This document shows positions 1 through 64,000 of a stretch of DNA of 64,000 bases, in pieces (the first letter of the stretch is position 1; each line of letters begins with the position of its first letter). Below the pieces are notes generated by a model, which was not told where the DNA came from, ran no database searches, and was given only the letters and a program-made list of their open reading frames with translations. Location of the stretch: positions 19,068,957-19,132,956 of the forward strand of contig OY755247.1 of the NCBI GenBank assembly GCA_963576725.1, read 5' to 3'. This stretch comes from Azorinus chamasolen (lineage: Eukaryota > Mollusca > Bivalvia > Cardiida > Solecurtidae). Both the position numbers and the translations under genes were made by a program.

Positions 1-1222
1 ACCCCTCGGGTGGGGCCAATTTTAATCCCAGGGGCATAATTTAAACAAGGCCATACAAAGTTCTGACTAAAGGCGATCAACTGTTCTTCTGAACGGGTAT
101 GTGTACCCTTGCATTCCAAACTGATTTTTTGCATTTGAATATTATTATAAATTATTACATAATAATTGCATAATCATAAGTATAAATTAATAGTTTCAAG
201 TAATACAATTTCATGTTAAAAAATATTTCATAATTTATTTGAAATCTTTAATTTTGGCATTCTGGAGTCTTTACATGATTTACCCTTCTTCTGAACTGCA
301 GGGCAGGTTATAATAATATCATAATGCCAATCACTATTATTAATTAACCCTTCCCTCATACAAACGTGTTTTCACATTTTTGAAAACAGTAGACCCAGAT
401 TGGATGCCTCCTATAGGAGCCATCTGATCAGGGCCTGCTGTGTTTGTAAATGGAATTTTACACATCTGTTCCTTAAGTTTCTAAAATGGCTACAATATGT
501 TCCACCTACTATATTTCATTATAACTATTTTGTAGATGAATATTCAGTAGGTTGTGAAATTTGGGAAAAAATGACTACAATGTTCCACCTTCCATACTTC
601 ATTTTAACTATTTTGTTCATGAATATGCAGTAGGCATTCAAATTAATAATAAACATAGAACAGGCAAAGGGTTAAGGCACAGAGCTCCAGCACCAGATAC
701 AGGTGACCTAAAAATAGCCACTGGTCATCTATCCCACTGCTTGACTGGATGACCTATTTATGAGCAAAGAGAAGATGCTTAAAATGGCAGTCAGCTATAA
801 GTTTGCTAGAAAACTGTCCACCTTATGGTGTAGCCAATTTTGACCACAGGAGCATAATTTATATAACTTTTGTAGAGAACCTGAACATGATGCTATGTGC
901 CAAATATGAAGGCTGAGAACCTTCCAGTTACAGAGGAGATGATATTCAAAGTTTTCACTATATGTTTCTATAGAAAACAATGCACCCCTGGGGTGGGGCC
1001 AATTTTGACCCTAGGGACATAATTTATATAACTTTTGTAGAGGACCTACAGATGATGCTATGTGCCAAAGATGAAAGCTGAGACCCCTGTAGATTCAGAG
1101 GAGAAGAATTTTAAAGGTTCAAATTGTTGACGACCGACGACGCACGACGCACGCCGACGGACGACAGACATCAGGCTATCACAAAAGCTCACCCTGAGCA
1201 CTTTGTGCTCTGGTGAGCTAAT
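1..1222. repeat. Tandem-monomer repeat (GTGGGGCCAATTTTGACC type), left part
   Basis: Monomers with a GGTGGGGCCAATTTTGACC-like start recur near 1, 818 and 983, each followed by TAATTTATATAACTTTTGTAG-like sequence. The block ends in a hairpin around 1188-1222 (GCTCACCCTGAGC / GCTCTGGTGAGC). The same family fills 62800-63700, where the end hairpin is also present. A type B MITE (344-675) interrupts it. It is non-coding, and the short reading frames across it are not supported as genes. Confidence 0.7.
344..675 (+). mobile_element. TTAA-type MITE, type B (interrupts the tandem repeat)
   Basis: It starts TTAACCCTTCCCTCATACAA and ends GCAAAGGGTTAA, with a degenerate hairpin centred near 425 (GCCTCCTATAGGAGCC). 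TTAA sits at both outer edges, as expected for a piggyBac-type target. Part of the right half is duplicated (two copies of GTTCCACCT-like sequence). It has no coding capacity. Confidence 0.75.
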
Positions 1223-1224
1223 AA

Positions 1225-1966
1225 ATAAAAATGTGTCCATAGGATGCCCCCACTTCAGAGTTTTTGTCACAGAAAGTAAGGGTCTGGACAAGATATTTTT
1301 AAAGTCATTTTTGCAAATAAAGGGCCACAACTCCTTTACAATTGAAACAATTTACATGGCTATCGAACATGGCCAAGATATAATGGCCACAAACATGTGT
1401 GTAAAGTTTGGTGTCGATTGGACAAATACTTTCCAAGAGGTAGTCATTTTTTGCAAATAAAGGGCCGCAACCCCTAAACAACTGAAGTGATTTATATGGC
1501 TATCACACTTGGCCAAGATATAATGGCCACAAACATGTGTGTAAAGTTTGGTGTGGATTGGACAAATACTTTTCAAGAAAGAGCCCGGACAAATTCTAGA
1601 TGTACGGACGGACGTACAGACAAGGGCAACCACATAGTGGTGGCATAAAAAAACAAACAAGATGTGTTTGTGAAACACTATGCCCCCCCCCCCCCCCCCA
1701 AATAAAAACCAATATAAATTTGACCCATAATTTACCTTTGACCTTGATATATGACCTTGACCTTAATAAGTCATCCCTAAATGTTTGCCTCCATAAGTTG
1801 CACATGCATACCAAGTTTGAAGTATGTACATGTATGTGCAATGGCTACAAAATTATCGCCAACGTTAAAGTTGTCCACAAACCAACCAATCAACCAACAG
1901 ATCAAAGGTCAAAACAATACGCCCCCCCACTCCCACCGCCCCCTCTGATCTGGGGGAGGGCATAAA
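1225..1966 (+). repeat. Two-unit tandem array with microsatellite tail and a GGGCATAAAA-ended neighbour
   Basis: Two units of about 140 bp (TTTTGCAAATAAAGGGCC... and GGCCAAGATATAATGGCC...) are followed by a GACGGACG-like run at 1605-1625 and GTGGTGGCATAAAA. A second element then starts with ACAAGATGTGTTTGTGAAAC, has a C-run at 1683-1698 and ends CTGGGGGAGGGCATAAAA at about 1966. This architecture matches the pearl/Helentron-like arrays elsewhere in the window. Confidence 0.65.
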
Positions 1967-2093
1967 AACACTGACACACTTAATGTGTTTTTGAAAACAT
2001 ATGGAGGAATTCTCCATACGTTTCAAAAAACACATTGTGTCAGTGTTTTGTTTGGGTTAACTAGAATTCTCACTGTATAGAGAATTCTAGTTA
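1967..2093. repeat. Two adjacent perfect hairpins
   Basis: One inverted repeat spans about 1967-2052 (AACACTGACACA...TGTGTCAGTGTT, loop around GGAATTCTCC). A second spans about 2059-2093 (AACTAGAATTCTC...GAGAATTCTAGTT). They look like small foldback elements of unassigned family. Confidence 0.6.
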
Positions 2094-2325
2094 TTCATTT
2101 CCTTGTTGAATATTTATGTAAGAAATAATGACATGATATTTACTACATAAAATTATGTAGCTAAAGTTTTCTTATGACAAGTACACATCAATTTTTGGTT
2201 TCAGAAGAAAATGTAAAATCAGATCTATCATAATTTCATTTAAACAGTGTAGACCCTGATCTGTTTGTGTTTGATCTGAGTCTACTCTGTTTGCAAATGT
2301 GTTTGTATGAAGGAAAGGGTTAACA
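2094..2325 (-). mobile_element. TTAA-type MITE, type B, reverse, decayed
   Basis: The left part reads CCTTGTTGAATATTTATGTAAG and the right part ends ATGAAGGAAAGGGTTAA. The central hairpin is partly lost (CAGTGTAGACCCTGATCTG...). The left terminus is eroded. Confidence 0.6.
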
Positions 2326-2355
2326 ATTCGTTAGGATTGTTTTGCAAACAACAAT

Positions 2356-2604
2356 TATAAACCCTTTCACCGCCGCAGTCGCATAAATGCACTACGACAA
2401 ATAGTGCAGTCCCAGATCAGACGCCGCCTTTTCAAGGCGGCGTCTGATCAGGGACTTCACTATTTGTCTCAATCTCTATTTCTATATATGTGCTTTATTC
2501 CTTTGAAATTTGCATCTATTTATCTCATTTCCTTATTTTACTGAATGGTTTGAAAAACTCGGATTGCAGACGACAATAAGAAATTTGGCGCCAAAAGGGT
2601 TAAA
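2356..2604. mobile_element. TTAA-like MITE, type G with GACGCCGCC hairpin
   Basis: Its ends are TTATAAACCCTTTCACCGCC and GGCGCCAAAAGGGTTAAA. The central palindrome is CAGACGCCGCCTTTTC/AAGGCGGCGTCTG inside AATAGTGCAGTCCCAGATC arms. It is the only copy of this subtype in the window. Confidence 0.65.
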
Positions 2605-2958
2605 TCTTTACGCCAAAAATGCATGTACACCTTTCTACGCCTTTGCAAACAGAGTAGACCCAGATCAGATGTCTCCTGTAGAAGCTGTCTCACTAGGGTC
2701 TGCTCTGTTTGCTTTTTAACCCTCATACAAATGTGTTTTCACGCATTTGCAAACAGAGTAGACCCAGACCAGATGGCTCCTAGAGGAGCCGTCTGTTCAG
2801 GGTCTGCTCTGTTTGCTAATAGAATTTGATAGATCTGTTTCTTTGCTTTCTAAAATGTCCACAATGTTCCACCTTCCTTATTTCAAATTACTATTTTGTA
2901 AATGAATACTCAGTAGGTATTGAAATTTGGAATAAACATAGAACAGGGAAAGGGTTAA
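2605..2958 (+). mobile_element. Truncated type A MITE followed by a complete type B MITE
   Basis: 2605-2715 is the left half of a type A element with a damaged hairpin. 2716-2958 is a full type B copy (TTAACCCTCATACAAATG ... AACAGGGAAAGGGTTAA) with hairpin GGCTCCTAGAGGAGCC. It lies downstream of the last IPK exon visible here. Confidence 0.7.
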
Positions 2959-3085
2959 ATAATCTAGATATGATTCTACAGTTTCTGCCATGGCCAAGCA
3001 TTCCTGTGTTCATGTTAAATTTTAATCTAATAAATATTGATGATGTCATTATTCCTTGCATGATTATTCCCGGACTAAAGGGATA
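2959..3085 (+). mobile_element. Right half of a type A MITE beside an IPK donor site
   Basis: The sequence has the TTCTGCCATGGCCAAGC...ATTGATGATGTCATTATT block typical of type A and ends CTAAAGGGATAA. The hairpin half is missing. Its edge is about 20 bases from the IPK exon 5 donor on the minus strand. Confidence 0.6.
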
Positions 3086-3105
3086 AGTATGTCGTTCTAT
3101 CTTAC

Positions 3106-3193
3106 CTGGATTGTTTTCCGGTGGCTCACTATACACTCCCTGGACATTTGTGAGGAACACAACTCTTCCCACCTCATAGTGCTGGCAGACAGT
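3106..3193 (-). CDS. IPK exon 5
   Basis: The acceptor is TTGATTTAG|ACTGTC and the donor CCAG|GTAAGA. It encodes TVCQHYEVGRVVFLTNVQG then VYSEPPENNP plus one base of a Gly codon. The usual family TDV is TNV here. A second AG (CTGCCAG) 12 bases downstream would shorten the helix by four residues, so I preferred the first. Confidence 0.85.
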
Positions 3194-6100
3194 CTAAATC
3201 AAATATATATACATGTACAGAATAACCTCCTTAACCTGATTTAATTTTATGAATATCAATTAGCTGAATTTTCAGAATGGCATATGAATAAGACGTCCAT
3301 GTAAACAAGAGAGTCGTCACGGGTGACAAATGCCCCCAAAGTGTTCCACACCGAAAAGCATTTTGGCCGAAAAACAATACCATGTAATGCTGGTGTTACA
3401 TGAAATTTTGATGCTGTTAAAAATGGCACAGGAGTCAGTTCTTAACATTAAAAACAGAACCTTTGACGATTATGATAGGTAAGAAAAGAGCCGGGGGTCG
3501 AAACTTAGTTAAAAAGAACCCTAGGTCATTCTCAACGTTAAAAAGGACCCTGGGGTTGATTGTCAACGTTAAAAACAGATCCTGGGTAAATTCTTAACGT
3601 TTTAAAAAAAGACACAGGGTCAAATTTGGAATTCGTAACTGATAAGGTATAGGAGATATTCTCCGGACAAGGTTTTTGTAAAATCGAGGTCAAAGGTCGA
3701 GGTCAAGGTCACAGTGATCTGAAAATGGAACGCGACACTCCGCAATCCCAAGATGAACTCACACACCAAATATGGAATCCGTAGCTGGTAAGGTATAGGA
3801 GATATGCTCCCGACAAGCTTTTTGTAAAATCGAGGTCAAAGGTCAAGGTCATGGTCACAGTGACCTAAAAATGGTACACGACACTCCGCCATCCCAAGAT
3901 GAACTCACATACCAAATTTGGAATGCATAGGTGGGAAGGTATAGGAGATATGCTCTGGACAAGCTTTTTGTATAATTGAGGTCAAAAGTCAAGGTCAAAG
4001 TCACAGGGACCTGAAAATGGTATGCAACACTCCACCATCCCAATATGAACTCACACACCAAATTTGGAAACCTTAGCTGGTAAGGTATAGGAGATATACT
4101 CCGGACAAGGTTTTTGTAGCTGGTAAGGTATAAGGTTTTCGTAAAATCGAGGTCAAAGGTCAATGTCACAGTGACCTGAAAATGGTATGCGACACTCCGC
4201 CATCCCAAGATGAACTCACACACTAAATTTGGAATCCGTAGGTGGTAAGGTATAGGAGATATGCTCCTGACAAGCTTTTTGTAAAATTGAGGTCAAAGGT
4301 CAAGGTCACAGTGACCTGAAAATGGTACGCGACACTCTGCCATCCCAAGATCAACTCACACACCAAATTTGGTATCCGTAGATGATGTGACAAAGGAAAT
4401 ATACTCCGGACAAAAGGTACACACACCCACGCACGGTGCGATCACTATATGCCGCCAAAGCCCAGCTTTGGGGGCATAAAAAAACTAATAAATCACATAT
4501 ATCCTGATCAAACAGCTCCTACATGAGCTGTTTTATTTGATTCTACTCACTGGCACTTGATGGAAACAGACTTTACATGTAGTTGTGTAATATAATAGTC
4601 ATATCATATACATGGTGCGGCAGCCGATTTTTACCGGCATAAAATTCTGATATAAAACGCAGATCAACGCAAAATCTACTCAGCAGCGGGAAGAAAAGAC
4701 ATTTATCTCTGTAGAAACGGTAAAACCGTAAAATGAGTAAAAGTAAAAACTAATCAATGAAGGAATGGGTTAAAGGGATAATATTCATTAAGTAAAGGTT
4801 CAAGTTACCAACAAGATTTCTTTTCACTGGCTGCTCTAGAATGTTTTACTGCACTTCAAAATATACTTCAAAGTATCCATTCCATAATGAGACCACTTCA
4901 CACTTTCACAAAAATCTTGCCTTTATAATAGTATCCCCGCTTAAAATCCCGCAGCCTCTGGTAGTGTCAAATATACAGTCACCATGGAGCACTGGTACCA
5001 GCCCAGCCATCAAGACCTTCTCCAACATCCGTAGGTCACATTCAACGAGCTCTCCGTTTGATTTGGACCATGCACTGTAAAACTATATGTGACAATACAG
5101 TTGAAATTCGATATCTTGAACTCGGATAACTCGAACTTTGGGATAACTCGAACAAAAAGTTCAGTCCTTCTAAAACTTACAATACATAATTGCTCTAAAA
5201 TGTATCGCTACAAATAACTGGAATCACAGTTTAATACTGGTCTAAAGTAATGATGAAAACTCCTACAGGAGCTTTCATCATTACTTTAGACCTGTATTAA
5301 ACTGTGGCATTGAGAAATATTATCCCTTTAACCCATTGAGAAATTGCTCAGATTAGAAATCGGATGACTCGAACTTCTGTTATCTCGAACTAATTTGTAT
5401 GGTCCCTTCAAGTTCGAGTTATCGAAGTTCAACTGTATATAAATATTACATGCCAGAGTGTAAGACACTTAACCCTTCGCTTGCTATTCACGTCAATATA
5501 CCTACCTGTAAATAGTGAAGACCCAGATGAGACAGCTCCTGCAGGAGCTGTCTCATCAGGGTCTGCACTATTTACAAATTGATTGTGCAACCAGTGCACT
5601 CCACAGCAGTGATTGCACAGCGATATACTTGTACACAGTGAAGATATATGTAATTATACAACAGGGCATGGGTAAAGAAGGAGAAATGTATTTTAAAAAT
5701 CAGCAAGAGAAGGGCTAATCAAAGAGATGGCAAGACAAAGGGATGGTTGACAATATGAATGTCTCATAAACTAGCATGTAATGATATAACATTTATTTCA
5801 TCATAAGTTTACAAACCACAATTTCAGGAAAATTTGTAGACATTCCAGGGGTACAAATAAATGTTTTGACAAACATGATGTTGGATTTGTCATGTGGCAT
5901 AATTTGATGTGATATGAGCAAATGTTCAAGTGATCTTGTGACCTGCTGACATGTCTCTGTCAATGTCTCTGTCATATAGTCACATGTCAAAATCTAACCT
6001 CGTGATCAACTAACATGCTCATATCACTTTAATAGTAACTTGTCACAATATGAAATGTAATTCTGGATTGTTCCACACTTGCCTATGGAAATTTAACAAT

Positions 6101-9100
6101 ACAATTAAAAGTTGGATATAATAACTAGAGCTATCACTAAAGGTGATGAATATCCCCACTCTGCAGCCTTGATTACTAATTCAAAATGCTCGAAGCTCAA
6201 TGGGAGATCATTCAGCAATGCCTAGTGCTAAACACATGAAAATTGCATCTTGCAAATCTACTATTCATTAATATTATGTACGGCAAGTATCAATTCAATA
6301 ACTTTCAAATTGAAGGAGGAGTTTGAGACACCAACTTATTACAGGGTTGCCACAAATCAGAGGAAACAAAATTCCCTGACAATTCCCTGACATTTCCCTG
6401 ACATAACTTTGATTTTCCCTGACATATTACATCGCGACATTTGGTCTTTCAGTCATAAATTATTATATATTTTTGAGGAACTTTAAAATACATGGTCTTG
6501 GTTCCCATTCTTTTCAAAATTCCCTGACAATTCCCTGACATTTGCCCATATTTTCCAATTCCCTTGACATTTCACAAAACTCCCTGACAATTCCCTGACC
6601 TTGAAATTTTTTTAATTTCCCTGACGCGTGGCAACCCTGAGCTACCCATATTCCATGACAAAATAACAAAAATTACTCAAGGGATGATAGCTCTGCAACA
6701 CCCCTGAAAATTGTGTCTTGCACATCCACTATTTATGGTTATTACATATGCCAAATATACAATCAATAACTTTCAAATTGAAGGAGGAGTCAGTGACATC
6801 AACTACCCATGTTTAACCAATTACCCCATAGGCTACTTTTTAGACCCAACCACTTCGAATAAATCTACCGAAAAAGAGCATTAACTAGAGAAAAGGAAAA
6901 CTTTAGAGTTTTGTAGTTTGAAACCATTGTGATAAATAGAGCATTTGCTCCTATAGGAGCAAATGCTCTATTTATCACAATGATTTCATTGGTGACTTTT
7001 GCAGAGGCGTCAATATGAGGGAAACAATGACAACTGCACTGTGAGCAGCTGACCTTTGATAACATGCAGTAGAACAACCCAGGAGTCTTTAAAAACAGGT
7101 GGTTGCTTAATGCACGGTAAAAGTAATGCAGAAAGCTCCTATAGTTTTCTGCATTACTTTTGACTTGCTATAAGCTACCACCTGCATTACAGACCAATAA
7201 TTAAACCTCTTTTTGATGACCACTTAACCCATTCCCTCATATCGACGACTTTTGACGACTCTGTAAAAGTCACTTTGTGAAACCATTGTGATAAATAGAG
7301 CATTTGCTCCTATATGTCTGACAGGCTGGCGCTGATGCTAATTTTAACGTCCAGTTTAGAAGGATTTTACTGTAGTTTTCTTGCAACAATACTGAAACAA
7401 ATTTTGAGTCAGAAGATAAAAAGTGCCTATGAGCTATGCACACAGCATATATCCACACCAGATACTTTGTCAAAATGGTGATTGAGATCAGGGTCTACAC
7501 TGGCACAGCAGCTAGTCTTGGTCTGTACTGCTTGCATACCATAGAAAACCCACAGTAGAACCTGTCTAAACCCATTACCTCATAGACTATTTTTAGATCC
7601 AACTTCTTTGAATGAATCTACCAAAAACGAGCATTAACTAGAGAAAAGGAAAATTTTAGAATTTTGTAATTTGAAACAATTGTGATAAATAGAGCATTAC
7701 CCCATGCTCTATTTATCACATTTGTTTCAACAGGTGACTTTTGCAGAGGTGTCAAAGGTGTCAATATGAGGGAATGGGTTAAGTAAGTAAATCTTGCACC
7801 ATACCAGAATTTGAGCAGACATTATTTTTTGACAGAATAAGAGCTGACCTGTACTTCTTCGTGAACTCTTCCACATACCGTATTTGGAAAGATTCCCGTT
7901 ATCATTAAGAGGGAAGTTTCTGAAGAAGTTTTGACGATTTTTGAAATTAAATAAGGTATACCCTGGGCAGAAGACTTCAGCAGCAGACCTCCTCTATTCT
8001 TGGTCTACATTATTTTGTTTATGTCCCTAATACGGACAACTAGATACACTTGTGTCATGCTTTTTAACCAAAGATTTTCGTGAACTGTACAGACAAGAAA
8101 TATATTATTCTTTGAAATGTAAATTCTTGTACATGTATACATTTTCACTATAACAAGATATTTACCTACTGTCCATTTCAATAAACTTTTTAACTAAATA
8201 TGACTCAATATTTTTTTTATTTCTTACCGGATTGAGATCAAATTTAGATCACCTGTGTCATCGTTTTTTAAACAAATCTTGTGTCTGTGTTTCCCTTGAA
8301 TCCATCTTTAAATAAAGATTTTAGGCCTAAAATCAATGTTTACCCATTGTAAACATGTTCATTTCAATGGATGAATGACATCGTGTGGAACATTCGATTT
8401 TTTCTGAAGGTAATTATTGCGCTAAGAAGTTGACGTCATATACAAAATTATCAGTATGCCATTCATCCCTGTTGAAAAATGATAAGCTCCACTATAAATA
8501 CATGTGACAGCCATTTGCAAAGAAACAGCTGATCGAATTAGCATGAAGAAAAATGAATTTTCATCATTTCTTCATTTGGCAAAGAGGAATATTTAGCATG
8601 GGAGTTTGTGAAAAATTATGTGATTAAATGAAGCTGATTTAAAGTTTAATGATTCCAATTCAGTGACAAAGTTTATTGAAATGGACAGTACCTTACCCCA
8701 CCCTACCTACCCTACCTCTTTACTCTACTTTACTCTACTTTATTTTACCTTCCCTTATTTTACTTTACTTGTGAGAACATGTAAACAATATAATTACCGT
8801 AACACCAGTGGCTGGTACAGATTGATTAAGTAAGGCATCAGTCACAAACTGGTGTAGCTGTTCGGAAAAAGAAAATATCTACATGTATATATACACATGA
8901 GCCTTATCAATTTACTTAGCTCCAGAGAAGATGCATGCATTAAAACATTTTCAAAAATAACTTCTTCGTTTCTCCACCAAACCCTATGTTGTGACAACTC
9001 TTTAGAATCGTCTCTTCGAGACGATTCTAAACAGTGGTCACAACATAGGATTTGGTGGAGAAATGACGATTTCTCTTCGAGACTATTCTAAAGAGTGGTT

Positions 9101-12100
9101 ACAGCATAGGATTTGGTGGAGAAATGACGATTTCTCTTCAAGACGATTACTAAAGAGTGGTCACAACATAGGATTTGGTGGAGAAATGACGATTTCTCTT
9201 CAAGACGATTCTAAAGAGTGGTCACAACATAGGATTTGGTGGAGAAATGACGATTTTAGTATCCGAGTACATGTATGCACCGTAATCTGTAGCTCTATTT
9301 ATAGTTCCACCTTTTTACACCATTGCAATAAGAGTAGACCGAGATCAGGGTCTGCTCAGTTTGCGCATAAGTTACTGATTCTCTACAGTTTGCTATGGCA
9401 ATAATTTCCTTATTTTTTTTCTTTTTCTAATCATCTTTATTGCTCCATGTGATTAGGGTATGTACTATTTAACCCGTTTCATATTGCGTGTTCATGTAAG
9501 AAATAATGACATCATGAATGTTTATTAGCAGACTTTTTATAATAGCGTTAGTACCCAGGCATTTTGGTATGGTAGAAACTGTGAAGAGTCAGATTTCATA
9601 AGCAAACAGAGCAGACTCTAATCAGACAGCCCCTATAGGAGACGTCTGAGCTGGGTCTACTCTGCAAATGCGTGAAAACATGTTTAGATGAAGGAAATTA
9701 TTAACAAGCCTCTAGGATATGTTACAAGAGTACCGCATACGGTACATAATACGCCCACTTGCAAACTTTCTCTGATTCAACATGCCTTATAAGTGTTGAC
9801 ATTTTCTAATCTGTGCTTCAGATCTTGATTTCCATATTAAGGTGATACTATTTTTTTAAAAAAATGAAGTGAATATCATATTAAATAAAAAAGTTACAGC
9901 TAATCCTCATTTTTGCACATTTTTGTAAAGTGCAACGGCCATAACTCTGCTTAAAACATTGTGTTAAGTTTCATTTATAAGTTCAAGGACCATAAAATGA
10001 CATATCAAAACCCCCGCAATATATGTGTAATTCACATTAAGGTTTAACCATATAAACAAATTGAAGTAAATATCATTTCAAATGAAAAAGTTATGGCCAT
10101 CCTCATATTTGCATAGATTTGCATTATTTGTTTAAGTGCAAGGGCCATAACTCCGAAACAACAAATCAAATGATCCTCAGAATCGACTTAGCTTCAGGTC
10201 TTGATGCATTAAACATGTGGATGAAGTTTCATTAATATCTGTCAAACAGTTTTCCCAGAAAACAGCGGACAAACTATTTGCATATATTTGCATTTTTTTT
10301 TTTAAGTAAAAGGGCAATAACTCCGAAACAAAAAATCAAATAAACCTCAAAATTGACTCAGCATCATATCTTGATGCATTAAACATTTTTGTGAAGTTTC
10401 ATTAATATTTCTCAAATAGTTTTCCCAGAAAACAGCCGACAAACTATTTGCATTATTTTTTAAGGACAAGGGCCATAACTCTGAAACGAAAAATCAAATG
10501 ATCCTCAGAATCAATTCAGTTTCAGATCTTGATGCATTAAACATTTGTGTGAAGTTTCATTAATATCTCTCAAATAGTTTTCCCAGAAAACAGCGGACAA
10601 ACTATTTGCATATTTTTTAAGGACAAGGGCCATAACTCTGAAATGAGAAATCAAATGAACCTCAGAATCAACTCAGCTTCAGATCTTGATGCATTAAACA
10701 TTTGTATGAAATTTCATTAATATCTGTCAAAGTTTTCCCAGAAAACAGCGGACAAACTATTTGCATGTATTTGCATTATTTTTTAAGTAAAAGGGCCATA
10801 ACTCCGAAACGACAAATCAAATGAACCTCAGAATCGACTCAGCTTCAGATCTTGATGCATTAAACATTTGTGTGAAGTTTCATCAATATCTCTTAAATAG
10901 TTTTCCCAGAAAACAGCGGACAAACTATTTGCATATTTTTTAAGGACAAGGGCCATAACTCTGAAAAGACAAATCAAATGAACCTCAGAATCGACTCAGT
11001 TTCAGATCTTGATGCATTAAACATTTGTGTGAAGTTTCATTAATATCTGTCAAATAGTTCTGCCAGAAAACAGCGGACAAACTATTTGCATGTATTTGCA
11101 TTATTTTTTAAGTAAAAGGGCTATAACTCCGAAACGAAAAATCAAATGAACCTCAGAATCAACTCAGCTTCAGACCTTGATGCATTAAACATTTGTGTGA
11201 AGTTTCATTAATATCTCTCATATAGTTTTCCCAGAAAACAGCGGACAAAGTATTTGCATATTTTTTAAGGACAAGGGCAATAACTCCGAAACGACAAATC
11301 AAATGAACCTCAGAATCAGCTCAGCTTCAGATCTTGATGCATTAAACATGTGTGTGAAGTTTCATCATGTAAGAAATATTTACGCCAATAGTATGAATTA
11401 CTCATAACTATTTTTTATTATCAGCAAGCAGAGCAGATCCTGATCAGATGGCTCCGATATGAGCCTTCTGATCTAGGTCTACTCTGTTTGCAAAGACGTA
11501 GAAATGCGTATCTATGGAGTAAAGGGATAAACTCGTCGTAACGTTACGTTTAATTTTCCCGCCATTGTTTATACGATGACGTCACTTCCGTGACGTTAAG
11601 TATATTATAGTTGTTATGCACTGATGAAGATGTAAATCGAAACATGTATGCAGTAAAATAAAAAACGTGTTGGTTGTTAATTTATCCCATAATTAATATC
11701 TCTCAAATAGTTTTCCCAGAAAACAGCGGACAAACTATTTGCATGTATTTGCATTATTTTTTAAGTAAAAGGGCAATAACTCCGAAACGAAAAATCAAAT
11801 GAACCTCAGAATCGACCCAGCTTCAGATCTTGATGCATTATACATTTGTGTGAAGTTTCATTAATATCTCTCAAATAGTTTTCCCAGAAAACAGCGGACA
11901 AACTATTGCATATTTTTTAAGGACAAGGGCCATAACTCTGAAATGAAATATCAAATGAATCTCAGAATCAACTCAGCTTCAGATCTTGATGCATTTAACA
12001 TTTGTGTGAAGTTTCATTAATATCTGTCAAATAGCTTTCCCAGAAAACAGTGGACAAACAAAATGTTGACGGACGAACGAACGAACGAACGAACGAACGA

Positions 12101-15100
12101 ACGGACGGACGGACAGGGCCACGACAATATACGACCACCTTTATTAGGTGGGCGTATAAAAATTCAAGTTGAAAAGCAGTACAAATCCTTGTCAGATATT
12201 AAATCTCTGATGCAGTACAAATCCTTGTCAGATGTCAAACCTTTATTGCAATGAATGATCTTGGTCTACACTGTTGTAAATCCCACATTACAGTTTTTTT
12301 GCATCATGCGACTAGTTTATATTTATATAGTTATATACTATAGTCACTTTTTTTGGCCAGCTATACCTTGATTTGTAAAGTATCGAAGGAAAAATAGAAA
12401 AATAACAGCTATAATGTACAATACACAGTGAACTCTGATAGCAGAGGTCCAGATAAGATGTGTACATTTAACCCTTTCCCTGTTGTTTATTCATGTAAGA
12501 AATAATGATGTCATGAATATTAATTAGATTTTTTTTGATTTTTTATAGTGGCATATGAACACAGGACATTTTGGCTCAGGCAGAAGCTGTAGAATCAGAT
12601 CTGTATTACACCATAAGCAAACAGAGCAGACCCTGATCAGACGGCTCCTATAGGAGCCGTCTGATCTAGGTCTACTCTTTTTGCAAATGCGTAAAAATGT
12701 GCTTACATAAAGGAAAGGGTTAAGTATTTTCAACAATAGCTCCTTTATTTCTCCACCAAACCATATACTGTGACCACTCTTTAGAATTGTCTCTTTGTGA
12801 CAATTAAATTCTAAAGAGTGGTCACAGTATAGGGTTTGGTGGAGAAATGATGTTTTTAGGATTTGGGTACATGTCTTTATCTGTAGCGCTGCATGATAAT
12901 CAGGTAACTATGGGTGGGGCAATGCGTAATCCAGTCAATAGTTCCTATAAATAATGTAAAATGAAATCGTGATATTTTCTCTTTCACTTTAGTGCATTAC
13001 ATAATAATATTATAATAACCATTTACTCCATGAATATTCATGTAAAAAAATAATGACATCATGAATATTGATTAGATTATTTTTCATGATTGCACATGAA
13101 CACAGGAAATTTTGGCCATGACAGAAACTGCAGAATAATATCTATATTACTCTATAAGCATTCAAAGCAATCTCTGATCAGACAACTCCTACAAGAACCC
13201 GTGTCTACTCTGTGTTTGCATAGAAAGACCTATTTATGGAGTAAAAGGTTACAAGTTGTAGTTTCTAAAAGTTAGTAAACATACTTAAACCATATTATTT
13301 AAACATATTATAACGCCTTAATGCATACTTTTTTAACCCTTTCCGTTCTATATTTATTACAAATTCCAGTACCTACTGAATATTATGGAAAACATAGTTA
13401 TAATGAATTATGGAAGGTGGTACATTGTAGCCATTTTAGAAAGTGAGGAAACAGATCTATCAAATTCTATTAGCAAACAGAGTAGACCCTGATCAGACGG
13501 CTCCTCTAGGAGCCATCTGATCTGGGTCTACTCTGTTTGCATATGCATACTCTGTTTGCATATGCGTGAAAACACGTTTATATGAGGGAAAGGGTTAACA
13601 ACCTGGTCATTCCTGGCATGTTGCGATCTCCTACTCTTGGAGTTTCAGCATTTTTATACAGAGTACAGAGCTCCAGATCAGATGCGTTAATCAAAATATT
13701 TCCAACTTCATTAGTTCTTCATTAGAAGAGACGATTCTAAAGAAAGGTCACAGCATAGGGTTTGTAGGATAATTTCCAATTTTATTATTTGAGTATGCAC
13801 AGTTATCTGTAGCTCTGAAGTATCAACCACAGAAGTGCTGATCCACTCATATACGGTATATGCTGGATAGTGATATCGCATCGCTGCAATATTTAGCTGG
13901 AATGATCATCAAAATTGTCTCTGATTTGGGTTTATGGTAAGCACACACAATGTTATAGAATATTGCTGCTCTCAAGCCAGTTTTAAACATCCTGCTTGAC
14001 CCTTTCCTTTATATAAAAGCTTTTTCACATATTTGCAAACAGAGTACTCATATAGGAGCCATCTGATCAGGGTCTACTCTGTTTGCTAATGAAATTATAA
14101 CATATCAAAAGGCATCTTTATCAGATAAAGATTTAAATTGATGCAAATCATTAAGCCTTTCCTCCATAGGCTATTTTTAGATCCGACCACTTTGAATAAA
14201 TCTACCGAAAAGGAGCATAAAGGAGAGAAAAGGAATGTTAGAAATTGTAATTTGAAACCATTGTGATAAATAGAGCATTTGTTCCTATAGGAGCAAATGC
14301 TCTATTTATCACCATGGTTTCATAAAGTGACTTTTACAGAGGCGTAGAAAGGCGTATTTATGGAGGAAAGGGTTAATGGCATGAAAAAACCCTGATTGGA
14401 TTACCTTAGTGACGGATTGTCTGGTCAGGCAAAAACCCTTTTTAACCTTGCTGACTGCATCCTCCTTTCCAAGATGACACCAACCTTCGTTCACCTTATA
14501 CTTCTTGGCATGGTGATGACCAAAAGACCTGTAATTAATGCATATTAACCCTTCACTCCGTGAATATTTGTGTAAAAAATAATGACATCATGAATATTCT
14601 TAAAATAGCAAATGGGCATGGGAATTTTTTACTACGGCAGAAACTGTAGAATCATATCTTTATTATATCACAAGCAAACAATGCAGTCTGATCAGATGGC
14701 TCCTTTAGGAGCTGTCTGACCTGGGTCTACTCTGTTTGCAAAGGTGTAGAAAGACGTTATTTATGGAGTGAAGGGTTAACAACTTAACAAATTACAGGAT
14801 AAGGTTATTTAGCAGTCTTGGAAATAGTGTTGACATTGACAAGCCTTTGTGTATTATATGTATTGGTTTATATCGTTCGACATTATTATCATCAGTACTT
14901 GCTGTATTTAACCCTTTACTCCATAAATACGCCTTTCTCCGCCTTTGCAAACAGAGTACACCCAGATCAGACGGCTCCTATTGGAGCCCTCTGATCAGGG
15001 TCTGCTCTGTTTGCTTATGATGTCATTATTTCTTTCATGAACATTCATGGAGCAAAGGGCTACTTTATACCTAATTTGTATACCATATGATCTGGCTCCA

Positions 15101-15604
15101 TGCTTATAAAGCTTTTAGTTGAGTCTGAATTTCGTTCTCAAGCTTTTGATTGGTCAGATTTGAGTTCTCAAGCTTTTGATTGGTCAGATTTGAGCCAAAG
15201 GCTCAAATCTGACCAATCAAAAGCTTGAGAACGTACTCAGACTCAACTAAAAGTTTTATAAGCATGGACCCTGGTTAGCAGAAGGCTCCAAAGTGTTTGC
15301 AGAATTTCTGAACAACTGAAGTAGCAAAGGAATGACAGAAAAGAGAAACTATAAAGAAGATATAAAACACAGAAAGTACAGATAGACAGTCTCAAATCAT
15401 GTTGCCATAGAAACTTTTCTCACCCTGCACCATGCACTATAATGCATGTGAGTTTTCTGTCTTGACACTGTCTGACCAAAGAGGCTGCTGTTTCCAAATC
15501 CGACTGGTTCAGGGTTTCAAGCTGTTGCTTATCTGTAATTGCACTCCCTCCAAACTTGATAATTACATCAATTCTAGGAACTGAATGGACCGTGTTCATT
15601 TTCC
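3106..15604 (-). CDS. Isopentenyl phosphate kinase, five exons, 3' end outside the window
   Basis: This is an amino-acid-kinase-family enzyme that would phosphorylate isopentenyl phosphate to isopentenyl diphosphate with ATP, the alternative last step of the mevalonate route. I assembled it by eye from exons 15424-15604, 14405-14528, 8798-8857, 4921-5082 and 3106-3193. All phases agree (2, 0, 0, 0, 1). Visible motifs are KFGGSAITDK near the N terminus, VHGAG/SFGHHHAKKY spanning the first junction, GFCLTRQSVTK, GLVPVLHGD, GILSGDTIIK and RVVFLTNVQGVYSEPP, in family order. About 204 residues are present, while the family usually has about 250-330. The C-terminal DVTGGM-type region should lie left of base 1. 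The start is ATG at 15597-15599, five bases after a TTTTCAG acceptor, so a non-coding first exon lies upstream. Introns are filled with MITEs and arrays. The family assignment is strong; exon edges are inferred from splice consensus. Confidence 0.88.
3295..4485 (-). repeat. Tandem array of about 190 bp units with GGGGGCATAAAA tail
   Basis: Units contain TATAGGAGATATGCTCCGG, GGTCAAAGGTCAAGGTCACA and GACACTCCGCCATCCCAAGA. They repeat at least four times between about 3650 and 4400, after a less regular lead-in. The array ends in ACACACCCACGCACGG and a hairpin (GCCCAGCTTTGGGGGCATAAAA). It is a pearl/Helentron-like non-autonomous element by architecture, and short reading frames over it are repeat artefacts. 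Confidence 0.7.
4486..4800. repeat. Truncated palindromic MITE fragment, otherwise unassigned
   Basis: 4500-4570 holds a worn hairpin (CAAACAGCTCCTACATGAGCTGTTTTATTTG) resembling type A/B cores. The rest of the interval shows no recognisable coding or repeat structure apart from AATGGGTTAA near 4765. Confidence 0.4.
4921..5082 (-). CDS. IPK exon 4, with a GC donor
   Basis: The acceptor is TCACATATAG|TTT and the exon has 54 codons. It carries FYSAWSKSNGELVECD, GLVPVLHGD and GCGILSGDTIIK, the substrate and nucleotide-binding core. A downstream alternative acceptor (TTTTACAG) would break the frame. The donor reads AAG|GCAAGA, the classical GC-AG form. A TA-2 MITE ends 13 bases upstream of the exon. 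Confidence 0.87.
5096..5437. mobile_element. TA-2 MITE with long terminal inverted repeats
   Basis: It starts TACAGTTGAAATTCGATATC and ends GTTATCGAAGTTCAACTGTA, with TA at both ends (Tc1/mariner-type target). The central hairpin is ATGATGAAAACTCCTACAGG paired with AGCTTTCATCATTAC. It inserted 13 bases upstream of IPK exon 4, so it now forms the upstream 3' splice-site region on the minus strand. Confidence 0.72.
5469..5718 (+). mobile_element. TTAA-type MITE, type C
   Basis: Its ends are TTAACCCTTCGCTTGC and GCAAGAGAAGGGCTAA. The hairpin is GACAGCTCCTGCAGGAGCTG within AAATAGTGAAGACCCAGATG arms. Sister copies are at 31694, 55904 and 57518. Confidence 0.78.
5719..6120. other. Intronic, no feature seen
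   Basis: AT-rich sequence inside IPK intron 3. I see no exon-like frame, hairpin or array. Confidence 0.5.
6121..6830 (+). repeat. Head of the ACTAAAGGTGATGAATA repeat family, decayed
   Basis: It starts CTAGAGCTATCACTAAAGG and has GAAGGAGGAGT blocks at 6312 and 6780, the same family as the array at 28700-30249. It is split by a terminal-inverted-repeat element at 6342-6639. Confidence 0.6.
6342..6639. mobile_element. hAT-like MITE with CAGGGTTGCCAC ends
   Basis: The ends CAGGGTTGCCAC and GTGGCAACCCTG are perfect inverted repeats. The interior is built from many copies of TTCCCTGACA. CAGGG...CCCTG termini suggest hAT, but I could not see an intact 8 bp target duplication. Confidence 0.6.
6813..7030. 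mobile_element. TTAA-type MITE, type D
   Basis: It contains GTGATAAATAGAGCA and the palindrome TTTGCTCCTATAGGAGCAAA, with the CTACCGAAAAAGAGCATTAA left arm. The left end is TTAACCAATTACC. The right end is eroded (GAGGGAAACAATG). Confidence 0.75.
7080..7315. mobile_element. Decayed TA-1 hairpin and a half type D MITE
   Basis: 7085-7190 keeps the TA-1 interior (CAGGTGGTTGCTTAATGC ... GTAATGCAGAAAGCTCC) without its ends. 7224-7315 is the left half of a type D element (TTAACCCATTCCCTC ... AGCATTTGCTCCTAT) that stops at the hairpin centre. Confidence 0.55.
7566..7782. mobile_element. TTAA-type MITE, type D, hairpin shortened
   Basis: The left end AAACCCATTACCTCATAG and right end GAGGGAATGGGTTAA are recognisable. 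The central palindrome has lost most of its middle (GAGCATTACCCCATGCTC). Confidence 0.7.
7783..8797. other. IPK intron sequence, mostly unassigned, with CTACC/TTTAC microsatellite
   Basis: 8699-8770 is a simple repeat of CCTACC, ACTCTACTTT and TTACCTTCC. I see no coding exon or hairpin in the remainder. Confidence 0.5.
8798..8857 (-). CDS. IPK exon 3 (60 nt)
   Basis: The acceptor is TTTCCGAACAG and the donor ACG|GTAATT. It encodes exactly 20 codons, LHQFVTDALL...VPATGVT, corresponding to the LNxxVVxALLxxGIPAVGVS stretch of the family. It begins and ends in phase 0. Confidence 0.82.
8917..9297. mobile_element. CAGAG-type hairpin MITE with an amplified arm
   Basis: The left arm has TTTCTCCACCAAACCCTATG and TTTAGAATCGTCTCTTCGAG. 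The matching right arm (AAGAGTGGTCACAACATAGG then TTTGGTGGAGAAATGACG) is repeated four times at about 60 bp spacing. It ends near CCGTAATCTGTAGCTCT. Confidence 0.72.
9469..9704 (-). mobile_element. TTAA-type MITE, type B, reverse
   Basis: It starts TTAACCCGTTTCATATTGCG and has AAGCAAACAGAGCAGACTC and AGCCCCTATAGGAG in the hairpin. The right end is worn (AAGGAAATTATTAA). Confidence 0.7.
9840..12157 (+). repeat. Long tandem array with (GAAC)n tail and GGGCGTATAAAA end
   Basis: More than ten related monomers of about 150-190 bp carry AGGGCCATAACTCTGAAA, CAGCTTCAGATCTTGATGC, TGAAGTTTCATTAATATC and CCCAGAAAACAGCGGACAAA. Two monomer versions differ by TTGCATGTATTTGCATTA. The tail at 12068-12112 is GACGAACGAACGAAC plus GGACGGACGGAC, then a hairpin ending AGGTGGGCGTATAAAA. 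It is pearl/Helentron-like. 11366-11690 is an insertion. Confidence 0.75.
11366..11690. mobile_element. Insertion in the array: type A-like hairpin plus unknown sequence
   Basis: 11366-11532 carries the type A hairpin (GATGGCTCCGATATGAGCC) and end GGAGTAAAGGGATAA. 11533-11690 (ACGTTACGTTTAATTTTCCC, GACGTCACTTCCGTGACGT) belongs to neither family. Array monomers resume right after it. Confidence 0.55.
12442..12886. mobile_element. CAGAG-type MITE split by a TTAA-type MITE
   Basis: The left piece is CAGAGGTCCAGATAAGATG. The body resumes at about 12724 with TTTCTCCACCAAACC, hairpin TTTAGAATTGTCTCTTTG, and ends TTATCTGTAGCGCTG. The interruption lies exactly at the TTAA that intact sister copies have (GCGTAAATTAAAACATTT). 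Confidence 0.75.
12468..12723 (-). mobile_element. TTAA-type MITE, reverse, nested in a CAGAG-type element
   Basis: It runs TTAACCCTTTCCCTGTTG ... AGGAAAGGGTTAA with the perfect hairpin GACGGCTCCTATAGGAGCCG. TTAA is present once on each side, matching a single TTAA in the uninterrupted host element. Confidence 0.82.
13016..13251 (-). mobile_element. TTAA-type MITE, type A, reverse, worn
   Basis: It contains TTTACTCCATGAATATTCATG at the left and TTTATGGAGTAAAAGG at the right. The hairpin is degraded (CAACTCCTACAAGAACCCG). Confidence 0.65.
13333..13598 (-). mobile_element. TTAA-type MITE, type B, reverse
   Basis: It runs TTAACCCTTTCCGTTC ... TATGAGGGAAAGGGTTAA with hairpin GACGGCTCCTCTAGGAGCC. 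A short internal duplication (ACTCTGTTTGCATATGC) lies near 13540. Confidence 0.78.
13668..13828. mobile_element. CAGAG-type MITE, left arm deleted
   Basis: It starts CAGAGCTCCAGATCAGATGC and ends CAGTTATCTGTAGCTCTG. Only the right hairpin arm remains intact (AGACGATTCTAAAGAAAGG). Confidence 0.68.
13997..14104 (+). mobile_element. Truncated type B MITE
   Basis: ACCCTTTCCTTTATATAAAAG is followed by TTTGCAAACAGAGTACTC and a half hairpin (ATATAGGAGCCATCTG). The right half is missing. Confidence 0.55.
14151..14376. mobile_element. TTAA-type MITE, type D, beside IPK exon 2
   Basis: It runs TTAAGCCTTTCCTCCATAGG ... TTTATGGAGGAAAGGGTTAA with hairpin TTTGTTCCTATAGGAGCAAA. It ends 28 bases from the IPK exon 2 donor. 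Confidence 0.78.
14405..14528 (-). CDS. IPK exon 2
   Basis: The acceptor is ATTAATTACAG and the donor AAG|GTAATC. It encodes SFGHHHAKKYKVNEG and GFCLTRQSVTK, matching the HGAGSFGH and GFxLTRxSV segments of isopentenyl phosphate kinases. It is flanked by MITEs at 14151-14376 and 14545-14779, leaving only about 16 and 28 intronic bases beside it. Confidence 0.87.
14545..14779 (-). mobile_element. TTAA-type MITE, type A, reverse, beside IPK exon 2
   Basis: It runs TTAACCCTTCACTCCGTG ... TTATGGAGTGAAGGGTTAA with hairpin GATGGCTCCTTTAGGAGCTG. Its edge is 16 bases upstream of the exon 2 acceptor. Confidence 0.78.
14908..15063 (+). mobile_element. TTAA-type MITE, type A, internally deleted
   Basis: It starts TTAACCCTTTACTCCAT, has hairpin GACGGCTCCTATTGGAGCCC and ends CATGGAGCAAAGGGC. 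The normal right spacer is missing. Confidence 0.68.
15097..15271. mobile_element. GCTTATAA-type hairpin element
   Basis: The ends are CCATGCTTATAAAGCTTTTA and AAGTTTTATAAGCATGG. Arms AAGCTTTTGATTGGTCAG are partly duplicated on the left. The fold is nearly perfect around TTTGAGCCAAAGGCTCAAA. Relatives are at 57251 and 59890. Confidence 0.7.
15424..15604 (-). CDS. IPK exon 1 (first coding exon)
   Basis: The acceptor TTATTTTCAG ends at 15605 and the donor GG|GTGAG is at 15423. Translation from the ATG at 15599 gives MNTVHSVPRIDVIIKFGGSA and runs to IIVHGAG, the nucleotide-binding Gly-rich start of the fold. It ends in phase 2 and the next exon supplies the missing base. Confidence 0.88.
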
Positions 15605-16148
15605 CTGAAAATAAACACAAATATACTATCAGAAAAGAATCCCATTAAATGTCCAATGTGCTTTCATCCAAATATAGCATCTTTTATTGCATGAGACAGG
15701 AAGAAAAATAAAGATATGCAATCTACTGTACCGCACTGCCAATTACATGTGACCTATCCAGTTTGCAAGGCATTATTGGAGGCTAACCTGCCCTAGCAGT
15801 GATCAGAAAATTAAACAGCTAGAAATTATCCCTAAACATCCATCATCCGAGAACCTACTGTAGCTAGGTAGAGAGTGTGGTGAAACAGCTGAATTATTAT
15901 ATTATCTTAGAATTATTTACAAACTGTATACTACTTCTAACTTGGCTCGTTTTGTCCCGTAACATGTTTGTTGGATGAAAATGAAGGATATTGGGAAATG
16001 AATGGTGAAAGAAGTAAAGAAAAATGAAAAGAAAATGCATTAAAATGATGGGAAGATGCTTTCATTTGGCAGACTGAAGTTCATCAAGCACACACAATAA
16101 CTAAATGTCATCAAATTCCACTTGTAGATGGTGAGGGAAGTAACTGTG
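15605..16148. other. Upstream of IPK coding exon 1, no feature seen
   Basis: This should include the intron and possibly the promoter or a non-coding first exon of IPK. I see no CpG-rich stretch, clear TATA element or repeat. Confidence 0.4.
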
Positions 16149-16381
16149 TTTAACCTTTACTCCATGAATATTCATGCAAGAAATAATGAAATCATGAATA
16201 TTAATTAGATTAACTGTTATACATGCAACCACATGGCCTTGGCAGAAAATTTAGAATAATATCAATATCATGAGAAAACAGAGCAGACCCTGATCAGATG
16301 GTTCTTACAGGAGCTGTCTGATCTGGGTCTACTCTGTTTGCATAGAAGTAGAAAGATATATATATTGGTTAAAGGGTTATA
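16149..16381 (-). mobile_element. TTAA-type MITE, type A, reverse
   Basis: It starts TTAACCTTTACTCCATG and ends ATTGGTTAAAGGGTTA. The hairpin is GATGGTTCTTACAGGAGCTG, worn. Confidence 0.7.
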
Positions 16382-16683
16382 AACTGCACAACTATATCTT
16401 CGCATAATCTGAGTTTGTATTTCGTGGACAAATGTCATGTGTAGAGGAAAATGGAGCGTACTTACTGATGTATTGCAAAGTTTTCTTTTATTTTAAATAA
16501 AAAAAAATCAGATCAAATGATTGAATGTGAAATATATAGATAAGTTTTATAACAGACTTTAATTCTAGCATAAAATTAGTATCAAGTAAAGTTCAAATAG
16601 CATGTGTACAGATTAACAAACTGACATGTTATTATCATTGTATACTTGTATTAGAATAGTCTATCATTCATCCTTCATATATT

Positions 16684-17036
16684 GCTTAACCCTTTCCTTC
16701 AATATTGATATAAAAGCCTTTGTATGCCTTTGCAAACAGAGTAGGATGTATGTATATTATACAGGATGTATATTTGTATGTTTTGATACAAAAACTGATG
16801 TCTCCCCTTGCCCCCGCATGGACAAAAATTTCAAAGTCCCATAACTCTGCAGAAAATCATCGAACTGGAACAGGAATAAGATATGCACAACTAGACATGG
16901 TGCTGATCAATCCTATGAATTTTCATGAAAATCCAACCAAAGCTTTTGGAGAAACCACGTGGACAAATTAAAATTGGACAGATGGACATATGCCCACAAA
17001 AACAATATGTCTCCCCAGTATTCTGAGGGAGACATA
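16684..17036 (+). repeat. MITE stump followed by an ATGTCTCCC-ended element
   Basis: 16684-16745 is the left tip of a type A/B MITE ending at AAACAGAGTAGG. About 16796-17036 begins GATGTCTCCCCTTGCCCCC and ends TGAGGGAGACATAATAA, an inverted terminal pair. It is non-coding. Confidence 0.55.
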
Positions 17037-17096
17037 ATAACATAACACAATTGACAGGTGCTTGTAATGATAATATCAGAGCAACAGAAATAGTTG

Positions 17097-17227
17097 CGTA
17101 CTCAGATACTAAAATAGTCATTTCTCCATGAACTGCTATTCGGGACTATTCTAAAGTGTGGTCCCAACATTGCATTTGGTGGCGAAATAAAGATGTAATT
17201 CTTGAAAATGTTATCTGGACCTCTGAT
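17097..17227. mobile_element. CAGAG-type MITE, degenerate
   Basis: AGTCATTTCTCCATGAAC and TCTAAAGTGTGGTCCCAACA give a poorly paired hairpin. The right end is TTATCTGGACCTCTG. Confidence 0.55.
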
Positions 17228-17347
17228 AATATTTCTTAATTGCACTCTGTATTCAAGTCTTCGACCGAGACCAGTGTCTGCATGAAACATATAGAAACAC
17301 TGAACAAATTTTAGACGAATAATTTATTTTGAAAACAATGAATCTTG

Positions 17348-17538
17348 TTCAACCATTTACCTCATGTTTGAAATAATGACATGAACTCAGAACATAATCA
17401 TGGCAGAAACTGCAACATCAGATCTATCATCTATATTATTTCATAAGCAATTATGGAGAGCTGATCCTGATTAGACGGTTTCTACAGAAGCCATCTGGTC
17501 TGGATCTACTCTGATTGCAAAGGCATTGAAATATGCAT
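17348..17538 (-). mobile_element. Type A MITE, reverse, truncated
   Basis: It keeps CATGGCAGAAACTGC, a damaged hairpin (GACGGTTTCTACAGAAGCC) and CTGATTGCAAAGGC. The terminal GGGTTAA is missing. Confidence 0.55.
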
Positions 17539-17604
17539 TCAGGCCTGTAGCCAAGCTGAGGCACACAAGGCATTTGCAACTTTGAAAATTTGAGAAATTA
17601 CAAA

Positions 17605-18575
17605 AATAAACAAGATGTGTTTGTGAAACACTATGCCCTCGGATAATTTGACCTTTGACCCTGAAGGATGACCTTGACATAGTACCCCTCACAATGTGCT
17701 GCTTCATGATATACACATGCATGCCAAATATCAAGTCTCTATCTCTACTGGTTCAAAAGTTATGGCCGATGTTAAAGTTGGTGATTTGACCTATATATTT
17801 GACCTCTGACCTTGAAGGATGGCCTTCACCTTGACATGTCACCCCTCAAAATGTTTGGCTTTATGAGATACATATGCATGCCAAATATCAAGTCTCTCTG
17901 TACCGGCTTAAAAGTTATGACCAATGTTAAAGTTGCTGACAAACAAAACAGACAGGCAGACAGGGCAAAAACAATATTTCCCCCCCCCCCCGGATCTGAT
18001 CTAGGGGGCATAAAAATCAAGCACTTTTCTGAAAATTAAAAAATAGATCTATCAGAATTGCTTAAGCTTCATACATTCATTCATCCATTCCTTCACATAT
18101 GATCTCTGCTAAAAGTATACTGTACAGTAGTGTACATGTATAATACGTCATAGAGTGTGCAACGTTTTCGGCACATTTTTAATATAAGAATTCACAAAAG
18201 TTTAAGCTTGCATTTTGAAGAAAAAACACCAGACATACGCCATGCATTGCACCCATAAAAAGGGGGGGGGGGGCATCAAGAAGATTCTAATGAATGGTCA
18301 CAACATAGGTTTTGGTGGATCGAGGAACATCAGATTTATTTAAGACAATGATCATGGTACGCATCCTTATCTGTTACTCTGATATTTCCTTACATGTTCA
18401 CTGGTATATCTAGTATTGGGCATTTCTAGGATGTGTTTGTAAAACCATATGCCCCCCGTATGACCTTTGACCCTGAATGATGACCTTGACATGCCACCCC
18501 TCAAAATGTGCAGTTTCACGAGACACACATGCATGCCAAATATCAAGTTAAAGTTGGTAATTTGACCCATAGGTG
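17605..18575 (+). repeat. ACAAGATGTGTTTGTGAAAC / GGGGGCATAAAA elements and a CAGAG-type fragment
   Basis: A unit from about 17610 to 18013 has ATGCATGCCAAATATCAAGT twice, a CAGACAGGCAGACAGGGC tail, a C-run and GGATCTGATCTAGGGGGCAT. A second partial copy lies at 18420-18575. 18275-18382 carries a half CAGAG-type hairpin (AGAAGATTCTAATGAATGG ... TTATCTGTTACTCTG). A G-run lies at about 18263. Confidence 0.6.
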
Positions 18576-18804
18576 TTTATCGTGTGCTACCCCACTACCC
18601 GGCCATCTTTTAAAGCTACGAGGCATTGTTTACAGACAAAGCAACGGTACTCATGATTTTATGACATAGTATGCACTTGTGCATGCGTAAAAACACAAAA
18701 AAAATGAAGGATTCGATAAACAGGTGAGGTTCGATTATTTCGATAGAAGGTGAGTCTACGATATTGTGACAGGCCGGGTACAGGTACTGGGTGAAAGACA
18801 GTAA

Positions 18805-18885
18805 GCGGTTCGGATAGCTCAGTGATTAGAGCACTCGCCTTGTAAGTGAGGCCGGGGTCCCGGGTTCGATCCCCGGTCTGGCTGC
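18805..18885 (+). tRNA. tRNA-Thr(TGT)-like unit in TRIM LTR 1
   Basis: A box ATAGCTCAGTGATTAGAGC, anticodon arm CTCGC-CTTGTAA-GTGAG and a perfect T arm CCGGG-TTCGATC-CCCGG are visible. The acceptor stem pairs poorly and TTTTT follows at about 18890. It is probably a Pol III promoter or SINE-like module and not a working tRNA. Confidence 0.6.
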
Positions 18886-19028
18886 ATGTTTTTCACCAGT
18901 CCTGTTACAGTTGGCGCCCAACTTGAAAATCGGACCCTGTGCACGCCCATGATTTCGGCGAGAATCTCTGGGGAAAAAGGGGGAGTAGTGTGACAGGCAG
19001 GGTACAGGTACTGGGTGAAAGACAGTAA

Positions 19029-19109
19029 GCGGTTCAGAGAGCTCAGTGGTTAGAGCACTCGCCTTGTAAGTGAGGCCGGGGTCCCGGGTTCGATCCCCAG
19101 TCTGGCTGC
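19029..19109 (+). tRNA. tRNA-Thr(TGT)-like unit in TRIM LTR 2
   Basis: Same layout as the first copy with AGAGAGCTCAGTGGTTAGAG as the A box. One T-arm pair is lost (CCGGG/CCCAG). The TTTTT terminator follows. Confidence 0.55.
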
Positions 19110-19252
19110 ATGTTTTTCACCAGTCCTGTTACAGTTGGCGCCCAACTTGAAAATCGGACCCTGTGCACGCCCATGATTTCGGCGAGAATCTCTGGGGAAA
19201 AAGGGGGAGTAGTGTGACAGGCAGGGTACAGGTACTGGGTGAAAGACAGTAA

Positions 19253-19329
19253 GCGGTTCAGAGAGCTCAGTGGTTAGAGCACTCGCCTTGTAAGTGAGGG
19301 GTCCCGGGTTCGATCCCCAGTCTGGCTGC
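19253..19329 (+). tRNA. tRNA-like unit in TRIM LTR 3, 4 bp deletion
   Basis: As in copy 2, but GCCG is missing between the anticodon arm and the T arm (GTGAGGGGTCCCGGG). This shortens the LTR to 141 bp. Confidence 0.5.
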
Positions 19330-19514
19330 ATGTTTTTCACCAGTCCTGTTACAATATAACATTGATGTGAAGGAAAAAATATCAGATTTTTTTAGATCAC
19401 TTTTAGATGTTGTGTTATGGTATTTTGACAATGTTTTGACATTCTTGAGATTATTTTGACCAATATCTGTCTTTGAGGTTGCAGAGGGGGTAGCAGATGC
19501 GTGGGTAGGGGGTA

Positions 19515-19682
19515 GCACACAACACCTGTGATTTAACCTATATATTTGACCTCTGACCTTGACATGTCACCCTTCAAAATGTGCAGCTTTATACATTTGC
19601 ATGCCAAACATCAAGTCTCTAGCTTCTGTACTGGCTCAAAAGTTATGAAGTTGGTGGCAAACAAACAGGGCAAAAACAATAC

Positions 19683-19733
<51 letters not shown>

Positions 19734-19770
19734 ACACGCGCGCACGCGGATCAGATCGTGGGGGTGCATT
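19515..19770 (+). repeat. GGGGG-tailed repeat with C-run and (CA)n
   Basis: It contains TGACCTCTGACCTTGACATG and ATGCCAAACATCAAGTCTC, then AAACAGGGCAAAAACAATAC, a C-run at about 19681-19699 and CA repeats to about 19738. It belongs to the same family as 17605-18013. Confidence 0.65.
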
Positions 19771-20335
19771 TAGCATTCAAAATAAAGAATATTCCAAAAA
19801 AATATATTGGTGGGCCAACTTGATCAGGGCCGACTTGATCCGAGGCCGAGTTCACTCAGGCCCCGGGTTGACCTGAGGCCGAGTTGACTCGGGACCCTTT
19901 CCATAATCTACACCGCGGTCTATGACCCTACCAACGGAAATTGGAAAATTAATTTGGAGAGTCCATTTAGACGTAAAGGTTATGTGGATTTATCAGCAGC
20001 CCGTGAGCCCCATAATGGAAGGCTTATTAAATCGTAACTGCAATGTTGTGAGCCAGCCAGTGCTTTGCGGTTTTGGTCAGTACTAAAACGCTGACATGTA
20101 TATAGGAAACTGCTAAAGGATTAAGTCGGCATTCATATTATATTATGTCAAAGTTTTTATCTTTAGAATCCCAGGGAGCGGTACAGTCGACCCATGGATA
20201 TCTTTTAAGAGACTGCATTCTAGAATTACGTAATTAGTAGTTAGACACGTCGATTATGTTTAAAATTTGAAATACAGAATAGAAAGCGATGTGTAGAAAA
20301 TAAGAAATATAATAGATTTACATCATTAGTTAACC
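19771..20335. other. Unassigned, with short GAGTTGACTCGG-like repeats
   Basis: 19810-19895 has imperfect copies of GGCCGAGTTGACTCGG. The rest (CTTATTAAATCGTAACTGC and so on) shows no frame or repeat that I can name. Confidence 0.4.
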
Positions 20336-21150
20336 TTGTCCCTCTCTGTTTAATAGATATAAGGCTGTTTAACCATTTTAGAAACTAAAAGCAGGTCTAT
20401 CAAATTCCATTAGCAGACAGAGCAGATCCTGATCAGACGTCCGGGATCTGATGAAAATGCGCGAACGTGCGTTTACTTTATGTGAGGGAAAGGGTTAAAA
20501 AACGGGTTAAAAAGGGGGGGGGGGGCTAAAAGTAGTATGCATTTGTATATGGTGGCATATTTCTGACACCACTTAACTATTTAAATTTTATTCTACCTGG
20601 TCTACCTGTTGTCGTGCTCAATTATTATAAACGTTTCCTGCTGTTATCTCACAAAAATACTTCACAAGGATTTAGAAAAGGATATCTATTTTAGACTAGT
20701 TAACAAGAAAGTTTTCGAGAAAAAAATCGCGTTATATGTAATCAGTATTTACATCATGTAGTAAAAGTATATCCATGGCACTAGTTAACATATGCTTGCG
20801 ATTTTGACGAGGTTTTTTTCTTTAAAAAAGAAAACTAGATCTATCAGGTTTTCATGAAAACATTCCTTTTTCCATTAGGTACTTAATTCCATGTATTAGG
20901 GGCGTAAAGTTCTATGCCTTTATTGATGCGGATGTGATAGTCTAGGATGCGATGAACCCAGGTGGAAATATATACAGGTGCATGGGAGCCAAGGTGGGAT
21001 CACTGTGCACAACGTATTTATCACAGGTCAGATCACCATGGAGCCGAAAAAAACAAAACACTGATCAGATTTGTTCACAATGTAATCCAGGGATACGAAA
21101 TACCTGCTTCCTCGCGTGTATCCTTAATGTACGGAAAGTGTCACTGTTTA
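20336..21150. repeat. Damaged type B MITE, then unassigned sequence
   Basis: 20336-20497 keeps AGCAGACAGAGCAGATCC and GTGAGGGAAAGGGTTAA, with the hairpin replaced by ACGTCCGGGATC. A G-run lies at 20515-20526. From 20527 to 21150 I see no supported feature. Confidence 0.45.
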
Positions 21151-21151
21151 T

Positions 21152-21407
21152 TTAACCCCTTCCCTGTTGAATATTCATGTATTAAAATAAGAAAACCATG
21201 AATATGTATCAGCAGAAATTTTATAATAACAAATGTACGCAGGGTTGTATGGTATTGGTAGAAATTGTAGTATCTTTTATACTTCCATAAGCAAACAGAA
21301 CAAACCCTAATCAGACATGCAGCCCCTACATGACGCGGTCGTTTGATTTGGATCTACTCTGCTTGCAAAGACGTGAAAAACGTTTAAATGAGGGAAAGGG
21401 GGGGGGT
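21152..21407 (-). mobile_element. TTAA-type MITE, reverse, worn
   Basis: TTAACCCCTTCCCTGTTG on the left, AAGCAAACAGAACAAACCC in the arm and GAGGGAAAGGGGGGGGG on the right. The hairpin centre is degraded. Confidence 0.6.
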
Positions 21408-21722
21408 AAAATCTGTGTTAGTTGGTATATAGTTTACATTATTGAAACTTCTTAATGTATGATTGTTGTGTTGTTGCTTCTTGTAAAGATAATATCAGTG
21501 ATATACCGGTAATTATGTGTTGGCTTTTGTAATTTTGTTAGTAGTTTGTGTATGAACGTCCATTTCTGCTCAATATGGGCTATACTAACTGGACACCCCA
21601 GAGAGAGAGAAAGAGAGAGAGATAGAGACAGAGAGAAGGGGAGAGACAGACAAAGAGAGAGAGAGAGAAGGGGGGGGGGTACAGATACTTTTGCATTTTT
21701 TTTGTAATTTTGGCTTCAATAC
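21408..21722. repeat. (GA)n microsatellite in unassigned sequence
   Basis: 21601-21670 is GAGAGAGAAAGAGAGAGA-like and ends in a G-run. No other feature is seen. Confidence 0.7.
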
Positions 21723-21917
21723 TACAGTAAAACCCCGCTAATGCGACCACCTAAAATAGGTATAATTATGGGTGCTGGATGCAGGTGGTAGCTTAATGCG
21801 GGACAAAAGTAATGCAGAGCTTTCTGTATTACTTTTGTCCTGCATTAAGCAACCACCTGCTTATTAAGACAGCTATGTTTATTAATTAAGTGGTCGCATT
21901 AGAGGGGTTTTACTGTA
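21723..21917. mobile_element. TA-1 MITE
   Basis: TACAGTAAAACCCCGCTAAT and TTAGAGGGGTTTTACTGTA form the inverted ends with TA at both edges. The arms CAGGTGGTAGCTTAATGC and GCATTAAGCAACCACCTG pair. The hairpin centre is worn. Confidence 0.75.
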
Positions 21918-22100
21918 TAAAGGTACATTAACACCTGTCTTAAGTCATGATCGATGAGAGATCTAATTCTGGATAGCTAAATGCAGGTGCAGACGGCCCC
22001 TATATATCATGTCTGCATTGCTTTGCCCTGCATTAAGCATTCAAGCAATAAATAGTCGCTTAAGACAGACTCTATTGTACACTGTAAGATGGTTCTACTG
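21918..22100. repeat. Decayed TA-1-like copy
   Basis: GCTAAATGCAGGTGC, CAGACGGCCCCTATATATC and GCCCTGCATTAAGCA recall TA-1 arms, but neither end is intact. Confidence 0.4.
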
Positions 22101-22306
22101 TACAGTAAAACCTCTCTATAACGGCCACTAAATTACAAAATATTTTGTGTTAAAGGCAGGTGGCTGCTTAAAGCAAGGTAAAAGTAAAACAGAACGCTCC
22201 TATAGGAGCGTTCTGTTTTACTTTCACCTTGCTTTATGCAGCCATCTGCCCTAAATACCAACTAATTAACACAATTTAGTGGTCGTTATAGAGGGGTTTT
22301 ACTGTA
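22101..22306. mobile_element. TA-1 MITE with exact GCTCCTATAGGAGC core
   Basis: It runs TACAGTAAAACCTCTCTATA ... TATAGAGGGGTTTTACTGTA. The hairpin centre is AACGCTCCTATAGGAGCGTT. The arms AAAGCAAGGTAAAAGTAAAA pair almost fully. Confidence 0.82.
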
Positions 22307-22416
22307 CATTTGAAGATGGATTGATTCAGTGGCATATGAGTGACCTTTAGGCTGCAAATCAAACTGGTGCCTGCTCCAAAACTTAACATTTGTCTCATTC
22401 AAATAACACATTGTTC

Positions 22417-22626
22417 TTAACTATTTGCACGCTAAGTAATGTTTCGTCTGCAACAATTGTCGCCTGCTTCAATTCTTAAAATGAACTTTCATTTCTTTGC
22501 AAAAATATGGTCAAGGTGACAAACAGTTTTGATCCTGATGAGACGCCGCATTATGCGGCGTCTCATCTGGATCAAAACTGTTTGCATAGATAATCACAGT
22601 TTCGCCGCTAGCGTGCAAAGAGTTAA
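22417..22626. mobile_element. TTAA-type MITE, type E
   Basis: It runs TTAACTATTTGCACGCTAAG ... GCTAGCGTGCAAAGAGTTAA. The hairpin GAGACGCCGCATTATGCGGC is set in ACAGTTTTGATCCTGATG arms. Confidence 0.72.
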
Positions 22627-22802
22627 ATCATATTTGCTTTCCAAACGTCAAACAGGTTAGATCCGGGGGAGAATTTGAATTAACAGACGACTGGAAGTGT
22701 TAGTAAAAGGCCTACTGAAAGTTTCGAATTCTGAGGTTTAAAATATTAGTGCCGTGTAACCAATACAAAGGAATGAAAATGATAAACACATTAATCGCCG
22801 TA

Positions 22803-23445
22803 CTACATGTAGAAGAGGTCAAGATCAGGTATTGTGGCGATGTGTGCTGGTAGTCTGTTCCAGAGAGTGGTACAGTAAAACCTCTCTATAACGGCCACTA
22901 AATTACATAAAGTATTTTGTGTTAAAGACAGGTGACTGCTTAAAGCAAGGTGGAAGTAAAACAGAAAGCTCCTATAGGAGCGTTCTGTTTTACTTTCGCC
23001 TTGCTTTAAGTAGCCACCTGCCTTAGATACCAACTATACACAATTTAGTGGCCGTTATAGGGAGGTGTTACTGTATATAGTGTGGGAAGAAAGAGTATTT
23101 TAAGATGGTTAGTAGAAACCGGTAAGGAGAGTGGGTGCATATGTCTAGATGTTGTATTATTTGTGTGTTTGCTAGGTGGGAGACTAAGTTGTGGTAGACC
23201 CTGTAAAACATTAGTTTGACACTAGTGTTTACGAAGTGACCTGTTAGTTCTATGAGTTGAATCTCACAAGAACGTCTCTCTCGGAACCCATGTTGGTATT
23301 CATAAAGACTATTGTTTTCTTTGAGTTATGAGACGAGATATGTGAAGCGACGATGCGTTTCAGAGTTTTAGAAAAAATGCAAGTAAGAGAGATGGGATGG
23401 TAATTTTCTGGGTCACTTTTGTTACAAAAATTGGGCAGGCATACT
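22803..23445 (-). pseudogene. Non-LTR retrotransposon (jockey/CR1-like) reverse transcriptase remnant
   Basis: Minus-strand translation gives ENYHPISLTCIFSKTLKRIV, a frameshift, QHGFRERRSCEIQLIELT, then MFYRVYHNLVSHL, HLDICTHSPYRF and FFPHT. Resuming after a nested MITE it gives TLWNRLPAHIATIPDLD and a stop near 22803. These are RT fingers/palm and the conserved C-terminal tail. Most of the palm with the YxDD motif is deleted. It is a dead copy. Confidence 0.72.
22871..23075. mobile_element. TA-1 MITE nested in the non-LTR remnant
   Basis: TACAGTAAAACCTCTCTATA to TATAGGGAGGTGTTACTGTA, centre AAGCTCCTATAGGAGCGTTC. Removing it and one TA joins the remnant's frame (FFPHT to TLWNRLP), which confirms the TA target. 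Confidence 0.83.
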
Positions 23446-24064
23446 CAGTTGAGTCATTCAGAACAGCATTATAGTCTGATGCCAACAGTCACTAAGCACT
23501 TATCATGTGTACATACTTTTAAATGTAGATAAGCTCAGTATTCCTTTAATTGAAATGTGTTTATACTCGTAGCATTGCGCAATCTACACGACATAATCTT
23601 AAAGGCAGACATTAAGAAGTAGAAGCATACATTGGCCTTGGTCCAATCTTTTGGGATTGTGCCAGAAATTAGTTGGAAATTTAAAACTAATTAAAGCACA
23701 ATATTTATAGTTAGGAGCAAGATCATTGCTTTTCCTCATACAAACGAGTTTTCACGCATTTGCAAACAGAGTAGACCCAGATCAGACGGCTCCTGTAGAC
23801 ACACTGTATATTTCTCTGAGTAGATCAATAAGTAGATCAATAAATCAAAGTAAATTGTCGGATCCAGATCTATCTCGTTTTTGGCCTGTTCTTTATCTAT
23901 GTCGTCAGTACTTTCCAACGCCCTTCGTTATTTTTTCCGTTAGGTGATGTCAGAAATATGTCACCATAGTCAGCTAATGTGTCAGCGTTTTAGTGCGACC
24001 CTTGTTATAGCGTCTAAATCAATAGACGCTCATAGGCAACGCCGGGTCAAACAAAAGCTTGAAA
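23446..24064. other. Upstream of LRRC46; one truncated MITE, no clear promoter
   Basis: 23730-23803 is the left tip of a type B MITE (CCTCATACAAACGAGTTTTC ... ACGGCTCCTGTAGAC). The last 250 bases before the LRRC46 ATG are unique-looking and should hold its promoter and 5'UTR. I see no diagnostic element. Confidence 0.45.
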
Positions 24065-24092
24065 ATGGAAGACGAAACTTTCCAAGAAAAAG
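24065..24092 (+). CDS. LRRC46 exon 1 (coding part)
   Basis: ATG in the context GAAAATGG opens MEDETFQEK, with donor AAAG|GTAAAA and phase 1. It was chosen because the next exon (AA GAA AAA GCT) continues the frame exactly. It is short, so it rests on phase and splice fit. Confidence 0.7.
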
Positions 24093-27000
24093 GTAAAATT
24101 TAGCAAATTTAGAAGCTACATCTATATCTTATAGACTTTCAGAGTCAAAGAAAATTCTTGTTTTGTAAAGCCTGAGAGAAAATTTGTCAGGGAGTTATCT
24201 TATTTAATCTAGAGACTGCAACCTGACAGTCTCTTAACTTTGGACCTGCATTAAGAAATGCACATCGAGAAAGTTTCCAAGAGAAATAGGCTGACTCAAA
24301 CTCTCCTTATATTGAAGTAATTTGTATGGTCCCTTACTCATTTACTAAATAAATACACCTTTCTACGCATTTGCAAACAAAGTAGACCCAGATCAGATGG
24401 CTCCTGTAGGAGCCAACTACTGATCAGAGTCAGCGCTCTGTTTGTTTATGAAATCATTTAGATCAGATTCTTTAGTCGGAACGCCTTTACTTTGCCGGTC
24501 CCCAGAAAAGTACGGGAAAATAGGTCATATTTACTTTATAAAAGAGATGGAGACCCCCGAGTGAGAGACCGATTAAGCTGTTTAATAAAGAGGTTTGACC
24601 CCAAAATCCAGTTCTACGCACCTTTTAATAGTTAGATATATCATTTGGGGGCTGCTGCCCCCAAACCCCCACTAACAACAAGCAGACTTGATTGTAGCGA
24701 ATCCAATGACATCATTTTTTACTAGCGCAAACCAACCAAATGACATCACAGCACTTGCACAGAAAAGTAACATCCAGGGACTGGCAAAGTAAAGGAAACC
24801 CCTTTAGTTTATACCGTGGTCAAAATTTCCTGTGTTCACATACCTGTATAAACAACAGTCCAATTAATATTCATTACCTCATTATTTCTTACATGAATAT
24901 TCAACAGGGAAAGAGTTACTGCACGGTGCATGTACACTAACAATGTTTCCTCCAAGTTATGTCCATCTGAGGAATTTTTAAAGTACAGTACTACACAGAC
25001 ATATATTATATTTCCCTCATATAAATGTGTTTTCACGCATTTGCAAACAGAGTAGACCCCAGATCAGATGGCTCCTAGAGGAGCCATCTGATCAGGGTCT
25101 GCTCTGTTTGCTAATAGAATTTGATAGATCTGTCTCTTTGCATTCTAAAATGTCTACAATGTTCCACCTTCCACATTTCTTTGTAACTATTTTGTTAATG
25201 AATATTCAGTAGGTATTAAAATTTGACCTAAATACAGAACAGGGAAAGGGTTAAAGTTGAGTTCAACTCAGGTTTTTTACAATATACAGGAAATTTTTGT
25301 CAAAGAAGAATCTGTAGAATAAAACCAATTATTATTCCATGTGTCAACATAGCAGACCCTGATCAGATTGTTCCTATAAGAGCCATCTGATCTGTGTCTA
25401 CTCTGTTTGCAAAGGCATAGAAAGGTGTACTACTGTTGTGTCCGGTAATTTTGCGCATCCGGTCATCTTGCACACTCGTATATTTATTGTTGTTTGGTCC
25501 TTAGTTTACAGTCATGGGTGAAAATTTCAACAAACCGAATAATTTGGACTTACTCTGAACTCAGCTGAACTACTCCAGCAATGTAATTTAAAAATAGTAT
25601 CTGTCAAACCTGCTTGTTTATATATTTTGTCATCCTAATTACTTATGCATAAACACGCCCACTGACCTATTTTCCAATGAGTGCTAGTGTGTAACAATTA
25701 TTTCAGAATTGTGTGTCCAGTCAGAAGGAATGATCAATATAACACCTTTTTAAAACAATATTCCAAGTGCTAAAATATTATTCAATCTCATATTCCCCAT
25801 GCAAATATCATGTGCGCAAGATCACCGGACAGTTGAATGCTGGGATAAAACATGGTGGTATAATATGCATGTTTACACTGTTGTACTTAGTGGTTCAAAC
25901 AGTAATTTCCAAAAAAATGTTCATGTCATTATATGCCTGGTAGGTATTTGTAAACAGATAAATAATAATCAAAAAATTGCATCGCTTTGATCTGTAATAA
26001 ATAAACTGATAAATGCTTAGGTGCGCAAGAAGATCTGACAGCATCATATTAAGCTGTTGCGTGTCTTTAACCCATTCCCTCATATTGACGACTTTTGACG
26101 ACTCTGTAAAAGTCACTTTGTGAAACCATTGTGATAAATAGAGCATTTGCTCCTATAGGAGCAAATGCTCTATTTATCACAATAGTTTCAAACTAAAAAA
26201 TTCTAAAATTTTCCTTTTCTCTAGTTAATGCTCCTTTTCAGTAGATTTATTAAAAGAAGTTGTATCTAAAAAAAAGCCTATGATGGAATGGGTTAAAGAT
26301 ATGTGCAGTGGTAAATTTTAGAGCAATTCTGTATTACACAATTTCGAAGGGTGTTCAGTGCTTCAGTGGGTGTTTATTTGACATATTTCAACTAATCAAG
26401 ACTAATGCCTTTGTAGCGATTACTGAAGTTTGTCAAAATTTATAGTGTCTGCGATAATGCTTATATACGAGGGGTGATTGATAAGTTCGAGGAATTGCTT
26501 TATTACTGAAACATATGGAATAGAAAACGAAAAAACAAAATACCTCACGAGATACGTTTACTCACGACTGACATAGAGTTCAAATATTATTTGGATACAC
26601 TGAACAATAAAGTTTACATGAAACATTGAACAACAGCACTATGCAGTACTTGAAGCACGCCGACGTCAACGTTGCGTAAAGATGACGTTACCCATACGTC
26701 AAAATCTAGTGTTCGATTAACGTTTTCGACTTAATCACCACCTGTGGCCACACACATTTTATGTCTATGTACCCATCGGACAAATTTTACCTTAAACCAA
26801 TAATCACTGAATAAGGAAATTACTTTACATGCCTTGTTGCGTAATTCTAAAGAGGTTCTAAACCGTTGGCATCTAAGTTCCTTCTTTAGATCAGGGAACA
26901 GACGAATGTCCAAGGGGGTAAATTTCGTCATCAAAACTGAGATTCTACCATCCCTAAATCGCTTGTGGCCAATTTGTAGAAAAATGTTTATCCACAGGTT

Positions 27001-30000
27001 GGTAATGTATCCGGGTTTTTAATTTTTCTACCGGTGAAAGTACGAGTCCCACACACAATTTGACAACCGCACACAACTCAATGTCGTCTGTTGACGTCAT
27101 GCGCCGTTTTAAAACACCGCTGTGAGATAACCGTCCAACATGACGTCTTCAAATGTTCCGGAAATGACGTCGAAACGTCAGGCTAACACGTACAGTTGCG
27201 TTCAGGTCAAATTTGCACTATATTTTACTGCGCACTAGCATATTTAATGAATTCAGAATATGTGAAATAACAGCGTGCTTCAAGTCACCGAACAGTGGTT
27301 TCTATGGATACCATTTATTCTTCTTAAGTGTAAATTATCTATTCACCTACCTCATAATGAAAGAGGAAAAAATTTGTTGTACTTGAAAACAAGTTTTCAT
27401 GGGTTTTGATAAAGAAATAAATTCTTGAGAGGAGAATTCCGCGAATTTATCAATCAGCCCTCGTATTTGATGTATTTAACTCAGATATGCTATCTAGATT
27501 CTCATAAAGGATGTGTGTTATTATGTATGCAACTTATTCAAGCTGACATTCTTTTGAAAGATTTATGATGTACATAGTTAGCTTAGCATGGTTATGGTAT
27601 CAAAATATTTGATGTATTATAATGTACAGTAAAACCTCTCTATAACGGACACTAAATTAAGTCAAATATTTTGTGTTAAAGGCAGGTGACTGCTTCAAGC
27701 AAGTTGAAAGTAAAACAGAACGCTCCTATAGGAGCGTTCTGTTTTACTTTCACCTTGCTTTAAGCAACCACCTGCCCTAAATACCAACTAATTAACACAA
27801 TTTAGTGGCTGTTATAGAGAGGTTTTACTGTAATTACTAAATCAACATTTATGTGAATCATTGAGTAGCAATGATTGTGATAACTTTTTGTGACTCTCTC
27901 TGTCATGCCAATATTAGCAACTTGACCACAATTGAAATTTTTATAAGGAAAATGTTTTTCCTTTTTTGTGTTATCCTCGGTATTTGCGCATTTCATGCTC
28001 CTTGTTGTTATTGCCATGTGATGTGCACTTTTTACCAGAATAAATCTACATGTATCTATCTAAGTATTGGTCCCTTTATTGATAGCTGAGAATATTGCGG
28101 TTACCACTAGATGACTGGACCTCCTATATGAGCCCATTTTGAGTATTATAAGGATGGTGAATTGTTTTTGATGCATGGTAGCTCTCTGCCTGTGAATTTC
28201 AGGGTTGTTTTGTTTTGAATTTTCAGAAGAAAAAGCTGTCCGATTGTCATTACATCTTATAGTGAAGCGACATTTACCCCCAGGAGCTGAAAAATGGGAC
28301 CAGGAAAAAATGTATGTAGCCAGTCTCATTAACCCCTTCCTTTTCATACCTATGCAAGCAGGGTAGACCTAGATCAGATGCCTCCTATAGGAGCCATCTG
28401 ACAAGGGTCTGCTCTGTTTGCTTAACCCTGTCCAAGATTTATTCAAGATTTTATCACCTCATTAATAATCATGGACAGAATGAAAAAAAATTAACATGGA
28501 AAGGGGATTTTTAGTTAGTTCAACAAATTCCATAAGCAAACAGAGCAGACCCTGGTAAGACGACTCCTGCAAGAGGTGTCTGATCTGGGTCTACTCCATT
28601 TGCAATGGCATGAAAAATCATTTATATGAGGGAAAGGGCTATAAATAGCCTAGTATAGATCTGTTTCTGCAGTTTCTGTCAAGTTGAAAAAAATCCTTAT
28701 CCATGTTCAACTAGAACTATCACTAAAGGTGATGAATACCCCCACACGGCAGCCTTGATTGCAAATCCAAGTTTTGAACATGTAACAGGACCAAATAACA
28801 AAAATACCCAAAGTTCAAATAGAGAAAATTCTGTAATGGCTAACACCAAACACAGGAAAATTGTGTCTTGCAAATATACTATTCGTGTTTAGTATGTATG
28901 GTAAGTATCAATTTAATAAGTTTGAAAATGAAGGAGGAGTTTGTGACACCAACTCCCCATGTTTCATGCAAAAATGACAAAAAATATTCAAAGTTCAGGG
29001 GGGGGATAATTCTACAATGGCTAACTGTAAACACATGAAAATTGTGTCTTGCGCATCTGCTATTTGTGACTATTACGTATCCCAAATATAAATTCAGTAA
29101 CTTTAAAACTGAAGGAGGAGTTTGTGACACCAACTCCCCATATTACAAGCCAAAACAAGTATCAAGTGAATCAGGTTGAGAGTGAAGGAGTTCAAAGTAC
29201 AGGATTTTGCCTGCCAATTTCAAGACCAATTTCAAGGACAAAGGTCAAGGTCAGGGTCACAGAGACCTGAAATTTGTGTCTTGCACATCTACTACTCCTG
29301 AGTAATATTTATGCCAAGTATCAAGTGAATCAGGTTGAAATTGAAGGAGGAGTTCAAAGTACAAGATTTTGCCTGCCAATTTCAAGGCCAAAGGTCAAGG
29401 TCAAGGTCACAGAGACCTGAAATTTGTGTCTTGCACATCTACTACTCCTGAGTAACATTTATGCCAAGTATCAAGTGAATCAGGTTGAAAGTGAAGGAGG
29501 AGTTCGCCGTACAAGATTTTGCCTGCCAATTTTAAGACCAATTTCAAGGCCAAAGGTCAAGGTCACAGAGATTTGAAATTTGTGTCTTGCACATATACTA
29601 CTCCTGAGTAACATTTATGCCAAGTATCAAGTGAATCAGGTTGAAAGTGAAGGAGGAGTTCAAAGTACAAGATTTTGCCTGCCAATTTCAAGACCAATTT
29701 CAAGGCCAAAGGTCAAGGTCACAGAGACCTGAAATTTGTGTCTTGCACATCTACTACTCCTGAGTAACATTTATGCCAAGTATCAAGTGAATCAGGTTGA
29801 AATTGAAGGAGGAGTTCAAAGTACAAGATTTTGACTGCCAATTTCAAGACCAATTTCAAGGCCAAAGGTCAAGGTCAATGTCACGGAGACCTGAAATTTG
29901 TGTCTTGCACATCTACTACTCCTGAGTAACATTTATGCCAAGTATCAAGTGAATCAGGTTGAAAGTGAAGGAGGAGTTCAAAGTACAAGATTTTACCTGC

Positions 30001-33000
30001 CAATTTCAAGACCAATTTCAAGGCCAAAGTCAAGGTCACAGAGACCTGAAATTTGTGTCTTGCACATCTACTACTCCTGATTAACAATTATGCCAAGTGT
30101 CAAGTGAATCAGGTTGAAACTGAAGGAGGAGTTCGCCGTACAAGATTTTGCAGACAGACCGCACGACCGACCGACCACCCGCCCGCCCGACCGACCGACA
30201 GGCTGATTCCAGTATACCCCCCTCAAACTCTGTTTGTGGGGGTATAATTAAATGATTAGGTTCATGAATATTCAAAGTGATGAAATGTTTAATTAATATT
30301 GAATAAGACATTTAAGACATTGTTTATATACGGTATGTGTATAGCCATTGTTGATTTAACAATATGTGTAGAGAAATTATTTATATATGTGTATAGACAT
30401 TGTTTATGTATGTTTATAGACGTTATTTATATATGTGTATATACATTGTTTATATATGTGTATGGACATTTTTTTATGTATGTGTACAGACATTGTTTAT
30501 ATTATGTGTATAGACATTGTTTATGTATGTGTATAGACAATATTATGTTTGTGTACATACAATGTTTATACATGTGTATAGACATTGTGTGTATAGACAT
30601 TGCTTATGTATATGTATAGACATTGTTTATATATTGTGTCTATGGACATTGTGTGTATACATTGTTTATGTATGTGTATAGACATTGTGTGTATAGGCAT
30701 TGCTTATGTATATGTATAGACATTGTTTATATATTATGTCTATAGACGTTGATTGTAAAGCCATTGTTTTTATATACATGTATGTGTATAGACACTGTTT
30801 ATGTATGTGTATAGACATTGTTTATATATGTGTATAGACATTGTTTATGTATGTGTATAGACATTGTTTATATATGTGTATAGACATTGTTTGTATAGAC
30901 ATTGTTTATGTATGTGTAGACATTGTTTATTATAGACATTGTTATGTATGTGTAGACATTGTTTATGTATGTGTATAGACATTGTTTATGTATGTGTAGA
31001 CATTGTTTATGTATGTGTATAGACATTGTTTATGTATGTGTATTGACATTGTTATGTATGTGTATAGACATTGTTTATGTATATATTTCTTTTGTAGGTT
31101 GGAGGCTTTAAACAAGATTACTCATTTGAGATTAGACAGAGAGAAAATTGGAGAAATAGACAATCTGGAACTGCTTGGTGACAAAGTAACAAATCTGTAC
31201 ATGCAATGTGTAAGTGAAATGATTATACCAGTACATGTGCATGTAGAATCAGTTGAGCCATGCAAACAGTGTAGACCTAGATCAGCTGCTATATTAACTC
31301 TTTACTCCACAGAGTCAACTTTTGTACATTTGCAAACAGAGTAGACCTAGTCATAAGGTGTCTCTTTGAGGGAAAGGGTTAAACAATAAACAAAAAGAAA
31401 TCTATTTTAGGGTCTTTAAGGCAGGTGGTGGCATTGACATCTGCATGCGGTGATACCATTAATTGATATATTTACTACGTTTAAGTTTAATTTAACCCTT
31501 TAATCCATGAATATTCGTGTAAGAAATAATGATGTCATTAATATATAATTAGATTAATTTGTTATAATAGCACATGGACACAGGAATGTTTGACAATTGC
31601 AGAAATTGTACGATCTTATCTATATTATATCATAAACAAATGGAGCAGACCCTGATCATACAGCTAAATAATTATACTGAATATTTTATTTCATTAACCC
31701 TTCCCTTGCTATTCATGTCAATATACCTACCTGTAAATAGGGAAGACCCAGATGAGACAGCTCCTGTAGGAGCTGTCTCATCAGGGTCTGCCCTATTTAC
31801 AAGTTGATTGTGCAACCAGTGGACTCCATAGCAGTGATTGCACAGCGAAATATGTGTACACAGTGAAGATAATGTAATTATACAACAGGGCATAGGTAAA
31901 GAAGGAGAAATGCATTTTAAAATTCAGCAAGAGAAGGGTTAATATTTCTTTCTTTTTTTTTTTCAGAATCGTATTGAAAGAATTGAGAATCTTGAATGTT
32001 TGAAAAACCTTTCCTTCATCACATTAGCCAATAACAGAATCAAAACAATAGAAAACCTCACCATTTTACAAAAACTGGTGTTCCTTGATTTGTCAGAAAA
32101 TCTGATATCAAAGGTAGATGTTGGTAAGTCGACTCTTTAAATACATGTACACCATTTATCCTTTACTCCATGAATATTCATGTAAGAAATGCTGACATCA
32201 TGATAATTAATTAGATTAATTTTTAAAATGGCATGTTAACAGATGAGTTTTTGCCGAAGTAGAAACTATAGAATCAGATCTATATTATTCCATGAGCAAA
32301 CAGAGCAGATCCTGATCAGACGGCTCCTATAGAAGCCGTCCGATCTGGGTCTACTCTGTTTGCAAAAGTGTAGAAAGGCGTATTTATGGAGGAAAGGGAT
32401 AATTTGCATAGATAACCTGTAAAGTTGTGTTGCCTTCACTGCATTTTTCCAATTACATGTAATTTGTGTGCCAATAATTTGACAACTTTATAGCATTTTA
32501 TGATGACTCTCATTTCTAGCTTGGATCCAGTTTCTAAGATCTGAGCTGTTTAACAATAGGCCAGGAATTTCTGTACAAAACTGAGTGAAATTAATTTGGG
32601 AAGTACTTCAATAGATGGCATTTTTTATTTTATATAAAGGTTAAAACCCCAAACGATACAGTAACTAAATCTTGTACAGTAAAAACCCTCTAAACCGGAC
32701 ATTCAATTTAGTATCAATATCACTCTTGGAGATAGGTGGCAGCTTAATGCAGGGTGACAGTCTGTCAGGATGCTAGGTGATGCCCCAATGACAAGACCCA
32801 GCTTCAGACCTTTTTAAATATTTCGGGCGTTCCGTGAGGTGACAATGTCTTGAGCCAAACACAGCACAAGGTTTAAAACTATAAAATTGATGTGGCTGGG
32901 CTATGCTAGCCGGAGATGAATATATGGTGTTCTGAGGCTACTTTGCCTGAGACGAACACTATGAAAACATGAAATTATATACAAAAACCTATGTTATGGT

Positions 33001-36000
33001 GATCAACAATACCTCAGCTTTGGGGCCAACAATTAAACAATAAACTATAACTGTGAACAACTACTACAGCCCCAAGCCAGCGAGACGGCTGGTCGATGCC
33101 TCAACTTCAAAATGGTGCTTGGAACACAATCCTCAAGCTATGTCATGAAACTATAAATGCGAGCTATATAACCCTAGGCTATGCGAGTTGAGACCCTTAG
33201 CATCAAACCCTGTTGAAACCTGTGGTTTGAAGCTATCTCAACACTACTGTGACTTCAAACCTACGTATCAGACCCTATGTCTCAAAGCATGTATGTAACC
33301 CTACGCTCTGAAACCTATCTTGAGCAGTGTATGAAACCTGCTTCAAGAAGCTTATAAAACTAACGCTTTGAAGCCTGCCTGCAGTATGTTCCGAGCCCGG
33401 CTCGAAAACACTGCCTCAAAAAGACGGCTTCAAAAAGACAGCCTCAAAAAGACGGCCTCAGGCAGACGGTTCAGCAACGCTCCGAACCCTGAGCACGGTC
33501 TACAGCAAACCTGCTTCAAACCGAATATAACCCCAGGCTATATCAGTCTGAGCAACACCATCTCAATGCCTCAGCTACTCTGAGACCGCTATGAAATAGC
33601 AGTATAATATTAGGCTGGTTGGACTGTCTAAACGTGCAATTTTCATGCCCAAAGAGAGAACTCAGAGGACAGTTACTTAGCCCATTCAAAGAACAGGTAA
33701 CTGCACAATTACGTAGCCCAAGCAGACAATATATTCGCCAGTCTTTAACCTTAATGAGTGCAATACTCTATCAGTCAAAAACCAACGATATAGCTTCTAT
33801 ACATAAGTATATAAAGCCGTCACTGAAAGTTCTATGAATATTCAGTGCCCTGATCACAAAATAACCAGCAGTGATCGTTGAATAAGTTTGCTCCAGTCTC
33901 AGCATTTGTATACAGCTTCCATTAGTTTGAGGTACTTCGGCAAATTAGCATATAAACATATTTCATTCATATTAATTATTTCGATTGACCAACCGCCTCA
34001 CTCATTTGAATATATACGCAGTATTAATTTTTATAAGGTATAAAACAAACAAAATGAAGTTTAAAAGTGAACTTACTTTGATAAACAACAAATTAATGAA
34101 ATCTAACTAACAGTTAAAAAGGGAGATAATCCTGTATATACAAAACTACAGTTAACTCAAATCGCTTACCTAGCGATATACTACAGGTTTTCTTGACAAC
34201 AGCCCCCTTCTCAAGAAAACGCTCTACTGTTTTCAACTAATACAAGAAAATCTGTTACTCTATTGACGGCTCAGGTAGTCAGCACATACATTGTCTGAGC
34301 CCTTGATTACTTGAACCTTGAACTGATAATTTTGTAGGAACAGAGCCCATCTCATGATCCTACCACTCTCTATCTTGCATTTCTGAATGTATGCCAATGG
34401 TGCATGATCTGTCTGGAGTATGAACTCCGCACCATACAGGTACTTCTGAAATTTTCTAATGCCGAAAATGATGGCTAGGCACTCACGCTCTATGACGGAG
34501 TAGTTCTTCTCCCTCTGTAGCAGCTTTTTGCTAGCATATGCTATGGGGAACAATCCATCTTCAAACTCTTGCATCAAGGCTGCTCCAACTCCACTGTCTG
34601 AGGCATCTGTTTGTAAAACAAAGGGCCTCTTGAAGTCTGGTAGCCTGAGGATGGGTGAGCGAGTTAACATGTCCTTGAGTGTACTGAACGCCTGCTCATG
34701 TTCATCCGTCCAAACAACTGTGTTCGGCTTTCCTTTCTTCGTCAGGTCTGTGAGGGGAGACGCAACATCGGCAAATGCTGGGATAAACTTCCTGTAGTAT
34801 CCCGCCAAGCCCAAGAATGCTCGTACTTGCCTTTTGGTCTTGGGTCTATCTGCATTCTTGATCTTATGAAGCTTCTCTTGCTCCATCTGCAACATACCTT
34901 TGCCAATTACATGTCCTGTGAATGAAATGTTTTCATATCCAATCATGCATTTGGATGGTCTTATGGTCAAGCCGGCGTCTCGCACCCTTGTAAAAACTTC
35001 TCTCAATATTCTGAGATGTGGCCCCCAGGACTGGGTATGGCCCATGATATCATCGACATAGTTGTCGGCATCACTGCAACCATGCAGCAGTTTGCGCATC
35101 ATCCTGTTGAACGTGCTCCCCGAGTTTACCATGCCAAAAGGCATCTTCTTGAACTGGTAACTTCCGTCTGGGGTTGTGAAAGCCGTCAAGTGCTTCGACT
35201 TATCTTCAACAGGTATCTGCCAGTAACCCTTGCTCAAGTCTTAGTGATCATTGCAGATGTGGAAGTGGAAGGAATATTAGGGTTGGACTTCATGAAGTCA
35301 CACACGGTGATTACAGATATTGCAAACAACAGTATGACCATTAATGGGACTCCTTGCTCACTGCAGACGGCTGGGAAAATAGGTTGTTTCAGAGTTGTTG
35401 TTTCAGAGCAGGTTTTATTGAAACCTAAATCAGAAACCGTAATTTATGGTAAGGTTTCTGGAGGGGAATGTTTGAGAAGGGACAACTTCTACCTTGTTGA
35501 AACCTCTGAAAGACTTCTGAACAGTGGTGAGAGCCTAGTGGCTAGGTCTATTGTTACAGCCAATCAAACTGTGCCAGTGAGGATTATGAATCTGTCACAT
35601 GAAGAAAAGGTATTCAATGTTGGGACAAACACTGCAACTATAAGTCCGGTGACAGAGGTCCAAAACATTGATTCCAAACCTAAAGCTATAAAAGGTGTTC
35701 CAGAACATGTATTGGACTTGTATCAAAGAATTGTGAGGATGGATGTCTGATGGTTAAGTTTAAGTACCAGTAACATTTGACTCCCGGGAAAAGGGAACTT
35801 TAGTCATAAACTGAGAAGGTTTTGCAGTTTCATTTTTATTTTGTTTTCATATACCGTTGTAAGGCAACAACATGATTAAATCAATGTTTACTTCATAACC
35901 TGTACTTGTAATTTTGTTCAGTCGGGACGACTGTTCCCGGAGGCGTGGGTAATGTAACGAAGATGTATTTTGCCGTGTTTTCAAAAGTTATCTCCCTTGT

Positions 36001-39000
36001 ATAAGTTAGCTACATTTGTTCTCGGTTCCCGAACTTTCTAAAATTGGCTTCAAACATTCTACAGATCCCGTTACAAGGTAGATATATGAATTGTTTAGTA
36101 TTCTTATCCTTCAAAAAGATCAGTCAGACCCAGTTTATATGTATAGCACTTGTGTTATTTGTTTATTCATTGATTTTATAGCGATCTAGCTCAGTGATCA
36201 TGTTTCAGTTATTAGGCGCTCATTCGGTATCGCACACGCACAGACTGCGTGGTTATCTAGAGTGGATTCCCTTGGTTTTCAGAGATATGTTCACCAGGCG
36301 GCGCCACATGCATACTGGCGTATATAAACCCCTCGCTTCACTCTGTTCAGCCTGACCGAAATTGTCAGCCGACCAGTTAACGTCGCAAGGAATATATAGA
36401 AGAACGACCACAGCAATAGTATATTACATGTACTTGTATATTGATTGGGAGATCGGAGACTTTGGACAAGTGCTGGAAACCTTCAGGCATTAATGCAATG
36501 CAGAAGAACCCCAGAACTAGCTCCGGGTCGCCACTTCTGTCTTTATAGTTTGAGACCGACTTCATTGGTTTATTTTATACAGCTATTAGTAGCTGGGTGC
36601 ATCCATACCTGGACAGGTTTGGAGGTGTTTCAGACCGAGTGTCTGAAGGCAGTAATTTAGCTCTGGGAGCAAGGTTAAACCGAAGTCATATTTTGTGGTC
36701 TGAGGTCATAGTTTTAGGTTTGGAACCATAAATCATAGTTTTAGGTTTGGAACCATAAATCATAGTTTTAGGTTTGAACCATAAACCATATTTTTAGGTT
36801 TGGAACCATAAATTGAGGTTCCAGGTAGCTTACGCATATTCCTTGAGGGTTTTGTATACGCCAGTGGTTATAATCACTAATCACTGTTTGATTCTTTTTA
36901 AGGCAAGAAGCCATAAATCATTGTTTGTGATTTTAAAGTTAATTCTGTTTGAGGCAGACAGCCAGTTCCAATCATTTTGCATAATCATTATACATAATTA
37001 GTTGTAGTTCTAAACCCATTTTTAGTGTTTCATTGTTCTTTAATCATAGGCTAGGTAGCCCCGAGAAAAATTATATGTTCTTGTCCATTTTTTTGTATTG
37101 ATATATTGAATCCGCTCGGTACATAGCTCGGTGCACGTTACAGAAATTCTTCCCGGACGAGCCCCCAAATTGTCAGGATGCTGGGTGATGCCCCAATGAC
37201 AAGACCCAGCTTCAGACCTTTTTAAATATTTCGGGCGTTCCGTGAGGTGACAATGTCTTGAGCCAAACACAGCACAGGGCTTGAAACTATAAAATTGATG
37301 TGGCTGGGCTATGCTAGCCGGTGATGAATATATGGTGTTCTGAGGCTACTTTGCCTGAGACGAACACTATGAAAACATGAAATTATATACAAAAACCTAT
37401 GTTATGGTGATCAACAATACCTCAGCTTTGGGGCCAACAATTAAACAATAAACTATAACTGTGAACAACTACTACAGCCCCAAGCCAGCGAGACAGCTGG
37501 TCGATGCCTCAACTTCAAAATGGTGCTTGTGTTCCAAGCCTCAAGCTATGTCATGAAACTATAAATGCGAGCTATATAACCCTAGGCTATGCGAGTTGAG
37601 ACCCTTAGCATCAAACCCTGTTGAAACCTGTGGTTTGAAGCTATCTCAACACTACTGTGACTTCAAACCTACGTATCAGACCCTATGTCCCAAAGCATGT
37701 ATGTAGCCCTACGCTCTGAAACCTATCTTGAGCAGTGCATGAAACCTGCTTCAAGAAGCTTAAAAACCTAACGCTTTGAAGCCTGCCTGCAGTATGTTCC
37801 GAGCCCGGCTCGAAAACACTGCCTCAAAAAGACGACTTCAAAAATTGTGCTTCTACCAATGGTATGGTAATCAAGTCATCTCTAGAACTTGGGTCTCCAC
37901 TGAGCTGAATTGGATAGACAGCAGACACTTTGTGCTGTCTCTCATGTTCATCATGACTGCTCAAGCCGCACTGTCGGCATGGTATTCTACTAACTCCATC
38001 GGCATTGCCGTGAAGCCTTCCGGGTCTGTGTTCAATCTTCATCTGGTATGAAGAGAGTGTCTCTAACCAGCGTGCAACCTGGCCCTCAGGGTTTTTAAAG
38101 TTTGTCAGCCATCTTAATGAGCCATGGTCCGTTCTGACTAGAAACTGTTTTCCGTTCAAGTAGTGTCTAAAGTACTTTACAAAGTGTACCAGAGCAAGCA
38201 ATTCCTTTCTGGTAACACAATATCTGCGCTCCGACTTGCTCAAAGTTCGGCTTGCATAAGCAATGACAACTTCCTGGTTGTCAAGCTTCTGTGAGAGTAC
38301 TGCTCCGATTGAATCATTGCTTGCGTCTGTGTCCAAGATAAAGCTTTGAGAGAAGTCTGGGTGTGCTAAAATAGGAGATTCGGTCAACCTTTGTTTCAAG
38401 CACATAAATGCATTCTCACAGGCATCAGACCACTCGAACTTTGTGTTCTTTTCTGTAAGACGGTGTAAGGGTTTGGCAATCTGCGAGAAGTTTTCAATAA
38501 ACCTGCGGTAGTAACTACATATTCCGAGAAAAGATCTTACATCTCTGACACAGGTTGGCGTAGGCCAAGACTTTATACATTCAGTTTTCTTCGGATCTGT
38601 AGTGACACCTTCTGCCGAAATAATATGCCCGAGAAATTCTACCTTTTGCTGAAACAAGTGACATTTCCTGGGTTTTAGTTTTAGACCAGCTTCACCAAGT
38701 CTTTGAAACACAGAATCAAGGTTCTGAACCATTTCTTCAAAGCTCCTTCCTGTCACGATGATGTCATCGAGGTAGATTAAACATACCTTCCAATGCAAAC
38801 CAGCAAGAACAGTTTCCATAAGTCTTTCGAATGTTGCTGGCGCATTACACAAGCCAAATGGCATTACCTTGAACTCAAACAAACCTTCTCTTGTCACGAA
38901 AGAGGTTTTTGCACGATCTTCAGGCTCCACTTCAACCTGCCAATAGCCCGAATTAAGGTCCAAGCAAGAAAACCACTTGGAACCAGCTAATTGGTCTAGG

Positions 39001-42000
39001 CTTTCATCTATCCTGGGCAACGGATATGCATCTTTTACTGTTATATCATTCAACTTGCGATAATCCACGCAAAAACGACGAGTTCCGTCCTTCTTCTGAA
39101 CGAGGACAATGCCGCTGGCCCAGGGGCTGCTTGAAGGCTGAATGACATCTTTGTCCAACATCTGTTTTGTCTGTTTTTCAACCTCATCAGTTAGGTGTGC
39201 TGGGACCCTTCGTAGCCTTTGCTTAATTGGTGGTGCACTGCCTGTCGATATTTTATGTCGAACTATCCCTGTTCGACCAATATCATCGTCTGAAGACGAG
39301 AAAACACTGCTATGCTTTCTCAAAAGGCTAGAAACTTGTTTGCAGTTTTCTGCATCCATCCCATCAGCACCAATAAATGTTCTGGAACACCTTTTATAGC
39401 CTTGGGTTTGGAATCAATGTTTTGGACCTCTGTCACCGGACTCAATGTTGCAATGTTTGTCCCAACATTGAAGACCTTTTCTTCATCTGACAGGTTCATA
39501 ATCCTCACTGGCACAGTTTGATTGGCTGTAACAAGAGACCTAGCCACTAGGCTCTCACCACTGTTCAGAAGTCTTTCAGAGGTTTCAACAATGTAGAAGT
39601 TGTCCCTTCTCAAACATTCCCCTCCAGAAACCTTACCATAAATCACGGTTTCTGATTTAGGTTTCAATAAAACCTGCTCTGAAACAACAACTCTGAAACA
39701 ACCTATTTTCCCAGCCGTCTGCAGTGAGCAAGGAGTCCCATTAATGGTCATACTGTTGTTTGCAATATCTGTAATCACCTTGTGTGACTTCATGAAGTCC
39801 AACCCTAATATTCCGTCCACTTCCACATCTGCAACGATCACTGCTGGTTATTTTGTGATCAGGGCACTGAATATTCATAGAACTTTCAGTGACGGCTTTA
39901 TATACTTATGTATAGAAGCTATATCGTTGGGTTTTGACTGATAGAGTATTGCACTCATTAAGGTTAAAGACTGGCGAATATATTGTCTGCTTGGGCTACG
40001 TAATTGTGCAGTTACCTGTTCTTTGAATGGGCTAAGTAACTGTCCTCTGAGTTCTCTCTTTGGGCATGAAAATTGCACGTTTAAGACTGTCCAACCAGAC
40101 TTTAATAATATTATACTGCTATTTCATAGCGGTCTCAGATTAGCTGAGGCATTGAGATGGTGTTGCTCAGACTGATATAGCCTGGGGTTATATTCGGTTT
40201 GAAGCAGGTTTGCTGTAGACCGTGCTCAGGGTTCGGAGCGTTGCTGAACCGTCTGCCTGAGGCCGTCTTTTTGAGGCTATACTTTTGAAGCCGTCTTTTT
40301 GAGGCTGTCTTTTTGAAGCCGTCTTTTTGAGGCAGTGTTTTCGAGCCGGGCTCGGAACATACTGCAGGCAGGCTTCAAAGCGTTAGTTTTATAAGCTTCT
40401 TGAAGCAGGTTTCATACACTGCTCAAGATACGTTTCAGAGCGTAGGGTTACATACATGCTTTGAGACATAGGGTCTGATACGTAGGTTTGAAGTCACAGT
40501 AGTGTTGAGATAGCTTCAAACCACAGGTTTCAACAGGGTTTGATGCTTAGGGTCTCAACTCGCATAGTCTAGGGTTATATAGCTCACATTTATACAGTTT
40601 CATGACATAGCTTGAGGATTGTGTTCCAAGCACCATTTTGAAGTTGAGGCATCGACCAGCCGTCTCGCTGGCTTGGGGCTGTAGTAGTTTGTTCACAGTT
40701 ATAGTTTATTGTTTAATTGTTGGCCCCAAAGCTGAGGTATTGTTGATCACCATAACATAGGTTTTTGTTTCATGTTTTCATAGTGTTCGTCTCAGGCAAA
40801 GTAGCCTCAGAACACCATACTATCATCATCGGCTAGCATAGCCCAGCCACATCAATTTTATAGTTTCAAGCCCTGTGCTGTGTTTGGTTCAAGACATTGT
40901 CACCTCACGGAACGCCCGAAATATTTAAAAAGGTCTGAAGCTGGGTCTTGTCATTGGGGCATCACCCAGCATCCTGACAATTTAGTGAAGAATTTATCTT
41001 CTTTCAAGCTTGACATGATGTCCTCAGGATTACCCATAGGTTCCGTGTCAAACTTTGTCACCATGTTGAGCCTTCTGAAATCGATGCAGAACCTATTTGT
41101 TCCATCCTTCTTTTTCACCAACACAATTGGTGAGTTGTAATCTGACTGTGCTGGCTCTATCACTCCAGCATCAAGCATGTTCTGAACCTCATCAGAAACT
41201 TCTTTTCTCTTTGCATATGGTATGGGGTATGGTCGAACCCTAACCGGTGTCTTGCTGGTGAGCTCTATCTTATGCTCCTCCAGCTCAGTTGTTCCAGGCT
41301 TCTCGGTGAAAATGTTCTGGAACTCTTCAAGCAACCTGAGCACATCATGCCGTTGCTCACGTGTCAAGCTTTCTGACACCATGACATCTTTGTAAGTCTC
41401 GCAGCTAGTCAAGCCTGCCAGTTCAATCAAGCTTTCATCATCCACCACCCCATAATCTTCACTGTGTTCAGCCTCTATGATCGCCATGCATGAAACAACA
41501 TCCTCGAGCTCCCTCTCTTCATACTTCTTCAGAAGGTTGATGTGGTATGTGCCAACCATGTCACCAACCTGGACCTTGTAGTCCATCCTGTTAACTGCCT
41601 CAATGACTTCGAACGGCCCCTTCCACTGCAGAGTCAGTTTGTTGTGCGAGGTAGGCAACAACAGCAGAACTTTATCTCCTTTCACAAGCTTTCTGTTTCT
41701 AGCTGACTTGTCATAGTGGTGCTTGTACATACACTGGGCATCGTTCAAACTTTCACGAGCTATCTTGCAAGTGTCCTCGAGTCTGTGTCTCAGGTCAAGC
41801 ACATATTGGTATGTGGTCAAGACTTCTGGTGTTTCTCTCTCAGTCCAGAGTTCCTTCAGCACTTGCATGGGACCTCGAACAGTGCGACCATACATGAGCT
41901 CAAACGGCGAGAAACCCGTTGAAGCTTGTGGGACCTCTCTGTAGGCGAACAACACAGCAGAGAGATATCTGTCCCAATCTTTGGGTCGCTCCTGGCACAT

Positions 42001-45000
42001 CTTCTTGAGCATGCTCTTCAAAATGCCATTCATCCGCTCACACCACCCATTACACTTGGGGTTGTATGGTGTAGTAAAGAGTTGTTTCAGAGATATCAGT
42101 CGACAAACCTCCCTCATCAAGTCTGAGGTGAACTGACTTCCTTTGTCACTGAGTATCTCAGATGGGAACCCAACTCTTGAAAATACATCGAGCAGTGCTT
42201 CAGCCACCCGCTCTGTCTCGATCTTTGGCAAGGCCACAGCCTCGGGGTACTTTGTAGCATAATCAACTACAGTGAGTATGTATATGTTCCCTTTCTCAGA
42301 TACAGGCGTTATGGGACCAATAAGATCAACGGCAACCCGATGAAATGGTGTATCCATAATTGGCATCTCCCCCATAGGTACCTTTGAGACTCTTCCCTTT
42401 GGTACTGTCTTCTGACATATATCGCATGAGCGACAAAACCTTGTCACATCACTGGTTACCCCAGGCCAGTGAAAGCTTGTTGTAATCCTATCAACCGTCT
42501 TCTTGGTTGAGAGGTGTCCACCAACAATTGATTCGTGTGCCAGGCTCATCACACGTCTTCTAAGCTTTGTTGGGACAACTACTTGTTTCAATTCAGTTGA
42601 ACCAGAGCCCTTACTCTCTGTGAACAACCTATACAGAACATCCTTCTGTACCTCATATCTATAACTGTTTCCACCCCTTGTGGTCAGCGTACTCTTGTCT
42701 CGGGCATAAGACCACAACTTTTGCAAAGATGTGTCTTCAGTCTGAGCCTTCCTGAGCTCATCAATAGTAACCTCATCCCCAGGAGAGTTTGGAACACTTA
42801 ATGCCCTGAGAGGTCTCTCTTCCTTCTTGGTCTGAGCTCGTGTCATGACAGCTGCCGAAACTCTAGCTTCGGGGTTCTGTGCTTCATGACCCATGGTTTC
42901 GAACCATTCCTGGTTTGGGGTGTTTGAAACTCCATGTATATTCCCCAACACCAAATCACATATGAGTGAGCTCAACACCATGGCTTCAACATTGCCAGTG
43001 TAATATGGTGTATCAACCTGAACCAATGCTGCTGGTACTATCTTGGCCCCGCCATCGATAGTTATCATAATATATCTCTTGTCCAGCATCTGGTCGTCTC
43101 GCACCAGGTTCTTTCGTATGGCCGCCAACTCACAGCCAGTATCTCTCAAAACCTTGACTGCTCGACCATCAACTAACCCTGGTTGCAAATTCAAATTTCT
43201 CTCGCCTTCAAGCGATTCAACGGTACAGCCACCTGCTATGATCGGCACAGACTCTCCATTAGCTAAGCATAGCTCTTCATCTCTGATACATTCTTGTATG
43301 TGGCTCTGGTTGCAGGAGACCGACATACACAAAGCAGATATTTTCTGCTTGTCCTGAGACTGGTGTTGACTCTGATAACGCCTATGCTTGAACTCTTTGT
43401 TGTATGTCTGAGCACCATGCTGCTGCTGTCCAGAGTCTTCATAACACATTGCTCCAGCACTTATTTTCTTCGGGCCATTCTGGCGACAGTCTCTGGCGAA
43501 ATGTCCCTCTTTTCTGCATATGAAACAAACCTTTTTCTGAGGTTCAGACCGTGGTGCTGGGCTAGCTCTGAGGTTAGTATTTGGCCTCTGATGTTGCCTG
43601 TTTGATGATGAGTTGAGCTTGGCATGCTTGTTCGAGCATATGGAGCCACCATGAGCCTCTATATATTGCTCAGCTAGCTTCGTCACATCATCAACCGACT
43701 TCGGGACTCTCTCTTTCAAGAACAAAGCAAGTTCGGACGAACAGGTTCGTATAAACTGCTCTCGAACCACTAAATCCATCAAGCCTTCATACGATTTCTC
43801 AACCTCAGCCATCTCTGTCCATCTACTAAAATACCTTGTCAACCTAACCATAAACTGAAAAACAGTCTCCCCATGCTCGGGTCGACTTTCTCTAAACTTC
43901 TGCCTGAATCCTTCTTCTGTCAACTGATATCGCCTGAGCACAGCCTTTTTCAGAGCCCTGTAATCATGAGCATGTTCTGGAGGCATGCTGGTATATACCT
44001 CAAGACCCTTGCCTGTCAAAAGCGAGCTCAAACTAACTGCCCATGTCTTCTCTTCCCAGCCCTGGCTCTGAGCAAAGCGCTCGAACCGTTCTATATATGA
44101 GTCCATATCATCTTTCTGCTCATCAAACTTCGGCAATTTTGGTCTGGGAGCCTTACTGCTTGTTTCTGAGGTAGGCCCCCTCATGCCTGTCTCAGCCCTT
44201 AACTTGACCAACGCGATCTCACGCTCCTGTTCTTCACGCTTCATATGGGCTTTTCTCTCAAACTGATCATGCTCACGCTTCTGCCGCTCATCTTCACGTT
44301 TCTGTCGCTCATCTTCTCGTCTCGACATACGCTCTTCCCTATCTAAATATTCTTTCTCTTTCTTCTCAGCATATTCCCTGAGGTCTTGCCCAGTCAACCC
44401 TAAACGTACACCAGCCGATATCCATTTATCTACGTCCATGATCACCAAACTAATGCTTCAACCCTATGTAGCTTCAGCTATAAAAACCTTCTGAGAACTA
44501 TCCCGGACGAGCCCCCAAATTGTCAGGATGCTAGGTGATGCCCCAATGACAAGACCCAGCTTCAGACCTTTTTAAATATTTCGGGCGTTCCGTGAGGTGA
44601 CAATGTCTTGAGCCAAACACAGCACAAGGTTTAAAACTATAAAATTGATGTGGCTGGGCTATGCTAGCCGGAGATGAATATATGGTGTTCTGAGGCTACT
44701 TTGCCTGAGACGAACACTATGAAAACATGAAATTATATACAAAAACCTATGTTATGGTGATCAACAATACCTCAGCTTTGGGGCCAACAATTAAACAATA
44801 AACTATAACTGTGAACAACTACTACAGCCCCAAGCCAGCGAGACGGCTGGTCGATGCCTCAACTTCAAAATGGTGCTTGGAACACAATCCTCAAGCTATG
44901 TCATGAAACTATAAATGCGAGCTATATAACCCTAGGCTATGCGAGTTGAGACCCTTAGCATCAAACCCTGTTGAAACCTGTGGTTTGAAGCTATCTCAAC

Positions 45001-48000
45001 ACTACTGTGACTTCAAACCTACGTATCAGACCCTATGTCTCAAAGCATGTATGTAACCCTACGCTCTGAAACCTATCTTGAGCAGTGTATGAAACCTGCT
45101 TCAAGAAGCTTATAAAACTAACGCTTTGAAGCCTGCCTGCAGTATGTTCCGAGCCCGGCTCGAAAACACTGCCTCAAAAAGACGGCTTCAAAAAGACAGC
45201 CTCAAAAAGACGGCCTCAGGCAGACGGTTCAGCAACGCTCCGAACCCTGAGCACGGTCTACAGCAAACCTGCTTCAAACCGAATATAACCCCAGGCTATA
45301 TCAGTCTGAGCAACATTATCTCAATGCCTCAGCTACTCTGAGACCGCTATGAAATAGCAGTATAATATTAGGCTGGTTGGACTGTCTAAACGTGCAATTT
45401 TCATGCCCAAAGAGAGAACTCAGAGGACAGTTACTTAGCCCATTCAAAGAACAGGTAACTGCACAATTACGTAGCCCAAGCAGACAATATATTCGCCAGT
45501 CTTTAACCTTAATGAGTGCAATACTCTATCAGTCAAAAACCAACGATATAGCTTCTATACATAAGTATATAAAGCCGTCACTGAAAGTTCTATGAATATT
45601 CAGTACCCTGATCACAAAATAACCAGCAGTGATCGTTGAATAAGTTTGCTCCAGTCTCAGCATTTGTATACAGCTTCCATTAGTTTGAGGTACTTCGGCA
45701 AATTAGCATATAAACATATTTCATTCATATTAATTATTTCGATTGACCAACCGCCTCACTCATTTGAATATATACGCAGTATTAATTTTTATAAGGTATA
45801 AAACAAACAAAATGAAGTTTAAAAGTGAACTTACTTTGATAAACAACAAATTAATGAAATCTAACTAACAGTTAAAAAGGGAGATAATCCTGTATATACA
45901 AAACTACAGTTAACTCAAATCGCTTACCTAGCGATATACTACAGGTTTTCTTGACACAGTCATGCAGAAAGCTCATGGAAGAGCTTTCTGCATGACATTT
46001 ACCATGCATTAAGGAGCCACCTGCCTGAAAGTATCTTAATTCTTCTCTACTAGAATTCCAGTTTAGGGGACGGTTTTACTGTATATTTTGTTGAATAAAA
46101 ATCCAACAAACCCGCTTCAAAATTATGGTTGAATTGTATAACAAAAACTCATCTCTTATTACATGTAATCGATTCATGCATTTGCAAACAGAGAAGCCCC
46201 AGATCAGACAGCTACTATAGAAGCCGTCTAATCAGGGTCTGCTCTGTTTGCTAATGAAATTTTAATAGATTAGACTCTTTGGTTTCTACCAAAACATTCT
46301 GTATGCATATGCATATATCAGTATAAAAATTCAGCTAATAAATATTCATGATATGACAAGTTCTTACATAATTATTGAATAGAAAAGGGTTAAATATAAA
46401 ATACAGGAACTACAGTCCTCATCAACTGAATATATCTCATATTATTGTGGAATTTGTGAATTAAGTTTCTTTATGCAATATCAATATTTGTTGTGTTTTT
46501 ATGAATGGGTGAATTACAGTGCTCCCTCCCTACAACGACCCTCTCAATTACGATTACCTCCTTACAACAACGCATGTCACTGTTTCCAAAACAACAAGGC
46601 TCCATCGTAATTTCTTTATGCCTCCATCAAACCCTATGTTGTGACCACTCTTTAGAATCGTCACAAAGTGACGATTCTAAAGAGTGGTCACAACATAGGG
46701 TTTGATGGAGGCATAACGGTTTTAGTTCTCGAAATATACCTTATCTGGGGATCTGCAAACAAGCTAATTATGTTTGATTTTCCCTCCCTATAACAACTCC
46801 CTCTGAACAACACATACAATCTTCGTATCCCAAAGGGTGTCGTTGTAGAGAGGGAGCACTGTATATTCTTGTTGCTGAATTTACTATTTATCCTGATCAT
46901 AATATAAGCCCTTTACTTAACCTTTAGCCTGCTGAGCAAATTAATTTTACAGAAATGTTCACCAACTACATTTTTAAAATTCAAGCTATAATCAAACTGT
47001 CTACCAAAATGCAATCTGGGTGTCAAACAGTTTGGATCCTGATGAGACGCCGAGTTACTCGGCGTCTCATCTAGATCCAAACTGTTTGCATAGGTATTCA
47101 CTCATCCGCCCATAGCAGGCTAAAGGTTAATGAATATACAGTAAAACCTCTCTATAACGACCACTAAATTGTTTTAATTAGTTGGTATTTAGGGCTAGTG
47201 GCTGCTTAAAGCAAGGTGAAAGTAAACCAGAACGCTCCTATAGGTGCGTTCTGTTTTACTTTCACCTTGCTTTAACCCTTACAATGCTGATTTTTCAAAT
47301 GGACTATTCTAAAATTCAAACAGGTCAAGATTATGGTCAATATTTAGGGAGTTTTCTAAAGAAACGTGTAACATGACAAACAGTGCAGACCCTGAAGACA
47401 CTGTTTGCAGAGGACATTAATGACTCGTGTCCCACACTGTAAGGGTTAAGCAGTCAACTGCCTTTAACACAAAATACTTGATGTAATTTAGTGGCCATTA
47501 TAGAGAGGTTTTATTGTATTATTGTAAGAAATAATGGCATCATGAATATTAATTGGCTGAATTTGTATAATGTCATACAAACCATGCCATAAAGTGAAGA
47601 ATGAATCAAATCTATATTGTGTCATAAGCAAACAGAGCAGACCCTGATGAGACAACTCCTACATGAGCCATCTGATCTGGGTCTACTCTATTGTAAGATG
47701 TCTAAAGGTGTCTCAGTAATGGGGAAAGGGTTAACCTTTTACTCCGAAGATAAGTCTTTTAAAGCCGTCTGATCTATGTCTACTCTGTTTGCAAAGGCGT
47801 TAAAAGACATGTCTAAATAGTAAAGGGTTAACCCATTACTCCATAAATACACTTTTCTACGCCTTTGCAAACAGAGTAGACCCAGATCAGACGGGTTCCT
47901 GTAGGAGCTGTTTGATCAGGGCCTGCTCTGTTGCTTATGATATGATTCTTCAGTTTCTGATTTTGCCAAAATTCCTGTGTCCATGTTCTATTTTTTATCT

Positions 48001-51000
48001 AATTAACCCATTCCCTCATATGCACCTCTGCAAAAGTCACCTGTTGAAACCATTGTGATAAATAGAGCATTTGCTCCTATAGGAGCAAATGCTCTATTTA
48101 TCACAATGGTCTCAAATTACAAAATTCTAAAAAAAATCCTTATCTCTAGTTAATGCTCCTATGCAGTAGATTTATTCAAAGAGGATGGATCTAAAAATAG
48201 CCTATGAGGTAATGGGTTATAGTCATGATATAATTTCTTCTTAGATGAATAATCATGAAGTTAAGGATTAATATATTTGAAGCTATTTCTAACGATGTAA
48301 TTATAAACATGTGTAGTTGCATACACACAGACCAATTTCTGAGAAGGGCCATATAATGATTGAGTTATACATAGTAGTTATATTAAGTTCTAGAATTAAC
48401 TGATCCCATGAGAAATGTACAGTATGGGCTCTTGAATTTTGCAAAACCTATACTTGACAAAAATTGCCCATATCTGGCGGATCCTGTATGAGCTGTCTGA
48501 CCAGAGTTGCTCTGCCCTGCTTATTAACCCATTCTCTCATAGGCTATTTTTAGATCCAACCTCTACCGAAAAAGAGCATTAATTAGAGAAAAGGATTTTT
48601 TTTAGAATTTTTTAGTTCTGAAACCATTGTGATAGAGCATTTGCTCCAACTTAGGAGCAAATGCTCTATTTATCACAATGGTTTCAAAAAGTGACTTTTA
48701 CGGAGGCGTATTTATGGAGGAAAGGGTTAACCTTTACTCCATAATCACACCTTTCTGTGCTGTCTGATCAGATTCTAGTTTCTGTTGTGGGAAAAATTTC
48801 ATGTGTTAATATACCATTTTAAAAATCAACCTAATTACATGCAGTATTCCAGAGCTCCAGATAGGATGCGTAAATTAAAACATTTTCAAGAATAACTCCT
48901 TTATTTCTCCACCAAACCCTATACTGTGACCACTCTTTAGAATAGTCTCTTCGAGACGATTCTAAAGAGTGGTCACAGTATAGGGTTTGGTGGAGAAATG
49001 ACGATTTTAGTATTTGGGTACGCACCGTTATCTGTAGCTCTGGTATTCAAAATGTCATCACTTCTGTCATGAATATTCCTGGAGCAGAGGGTTAAGGTTT
49101 AGAGCTGAGTGATCCCATGAGAAATTATTGTATGGGGTCTTGAGTTTTGCAAACTCTTTACCTGATATACAGTAAAACCCCTCTAAACCGGACGTTAAAA
49201 TTAGTATAAATATCTATCTTGTAGACAGGTGGCAGCTTAATGCAGGGTGAAAGTCACACAGAAAGCTCCTAGAGGAGCTTTCTGTGTGACTTTCACCCTG
49301 CATTGAGCAGCCGCCTGCCTAAAAGTATCTAAAATCTTCTCTACTAGAATTCCGGTTTAGAGGGGTTTTACTGTAGATGCAATTACAGAGTAGATCCAGA
49401 TCCAATGGCTCCTAAAAGTTGTCTGACCAGAGTCTGTTCTGTTTCCTTTTTAAGGTTTTACAAGAATATTCATCAAGAAAGGGCCGAATGTCCACATTCA
49501 AAGGGTTGCACAAGTTATTAAGTATTAACCCTTTACTCCATGAATATTCGTGTAAGAAATAATGACATCCTGAATATTAATTAGATTAACTGTTATATTA
49601 GCACATGGGAACATAAGTTTTTGGCCTTGACAGAAACTATATACATGTATACTCTATATCATATCATAAGCAAACAGAGCAGACCCTGATTATAGGAGCC
49701 GTCTGATCTGAGTCTACTCTGTTTGCTAAGGCGTAGAAAGGTGTATTTATTGAGTAAAGGGTTAAAGAACATAACAGAATGATACAAATTATCCTATATT
49801 GTATTCTATTACAGATGGACTACCTCAAAGCATTATTATCTTGAACCTAAAGGGGAACCCTTGTACTGATTACCCTAATTACAGGTGAGTTGATTAACAT
49901 TTTACTCTTTGACAGTTAACTCTTTCTCTGTCCAAAATTCATGCAAGAAATAATGACACCATAAATATTTATTAGCTGAATATTGGGGGGGGGATATTGT
50001 TTTTGCCCTGTCTGTTTGTCACCAACTTTAACATTGGTCTCAACTTTTGAGCCAGTACAGATAGAGACTTGATATTTGGCATGCATATGTATCCCGTAAC
50101 CGTAAAGCTGCACATTTTGAGGGGTGACATGTCAAGGTCATAGCTCAAATATATAGGTCAAATCAGACTTTAACACTGGCCATAACTTTTGAACCAGTAG
50201 AGACAGAGACTTGATATTTGGCATGCATGTGTATCTCTTGAAGATGCACATTTTGAGGGGTGACATTTCAAGGTTAAGGTCATCCTTTAGGGTCAAATGT
50301 CAAATTGGCCGGGGCATAGTGTTTCACAAACACATCTTGTTCTAATATAAACTTTTCAAGGAATTGTTTTGCTTAAAAAAAAGATGTTTTATGTCAAAAA
50401 TAAACAAAGCAGACACTGGTCAGACGGCTCACAAGGGAGCTGTCTGATCTGGGTCTACTTTGTTTAAAAATGAGTGAAAAGGTTAAAGAATTGTCAATGG
50501 CTGAAATGTCTGTTACTGATTTTAAACCCTTTACTCCATAAATATGCATTTAAAACCTTTGCAAATAGAGCAGACCCATATCAGACAGACTGTCTAATTT
50601 ATAAGGATCTGCTTTGTTTGCTTATGCAATTATGTCTGCCACTGAAAACTGTAGAGGATCTGTCTGATCTGGGTCTACTCTCTTGACAAAGGCATCAGAA
50701 AAAGGTTAATCCTTTACTTCATAAATACGTCATTCTACATCTTTGCAGAGTAGACCCAGATCAGATGGCTCCTGTAGGAGCCGTCTGATCAGGGTCTGCT
50801 GAGCTCCGTTTGATTATGATATAGGTATGATTCTGCCATGGCCAAAACTTCCTGTGTCCATGTGCTATTTTATAACAATTAATCTAATTGATTTTCATGA
50901 CATCAGTATTTCTTACATGAATATTCATTGAGTAAAGGGTTAAGCTGCCACTATGAAATAAATGCTTACATGTAAAATCACTGAAAATACTTAATTTGAA

Positions 51001-52682
51001 TTCATGACATTCCCATTGTCTATAAAAACAGAGACAGGCTTGTACAGGAAATGTCCAAACTCAAGCAGCTGGACCTGACTGAGGTTACCAAGAGTGAGAA
51101 ACGGAAGGCAGGACATAGTGTATCAAGTGATGAGGAGAGCGATGAAGATGGTGATGCTGATGATAGTTTGGGACCACCTGTTGATAATGGGCATGGCAAA
51201 GAAGGTAATGATCCTTAACTCTTTACTCTATAAATATGCCCTTTCCTGCCTTTGCAAACAGAGTAGACCCAGATATAGGAGCCATCTGATTAGGGTCTGC
51301 TCTGTTTTCTTATGGTATGATACCGATCTCATTCTACAGTTTCTGCCTGAGCCGAAATGTGTTCATATGCCATTATAAGAAATAATCTAATTAATATTCA
51401 TGATGTCATTGTTTCTTACAAGAATATACAGCAGGGAAAGGGTTAACCCTTTACCATATAGAAATGGGTTTTTTTACGCCTTTGCAAATAGAAAAGACCC
51501 AGGTCAGGCAACCCCTGTAGGAGCCCTCTGATAACGGTCTGTTGTGTTTGCCTATTGAATTTCATGGAATATAATTCCTCAGTGTCTGTTGTGTCCAACG
51601 TAATTATATTGTATTGATATTCAATTTTTAAAAGTCTGTCCTGAGCCATAACTCAGAAACTGGTGGGAGGTTTTCTTTGAAACTTTGTGTAAACGTTCGG
51701 TAACAAAAGGAAATCCAACTCTGCAAGTATCATTTACATAGACCTTGGAACACCAGAGTGCTGTTTGTTTACCAAAAAATGTTTTTGTCCATCCAGTCAT
51801 ATCTCAGAAATCGTTTGGAATTTTTCTATGAAAGTCTGTGTAAATGTTAAGTACCGTAAGGAAATGTGACCCTGTAAGTCAAGTATAACTCATATTAACT
51901 TTGGAACACCAGAGTTATGCTCCTTCGTTTTCCAAAAACTTCACCTGTTTGTCCATCCGGAGTGATATCTTAGAAATGGTTAGGAGTTTTTCAATGAAAC
52001 TTGGTGTTTAGTACCATAACGAAATGCGGCCCAGGAAGTATCGTTCACATTGATCTTGGAACACCAGAGTTATGGCTCTTCATTTGCGAAAAACGTAACC
52101 TTTTTGTCCTTCTTGTCAACAACTCAGTTAAACACTGAGGTCAGCACTTTTTTGACGGGGATATCAATTCAGCAAATTTGCTTATTAACTCATTCCCTCC
52201 TAGACTATTTTTTAGAAACAACCTCTTGGGAGTTAATCTACCGAAAAAGAGCTTTAACTATAGAAAAGAGGAATTTAGAATTGTATAATTTTGAAACCAT
52301 TGTGATAAATAGAGCATTTGCTCCATAGGAGCAAATGCTCTATTTACCACAATGGTTTCAAAAATGAGTTTTACACACAAAGGCGTCAGTAGGAGAGAAT
52401 GGGTTAACATTCAATCCAGAAACCACACTTTATACCCTGTTCACACTTTATACCCTGTTGTCTTGTTTTTCAGAGTCTGTCCAGACATTTGCTACAAAGT
52501 TGATGGTCAGGTCACAAAGAAGACTGGAGGACACACTAAAGATACACAAACGGCATACTGCCGAGCTAGATGACCTACGTATCAGTTGGAATGTACCTCC
52601 AAGTTCAAGGTCATCTGCAAGGACAGATGTTTCAAGGTCACTAGCAAAGTCATCAGTGATTGCTGAAAGTACCAATACATGA
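24065..52682 (+). CDS. Leucine-rich repeat-containing protein 46, seven exons, complete
   Basis: Exons are 24065-24092, 28227-28311, 31098-31209, 31967-32123, 49815-49884, 51032-51204 and 52474-52682. Every junction keeps frame and gives 277 residues (human LRRC46, as I recall, is about 320). The order is a short acidic N terminus, LHLIVKRHLPPG, then LRR-type strands: HLRLDREKIGEIDNLELL, RIERIENLECLKNLSFITLA, TIENLTILQKLVFLDLSENL, PQSIIILNLKGNPCTDYPNY. An acidic stretch (SSDEESDEDGDADD) and a basic, Ser-rich tail follow. The RLDREKI, FLDLSENLI and PQSxxILNLxGN motifs are those I recall from vertebrate LRRC46, which is linked to sperm flagella. It probably works as a scaffold in cilia or flagella; that role is from family knowledge. 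Intron 4 (17.7 kb) carries the LTR element. Confidence 0.88.
24333..24478 (+). mobile_element. Type A MITE, truncated
   Basis: TTTACTAAATAAATACACC, CAGATGGCTCCTGTAGGAGCC and a broken right arm. The right half is missing. Confidence 0.6.
24479..25007. other. LRRC46 intron 1, mostly unassigned
   Basis: It contains GGGGGCTGCTGCCCCCAAACC (about 24645) and, at 24850-24920, the right half of a TTAA-type MITE (ACATGAATATTCAACAGGGA AAGAG). Nothing else is recognised. Confidence 0.4.
25008..25254 (+). mobile_element. TTAA-type MITE, type B
   Basis: TTTCCCTCATATAAATGTG ... GAACAGGGAAAGGGTTAA, hairpin GATGGCTCCTAGAGGAGCC. The left TTAA is lost. Confidence 0.75.
25285..25432 (-). mobile_element. Type A MITE, reverse, truncated
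   Basis: GACCCTGATCAGATTGTTCC and AAGAGCCATCTGATCTGTG form a worn hairpin. Both ends are eroded. Confidence 0.5.
25433..26066. other. LRRC46 intron 1, no feature seen
   Basis: No supported exon, repeat or hairpin. Confidence 0.4.
26067..26296. mobile_element. TTAA-type MITE, type D, reverse
   Basis: TTAACCCATTCCCTCATATT ... GATGGAATGGGTTAA, with the perfect palindrome TTTGCTCCTATAGGAGCAAA inside GTGATAAATAGAGCA arms. Confidence 0.82.
26466..27465 (-). mobile_element. Mariner-type transposon remnant, internally degraded
   Basis: The ends TACGAGGGGTGATTGATAAG and TTATCAATCAGCCCTCGTA are inverted repeats flanked by TA. On the minus strand, 26731-26934 encodes TPLDIRLFPDLKKELRCQRF and WFKVKFVRWVHRHKMCV, like the C-terminal part of mariner transposases. 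No catalytic DD(34)D region is open, so it is non-autonomous. Confidence 0.7.
27624..27832. mobile_element. TA-1 MITE
   Basis: TACAGTAAAACCTCTCTATA ... TATAGAGAGGTTTTACTGTA, centre AACGCTCCTATAGGAGCGTT. It has nearly perfect arms, so it is probably young. Confidence 0.83.
27833..28226. other. LRRC46 intron 1 end, no feature seen
   Basis: A 72-codon frame at 27871-28089 is hydrophobic but lacks splice or family support. Otherwise unassigned. Confidence 0.45.
28227..28311 (+). CDS. LRRC46 exon 2
   Basis: The acceptor is GAATTTTCAG and the donor AAAAT|GTATGT. It encodes EEKAVRLSLHLIVKRHLPPG and EKWDQEK, aligning with the pre-LRR segment of LRRC46 (ITEALITKRNL... in the human protein as I recall it). 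Confidence 0.8.
28328..28643. mobile_element. Two abutting TTAA-type MITEs after LRRC46 exon 2
   Basis: 28328-28425 is a shortened copy (TTAACCCCTTCCTTTTC, hairpin CCTCCTATAGGAGCC). 28422-28643 (TTAACCCTGTCCAAGATT ... GAGGGAAAGGGCTATAA, hairpin GACTCCTGCAAGAGGTG) uses the same TTAA. The first starts 16 bases past the exon. Confidence 0.65.
28700..30249 (+). repeat. Tandem array of about 180 bp units with (GACC)n tail
   Basis: The head is CTAGAACTATCACTAAAGG. Six or more units contain TTGTGTCTTGCACATCTACT, GCCAAGTATCAAGTGAATC, GAAGGAGGAGTTCAAAGTAC and AAGGTCAAGGTCACAGAG. The tail at 30150-30205 is GACCGACCGACC with CCCGCCCGCC. It ends with a hairpin CCCCCTCAAACTCTG / TTTGTGGGGGTATA. It is pearl/Helentron-like. 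Confidence 0.75.
30360..31085 (+). repeat. Minisatellite, unit about 21 bp (TGTATAGACATTGTTTATGTA)
   Basis: More than thirty imperfect units of GTGTATAGACATTGTTTATG run without interruption up to the splice acceptor of LRRC46 exon 3. The long reading frame over 30299-30619 is low-complexity translation of this array. Confidence 0.85.
31098..31209 (+). CDS. LRRC46 exon 3
   Basis: The acceptor is TTTCTTTTGTAG and the donor TGT|GTAAGT. It encodes LEALNKITHLRLDREKIGEI and LLGDKVTNLYMQC, the first LRR. A TGTATAGACATTGTTTATG minisatellite runs to within about 20 bases of the acceptor. Confidence 0.88.
31285..31693. repeat. MITE remnants between LRRC46 exons 3 and 4
   Basis: 31285-31382 is a collapsed type A/B copy (TTTACTCCACAGAGTC ... 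GAGGGAAAGGGTTAA). 31491-31693 is the left two thirds of a reverse type A element (TTAACCCTTTAATCCATG ... GATCATACAGC) cut off before its second arm. Confidence 0.55.
31694..31942 (+). mobile_element. TTAA-type MITE, type C, 24 bases before LRRC46 exon 4
   Basis: TTAACCCTTCCCTTGCTATT ... GCAAGAGAAGGGTTAA with hairpin GACAGCTCCTGTAGGAGCTG. Only a pyrimidine tract separates it from the exon. Confidence 0.82.
31967..32123 (+). CDS. LRRC46 exon 4
   Basis: A long pyrimidine tract ends in TTTTTCAG; the donor is GTTG|GTAAGT. It holds two LRRs (RIERIENLECLKNLSFITLA, TIENLTILQKLVFLDLSENL). A type C MITE ends 24 bases upstream. Confidence 0.9.
32155..32402 (-). mobile_element. TTAA-type MITE, type A, reverse
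   Basis: TTATCCTTTACTCCATGAAT ... TTATGGAGGAAAGGGATAA, hairpin GACGGCTCCTATAGAAGCC. It begins 31 bases after LRRC46 exon 4. Confidence 0.72.
32403..32674. other. LRRC46 intron 4, no feature seen
   Basis: AT-rich, without recognisable structure. Confidence 0.4.
32763..34198 (-). repeat. 3' LTR of element A
   Basis: 1436 bp, inverted termini TGTCA/TGACA. It contains a 16 bp-type minisatellite at about 33405-33470 (CCTCAAAAAGACGGCTTC). It partners with 44521-45956. Short plus-strand frames here are not genes. Confidence 0.9.
34199..34213 (-). other. Polypurine tract of element A
   Basis: The coding strand reads GAGAAGGGGGCTGT directly before the 3' LTR, the expected plus-strand primer position. 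Confidence 0.75.
34260..35240 (-). pseudogene. Element A: C-terminal RT and RNaseH
   Basis: It begins mid-RT at DLSKGYWQIPVED and shows the RT active-site box as NYVDDIMG, FGMVNSGSTFNRMM and the thumb FLGLAGYYRKFIP. RNaseH follows (LQTDASDSGVGAAL, QTDHAPLAY) and the frame stops after ADYLSRQ. It has no start codon of its own. It is the downstream half of the frame broken at 40980. Confidence 0.88.
35241..35750 (+). pseudogene. Family B gypsy protease fragment, plus strand
   Basis: It encodes EGILGLDFMKSHTVITDIAN, a retropepsin flap/ILG region, and a linker up to VPEHVLDLYQRI, then stops after about 10 codons. The catalytic DTG part is missing at the left and RT at the right, where sequence jumps to the element's 3' end. 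Confidence 0.75.
35751..35952 (+). other. Family B 3' non-coding end with polypurine tract
   Basis: Non-coding sequence ending TTCCCGGAGGCGTGGGTAA directly before the B LTR. GGAGGCGTGGG is a likely polypurine tract. Confidence 0.55.
35953..37142 (+). repeat. LTR of gypsy family B
   Basis: About 1190 bp from TGTAACGAAGATG to GTGCACGTTACA, with TGTAACG/CGTTACA inverted ends. GGCGTATATAAACCCC at about 36317 looks like a TATA region. Three GGTTTGGAACCATAAATCAT units lie at 36715-36810. It is solo here, with no partner LTR in the window. Confidence 0.72.
37143..37847 (-). repeat. Element A primer site plus truncated LTR (second copy)
   Basis: 37143-37170 contains the tRNA-Pro-type primer site (minus strand TGGGGGCTCGTCCGGGA). 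37171-37847 is the first 677 bases of the A LTR in the same orientation as the outer ones, cut in its minisatellite and fused to B pol. Confidence 0.8.
37848..39841 (-). pseudogene. Family B gypsy protease-RT-RNaseH, minus strand, frameshifted and truncated
   Basis: 39841-39380 is the protease end (GILGLDFMKSHKVITDIA). A frameshift near 39360 precedes RT: GIVLVQKKDGTRRFCVDYRK, FGLCNAPATFERLM, the active box IYLDDIIV and the thumb FLGICSYYRRFIE. RNaseH shows ILDTDASNDSIGAVL and RTDHGSLRWL and the tether HRPGRLHGNADGVSR. The integrase is absent, and the frame runs into A LTR sequence. Its RT is clearly distinct from that of element A (YLDD versus YVDD). Confidence 0.85.
39830..40979 (+). repeat. 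Element A LTR fragment, inverted relative to the outer LTRs
   Basis: Its TGTCAGG end touches the broken RT at 40979 and it runs to a breakpoint near 39842. There both the LTR and the B sequence contain AGTGATCGTTG, a microhomology. Its minisatellite has two or three more units than the outer LTRs. Confidence 0.8.
40951..44448 (-). CDS. Element A gag-protease-integrase-RT(N) polyprotein, interrupted
   Basis: About 1155 retroelement codons in one frame, start ATG at 44446-44448. In order: a charged coiled region (residues 20-85, repeats of REDERQK), a gag domain (85-280), a zinc knuckle CFICRKEGHFARDC (about 305-320), a protease with LRDTGCELAAI, and an integrase zinc finger (HESIVGGHLST ... 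CRSCDIC). The integrase core follows with AVDLIGP, SDKGSQF and NGWCERMNG, then RT fingers RFCIDFRRLN. The frame ends at FFTKL, where the chimeric block starts; the last few codons are LTR sequence. Integrase before RT is the Gmr1-type order. Confidence 0.9.
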   Translation of the reverse strand: MVIMDVDKWISAGVRLGLTGQDLREYAEKKEKEYLDREERMSRREDERQKREDERQKREHDQFERKAHMKREEQEREIALVKLRAETGMRGPTSETSSKAPRPKLPKFDEQKDDMDSYIERFERFAQSQGWEEKTWAVSLSSLLTGKGLEVYTSMPPEHAHDYRALKKAVLRRYQLTEEGFRQKFRESRPEHGETVFQFMVRLTRYFSRWTEMAEVEKSYEGLMDLVVREQFIRTCSSELALFLKERVPKSVDDVTKLAEQYIEAHGGSICSNKHAKLNSSSNRQHQRPNTNLRASPAPRSEPQKKVCFICRKEGHFARDCRQNGPKKISAGAMCYEDSGQQQHGAQTYNKEFKHRRYQSQHQSQDKQKISALCMSVSCNQSHIQECIRDEELCLANGESVPIIAGGCTVESLEGERNLNLQPGLVDGRAVKVLRDTGCELAAIRKNLVRDDQMLDKRYIMITIDGGAKIVPAALVQVDTPYYTGNVEAMVLSSLICDLVLGNIHGVSNTPNQEWFETMGHEAQNPEARVSAAVMTRAQTKKEERPLRALSVPNSPGDEVTIDELRKAQTEDTSLQKLWSYARDKSTLTTRGGNSYRYEVQKDVLYRLFTESKGSGSTELKQVVVPTKLRRRVMSLAHESIVGGHLSTKKTVDRITTSFHWPGVTSDVTRFCRSCDICQKTVPKGRVSKVPMGEMPIMDTPFHRVAVDLIGPITPVSEKGNIYILTVVDYATKYPEAVALPKIETERVAEALLDVFSRVGFPSEILSDKGSQFTSDLMREVCRLISLKQLFTTPYNPKCNGWCERMNGILKSMLKKMCQERPKDWDRYLSAVLFAYREVPQASTGFSPFELMYGRTVRGPMQVLKELWTERETPEVLTTYQYVLDLRHRLEDTCKIARESLNDAQCMYKHHYDKSARNRKLVKGDKVLLLLPTSHNKLTLQWKGPFEVIEAVNRMDYKVQVGDMVGTYHINLLKKYEERELEDVVSCMAIIEAEHSEDYGVVDDESLIELAGLTSCETYKDVMVSESLTREQRHDVLRLLEEFQNIFTEKPGTTELEEHKIELTSKTPVRVRPYPIPYAKRKEVSDEVQNMLDAGVIEPAQSDYNSPIVLVKKKDGTNRFCIDFRRLNMVTKFDTEPMGNPEDIMSSLKEDKFFTKLSGCWVMPQ
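44500..44517 (-). other. Primer-binding site of element A (tRNA-Pro type)
   Basis: The minus strand reads TGGGGGCTCGTCCGGGAT, three bases (ATT) after the 5' LTR. It matches the 3' end of tRNA-Pro, the primer type known from gammaretroviruses. Confidence 0.85.
44521..45956 (-). repeat. 5' LTR of element A
   Basis: 1436 bp, same length as the 3' LTR. Visible differences are AACATTATC versus AACACCATC and TCAGTACCC versus TCAGTGCCC. It would drive transcription antisense to LRRC46. Confidence 0.9.
46160..46395 (+). mobile_element. TTAA-type MITE, worn
   Basis: TTTGCAAACAGAGAAGCCC, hairpin CAGCTACTATAGAAGCCG and right end ATAGAAAAGGGTTAA. The left terminus is lost. Confidence 0.6.
46515..46863. 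mobile_element. TA-3 MITE with a CAGAG-type hairpin core
   Basis: The ends TACAGTGCTCCCTCCCTACA and GTAGAGAGGGAGCACTGTA have TA edges. The centre, however, is the CAGAG-family hairpin (ACCACTCTTTAGAATCGTC, ACAACATAGGGTTTG). It combines ends of one family with the core of another. Confidence 0.75.
46917..47130. mobile_element. TTAA-type MITE, type E
   Basis: TTAACCTTTAGCCTGCTGAG ... ATAGCAGGCTAAAGGTTAA, hairpin GAGACGCCGAGTTACTCGGC in CAAACTGTTTGG-like arms. Confidence 0.78.
47137..47518. mobile_element. TA-1 MITE carrying a nested TTAA-type MITE
   Basis: TACAGTAAAACCTCTCTATA ... TAGAGAGGTTTTATTGTA; core AACGCTCCTATAGGTGCGTT. Its right arm is interrupted at GCTTTAA by 47272-47449. Confidence 0.8.
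47272..47449. mobile_element. TTAA-type MITE, type F, nested
   Basis: TTAACCCTTACAATGCTG ... CACTGTAAGGGTTAA. Uninterrupted sisters read CTTGCTTTAAGCAGCC at this point, so TTAA is the target. Related sequence lies at 58392. Confidence 0.82.
47519..47831 (-). mobile_element. Two type A MITEs sharing a TTAA, both shortened
   Basis: 47519-47731 is a reverse copy lacking its left end (hairpin CAACTCCTACATGAGCC). 47728-47831 is a small deletion form (TTAACCTTTTACTCC ... AGTAAAGGGTTAA). Confidence 0.65.
47828..48271 (+). mobile_element. Type A MITE interrupted by a type D MITE
   Basis: TTAACCCATTACTCCATAAA to ATCTAATTAA on the left, and TCATGATATAATTTCTTC to GAAGTTAAGGATTAA on the right. The break falls in the internal TTAA of type A. 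Confidence 0.75.
48003..48220. mobile_element. TTAA-type MITE, type D, nested
   Basis: TTAACCCATTCCCTCATATG ... TGAGGTAATGGGTTA, perfect core TTTGCTCCTATAGGAGCAAA. Confidence 0.8.
48272..48523. other. Intronic, mostly unassigned
   Basis: 48475-48525 is a MITE scrap (GATCCTGTATGAGCTGTCTG). Nothing else is seen. Confidence 0.4.
48524..48730. mobile_element. TTAA-type MITE, type D
   Basis: TTAACCCATTCTCTCATAGG ... TGGAGGAAAGGGTTAA, core TTTGCTCCAACTTAGGAGCA. Confidence 0.75.
48727..49095 (+). mobile_element. Type A MITE with nested CAGAG-type MITE
   Basis: TTAACCTTTACTCCATAATC ... CCTGGAGCAGAGGGTTAA. It shares its first TTAA with the previous element and is split at 48850. Confidence 0.7.
48850..49042. 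mobile_element. CAGAG-type MITE with 6 bp target duplication
   Basis: CAGAGCTCCAGATAGGATGC ... TTATCTGTAGCTCTG, flanked by GTATTC at 48844-48849 and 49043-49048. Near-perfect hairpin (TTTAGAATAGTCTCTTCGAG). Confidence 0.82.
49168..49456. mobile_element. TA-1 MITE (49168-49375) and a type A scrap
   Basis: TACAGTAAAACCCCTCTAAA ... TTAGAGGGGTTTTACTGTA, core AAGCTCCTAGAGGAGCTT, nearly perfect arms. 49384-49456 is a degraded type A hairpin. Confidence 0.78.
49525..49765 (-). mobile_element. TTAA-type MITE, type A, reverse, before LRRC46 exon 5
   Basis: TTAACCCTTTACTCCATG ... TTGAGTAAAGGGTTAA. One hairpin arm is deleted (GACCCTGATTATAGGAGCCG). It ends 49 bases upstream of exon 5. Confidence 0.72.
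49815..49884 (+). CDS. LRRC46 exon 5
   Basis: The acceptor is TCTATTACAG and the donor ACAG|GTGAGT. It encodes DGLPQSIIILNLKGNPCTDY PNY, the last LRR strand and cap. It is the first exon after the 13 kb retrotransposon and still in frame with exon 4. Confidence 0.88.
49916..50487 (-). mobile_element. TTAA-type MITE split by a GGGGG-tailed repeat
   Basis: TTAACTCTTTCTCTGTCC on the left, hairpin CGGCTCACAAGGGAGCTG and GTGAAAAGGTTAAAG on the right. The interior 49983-50342 is a reverse copy of the ACAAGATGTGTTTGTGAAAC repeat with a GGGGGGGGG start. Confidence 0.68.
50519..50943 (+). mobile_element. Two adjacent type A MITEs
   Basis: 50519-50709 is rearranged (two half hairpins). 50706-50943 is complete: TTAATCCTTTACTTCAT ... 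TTGAGTAAAGGGTTAA, core GATGGCTCCTGTAGGAGCCG. They share a TTAA. Confidence 0.7.
51032..51204 (+). CDS. LRRC46 exon 6
   Basis: The acceptor is ATAAAAACAG and the donor GAAG|GTAATG. It encodes RDRLVQEMSKLKQLDLTEV, KSEKRKAGHSVSSDEESDED and a Gly/Asp-rich segment. A type A MITE starts 11 bases after the exon. Confidence 0.85.
51215..51575 (+). mobile_element. Type A MITE and a truncated neighbour after LRRC46 exon 6
   Basis: 51215-51446 (TTAACTCTTTACTCTAT ... CAGGGAAAGGGTTAA) lacks one hairpin arm. 51443-51575 (TTAACCCTTTACCATATAG) keeps the hairpin AACCCCTGTAGGAGCCC and is cut off. The first begins 11 bases after the exon. Confidence 0.65.
51620..52184. repeat. Tandem repeat, about 145 bp units
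   Basis: Three or four units with CATAACTCAGAAACTGG/TCATATCTCAGAAATCG, GTAACAAAAGGAAATCC and TTGGAACACCAGAGTTATG. Non-coding. Confidence 0.65.
52185..52407. mobile_element. TTAA-type MITE, type D, before LRRC46 exon 7
   Basis: TTAACTCATTCCCTCCTAG ... GGAGAGAATGGGTTAA, core TTTGCTCCATAGGAGCAAA. It ends 66 bases before the exon. Confidence 0.78.
52474..52682 (+). CDS. LRRC46 exon 7 with stop codon
   Basis: The acceptor is TTGTTTTTCAG. It encodes ESVQTFATKLMVRSQRRLED, HKRHTAELDDLRISW and a Ser-rich end before TGA. A helical, basic tail is likely. No AATAAA is obvious in the 100 bases after the stop. Confidence 0.87.
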
Positions 52683-52789
52683 AAAGATTTGTGTGGATTT
52701 TTATCAAAAACTTCCCTCCGCATGGTATGTCCAATGTCTAAAGAGAAATTCAGTGTTCAGTCTTAGATGGTATTGTTTACATTTTATAA

Positions 52790-53196
52790 TTCTTTGCATG
52801 CTAAGTAATTGTCATCTGCTGCAATTTTGAAAGTTAAATTAAATTTCTCAAACAGATTGGGTCCTGATAAAATACTGAGTTTATCTCCTTATCTGGGTCC
52901 ACACTGTTTGTAGAGAAAATCACAAATTCGCTGCTAGCATGCAAGAGTTAGTCCACATTAAGTTTGTGTTCTCCAAAAATACACCTTTGTAAACAGATTA
53001 GACCCAGATCAGACGGCTCCTATAGGAGCCGTCTGATCAGGGTCTACTCTGTTTGCTTATAATATCATATAGATCCGATTCTAGTTTCTGCCTGGGCCAA
53101 AACATCCTGTGTAGATATGCAATTGTAATACTTTCGCTAATAAATATTCATGATGTCATATTTTCTTTACATGAATATTAAACAGTTAAAGGGTTA
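52790..53196 (+). mobile_element. Type E MITE, worn, and type A MITE with exact core
   Basis: 52790-52950 has TTCTTTGCATGCTAAG ... GCTAGCATGCAAGAGTTA with a degraded hairpin. 52970-53196 has the perfect GACGGCTCCTATAGGAGCCG and ends GTTAAAGGGTTAA, left end lost. Confidence 0.7.
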
Positions 53197-53309
53197 AATA
53201 TAGACTATTTACAAAACCTGCTATATATTCAATTCATATAGAGCATGCAATAAAGAAATTTAAATTACATGTATACATGTATGTTTGTGTTATTGTTTTC
53301 AAGTGTACA

Positions 53310-53540
53310 ACGGAGCTCCAGATAAGATTTTTTCAAGTATAGCCTCTTTATTTTTCCACCAAACCCTATGTTGTGACCACTTGTCTCTTGGAGACAATTC
53401 TAAAGAGTAGTCACAGCATAGGGTTTGGTGGAGAAATGACGATTTTATTATCTGAGTACGCACATTTATTTGTTGCTCTGAATGCCATGTAAGACAATTT
53501 AATATTTGAGTATGTACCGTTATCTGTAGCTCTGGTATAA
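53310..53540. mobile_element. CAGAG-type MITE, partly duplicated end
   Basis: GGAGCTCCAGATAAG, TTTCCACCAAACCCTATG, hairpin CTTGTCTCTTGGAGACAA. Two copies of the right end (TTTATTTGTTGCTCTG and GTTATCTGTAGCTCTG). Confidence 0.68.
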
Positions 53541-53601
53541 AATTATTGAGAAGATATCCGACGATTTTCATTCACCTTATGTTAGAAAATACAGTAAAAG
53601 C

Positions 53602-54186
53602 TGTTTTACTCCATAATTACACCTTTCTATGCCTTTACAGAGTAAACCGAGATCAGACAGCTCCTGTAGGAGCCATCTGATTGCGGTCTACTCTGTTTGC
53701 TTATGGAATAATATAGATCTGATTTAGTAGTTTCTGTCATGGCCACTCCTTTGTGTTCATCAGACATTATAAACTAGAAAATTGTGTCTGTAAGACACAG
53801 AGATTCCCCCCCCCCTCCCCCCTCCCCCTGCGCAATGATGGTATTTAATGTGTATATGCAATTCCATGCCAATAGCTATAGTGATTAGTGAGATATAAGA
53901 CAATGAAAAAACTGTGACAATCAACTGCACATAGAAGCGCGACACGGACAGACAGGTGCAAAACATAATGCCCCCTGACTATCATCAATGGGGGCATAAA
54001 AATCTGATCATAATCAAATCTATATTATACAGTAAGCAAACAGAGCAGACCCTTATCAGACAGCTCCTACAAGATCTACTCTGCAACTGCAAAAATGTGT
54101 TTATCAAGTAACCAATTAACCCTTTTCTTCATATAAACACCTTTCCAAGCAGTTGCAAACAGTACACCAGATCAGACAGATCTTAA
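53602..54186 (+). mobile_element. MITE fragments interrupted by a GGGGGCATAAA repeat
   Basis: 53602-53775 is a type A left half with core CAGCTCCTGTAGGAGCC. 53776-54001 starts AAAATTGTGTCTGTAAGACA, has a C/CT-run and ends ATGGGGGCATAAA. 54004-54120 is a reverse MITE half. 54117-54186 is a further stump sharing TTAA. Confidence 0.6.
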
Positions 54187-54607
54187 CCCTTTCCCTGTTC
54201 TATATTTAATACAAATGTCAATACCTCCTGAATATTCATTAACAAAATAGTTATAAAGAAATATGGAAGGTGATACATTGAAGATATTTCAGAAAGCAAA
54301 GAAACAGATTTATCAAATTCTACTAGCAAACAGAGCAGACCCTGATGAGACGGCTCCTCTAGGAGCCGTCTGATCTGGGTGTTCTCTGTTTGCAAATGCG
54401 TGAAAACACTTTTATATGAAGGAAAGGGCTATAGGAGCTGTCTGATCAGGGTCTGCTGTTTTCTAATGGAACTTGAAAGATGTTTCTTTACCTTCTAAAA
54501 TGGCTACAATGTTTCACCTTCCATATTTCATGATATAAACTATTTTGTCCACAAATATTCAATATGCATTGACATTTGGAATAAATATAGAACAGGGAAA
54601 GGGTTTA
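54184..54607 (-). mobile_element. Type B MITE, reverse, followed by a half copy
   Basis: 54184-54434: TTAACCCTTTCCCTGTTC ... GAAGGAAAGGGCTATA, core GACGGCTCCTCTAGGAGCCG. 54434-54607 is the right half of a forward copy (GTTTCACCTTCC ... GAACAGGGAAAGGGTTTAA). Confidence 0.7.
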
Positions 54608-54846
54608 ACAGATTTATCATTACAGATATTACTATTCTGGTTTACATGGTGTTGTTATGGCCTATAATAACAGTATAGTTTAATAAGAAATGGAACAAAA
54701 CCAAGATTGGTATTCATTTATTTTACTATTTGATAATTGTTCACATAACCTTAAACATGTAACACATTCTGAAATTCTTACTTCATTATAACATGACACT
54801 CACATGTACATTGTCAAACGTTGATCCTGCATGAGTACCTAATTAT
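54608..54846. other. Intergenic, no feature seen
   Basis: AT-rich with no recognised structure. Confidence 0.4.
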
Positions 54847-55054
54847 TAGAGGTCCAGATAAGATGCGTCCAGATAAGATGCGTAAATTAAAACATTTTCA
54901 AGAATAACTTGTTTATTTCTCCACCAAACCCCACACTGTGACCACTCTTTAGAATCGTCTTGAAGAGATGATTCTAAAGAGTGGTCACAGTGTAGGGTTT
55001 GATGAAGAAATGACGATTTTAGTATCTGAGTAGGCACATTTATCTATTACTCTG
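54847..55054. mobile_element. CAGAG-type MITE with 6 bp target duplication
   Basis: TAGAGGTCCAGATAAGATGC (the start is partly repeated) ... TTATCTATTACTCTG, flanked by AATTAT at 54841-54846 and 55055-55060. Hairpin TTTAGAATCGTCTTGAAGAG. Confidence 0.78.
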
Positions 55055-55205
55055 AATTATGACCCTGCCAATGTAAGAGGTACCTACTGGATTATACGAG
55101 AATGTAAACCACCACTGTGTCTCCAGTTAGGCACCTGATCAGGGTCTAAACTGTCTGACAATCTTAACTATCTACAGCTTGACAGTTAGTGCGGAATCAA
55201 CTGAG

Positions 55206-55644
55206 GTCTTTCCTTCATATAAATGCCATTTCACACCTTTGCAAACAGAGCAGATCCAGATCAGATGACCCCTATAGGTACTGTCTGATCAGGGTCTGCT
55301 CTGTTTGCTTACTATGAAATTATAATATATCTGACTACAGCAGACCAACATACTCGAAACTAACAATCGTTTCTCTGCCAAACCCAATCGTTTCTCTGCC
55401 AAACCCTATGTTGTGAGACTATTCTTAAGAGTGGTCACAACATAGGGTTTGGTGAAGAAATAAAGAAGTTCTTCTTGAAATTGTTAAAAATTGTTGAAAT
55501 TTAAGCATCTTATCTGCAGCTTTGTGTGTAGTTTTATCAATACCATAAAAACTTACATACATATGCAATTATAACAATTCAGCAAATAAATATTCATGAT
55601 GTCATTATTTCTTACATTAATATTCAGCAGGGAAAGGGTTAAAA
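55206..55644 (+). mobile_element. Type B/A MITE with nested CAGAG-type fragment
   Basis: TTTCCTTCATATAAATGCC and hairpin GACCCCTATAGGTACTG on the left, ATTCATGATGTCATTATTTC ... GCAGGGAAAGGGTTAA on the right. About 55345-55525 is a CAGAG-type piece (TTTCTCTGCCAAACCCTATG). Confidence 0.62.
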
Positions 55645-55903
55645 CACCCAACACATTCTCCAGCATGAGACCAAAGAATTTCCCCCAATATATTTGTTTG
55701 GTTCCCAGCTTCCAAGTAAAATGGTTACAGCTCGGAACCAAGCAAATATGTTGGGAGAATATTCTTTAGCAGTTTGAGAAGGTACTGGTGAATTCAAGTC
55801 AAGGTCACATGCTAAATCCCTGATGCCAACACTGGTTCAGACACACAGTGTTCAGTCTGTCAATACCTTACCTTACTGCATGGTTCCTATGTATAGCACT
55901 TCC
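55645..55903. repeat. Imperfect palindrome in intergenic DNA
   Basis: About 55668-55770: CCAATATATTTGTTTGGTTC pairs with GAACCAAGCAAATATGTTGG. Family unknown. Nothing else is seen to 55903. Confidence 0.5.
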
Positions 55904-56159
55904 TTAACCCTTCGCTTGCTATTCATATCAATATACCTACTATTCACATCAATATACCTACCTGTAAATAGTGAAGACCCAGATGAGACAGCTCCTTTAG
56001 GAGCTGTCTCATCAGGGTCTGCACTATTTACAAGTGGATTGTGCACCCAGTGCACTCCACAGCAGTGATTGCATAGCGAAATACTCGTACACAGTGAAGA
56101 TATATGTATAGGGCATGGGTAAAGAAGGAGAACTTAAAATTCAGCAAGAGAAGGGTTAA
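55904..56159 (+). mobile_element. TTAA-type MITE, type C
   Basis: TTAACCCTTCGCTTGCTATT ... GCAAGAGAAGGGTTAA, hairpin GACAGCTCCTTTAGGAGCTG. A 21 bp segment (CATCAATATACCTACC) is duplicated near the left end. Confidence 0.8.
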
Positions 56160-56342
56160 CAACAAGTGAATGTAGGCATTCTAAAGTCCTCTACTGCCGT
56201 GACTTTGACACCATAGCAATTGAAATGTTTGTTTTGTGAGAAAGACATGCAAAATAATTTTATAGGCCGTCTATAAAGCATATTCAGTAAGACTTACAAT
56301 CTTTTTGCTACAGCAACGGTAAACCCTAGTTTTAGTCTTATT

Positions 56343-56893
56343 GTTAACCCTTTACCCCATTCAAATGCCTTTTCACGCCTTTGCAAACAGAGAGCTCCAG
56401 ATCAGTCAGCTCCTATAGAATCCTTCTGATTAGGGTCTGCTCGGTTTGCATATGGAATTTTATTAATCTGATAGTCTATAGTTTCTGACATGGCCACAAA
56501 TTCCATTGCTTACTGGCCATTATAAAACTTTAGTTGATGAATATATTCATGAAGTCATGAATTCTCGTATAAATATTCATCAGGTAAAGTCTATGCTTGG
56601 TCTCCATACTCACATCCTGCCATATTTACCCACTAAATATTTGGAAATCCAATCACACCTCTACCAATTTGTGAAGATAAATAACCCTTTACTCCATAAA
56701 TATGCCATTCTACACCTTGGCAAACAGCATACCCAGACCAGGCGGCTCCTATAGGAACCATCTGATCAGGGTCTGCTCTGTTTGTTTATAATATAGATCT
56801 GATTCTACCGTTTTGGCCATGGCCAAACATTCCTGTGTCATTCTGTTATAACAACAGATTAATCTATATAAGATCTGTCATGAGTTTTCATTA
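56343..56893 (+). mobile_element. Two type A MITEs
   Basis: 56343-56588 (TTAACCCTTTACCCCATTC, worn hairpin CAGCTCCTATAGAATCC). 56681-56893 (ATAACCCTTTACTCCAT, core GGCGGCTCCTATAGGAACC), right end eroded. Confidence 0.65.
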
Positions 56894-56937
56894 GAGATAG
56901 TAATAGAGATTTCATTAGTAGCTCCCTTGTCTGCGCT

Positions 56938-57130
56938 CGACATTAAAAGGTGTAGTTCTTGGACTGGTCAGCCCGGTGTCAGGATAATGTGACTGGGTGG
57001 GATGCCCTTGCCATGTGCCAGCGGCAGGGGTATTTCAGTGAGGCATCACTATAACTTGTCTCATGCGGGTGCCGTCTGCATATAACTGAAATACTGTTGG
57101 TCAGACGTTAATCCAAACTAACTCACTCAT
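56938..57130 (+). repeat. SINE-like molluscan repeat, low certainty
   Basis: GGTGTCAGGATAATGTGACTG ... CAGACGTTAATCCAAACTAA CTCACTCAT resembles widespread bivalve short repeats I remember, but I cannot name the family and see no Pol III boxes. Confidence 0.35.
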
Positions 57131-57182
57131 TAGAGATATACTTTTCTTAAAGGAGTCTAGAAAATAAAGCTATTGAGCGAGT

Positions 57183-57495
57183 CTTTGGTTCTGTAGGAGT
57201 CGTCTGATGAGGGTCTGTTCTGTTTGCTTATGAAATAATTTACATCTGTATCCATGCTTAATATAGTTGAGTCTGAGTTTGTTCTCTAGTTTTTGATTGG
57301 TCAGATTTGAGTCTTTGGCTCAAATCTGACCAATCAAAAGCTTGAGAACGAGCTCAGACCCAACTAAAAACCTTTATAAGCATGGAACCAGATTCTACAG
57401 CTTCTGCTAAGGTGAAAATAATCTGGTTCACAATGCTGTTATAAAATTTAGCTAATTAGTACTCATATATTCATTATTTCATGGAGGAAGGATAA
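57183..57495 (+). mobile_element. Type A MITE with nested GCTTATAA-type hairpin
   Basis: GGTTCTGTAGGAGTCGTCTG and TTTGCTTATGAAATAATTT on the left, TTCTACAGCTTCTGCTAAGG ... ATGGAGGAAGGATAA on the right. 57251-57390 is the hairpin CCATGCTTAATATAG ... TTTATAAGCATGG. Confidence 0.65.
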
Positions 57496-57517
57496 CAGGA
57501 ACAATCAACTAACTTTT

Positions 57518-57664
57518 CATCTATTTCTCTGTGCAATCACTGCTGTGGAGTGCACTGGTTGCACAATCAACTTGTAAATAGTGCAGACCCTGCAGGAGAT
57601 GTCTCATCTGGGTCTTCACTATTTACAGGTAGGTATATTGATGTTAACAGCAAGTGAATGGTTA
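57518..57664 (-). mobile_element. Type C MITE, reverse, truncated
   Basis: GCACTGGTTGCACAATCAAC, GCAGACCCTGCAGGAGATG and CTTCACTATTTACAGGTAGG, ending GCAAGTGAATGGTTAA. One hairpin arm is lost. Confidence 0.65.
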
Positions 57665-57875
57665 AAAGGACAAAATACGTCTTTGGCAAAAGTAATTGTA
57701 CATCTGATATGCACCAAAGTATGCATAATCTTAATATAAATGCAAATAAAATTAACTATATCAATACAAAGAAAGAAACGTAATTAAACTTAACCTGATC
57801 TGACCACTGTTAGCATTTTTCCAACAGATTACATAAGCTTTACAAGAAGGCAATGAGATGTGCAACTTCAACAAC

Positions 57876-58395
57876 AACAACCCTTTCCCTCAAAAAATGC
57901 TTTGTCATACATTTGCAAACCAAGTACACCAGATCAGATGGCTCCTACTGGAGCTGTCTAATCTGGGTCTGCTCTGTTTGTTTATCAAATTATAACAAAC
58001 CTGACTCTACAGATTCTATGAACGCATCATGGTATGTCTTTATAAAACTTCACCAAATAAATATTTCTTACATGAATATTCAACAGGGAAAGGATAATTA
58101 GGCTGTGTTATACATTAATTTATAGTGATCAGGGTCTGGAAAACATTTCTCAGTTTTAACTTACAATTAACTTAACCCTTTACTCCATAAATCCCACTTT
58201 CTATACCTTTGAAAACAGGAGATCCAGATAAGATGGCTCCAGTAGAAGCCGTCTGATCAGGGTCTGCTTTTTGCTTATGAAATATTATAGAGATGAGTCT
58301 ACAGTTTCTACCATGTCTAAAACTTTCACATGTCATCATAAATGTAAATATAATCATCACTTCCAACTTGAATGTTCATGGAGCAAAAGGGTTAA
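57876..58395 (+). mobile_element. Type B and type A MITEs
   Basis: 57876-58100: ACCCTTTCCCTCAAAAAATG ... AACAGGGAAAGGATAA, core GGCTCCTACTGGAGC. 58171-58395: TTAACCCTTTACTCCAT ... GGAGCAAAAGGGTTAA, core GGCTCCAGTAGAAGCC. Confidence 0.7.
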
Positions 58396-58630
58396 CCCTT
58401 ACTGTGCGGGACATGAGTCACAAATGTCCTTTGCAAACAGTTGCAGACCCAGATGAGAGGGCTCCGAGAGGAGCCCTCTCATCTGGGTCTGCACTGTTTG
58501 CCATGTTACACTTTTCTTTTAATAGTAAAATCCCTAAACATTCACCATAAGCTTGACCTGTTTGTATTTTGGAATAGTCCATTTGAAAAGTCGGCGTAGT
58601 CACATTACCAGACATGTCAACTCTTTCTCT
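58392..58630. mobile_element. TTAA-type MITE, type F
   Basis: TTAACCCTTACTGTGCGG start shared with the previous element. Perfect hairpin GAGGGCTCCGAGAGGAGCCC in CAGACCCAGATGAGA arms. The right end is unclear. Confidence 0.68.
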
Positions 58631-58699
58631 GCAAATGGCAAATCTGTTATCCATTTGCAAACAGTTTAATGGAAATCAACTTCAGATGAGATGAAGATT

Positions 58700-59115
58700 T
58701 TTAGCCCTTTACTCCATGAATATTTATGTAATAAATGATGACATCATGTTGATTTTTGTTTTTAAAAACTCCATGAATATCCATATAAGAAATAATGACA
58801 TCATGAATATAAGTTAGATTAATTTTTACAATAGCACATGCACATTAAAGTTTAAGCCATGGCAGAAACTGCAGAATCATATATATATGTTATTCCATAT
58901 AATAAAGCAAACAGACTATACCCTGATCAGGGTTTACACTGTTTGCAAAGAACATTGGTGACTTGTTTCCCACACTTGGCTTGAAGGGTCATAACTCTTT
59001 CAATATGCATGATAGAGTAATGGCCCCAACCAGAATGTAGCTGTTGTGATGTGAACAACTGTGAAGTTTCACATGGATGGCTTGCTCATGCTGAGATGTT
59101 ACAAAATGTCAAACC
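58700..59115 (-). repeat. Type A MITE, reverse, damaged, and a tandem-monomer fragment
   Basis: 58700-58980 has TTTACTCCATGAATATTTATG, a partial second start and a collapsed hairpin. 58975-59115 (AAGGGTCATAACTCTTTCAA, GATTGAGTAATGG-like) is related to 60780-60940. Confidence 0.55.
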
Positions 59116-59126
59116 CAACATTTTCA

Positions 59127-59346
59127 CTTAACCCTTTACTCCATAAATACGCCTTTCTCTGCTTTTGCAAACAGAGTAGACCCAAATAAGACGGCTCCCC
59201 TGGGAGCTGTCTGATCAGGGTCTGCTCTGCTTGCTTTTGATATAATATAGATCTGATTCTATAATTTCTGCCATGACCAAGACGTCCTGCATCCTTGTGC
59301 TATATTCATGATGTCATTATTTCTTTCATGAATAGTCATAGATTAA
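59127..59346 (+). mobile_element. TTAA-type MITE, type A
   Basis: TTAACCCTTTACTCCATAAA, core GACGGCTCCCCTGGGAGCTG, right end worn (AATAGTCATAGATTAA). Confidence 0.7.
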
Positions 59347-59577
59347 CCCTTTACCCAATAGCCTGTTTCTAGTTTTGAAGACATATGACCACTTAAAGCA
59401 GGTTGAAAGTAAGGCGCATTCTGCTTTACTTTCAGCCTGCTTTAAGCTACCACCTACTAGGATATAGAAAATATTTATTATGCAATATGTTCATGACTGT
59501 ATGAATTTGAACTGTTTTCTTCAGCGGAGGAATAAATCAAACACGCTAAAAGCCGCTTCTATCAGGTAAAGGGTTAA
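59343..59577. mobile_element. TTAA-type MITE with a TA-1-like hairpin core
   Basis: The ends TTAACCCTTTACCCAATAGC and TATCAGGTAAAGGGTTAA are TTAA-type. The core is GACCACTTAAAGCAGGTTGA paired with CAGCCTGCTTTAAGC, the TA-1 arm sequence. It shares TTAA with the previous element. Confidence 0.72.
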
Positions 59578-59889
59578 GACAGACATTTTGTGACATTTTC
59601 CATCCATGCAGATCTGCAGTAAAACAAGTTTCAATAAAACTATGAACATTTTGAAGCCATAAGGATATCTGATAAACAATGAACCATAAACAATATCTCA
59701 CAAAAGAATCTCCACTGATAAATAATTTATTTCTTCACTGTTGATGATGACGATATTCTCTGACCAAGATGAAAACCATCAAAGACTGGAGTTTTACATG
59801 TGTATGTACTAAATTTATAAACTGATAAAAACATCCAGTTTACAGCTATGAGCTACATCTGAGCTGCACCAAAGAAAATTAGGATCAGG
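59578..59889. other. Intergenic, no feature seen
   Basis: No recognisable frame or repeat. Confidence 0.4.
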
Positions 59890-60013
59890 GTCCATGCTTA
59901 TAAAACTTTGGCTCAAATCTGACCAATCAAAAGCTTGGAAACTCAAATCTGACCAATCAAAAGCTTGAGAACGAACTCAAACTCAACTAAAAAGCTTTAT
60001 AAGCATGGACCCT
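59890..60013. mobile_element. GCTTATAA-type hairpin, half copy
   Basis: TCCATGCTTATAAAACTTTG, two direct AATCTGACCAATCAAAAGCTT units, end TTTATAAGCATGGACCC. One arm is missing. Confidence 0.62.
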
Positions 60014-60079
60014 GGATATAGCATACAGTTCAGATTCACATTATACCTTATCCTACTGAGCACGACCTCAAGTAAGACC

Positions 60080-60260
60080 TAAAGCAACAGATAAAGTTGC
60101 GTAATCAAATACTGAAATCGTCATTTCTCCACCAAACCCTATGTTGTGATTCATCTTGAAGAGACGTATCTAAAGAGTGGTCACAACATAGGGTTTGGTG
60201 GAGAAATAAAGAAGTTATACCTGAAGGTCTTTTAATTTATGCATCGTATCTGGGCCTCTG
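60080..60260. mobile_element. CAGAG-type MITE, diverged
   Basis: TCATTTCTCCACCAAACCC, TCATCTTGAAGAGACG, AAAGAGTGGTCACAACATAG and GTATCTGGGCCTCTG. The left end is altered. Confidence 0.62.
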
Positions 60261-60529
60261 AAGATCTATGATGTGAACTTGTGATGACCTTAGCAAACAT
60301 AATCCAGATAGGAGGCAGAGTAACAAGGCATCTGATCAGGATCCAAACTGTTTGACACTAGTATTGTTGTTCAATGACAATGGAAGAAACATCTTTGACA
60401 CCTAAATTTGTGACCTTATGAAAATAGTTATTTTAAATGCTTATAAATAATACAGTCTTGCCCTCAACCCTGGATTTGCAAACATCTAAGATCCAGATGA
60501 AACACCAAGTAACTCAGTCTGGTCAGGAT

Positions 60530-60940
60530 CAAGGGTTTGGTTTGGTTTTAATCAGGTTTTACATCGTTTTAACAGTATTTCAGTCATATCACGACGTTCA
60601 GCTAATTACAGGTGGAGGAAGACCCTAGAGGTTCTTCTGTTCACAGAACAAGTTACATTATTTCGTGCACAGACGAGCATCCTGGTAAAACCATCGAGCT
60701 ATCGCAAGGATCAATGGTGTTTGACACTGTCAATAGTTTCTAAAGCACTGCATAGAAATAACAACTCTCATCATTTACAACTGAAATCAATTTTTAAAGA
60801 GCCATAACTCTTTTTAATATGCATGATTGAGTAATGGTCCTTTTCAAGATTGTAGTTGTTGTGATGGTGAAAATTGTGAGAATTATGATAGAGATAGCTT
60901 ACTGTTGCCCGAACCGTGACACAATGTCACTGTTTTACAT
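60530..60940 (+). repeat. SINE-like repeat and tandem-monomer fragment
   Basis: 60530-60720 (ATCAGGTTTTACATCG ... GGTGGAGGAAGACCC ... GTAAAACCATCGAGC) resembles a common bivalve repeat. 60780-60940 (AGCCATAACTCTTTTTAATA) matches 58975-59115. Neither is named with confidence. Confidence 0.4.
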
Positions 60941-61214
60941 TTTGCATGACAATAAATATATCCATAACGTTACCAAGGCTACTTGCAATACCTCGACTTT
61001 TTCTTATTTAAAAAAAAAATTAGATCTTTAAATTGTTTCAGATCAGAGTTTGTGCAGATATACAATTTTTACAGCAGAATTAGCTTTAAATGCTGCGTTC
61101 CAGAGACGATATAGAATAACAACCCCTTGAGCTGCTTACAGGTGACAAACAGTACAGACCGGTTGGGAAATGATCTCTGTCTACACTGCATGCAAAGGGT
61201 TCTCTACCATAACT
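60941..61214. other. Intergenic, no feature seen
   Basis: No supported structure. Confidence 0.4.
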
Positions 61215-61449
61215 ACCCTAACCCCTATACTCCATGAACAGTCTATTCTTAGATCCAACCTCTTTGAATAAATCTACCCAAAAGGAGCATTTACTAGAGA
61301 AAAGGAAAATTTAAATTGTGTAGTTTTGAAGCCATTGTGAGAAATAGAGCATTTGCTCCTAAGGAGCAAATGCTCTGTTTATCACAATGGTTTCATTAAG
61401 TGACTTTTACAGAGGCGTAGAAAGGCGTATTTATGGAGGAAATGGTTAT
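61215..61449. mobile_element. TTAA-type MITE, type D
   Basis: CTAACCCCTATACTCCATG ... TTTATGGAGGAAATGGTTA, core TTTGCTCCTAAGGAGCAAA. Confidence 0.7.
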
Positions 61450-61662
61450 TAAAGAAGTAATGATGTCATACATATTATTTAGATTAATTGTAACAATAGC
61501 ACATGGATACAGGCAAGTTTGGCTGTGGTAGAAACTATAGAATCCTATCTATACCATATCATAGGCAAACAGAGCAGACCCTCATCAGACAGGAGCCATC
61601 TGATCTGGATCTACTCTGCCTGCAAATACATAGAAAGGCGTATTTATGGAGTAAAGGGTTAA
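61446..61662 (-). mobile_element. Type A MITE, reverse, one arm deleted
   Basis: TAATGATGTCATACATATT ... TTTATGGAGTAAAGGGTTAA with hairpin reduced to CAGACAGGAGCCATCTG. Confidence 0.65.
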
Positions 61663-62002
61663 GCATTCAGACATCTAGTCTCCTCTCTCTAATGGTTTGT
61701 AAAGCTGGATAAGTCAATTTGGAACCATTTTGATAGCTTCAAACTAGACTGACATAGTGGAAAATAGTGTAGACCCTAATCAAACGGCTCCTGAAGGTGC
61801 CATTTGATCTGGGTCTGCATTATTTTCCCAAGATTACCTTCGGTGATAGGATGACTTTTTTCCTCTGTAACTCTTGAGGTATGGTCTTTCTTTTGTCATT
61901 TATCCATATTCCAGTTGAAGCTTTCCTAATCATCACAACTTTCGTAATTGTGATGCAGAACAGTCGACCTTGCCTGGATTGATAAGCATCTACCTCTCTT
62001 GC
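61663..62002. other. Intergenic, with a hairpin scrap and an exon-like stretch
   Basis: 61758-61828 is a MITE core (AACGGCTCCTGAAGGTGCC). 61838-61973 on the minus strand is open and bounded by splice-like AATCCAG and CCGAAG|GTAATC. Its translation (QGRLFCITITKVVMI...) matches no family I know, so I did not call it a gene. Confidence 0.35.
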
Positions 62003-62231
62003 TTTACCCATTCCCTCATAGGCTATTTTTAGACCCAACCTCTTTGAGTGAATCTACCCAAAAGGAGCATTTACAAGAGAAAAGTAAAATTTTAGAATTT
62101 TGTAGTTTGAAACCATTGTGATAAATAGAGCATTTGCTCCTATAAAAGCAAATGCTCTATTTATCACAATGGTTTCATTTAGTGACTTTTACAGAGGCGT
62201 ACAGGGGCATATTTATGGAGGAAAAGGTTAA
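62003..62231. mobile_element. TTAA-type MITE, type D
   Basis: TTACCCATTCCCTCATAGGC ... TTTATGGAGGAAAAGGTTAA, core TTTGCTCCTATAAAAGCAAA. It lies 86 bases past the CUL2 stop, probably in its 3'UTR. Confidence 0.75.
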
Positions 62232-62316
62232 CTGGCTTCGAATCAATTATTCACCTGGTATGTATCACATTTTGAGCCTAAAGGAACAATGCAATAGACA
62301 GATATGTCTACCACTG

Positions 62317-64000
<1,684 letters not shown>

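Follow-up and report, generated by a model that had tools for sequence, protein, structure and literature searches.

The feature at positions 18765-19353 of the window (the whole 64,000-nucleotide stretch of Azorinus chamasolen DNA that was analysed) is a miniature LTR element, a TRIM, with a tRNA-Thr(TGT)-like unit in each LTR. Placed by its features alone, it is a family of Helenus, the TRIMs with tRNA-derived LTR sequences named by Kojima 2024 (PMC10886601); the family is new or possibly already listed, and the window copy is unusual in having three LTRs. The explanation as a whole, which joins a Helenus-type TRIM, the replication cycle proposed below and a single insertion followed by LTR exchange, is very probably correct.

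Structure of the element and its copies in the genome

The element spans 589 bp and is made up of three LTRs, nearly identical and 145, 145 and 141 bp in length, with two internal segments between them. Both internal segments are 79 bp long and identical to each other. Every LTR has the 5' end TGTGACAGG and the 3' end CCTGTTACA. The primer-binding site (PBS) TGGCGCCCAAC begins 2 bases past the LTR end, and GGGGAAAAAGGGGGAG sits 3 bases ahead of the next LTR. The features of the window copy are as follows.

18761..18764, no strand: target site duplication ATAT, 5' copy (sequence)
18765..18909, + strand: LTR1, 145 bp, with a 4-bp CCGG insertion (sequence, LTR alignment)
18786..18796, + strand: ACTGGGTGAAA, 5' arm of the inverted repeat flanking the tRNA-like body, in U3 (read from sequence)
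18808..18884, + strand: tRNA-Thr(TGT)-like body of LTR1 (ARAGORN; Rfam, 43.1 bits)
18815-18825, + strand: box A of LTR1 (read from sequence)
18863-18872, + strand: box B of LTR1 (read from sequence)
18889..18893, + strand: TTTTT, Pol III terminator-like run of LTR1 (sequence)
18889-18900, + strand: 3' arm of the inverted repeat in LTR1, TTTTT plus 18894-18900 (sequence)
18910..18988, + strand: internal segment 1, 79 bp (sequence, family comparison)
18912..18922, + strand: PBS 1, TGGCGCCCAAC, complement of the host tRNA-Lys(CTT) 3' end plus CCA
18970..18985, + strand: polypurine tract 1 (sequence, family comparison)
18989..19133, + strand: LTR2, 145 bp, mosaic of LTR1-type and LTR3-type states (LTR alignment)
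19032..19108, + strand: tRNA-Thr(TGT)-like body of LTR2 (ARAGORN; Rfam, 38.0 bits)
19134..19212, + strand: internal segment 2, 79 bp, same sequence as segment 1
19136..19146, + strand: PBS 2 (motif search)
19194..19209, + strand: polypurine tract 2 (sequence, family comparison)
19213..19353, + strand: LTR3, 141 bp, the commonest length in the family (LTR alignment)
19256..19328, + strand: tRNA-Thr(TGT)-like body of LTR3 (ARAGORN; Rfam, 45.5 bits)
19354..19357, no strand: target site duplication ATAT, 3' copy (sequence)

An earlier sequence-only reading had described three direct repeats of 141-145 bp with defined ends, two 79-bp internal segments with a primer site and a polypurine run, and ATAT on both sides. 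All of these were recovered where it had placed them, the repeats base by base. It had also described a tRNA body with A and B boxes, anticodon TGT and TTTTT in every LTR, and this description was borne out: ARAGORN called tRNA-Thr(TGT) in each of the three window LTRs, all three Rfam tRNA scores exceeded the gathering score of 29, and TTTTT lies 3' of the tRNA body in all three. The antisense ORF of the element had no protein relatives at E 0.01.

The short motifs carry no weight by themselves. In the 64-kb window, CCTGTTACA with one mismatch gave 15 matches against 16.6 expected, and the PBS as a 14-mer with up to 3 mismatches gave 3 matches against 2.5 expected, the only exact ones being the two of the element. 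It is the arrangement of the motifs and their recurrence in the genome that exceed chance.

Copies of the family to which the window element belongs, here called F1, are many in the 1.72-Gb host assembly, which has 19 chromosome-size contigs (C19, 64.1 Mb; C20, 0.13 Mb). LTR1 as a genome query yielded 945 first-look candidates, unscored, of which 40 were then scored, with 78 matches among them; the internal segment gave 398 unscored candidates, 40 of them scored. The sample consisted of 40 F1 copies, 39 from 37 fetched stretches and the window copy, and as the best-scored of the 945 candidates it is biased toward copies nearest the window LTR.

Perfect 4-bp target duplications flanked 34/40 of these best-scored copies (31 two-LTR, 2 solo and 1 three-LTR), with 25 distinct sequences among the 34, while random flank 4-mers were identical in 38/7600 cases (0.5%). 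Three copies with the same flanks at L018 are one insertion that was copied along with host DNA in a 1.93-kb tandem duplication; with this triplet counted once, 32/38 independent sites carried a perfect duplication. A fourth copy of the internal segment lies about 2 kb from the triplet. Six copies had no perfect 4-bp duplication as scored. L015 is truncated, L031 and L037 have one duplication mismatch each, L020 and the solo LTR L030 have two each, and L032 has the 5-bp repeat CCTAT in place of the 4-bp duplication. The LTR match of L020 ends two bases early, and ATAT was seen by eye to flank both sides two bases on. Duplications were present at 2 of the 3 solo LTRs in the sample. The three-LTR form was represented by the window copy only (1/40).

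Outside the window, LTR lengths ranged from 135 to 142 bp and were 140 or 141 bp in 67/74; the internal segment was 90 bp in 33/38, as against 79 bp in both segments of the window copy. The LTR pairs outside the window were identical in 11/36 cases and free of substitutions in 13/36 (truncated L015 excluded), so F1 moved recently. The PBS was exact in 32/38 F1 internal segments, and the polypurine tract (PPT) GGGAAAAAGGGGGAG or a near variant was present in 38/38. Among the 77 F1 LTRs, ARAGORN called tRNA-Thr(TGT) in 73 and Ser(TGA) in 1, a run of five T was found in 76, the box A motif in 73 and the box B motif in 72. The conservation of the boxes counts for little, since young copies retain nearly all of their sequence.

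A pattern for the T-arm and acceptor of tRNA-Lys ending in GTTGGGCG matched 36 genome places, its reversed control 0, and both loci checked (L076 and L083) are tRNA-Lys(CTT) genes by ARAGORN. A comparison by hand showed 11 complementary bases between TGGCGCCCAAC and GTTGGGCG with CCA added; by this sequence comparison the F1 PBS is the complement of the 3' end of the host tRNA-Lys(CTT). tRNA-Lys(CTT) genes form a tandem cluster at G000 C1:62.69-62.73 Mb (L076-L083), many of them about 1801 bp apart, with tRNA-Gly(GCC) between them at both cluster loci checked.

Because 34/40 copies have duplications against 0.5% at random, and because the PBS matches a host tRNA-Lys, the window feature is a mobile TRIM and not a tRNA-gene array. 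The assembly search with the LTR that the sequence-only reading had proposed yielded two-LTR, solo and one three-LTR copy, with defined ends, duplications, PBS and PPT recurring across copies, and upheld its central claim that this is a miniature LTR element whose LTRs each contain a tRNA-Thr-like unit. Three tRNA calls do lie in tandem with a 224-bp period, but a plain tandem tRNA-gene array without ends or duplications, the outcome named by that reading as fatal to its claim, or a cluster of tRNA-derived SINEs, can be rejected with near certainty in view of the dispersed two-LTR and solo copies, the duplications (solo LTRs included), and the PBS and PPT at the LTR edges.

Origin of the three-LTR copy

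Both internal segments of the window copy lack the same 11 bp relative to the 90-bp form; as they are identical and share this deletion, both come from one parent. LTR2 has the state of LTR3 at five alignment columns (11, 49, 52, 62 and 112). The 4-bp CCGG insertion is present in LTR1 and LTR2 and absent from 75/77 LTRs. Between the outer LTRs, LTR1 and LTR3, there are 5 substitutions and a 4-bp difference, and between LTR2 and LTR3 the 4 bp only. Because the internal segments share their deletion and LTR2 is a mosaic, the three-LTR form most likely arose through recombination at one locus, as judged from the alignment. The simplest route would be one insertion, marked by the single ATAT duplication, whose own LTRs were exchanged after insertion; the mosaic LTR2 demands a second patch (column 112) on top of a single crossover. 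By the criterion in the available text of Sabot and Schulman 2007 (PMC1950507), a single duplication around the array, as seen here, fits one integration event.

The array may instead have been inserted ready-made, following template switching between two RNAs in reverse transcription, as the available text of PMC1950507 has it for cereal elements. The complex insertions described there also have three LTRs, two internal segments and one flanking duplication, and a duplication that encloses the whole array, as in the window copy, is diagnostic in that text. The composite elements of the same genome (see below) likewise point to template exchange. However, the elements in the available text are full-size grass elements for which highly similar outer LTRs are expected and found, whereas in the window copy the outer LTRs are not the most similar pair and differ by the substitutions given above, LTR2 and LTR3 by 4 bp alone. 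We regard insertion of a ready-made array as rather unlikely.

Relationship to known elements and use of the tRNA-like unit

Kojima reported Helenus elements from six animal phyla; pteriomorph bivalves have 51 of the families (PMC10886601). Animal Helenus have 4-bp duplications, the primers of bivalve families include tRNA-Lys, seven bivalve families can encode tRNA-Thr, and tandem arrays are known for one fish family, LTR-11_DR (PMC10886601). The F1 elements are like them in all these respects. They have direct LTRs round a short non-coding internal segment within less than about 1 kb, tRNA-derived sequence in each LTR (tRNA-Thr(TGT) in 73/77, with Rfam matches in the three window LTRs), an 11-nt PBS complementary to tRNA-Lys just past the 5' LTR, a PPT before the 3' LTR, 4-bp duplications and, in the window copy, a tandem arrangement as in LTR-11_DR. 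Compared by description, F1 and Helenus showed no difference in kind. The sequence-only reading knew of no account of an animal TRIM whose LTR contains a tRNA gene; this part of it did not stand, as Helenus was published in 2024, bivalves included (PMC10886601). In the literature on Helenus, on TRIMp3, Kojima's term (PMC10886601), and on tRNA-derived bivalve LTRs with Pol III promoters, we found no account of such tRNA-LTR TRIMs beyond Kojima 2024; the last topic also led to the Cassandra paper.

Two other groups are similar in part. Cassandra elements, according to the available text of PMC7215508, also have in each LTR a unit that derives from a Pol III gene, promoter and terminator included, and form tandem arrays of LTRs and internal segments, but they are plant elements with 5S rRNA in the LTR, where F1 has a tRNA. 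Rfam at gathering scores gave three tRNA matches in the window and no 5S rRNA, and membership in Cassandra was rejected. The biv-TRIM elements, in the available text of PMC6934838, are bivalve TRIMs with an internal domain of 77-80 bp and solo as well as tandem TDRx_I(x-1) forms. Their TDRs, however, measure 202-218 bp against 141-145 bp for the window LTRs, they have no clear PBS, which F1 has, and their PPT is GGGGAGA; their conserved internal sequence TGATCCCAAAGGAC was found in 0/38 F1 internal segments, and the phrase 'polymerase III' is absent from the available text of that paper. Membership in biv-TRIM was rejected on repeat length and PBS.

With its duplications, host primer tRNA and young copies as independent evidence, F1 supports Helenus as a real, recently mobile, Pol III-type TRIM class. 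In genomes of this sort, LTRs called as tRNA-Thr by ARAGORN may inflate the number of tRNA genes counted.

Use of Pol III by the LTR unit is plausible as a prediction from its motifs, and a functional Pol III promoter is putative for Helenus in PMC10886601 as well. In the cycle that we propose, Pol III would start just upstream of the tRNA body in the 5' LTR, directed by the tRNA-like internal promoter, and the transcript would pass the first T5 and stop at the T5 of the last (3') LTR. This would make the tRNA body R, common to both RNA ends, with the approximately 35 bases ahead of it as U3 and the 16 bases after T5 as U5. Minus-strand DNA would be primed by tRNA-Lys, the first strand transfer would proceed via R, and the plus strand would start at the PPT. 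Proteins would be supplied by a Gypsy-type helper, an argument that Kojima made from the 4-bp duplications (PMC10886601). The main difficulty is the T5 in the 5' LTR, which should stop most Pol III transcripts. For Cassandra, the available text of PMC7215508 reports multi-unit transcripts that are presumed to cross the intervening LTRs.

It is also conceivable that the tRNA-like body is a passenger, in which case the genomic RNA would come from Pol II at a different promoter within the LTR, and a short dead-end RNA would be the only product of the Pol III unit. The five-T run behind the tRNA body in 76/77 LTRs should halt Pol III before the PBS, and Kojima terms canonical TRIMs 'TRIMp2' (PMC10886601), both of which are in keeping with this alternative. 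On the other hand, the LTR is only about 141 bp long, with little else inside, and a distinct family, F2 (see below), also has both box motifs, A and B, as well as the T-run, although ARAGORN found a tRNA in 29/43 F2 LTRs only. A passenger role is unlikely on balance.

That the element gives the host a functional tRNA-Thr is very improbable, even though ARAGORN and Rfam both call a tRNA (Thr, TGT) and seven bivalve Helenus families are able to encode tRNA-Thr (PMC10886601). Acceptor pair 2-71 is T.C in the tRNA bodies of all three window LTRs, and T-stem pair 50-64 is missing in LTR2 and LTR3, leaving 20/21 standard cloverleaf pairs in LTR1 and 19/21 in LTR2 and LTR3. In stability the cloverleaf fell 9-13 kcal/mol short of the best fold, a comparison of the LTR bodies that did not include a genuine tRNA as control, and Kojima also deemed a functional role unlikely (PMC10886601). 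We speculate that decay of the acceptor stem may make it easier for RNA from the proposed Pol III unit to escape tRNA processing.

Folding of the tRNA bodies was no better than that of shuffles (z -1.13, -0.34 and -0.01), nor was that of the internal segment (z 0.43). Whole LTR1 folded better than its shuffles (z -2.73), with 3/200 shuffles equalling it. The ends of the window LTR pair at -32.7 kcal/mol, with 3/2000 base shuffles as good, the arms having been picked after inspection. Both arms of the inverted repeat were intact in 67/77 F1 LTRs.

Further families, composite elements and candidate helpers

The pattern TGTTACA, 0-4 bases, TGGCGCCCAAC and a base other than T matched 711 genome places, and its reversed control 0. 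A second family, F2, with LTRs of about 144 bp, internal segments of 120-146 bp and a tRNA-Lys PBS, was found in the same genome (L084-L113). An example copy is given below.

L084, 1340-1860: F2 copy with tRNA-Thr GGT-like LTRs

The F2 5' end was present as a loose match at 25 of the first 30 of the 711 places, all on contig C1. A measurable LTR pair was present in 18 F2 copies, and 13/18 had a perfect 4-bp duplication; L101 and L102 share their duplication and may be one duplicated insertion. ARAGORN called tRNA-Thr(GGT) in 27 of 43 F2 LTRs, another tRNA in 2 and none in 14. With one LTR of each family compared, F1 and F2 were alike at 52/79 positions of the tRNA part and 17/21 of the T-run plus U5 (0/1000 shuffles as good), and at 31/56 of U3 (2/1000 shuffles as good). 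The inverted repeat that brackets the tRNA, GGTGAAA...TTTTTCACC, occurs in both F1 and F2, and one flanking pair was seen by eye to be C-G in one family and A-T in the other. This two-sided change, a single event, hints at pairing of the arms.

Four elements combine F2 with a third family, F3. In L085, L113, L124 and the truncated L094, an F2 5' LTR is followed by the tRNA-Lys PBS, an F3 internal segment and an F3 3' LTR. ARAGORN found no tRNA in the F3 LTR of L085 or L124; A-box-like and B-box-like motifs were seen there by eye. Perfect duplications flank L113 (CATA) and L124 (TCAT), L085 matches at 3/4 bases, and L094 has none. At the random rate, two or more perfect duplications among four composites would be expected with p of about 1.5e-4.

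An F3-type LTR end before an F3 internal segment occurs at 148 places, by a pattern on the LTR end only. The reciprocal junction, an F3-type LTR end before an F2 internal segment, occurs at 23 places; a single changed base in an F2 end may account for some of them. One of these 23, L125, is a heterotypic array of F3 internal segment, F3 LTR, PBS and F2 internal segment. L089 at 1080-1710 is another heterotypic array, of F3 and F2 units joined at LTR/PBS borders, in which F3 LTRs are joined to the 3' portion of an F2 LTR.

A normal reverse-transcription cycle yields two like LTRs. Composites flanked by a duplication would be hard to get by recombination between two insertions, an unlikely source. 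The composites suggest recombination between co-packaged RNAs at the common PBS. Plus-strand strong-stop DNA of one TRIM would be transferred to the minus strand of another via the PBS, which both TRIMs would have in common through copying the same tRNA-Lys. From the four composites read, we put forward only tentatively, as a possibility somewhat short of an even chance, that different tRNA-bearing TRIM families swap halves, joining an F2 5' LTR to an F3 internal segment and 3' LTR within one 4-bp duplication. Conversion of one LTR after insertion is a possible alternative source. In a tree of F2 LTRs the four composites did not group together, each being nearest to the ordinary copy L088 (the L124 row was one base short). 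The tree is compatible with a repeated origin of the composites, but its support is weak because the result may reflect no more than a position of L088 close to the family's centre. If families do swap halves, RNAs of different TRIM families would be co-packaged, and intermolecular plus-strand transfer would be a recurrent route to new TRIM families. Coexisting families together with composites would make co-packaging and template exchange directly testable. The composites are what may surprise a specialist.

The 4-bp duplications of F1 fit mobilisation by the Gypsy superfamily. No helper with ends matching F1 was found among the places read (the window, 30 places with LTR end plus PBS, and L124). 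Of the 711 places with LTR end plus PBS, the first 30, which all lie on contig C1, proved to be TRIMs, remnants or arrays; L104, at first suspected to be a helper, looks like an F2 remnant. The full 18-nt tRNA-Lys PBS occurs at 117 genome places, and among the 100 listed at least 36 were F3 places and two were tRNA-Lys genes by eye, L124 being the one read. Viral contigs scanned for the F1 internal segment gave no match.

The window itself holds a Gypsy-type element at 32763-45956 on the - strand, with LTRs of 1436 bp that are 99.8% identical and a GACTG duplication. By position, its integrase domains precede the reverse transcriptase frames, and its pol is broken up by nested LTR-element sequence. 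The PBS of this element, which we take to be tRNA-Pro-like, differs from that of F1, as does its 5-bp duplication, and it was rejected as the partner of F1. The window also has several arrays of tandem repeats, at 3621-4413, 10106-12059, 29156-30151 and 30338-31082, whose units measure about 140-325 bp or 15-118 bp.
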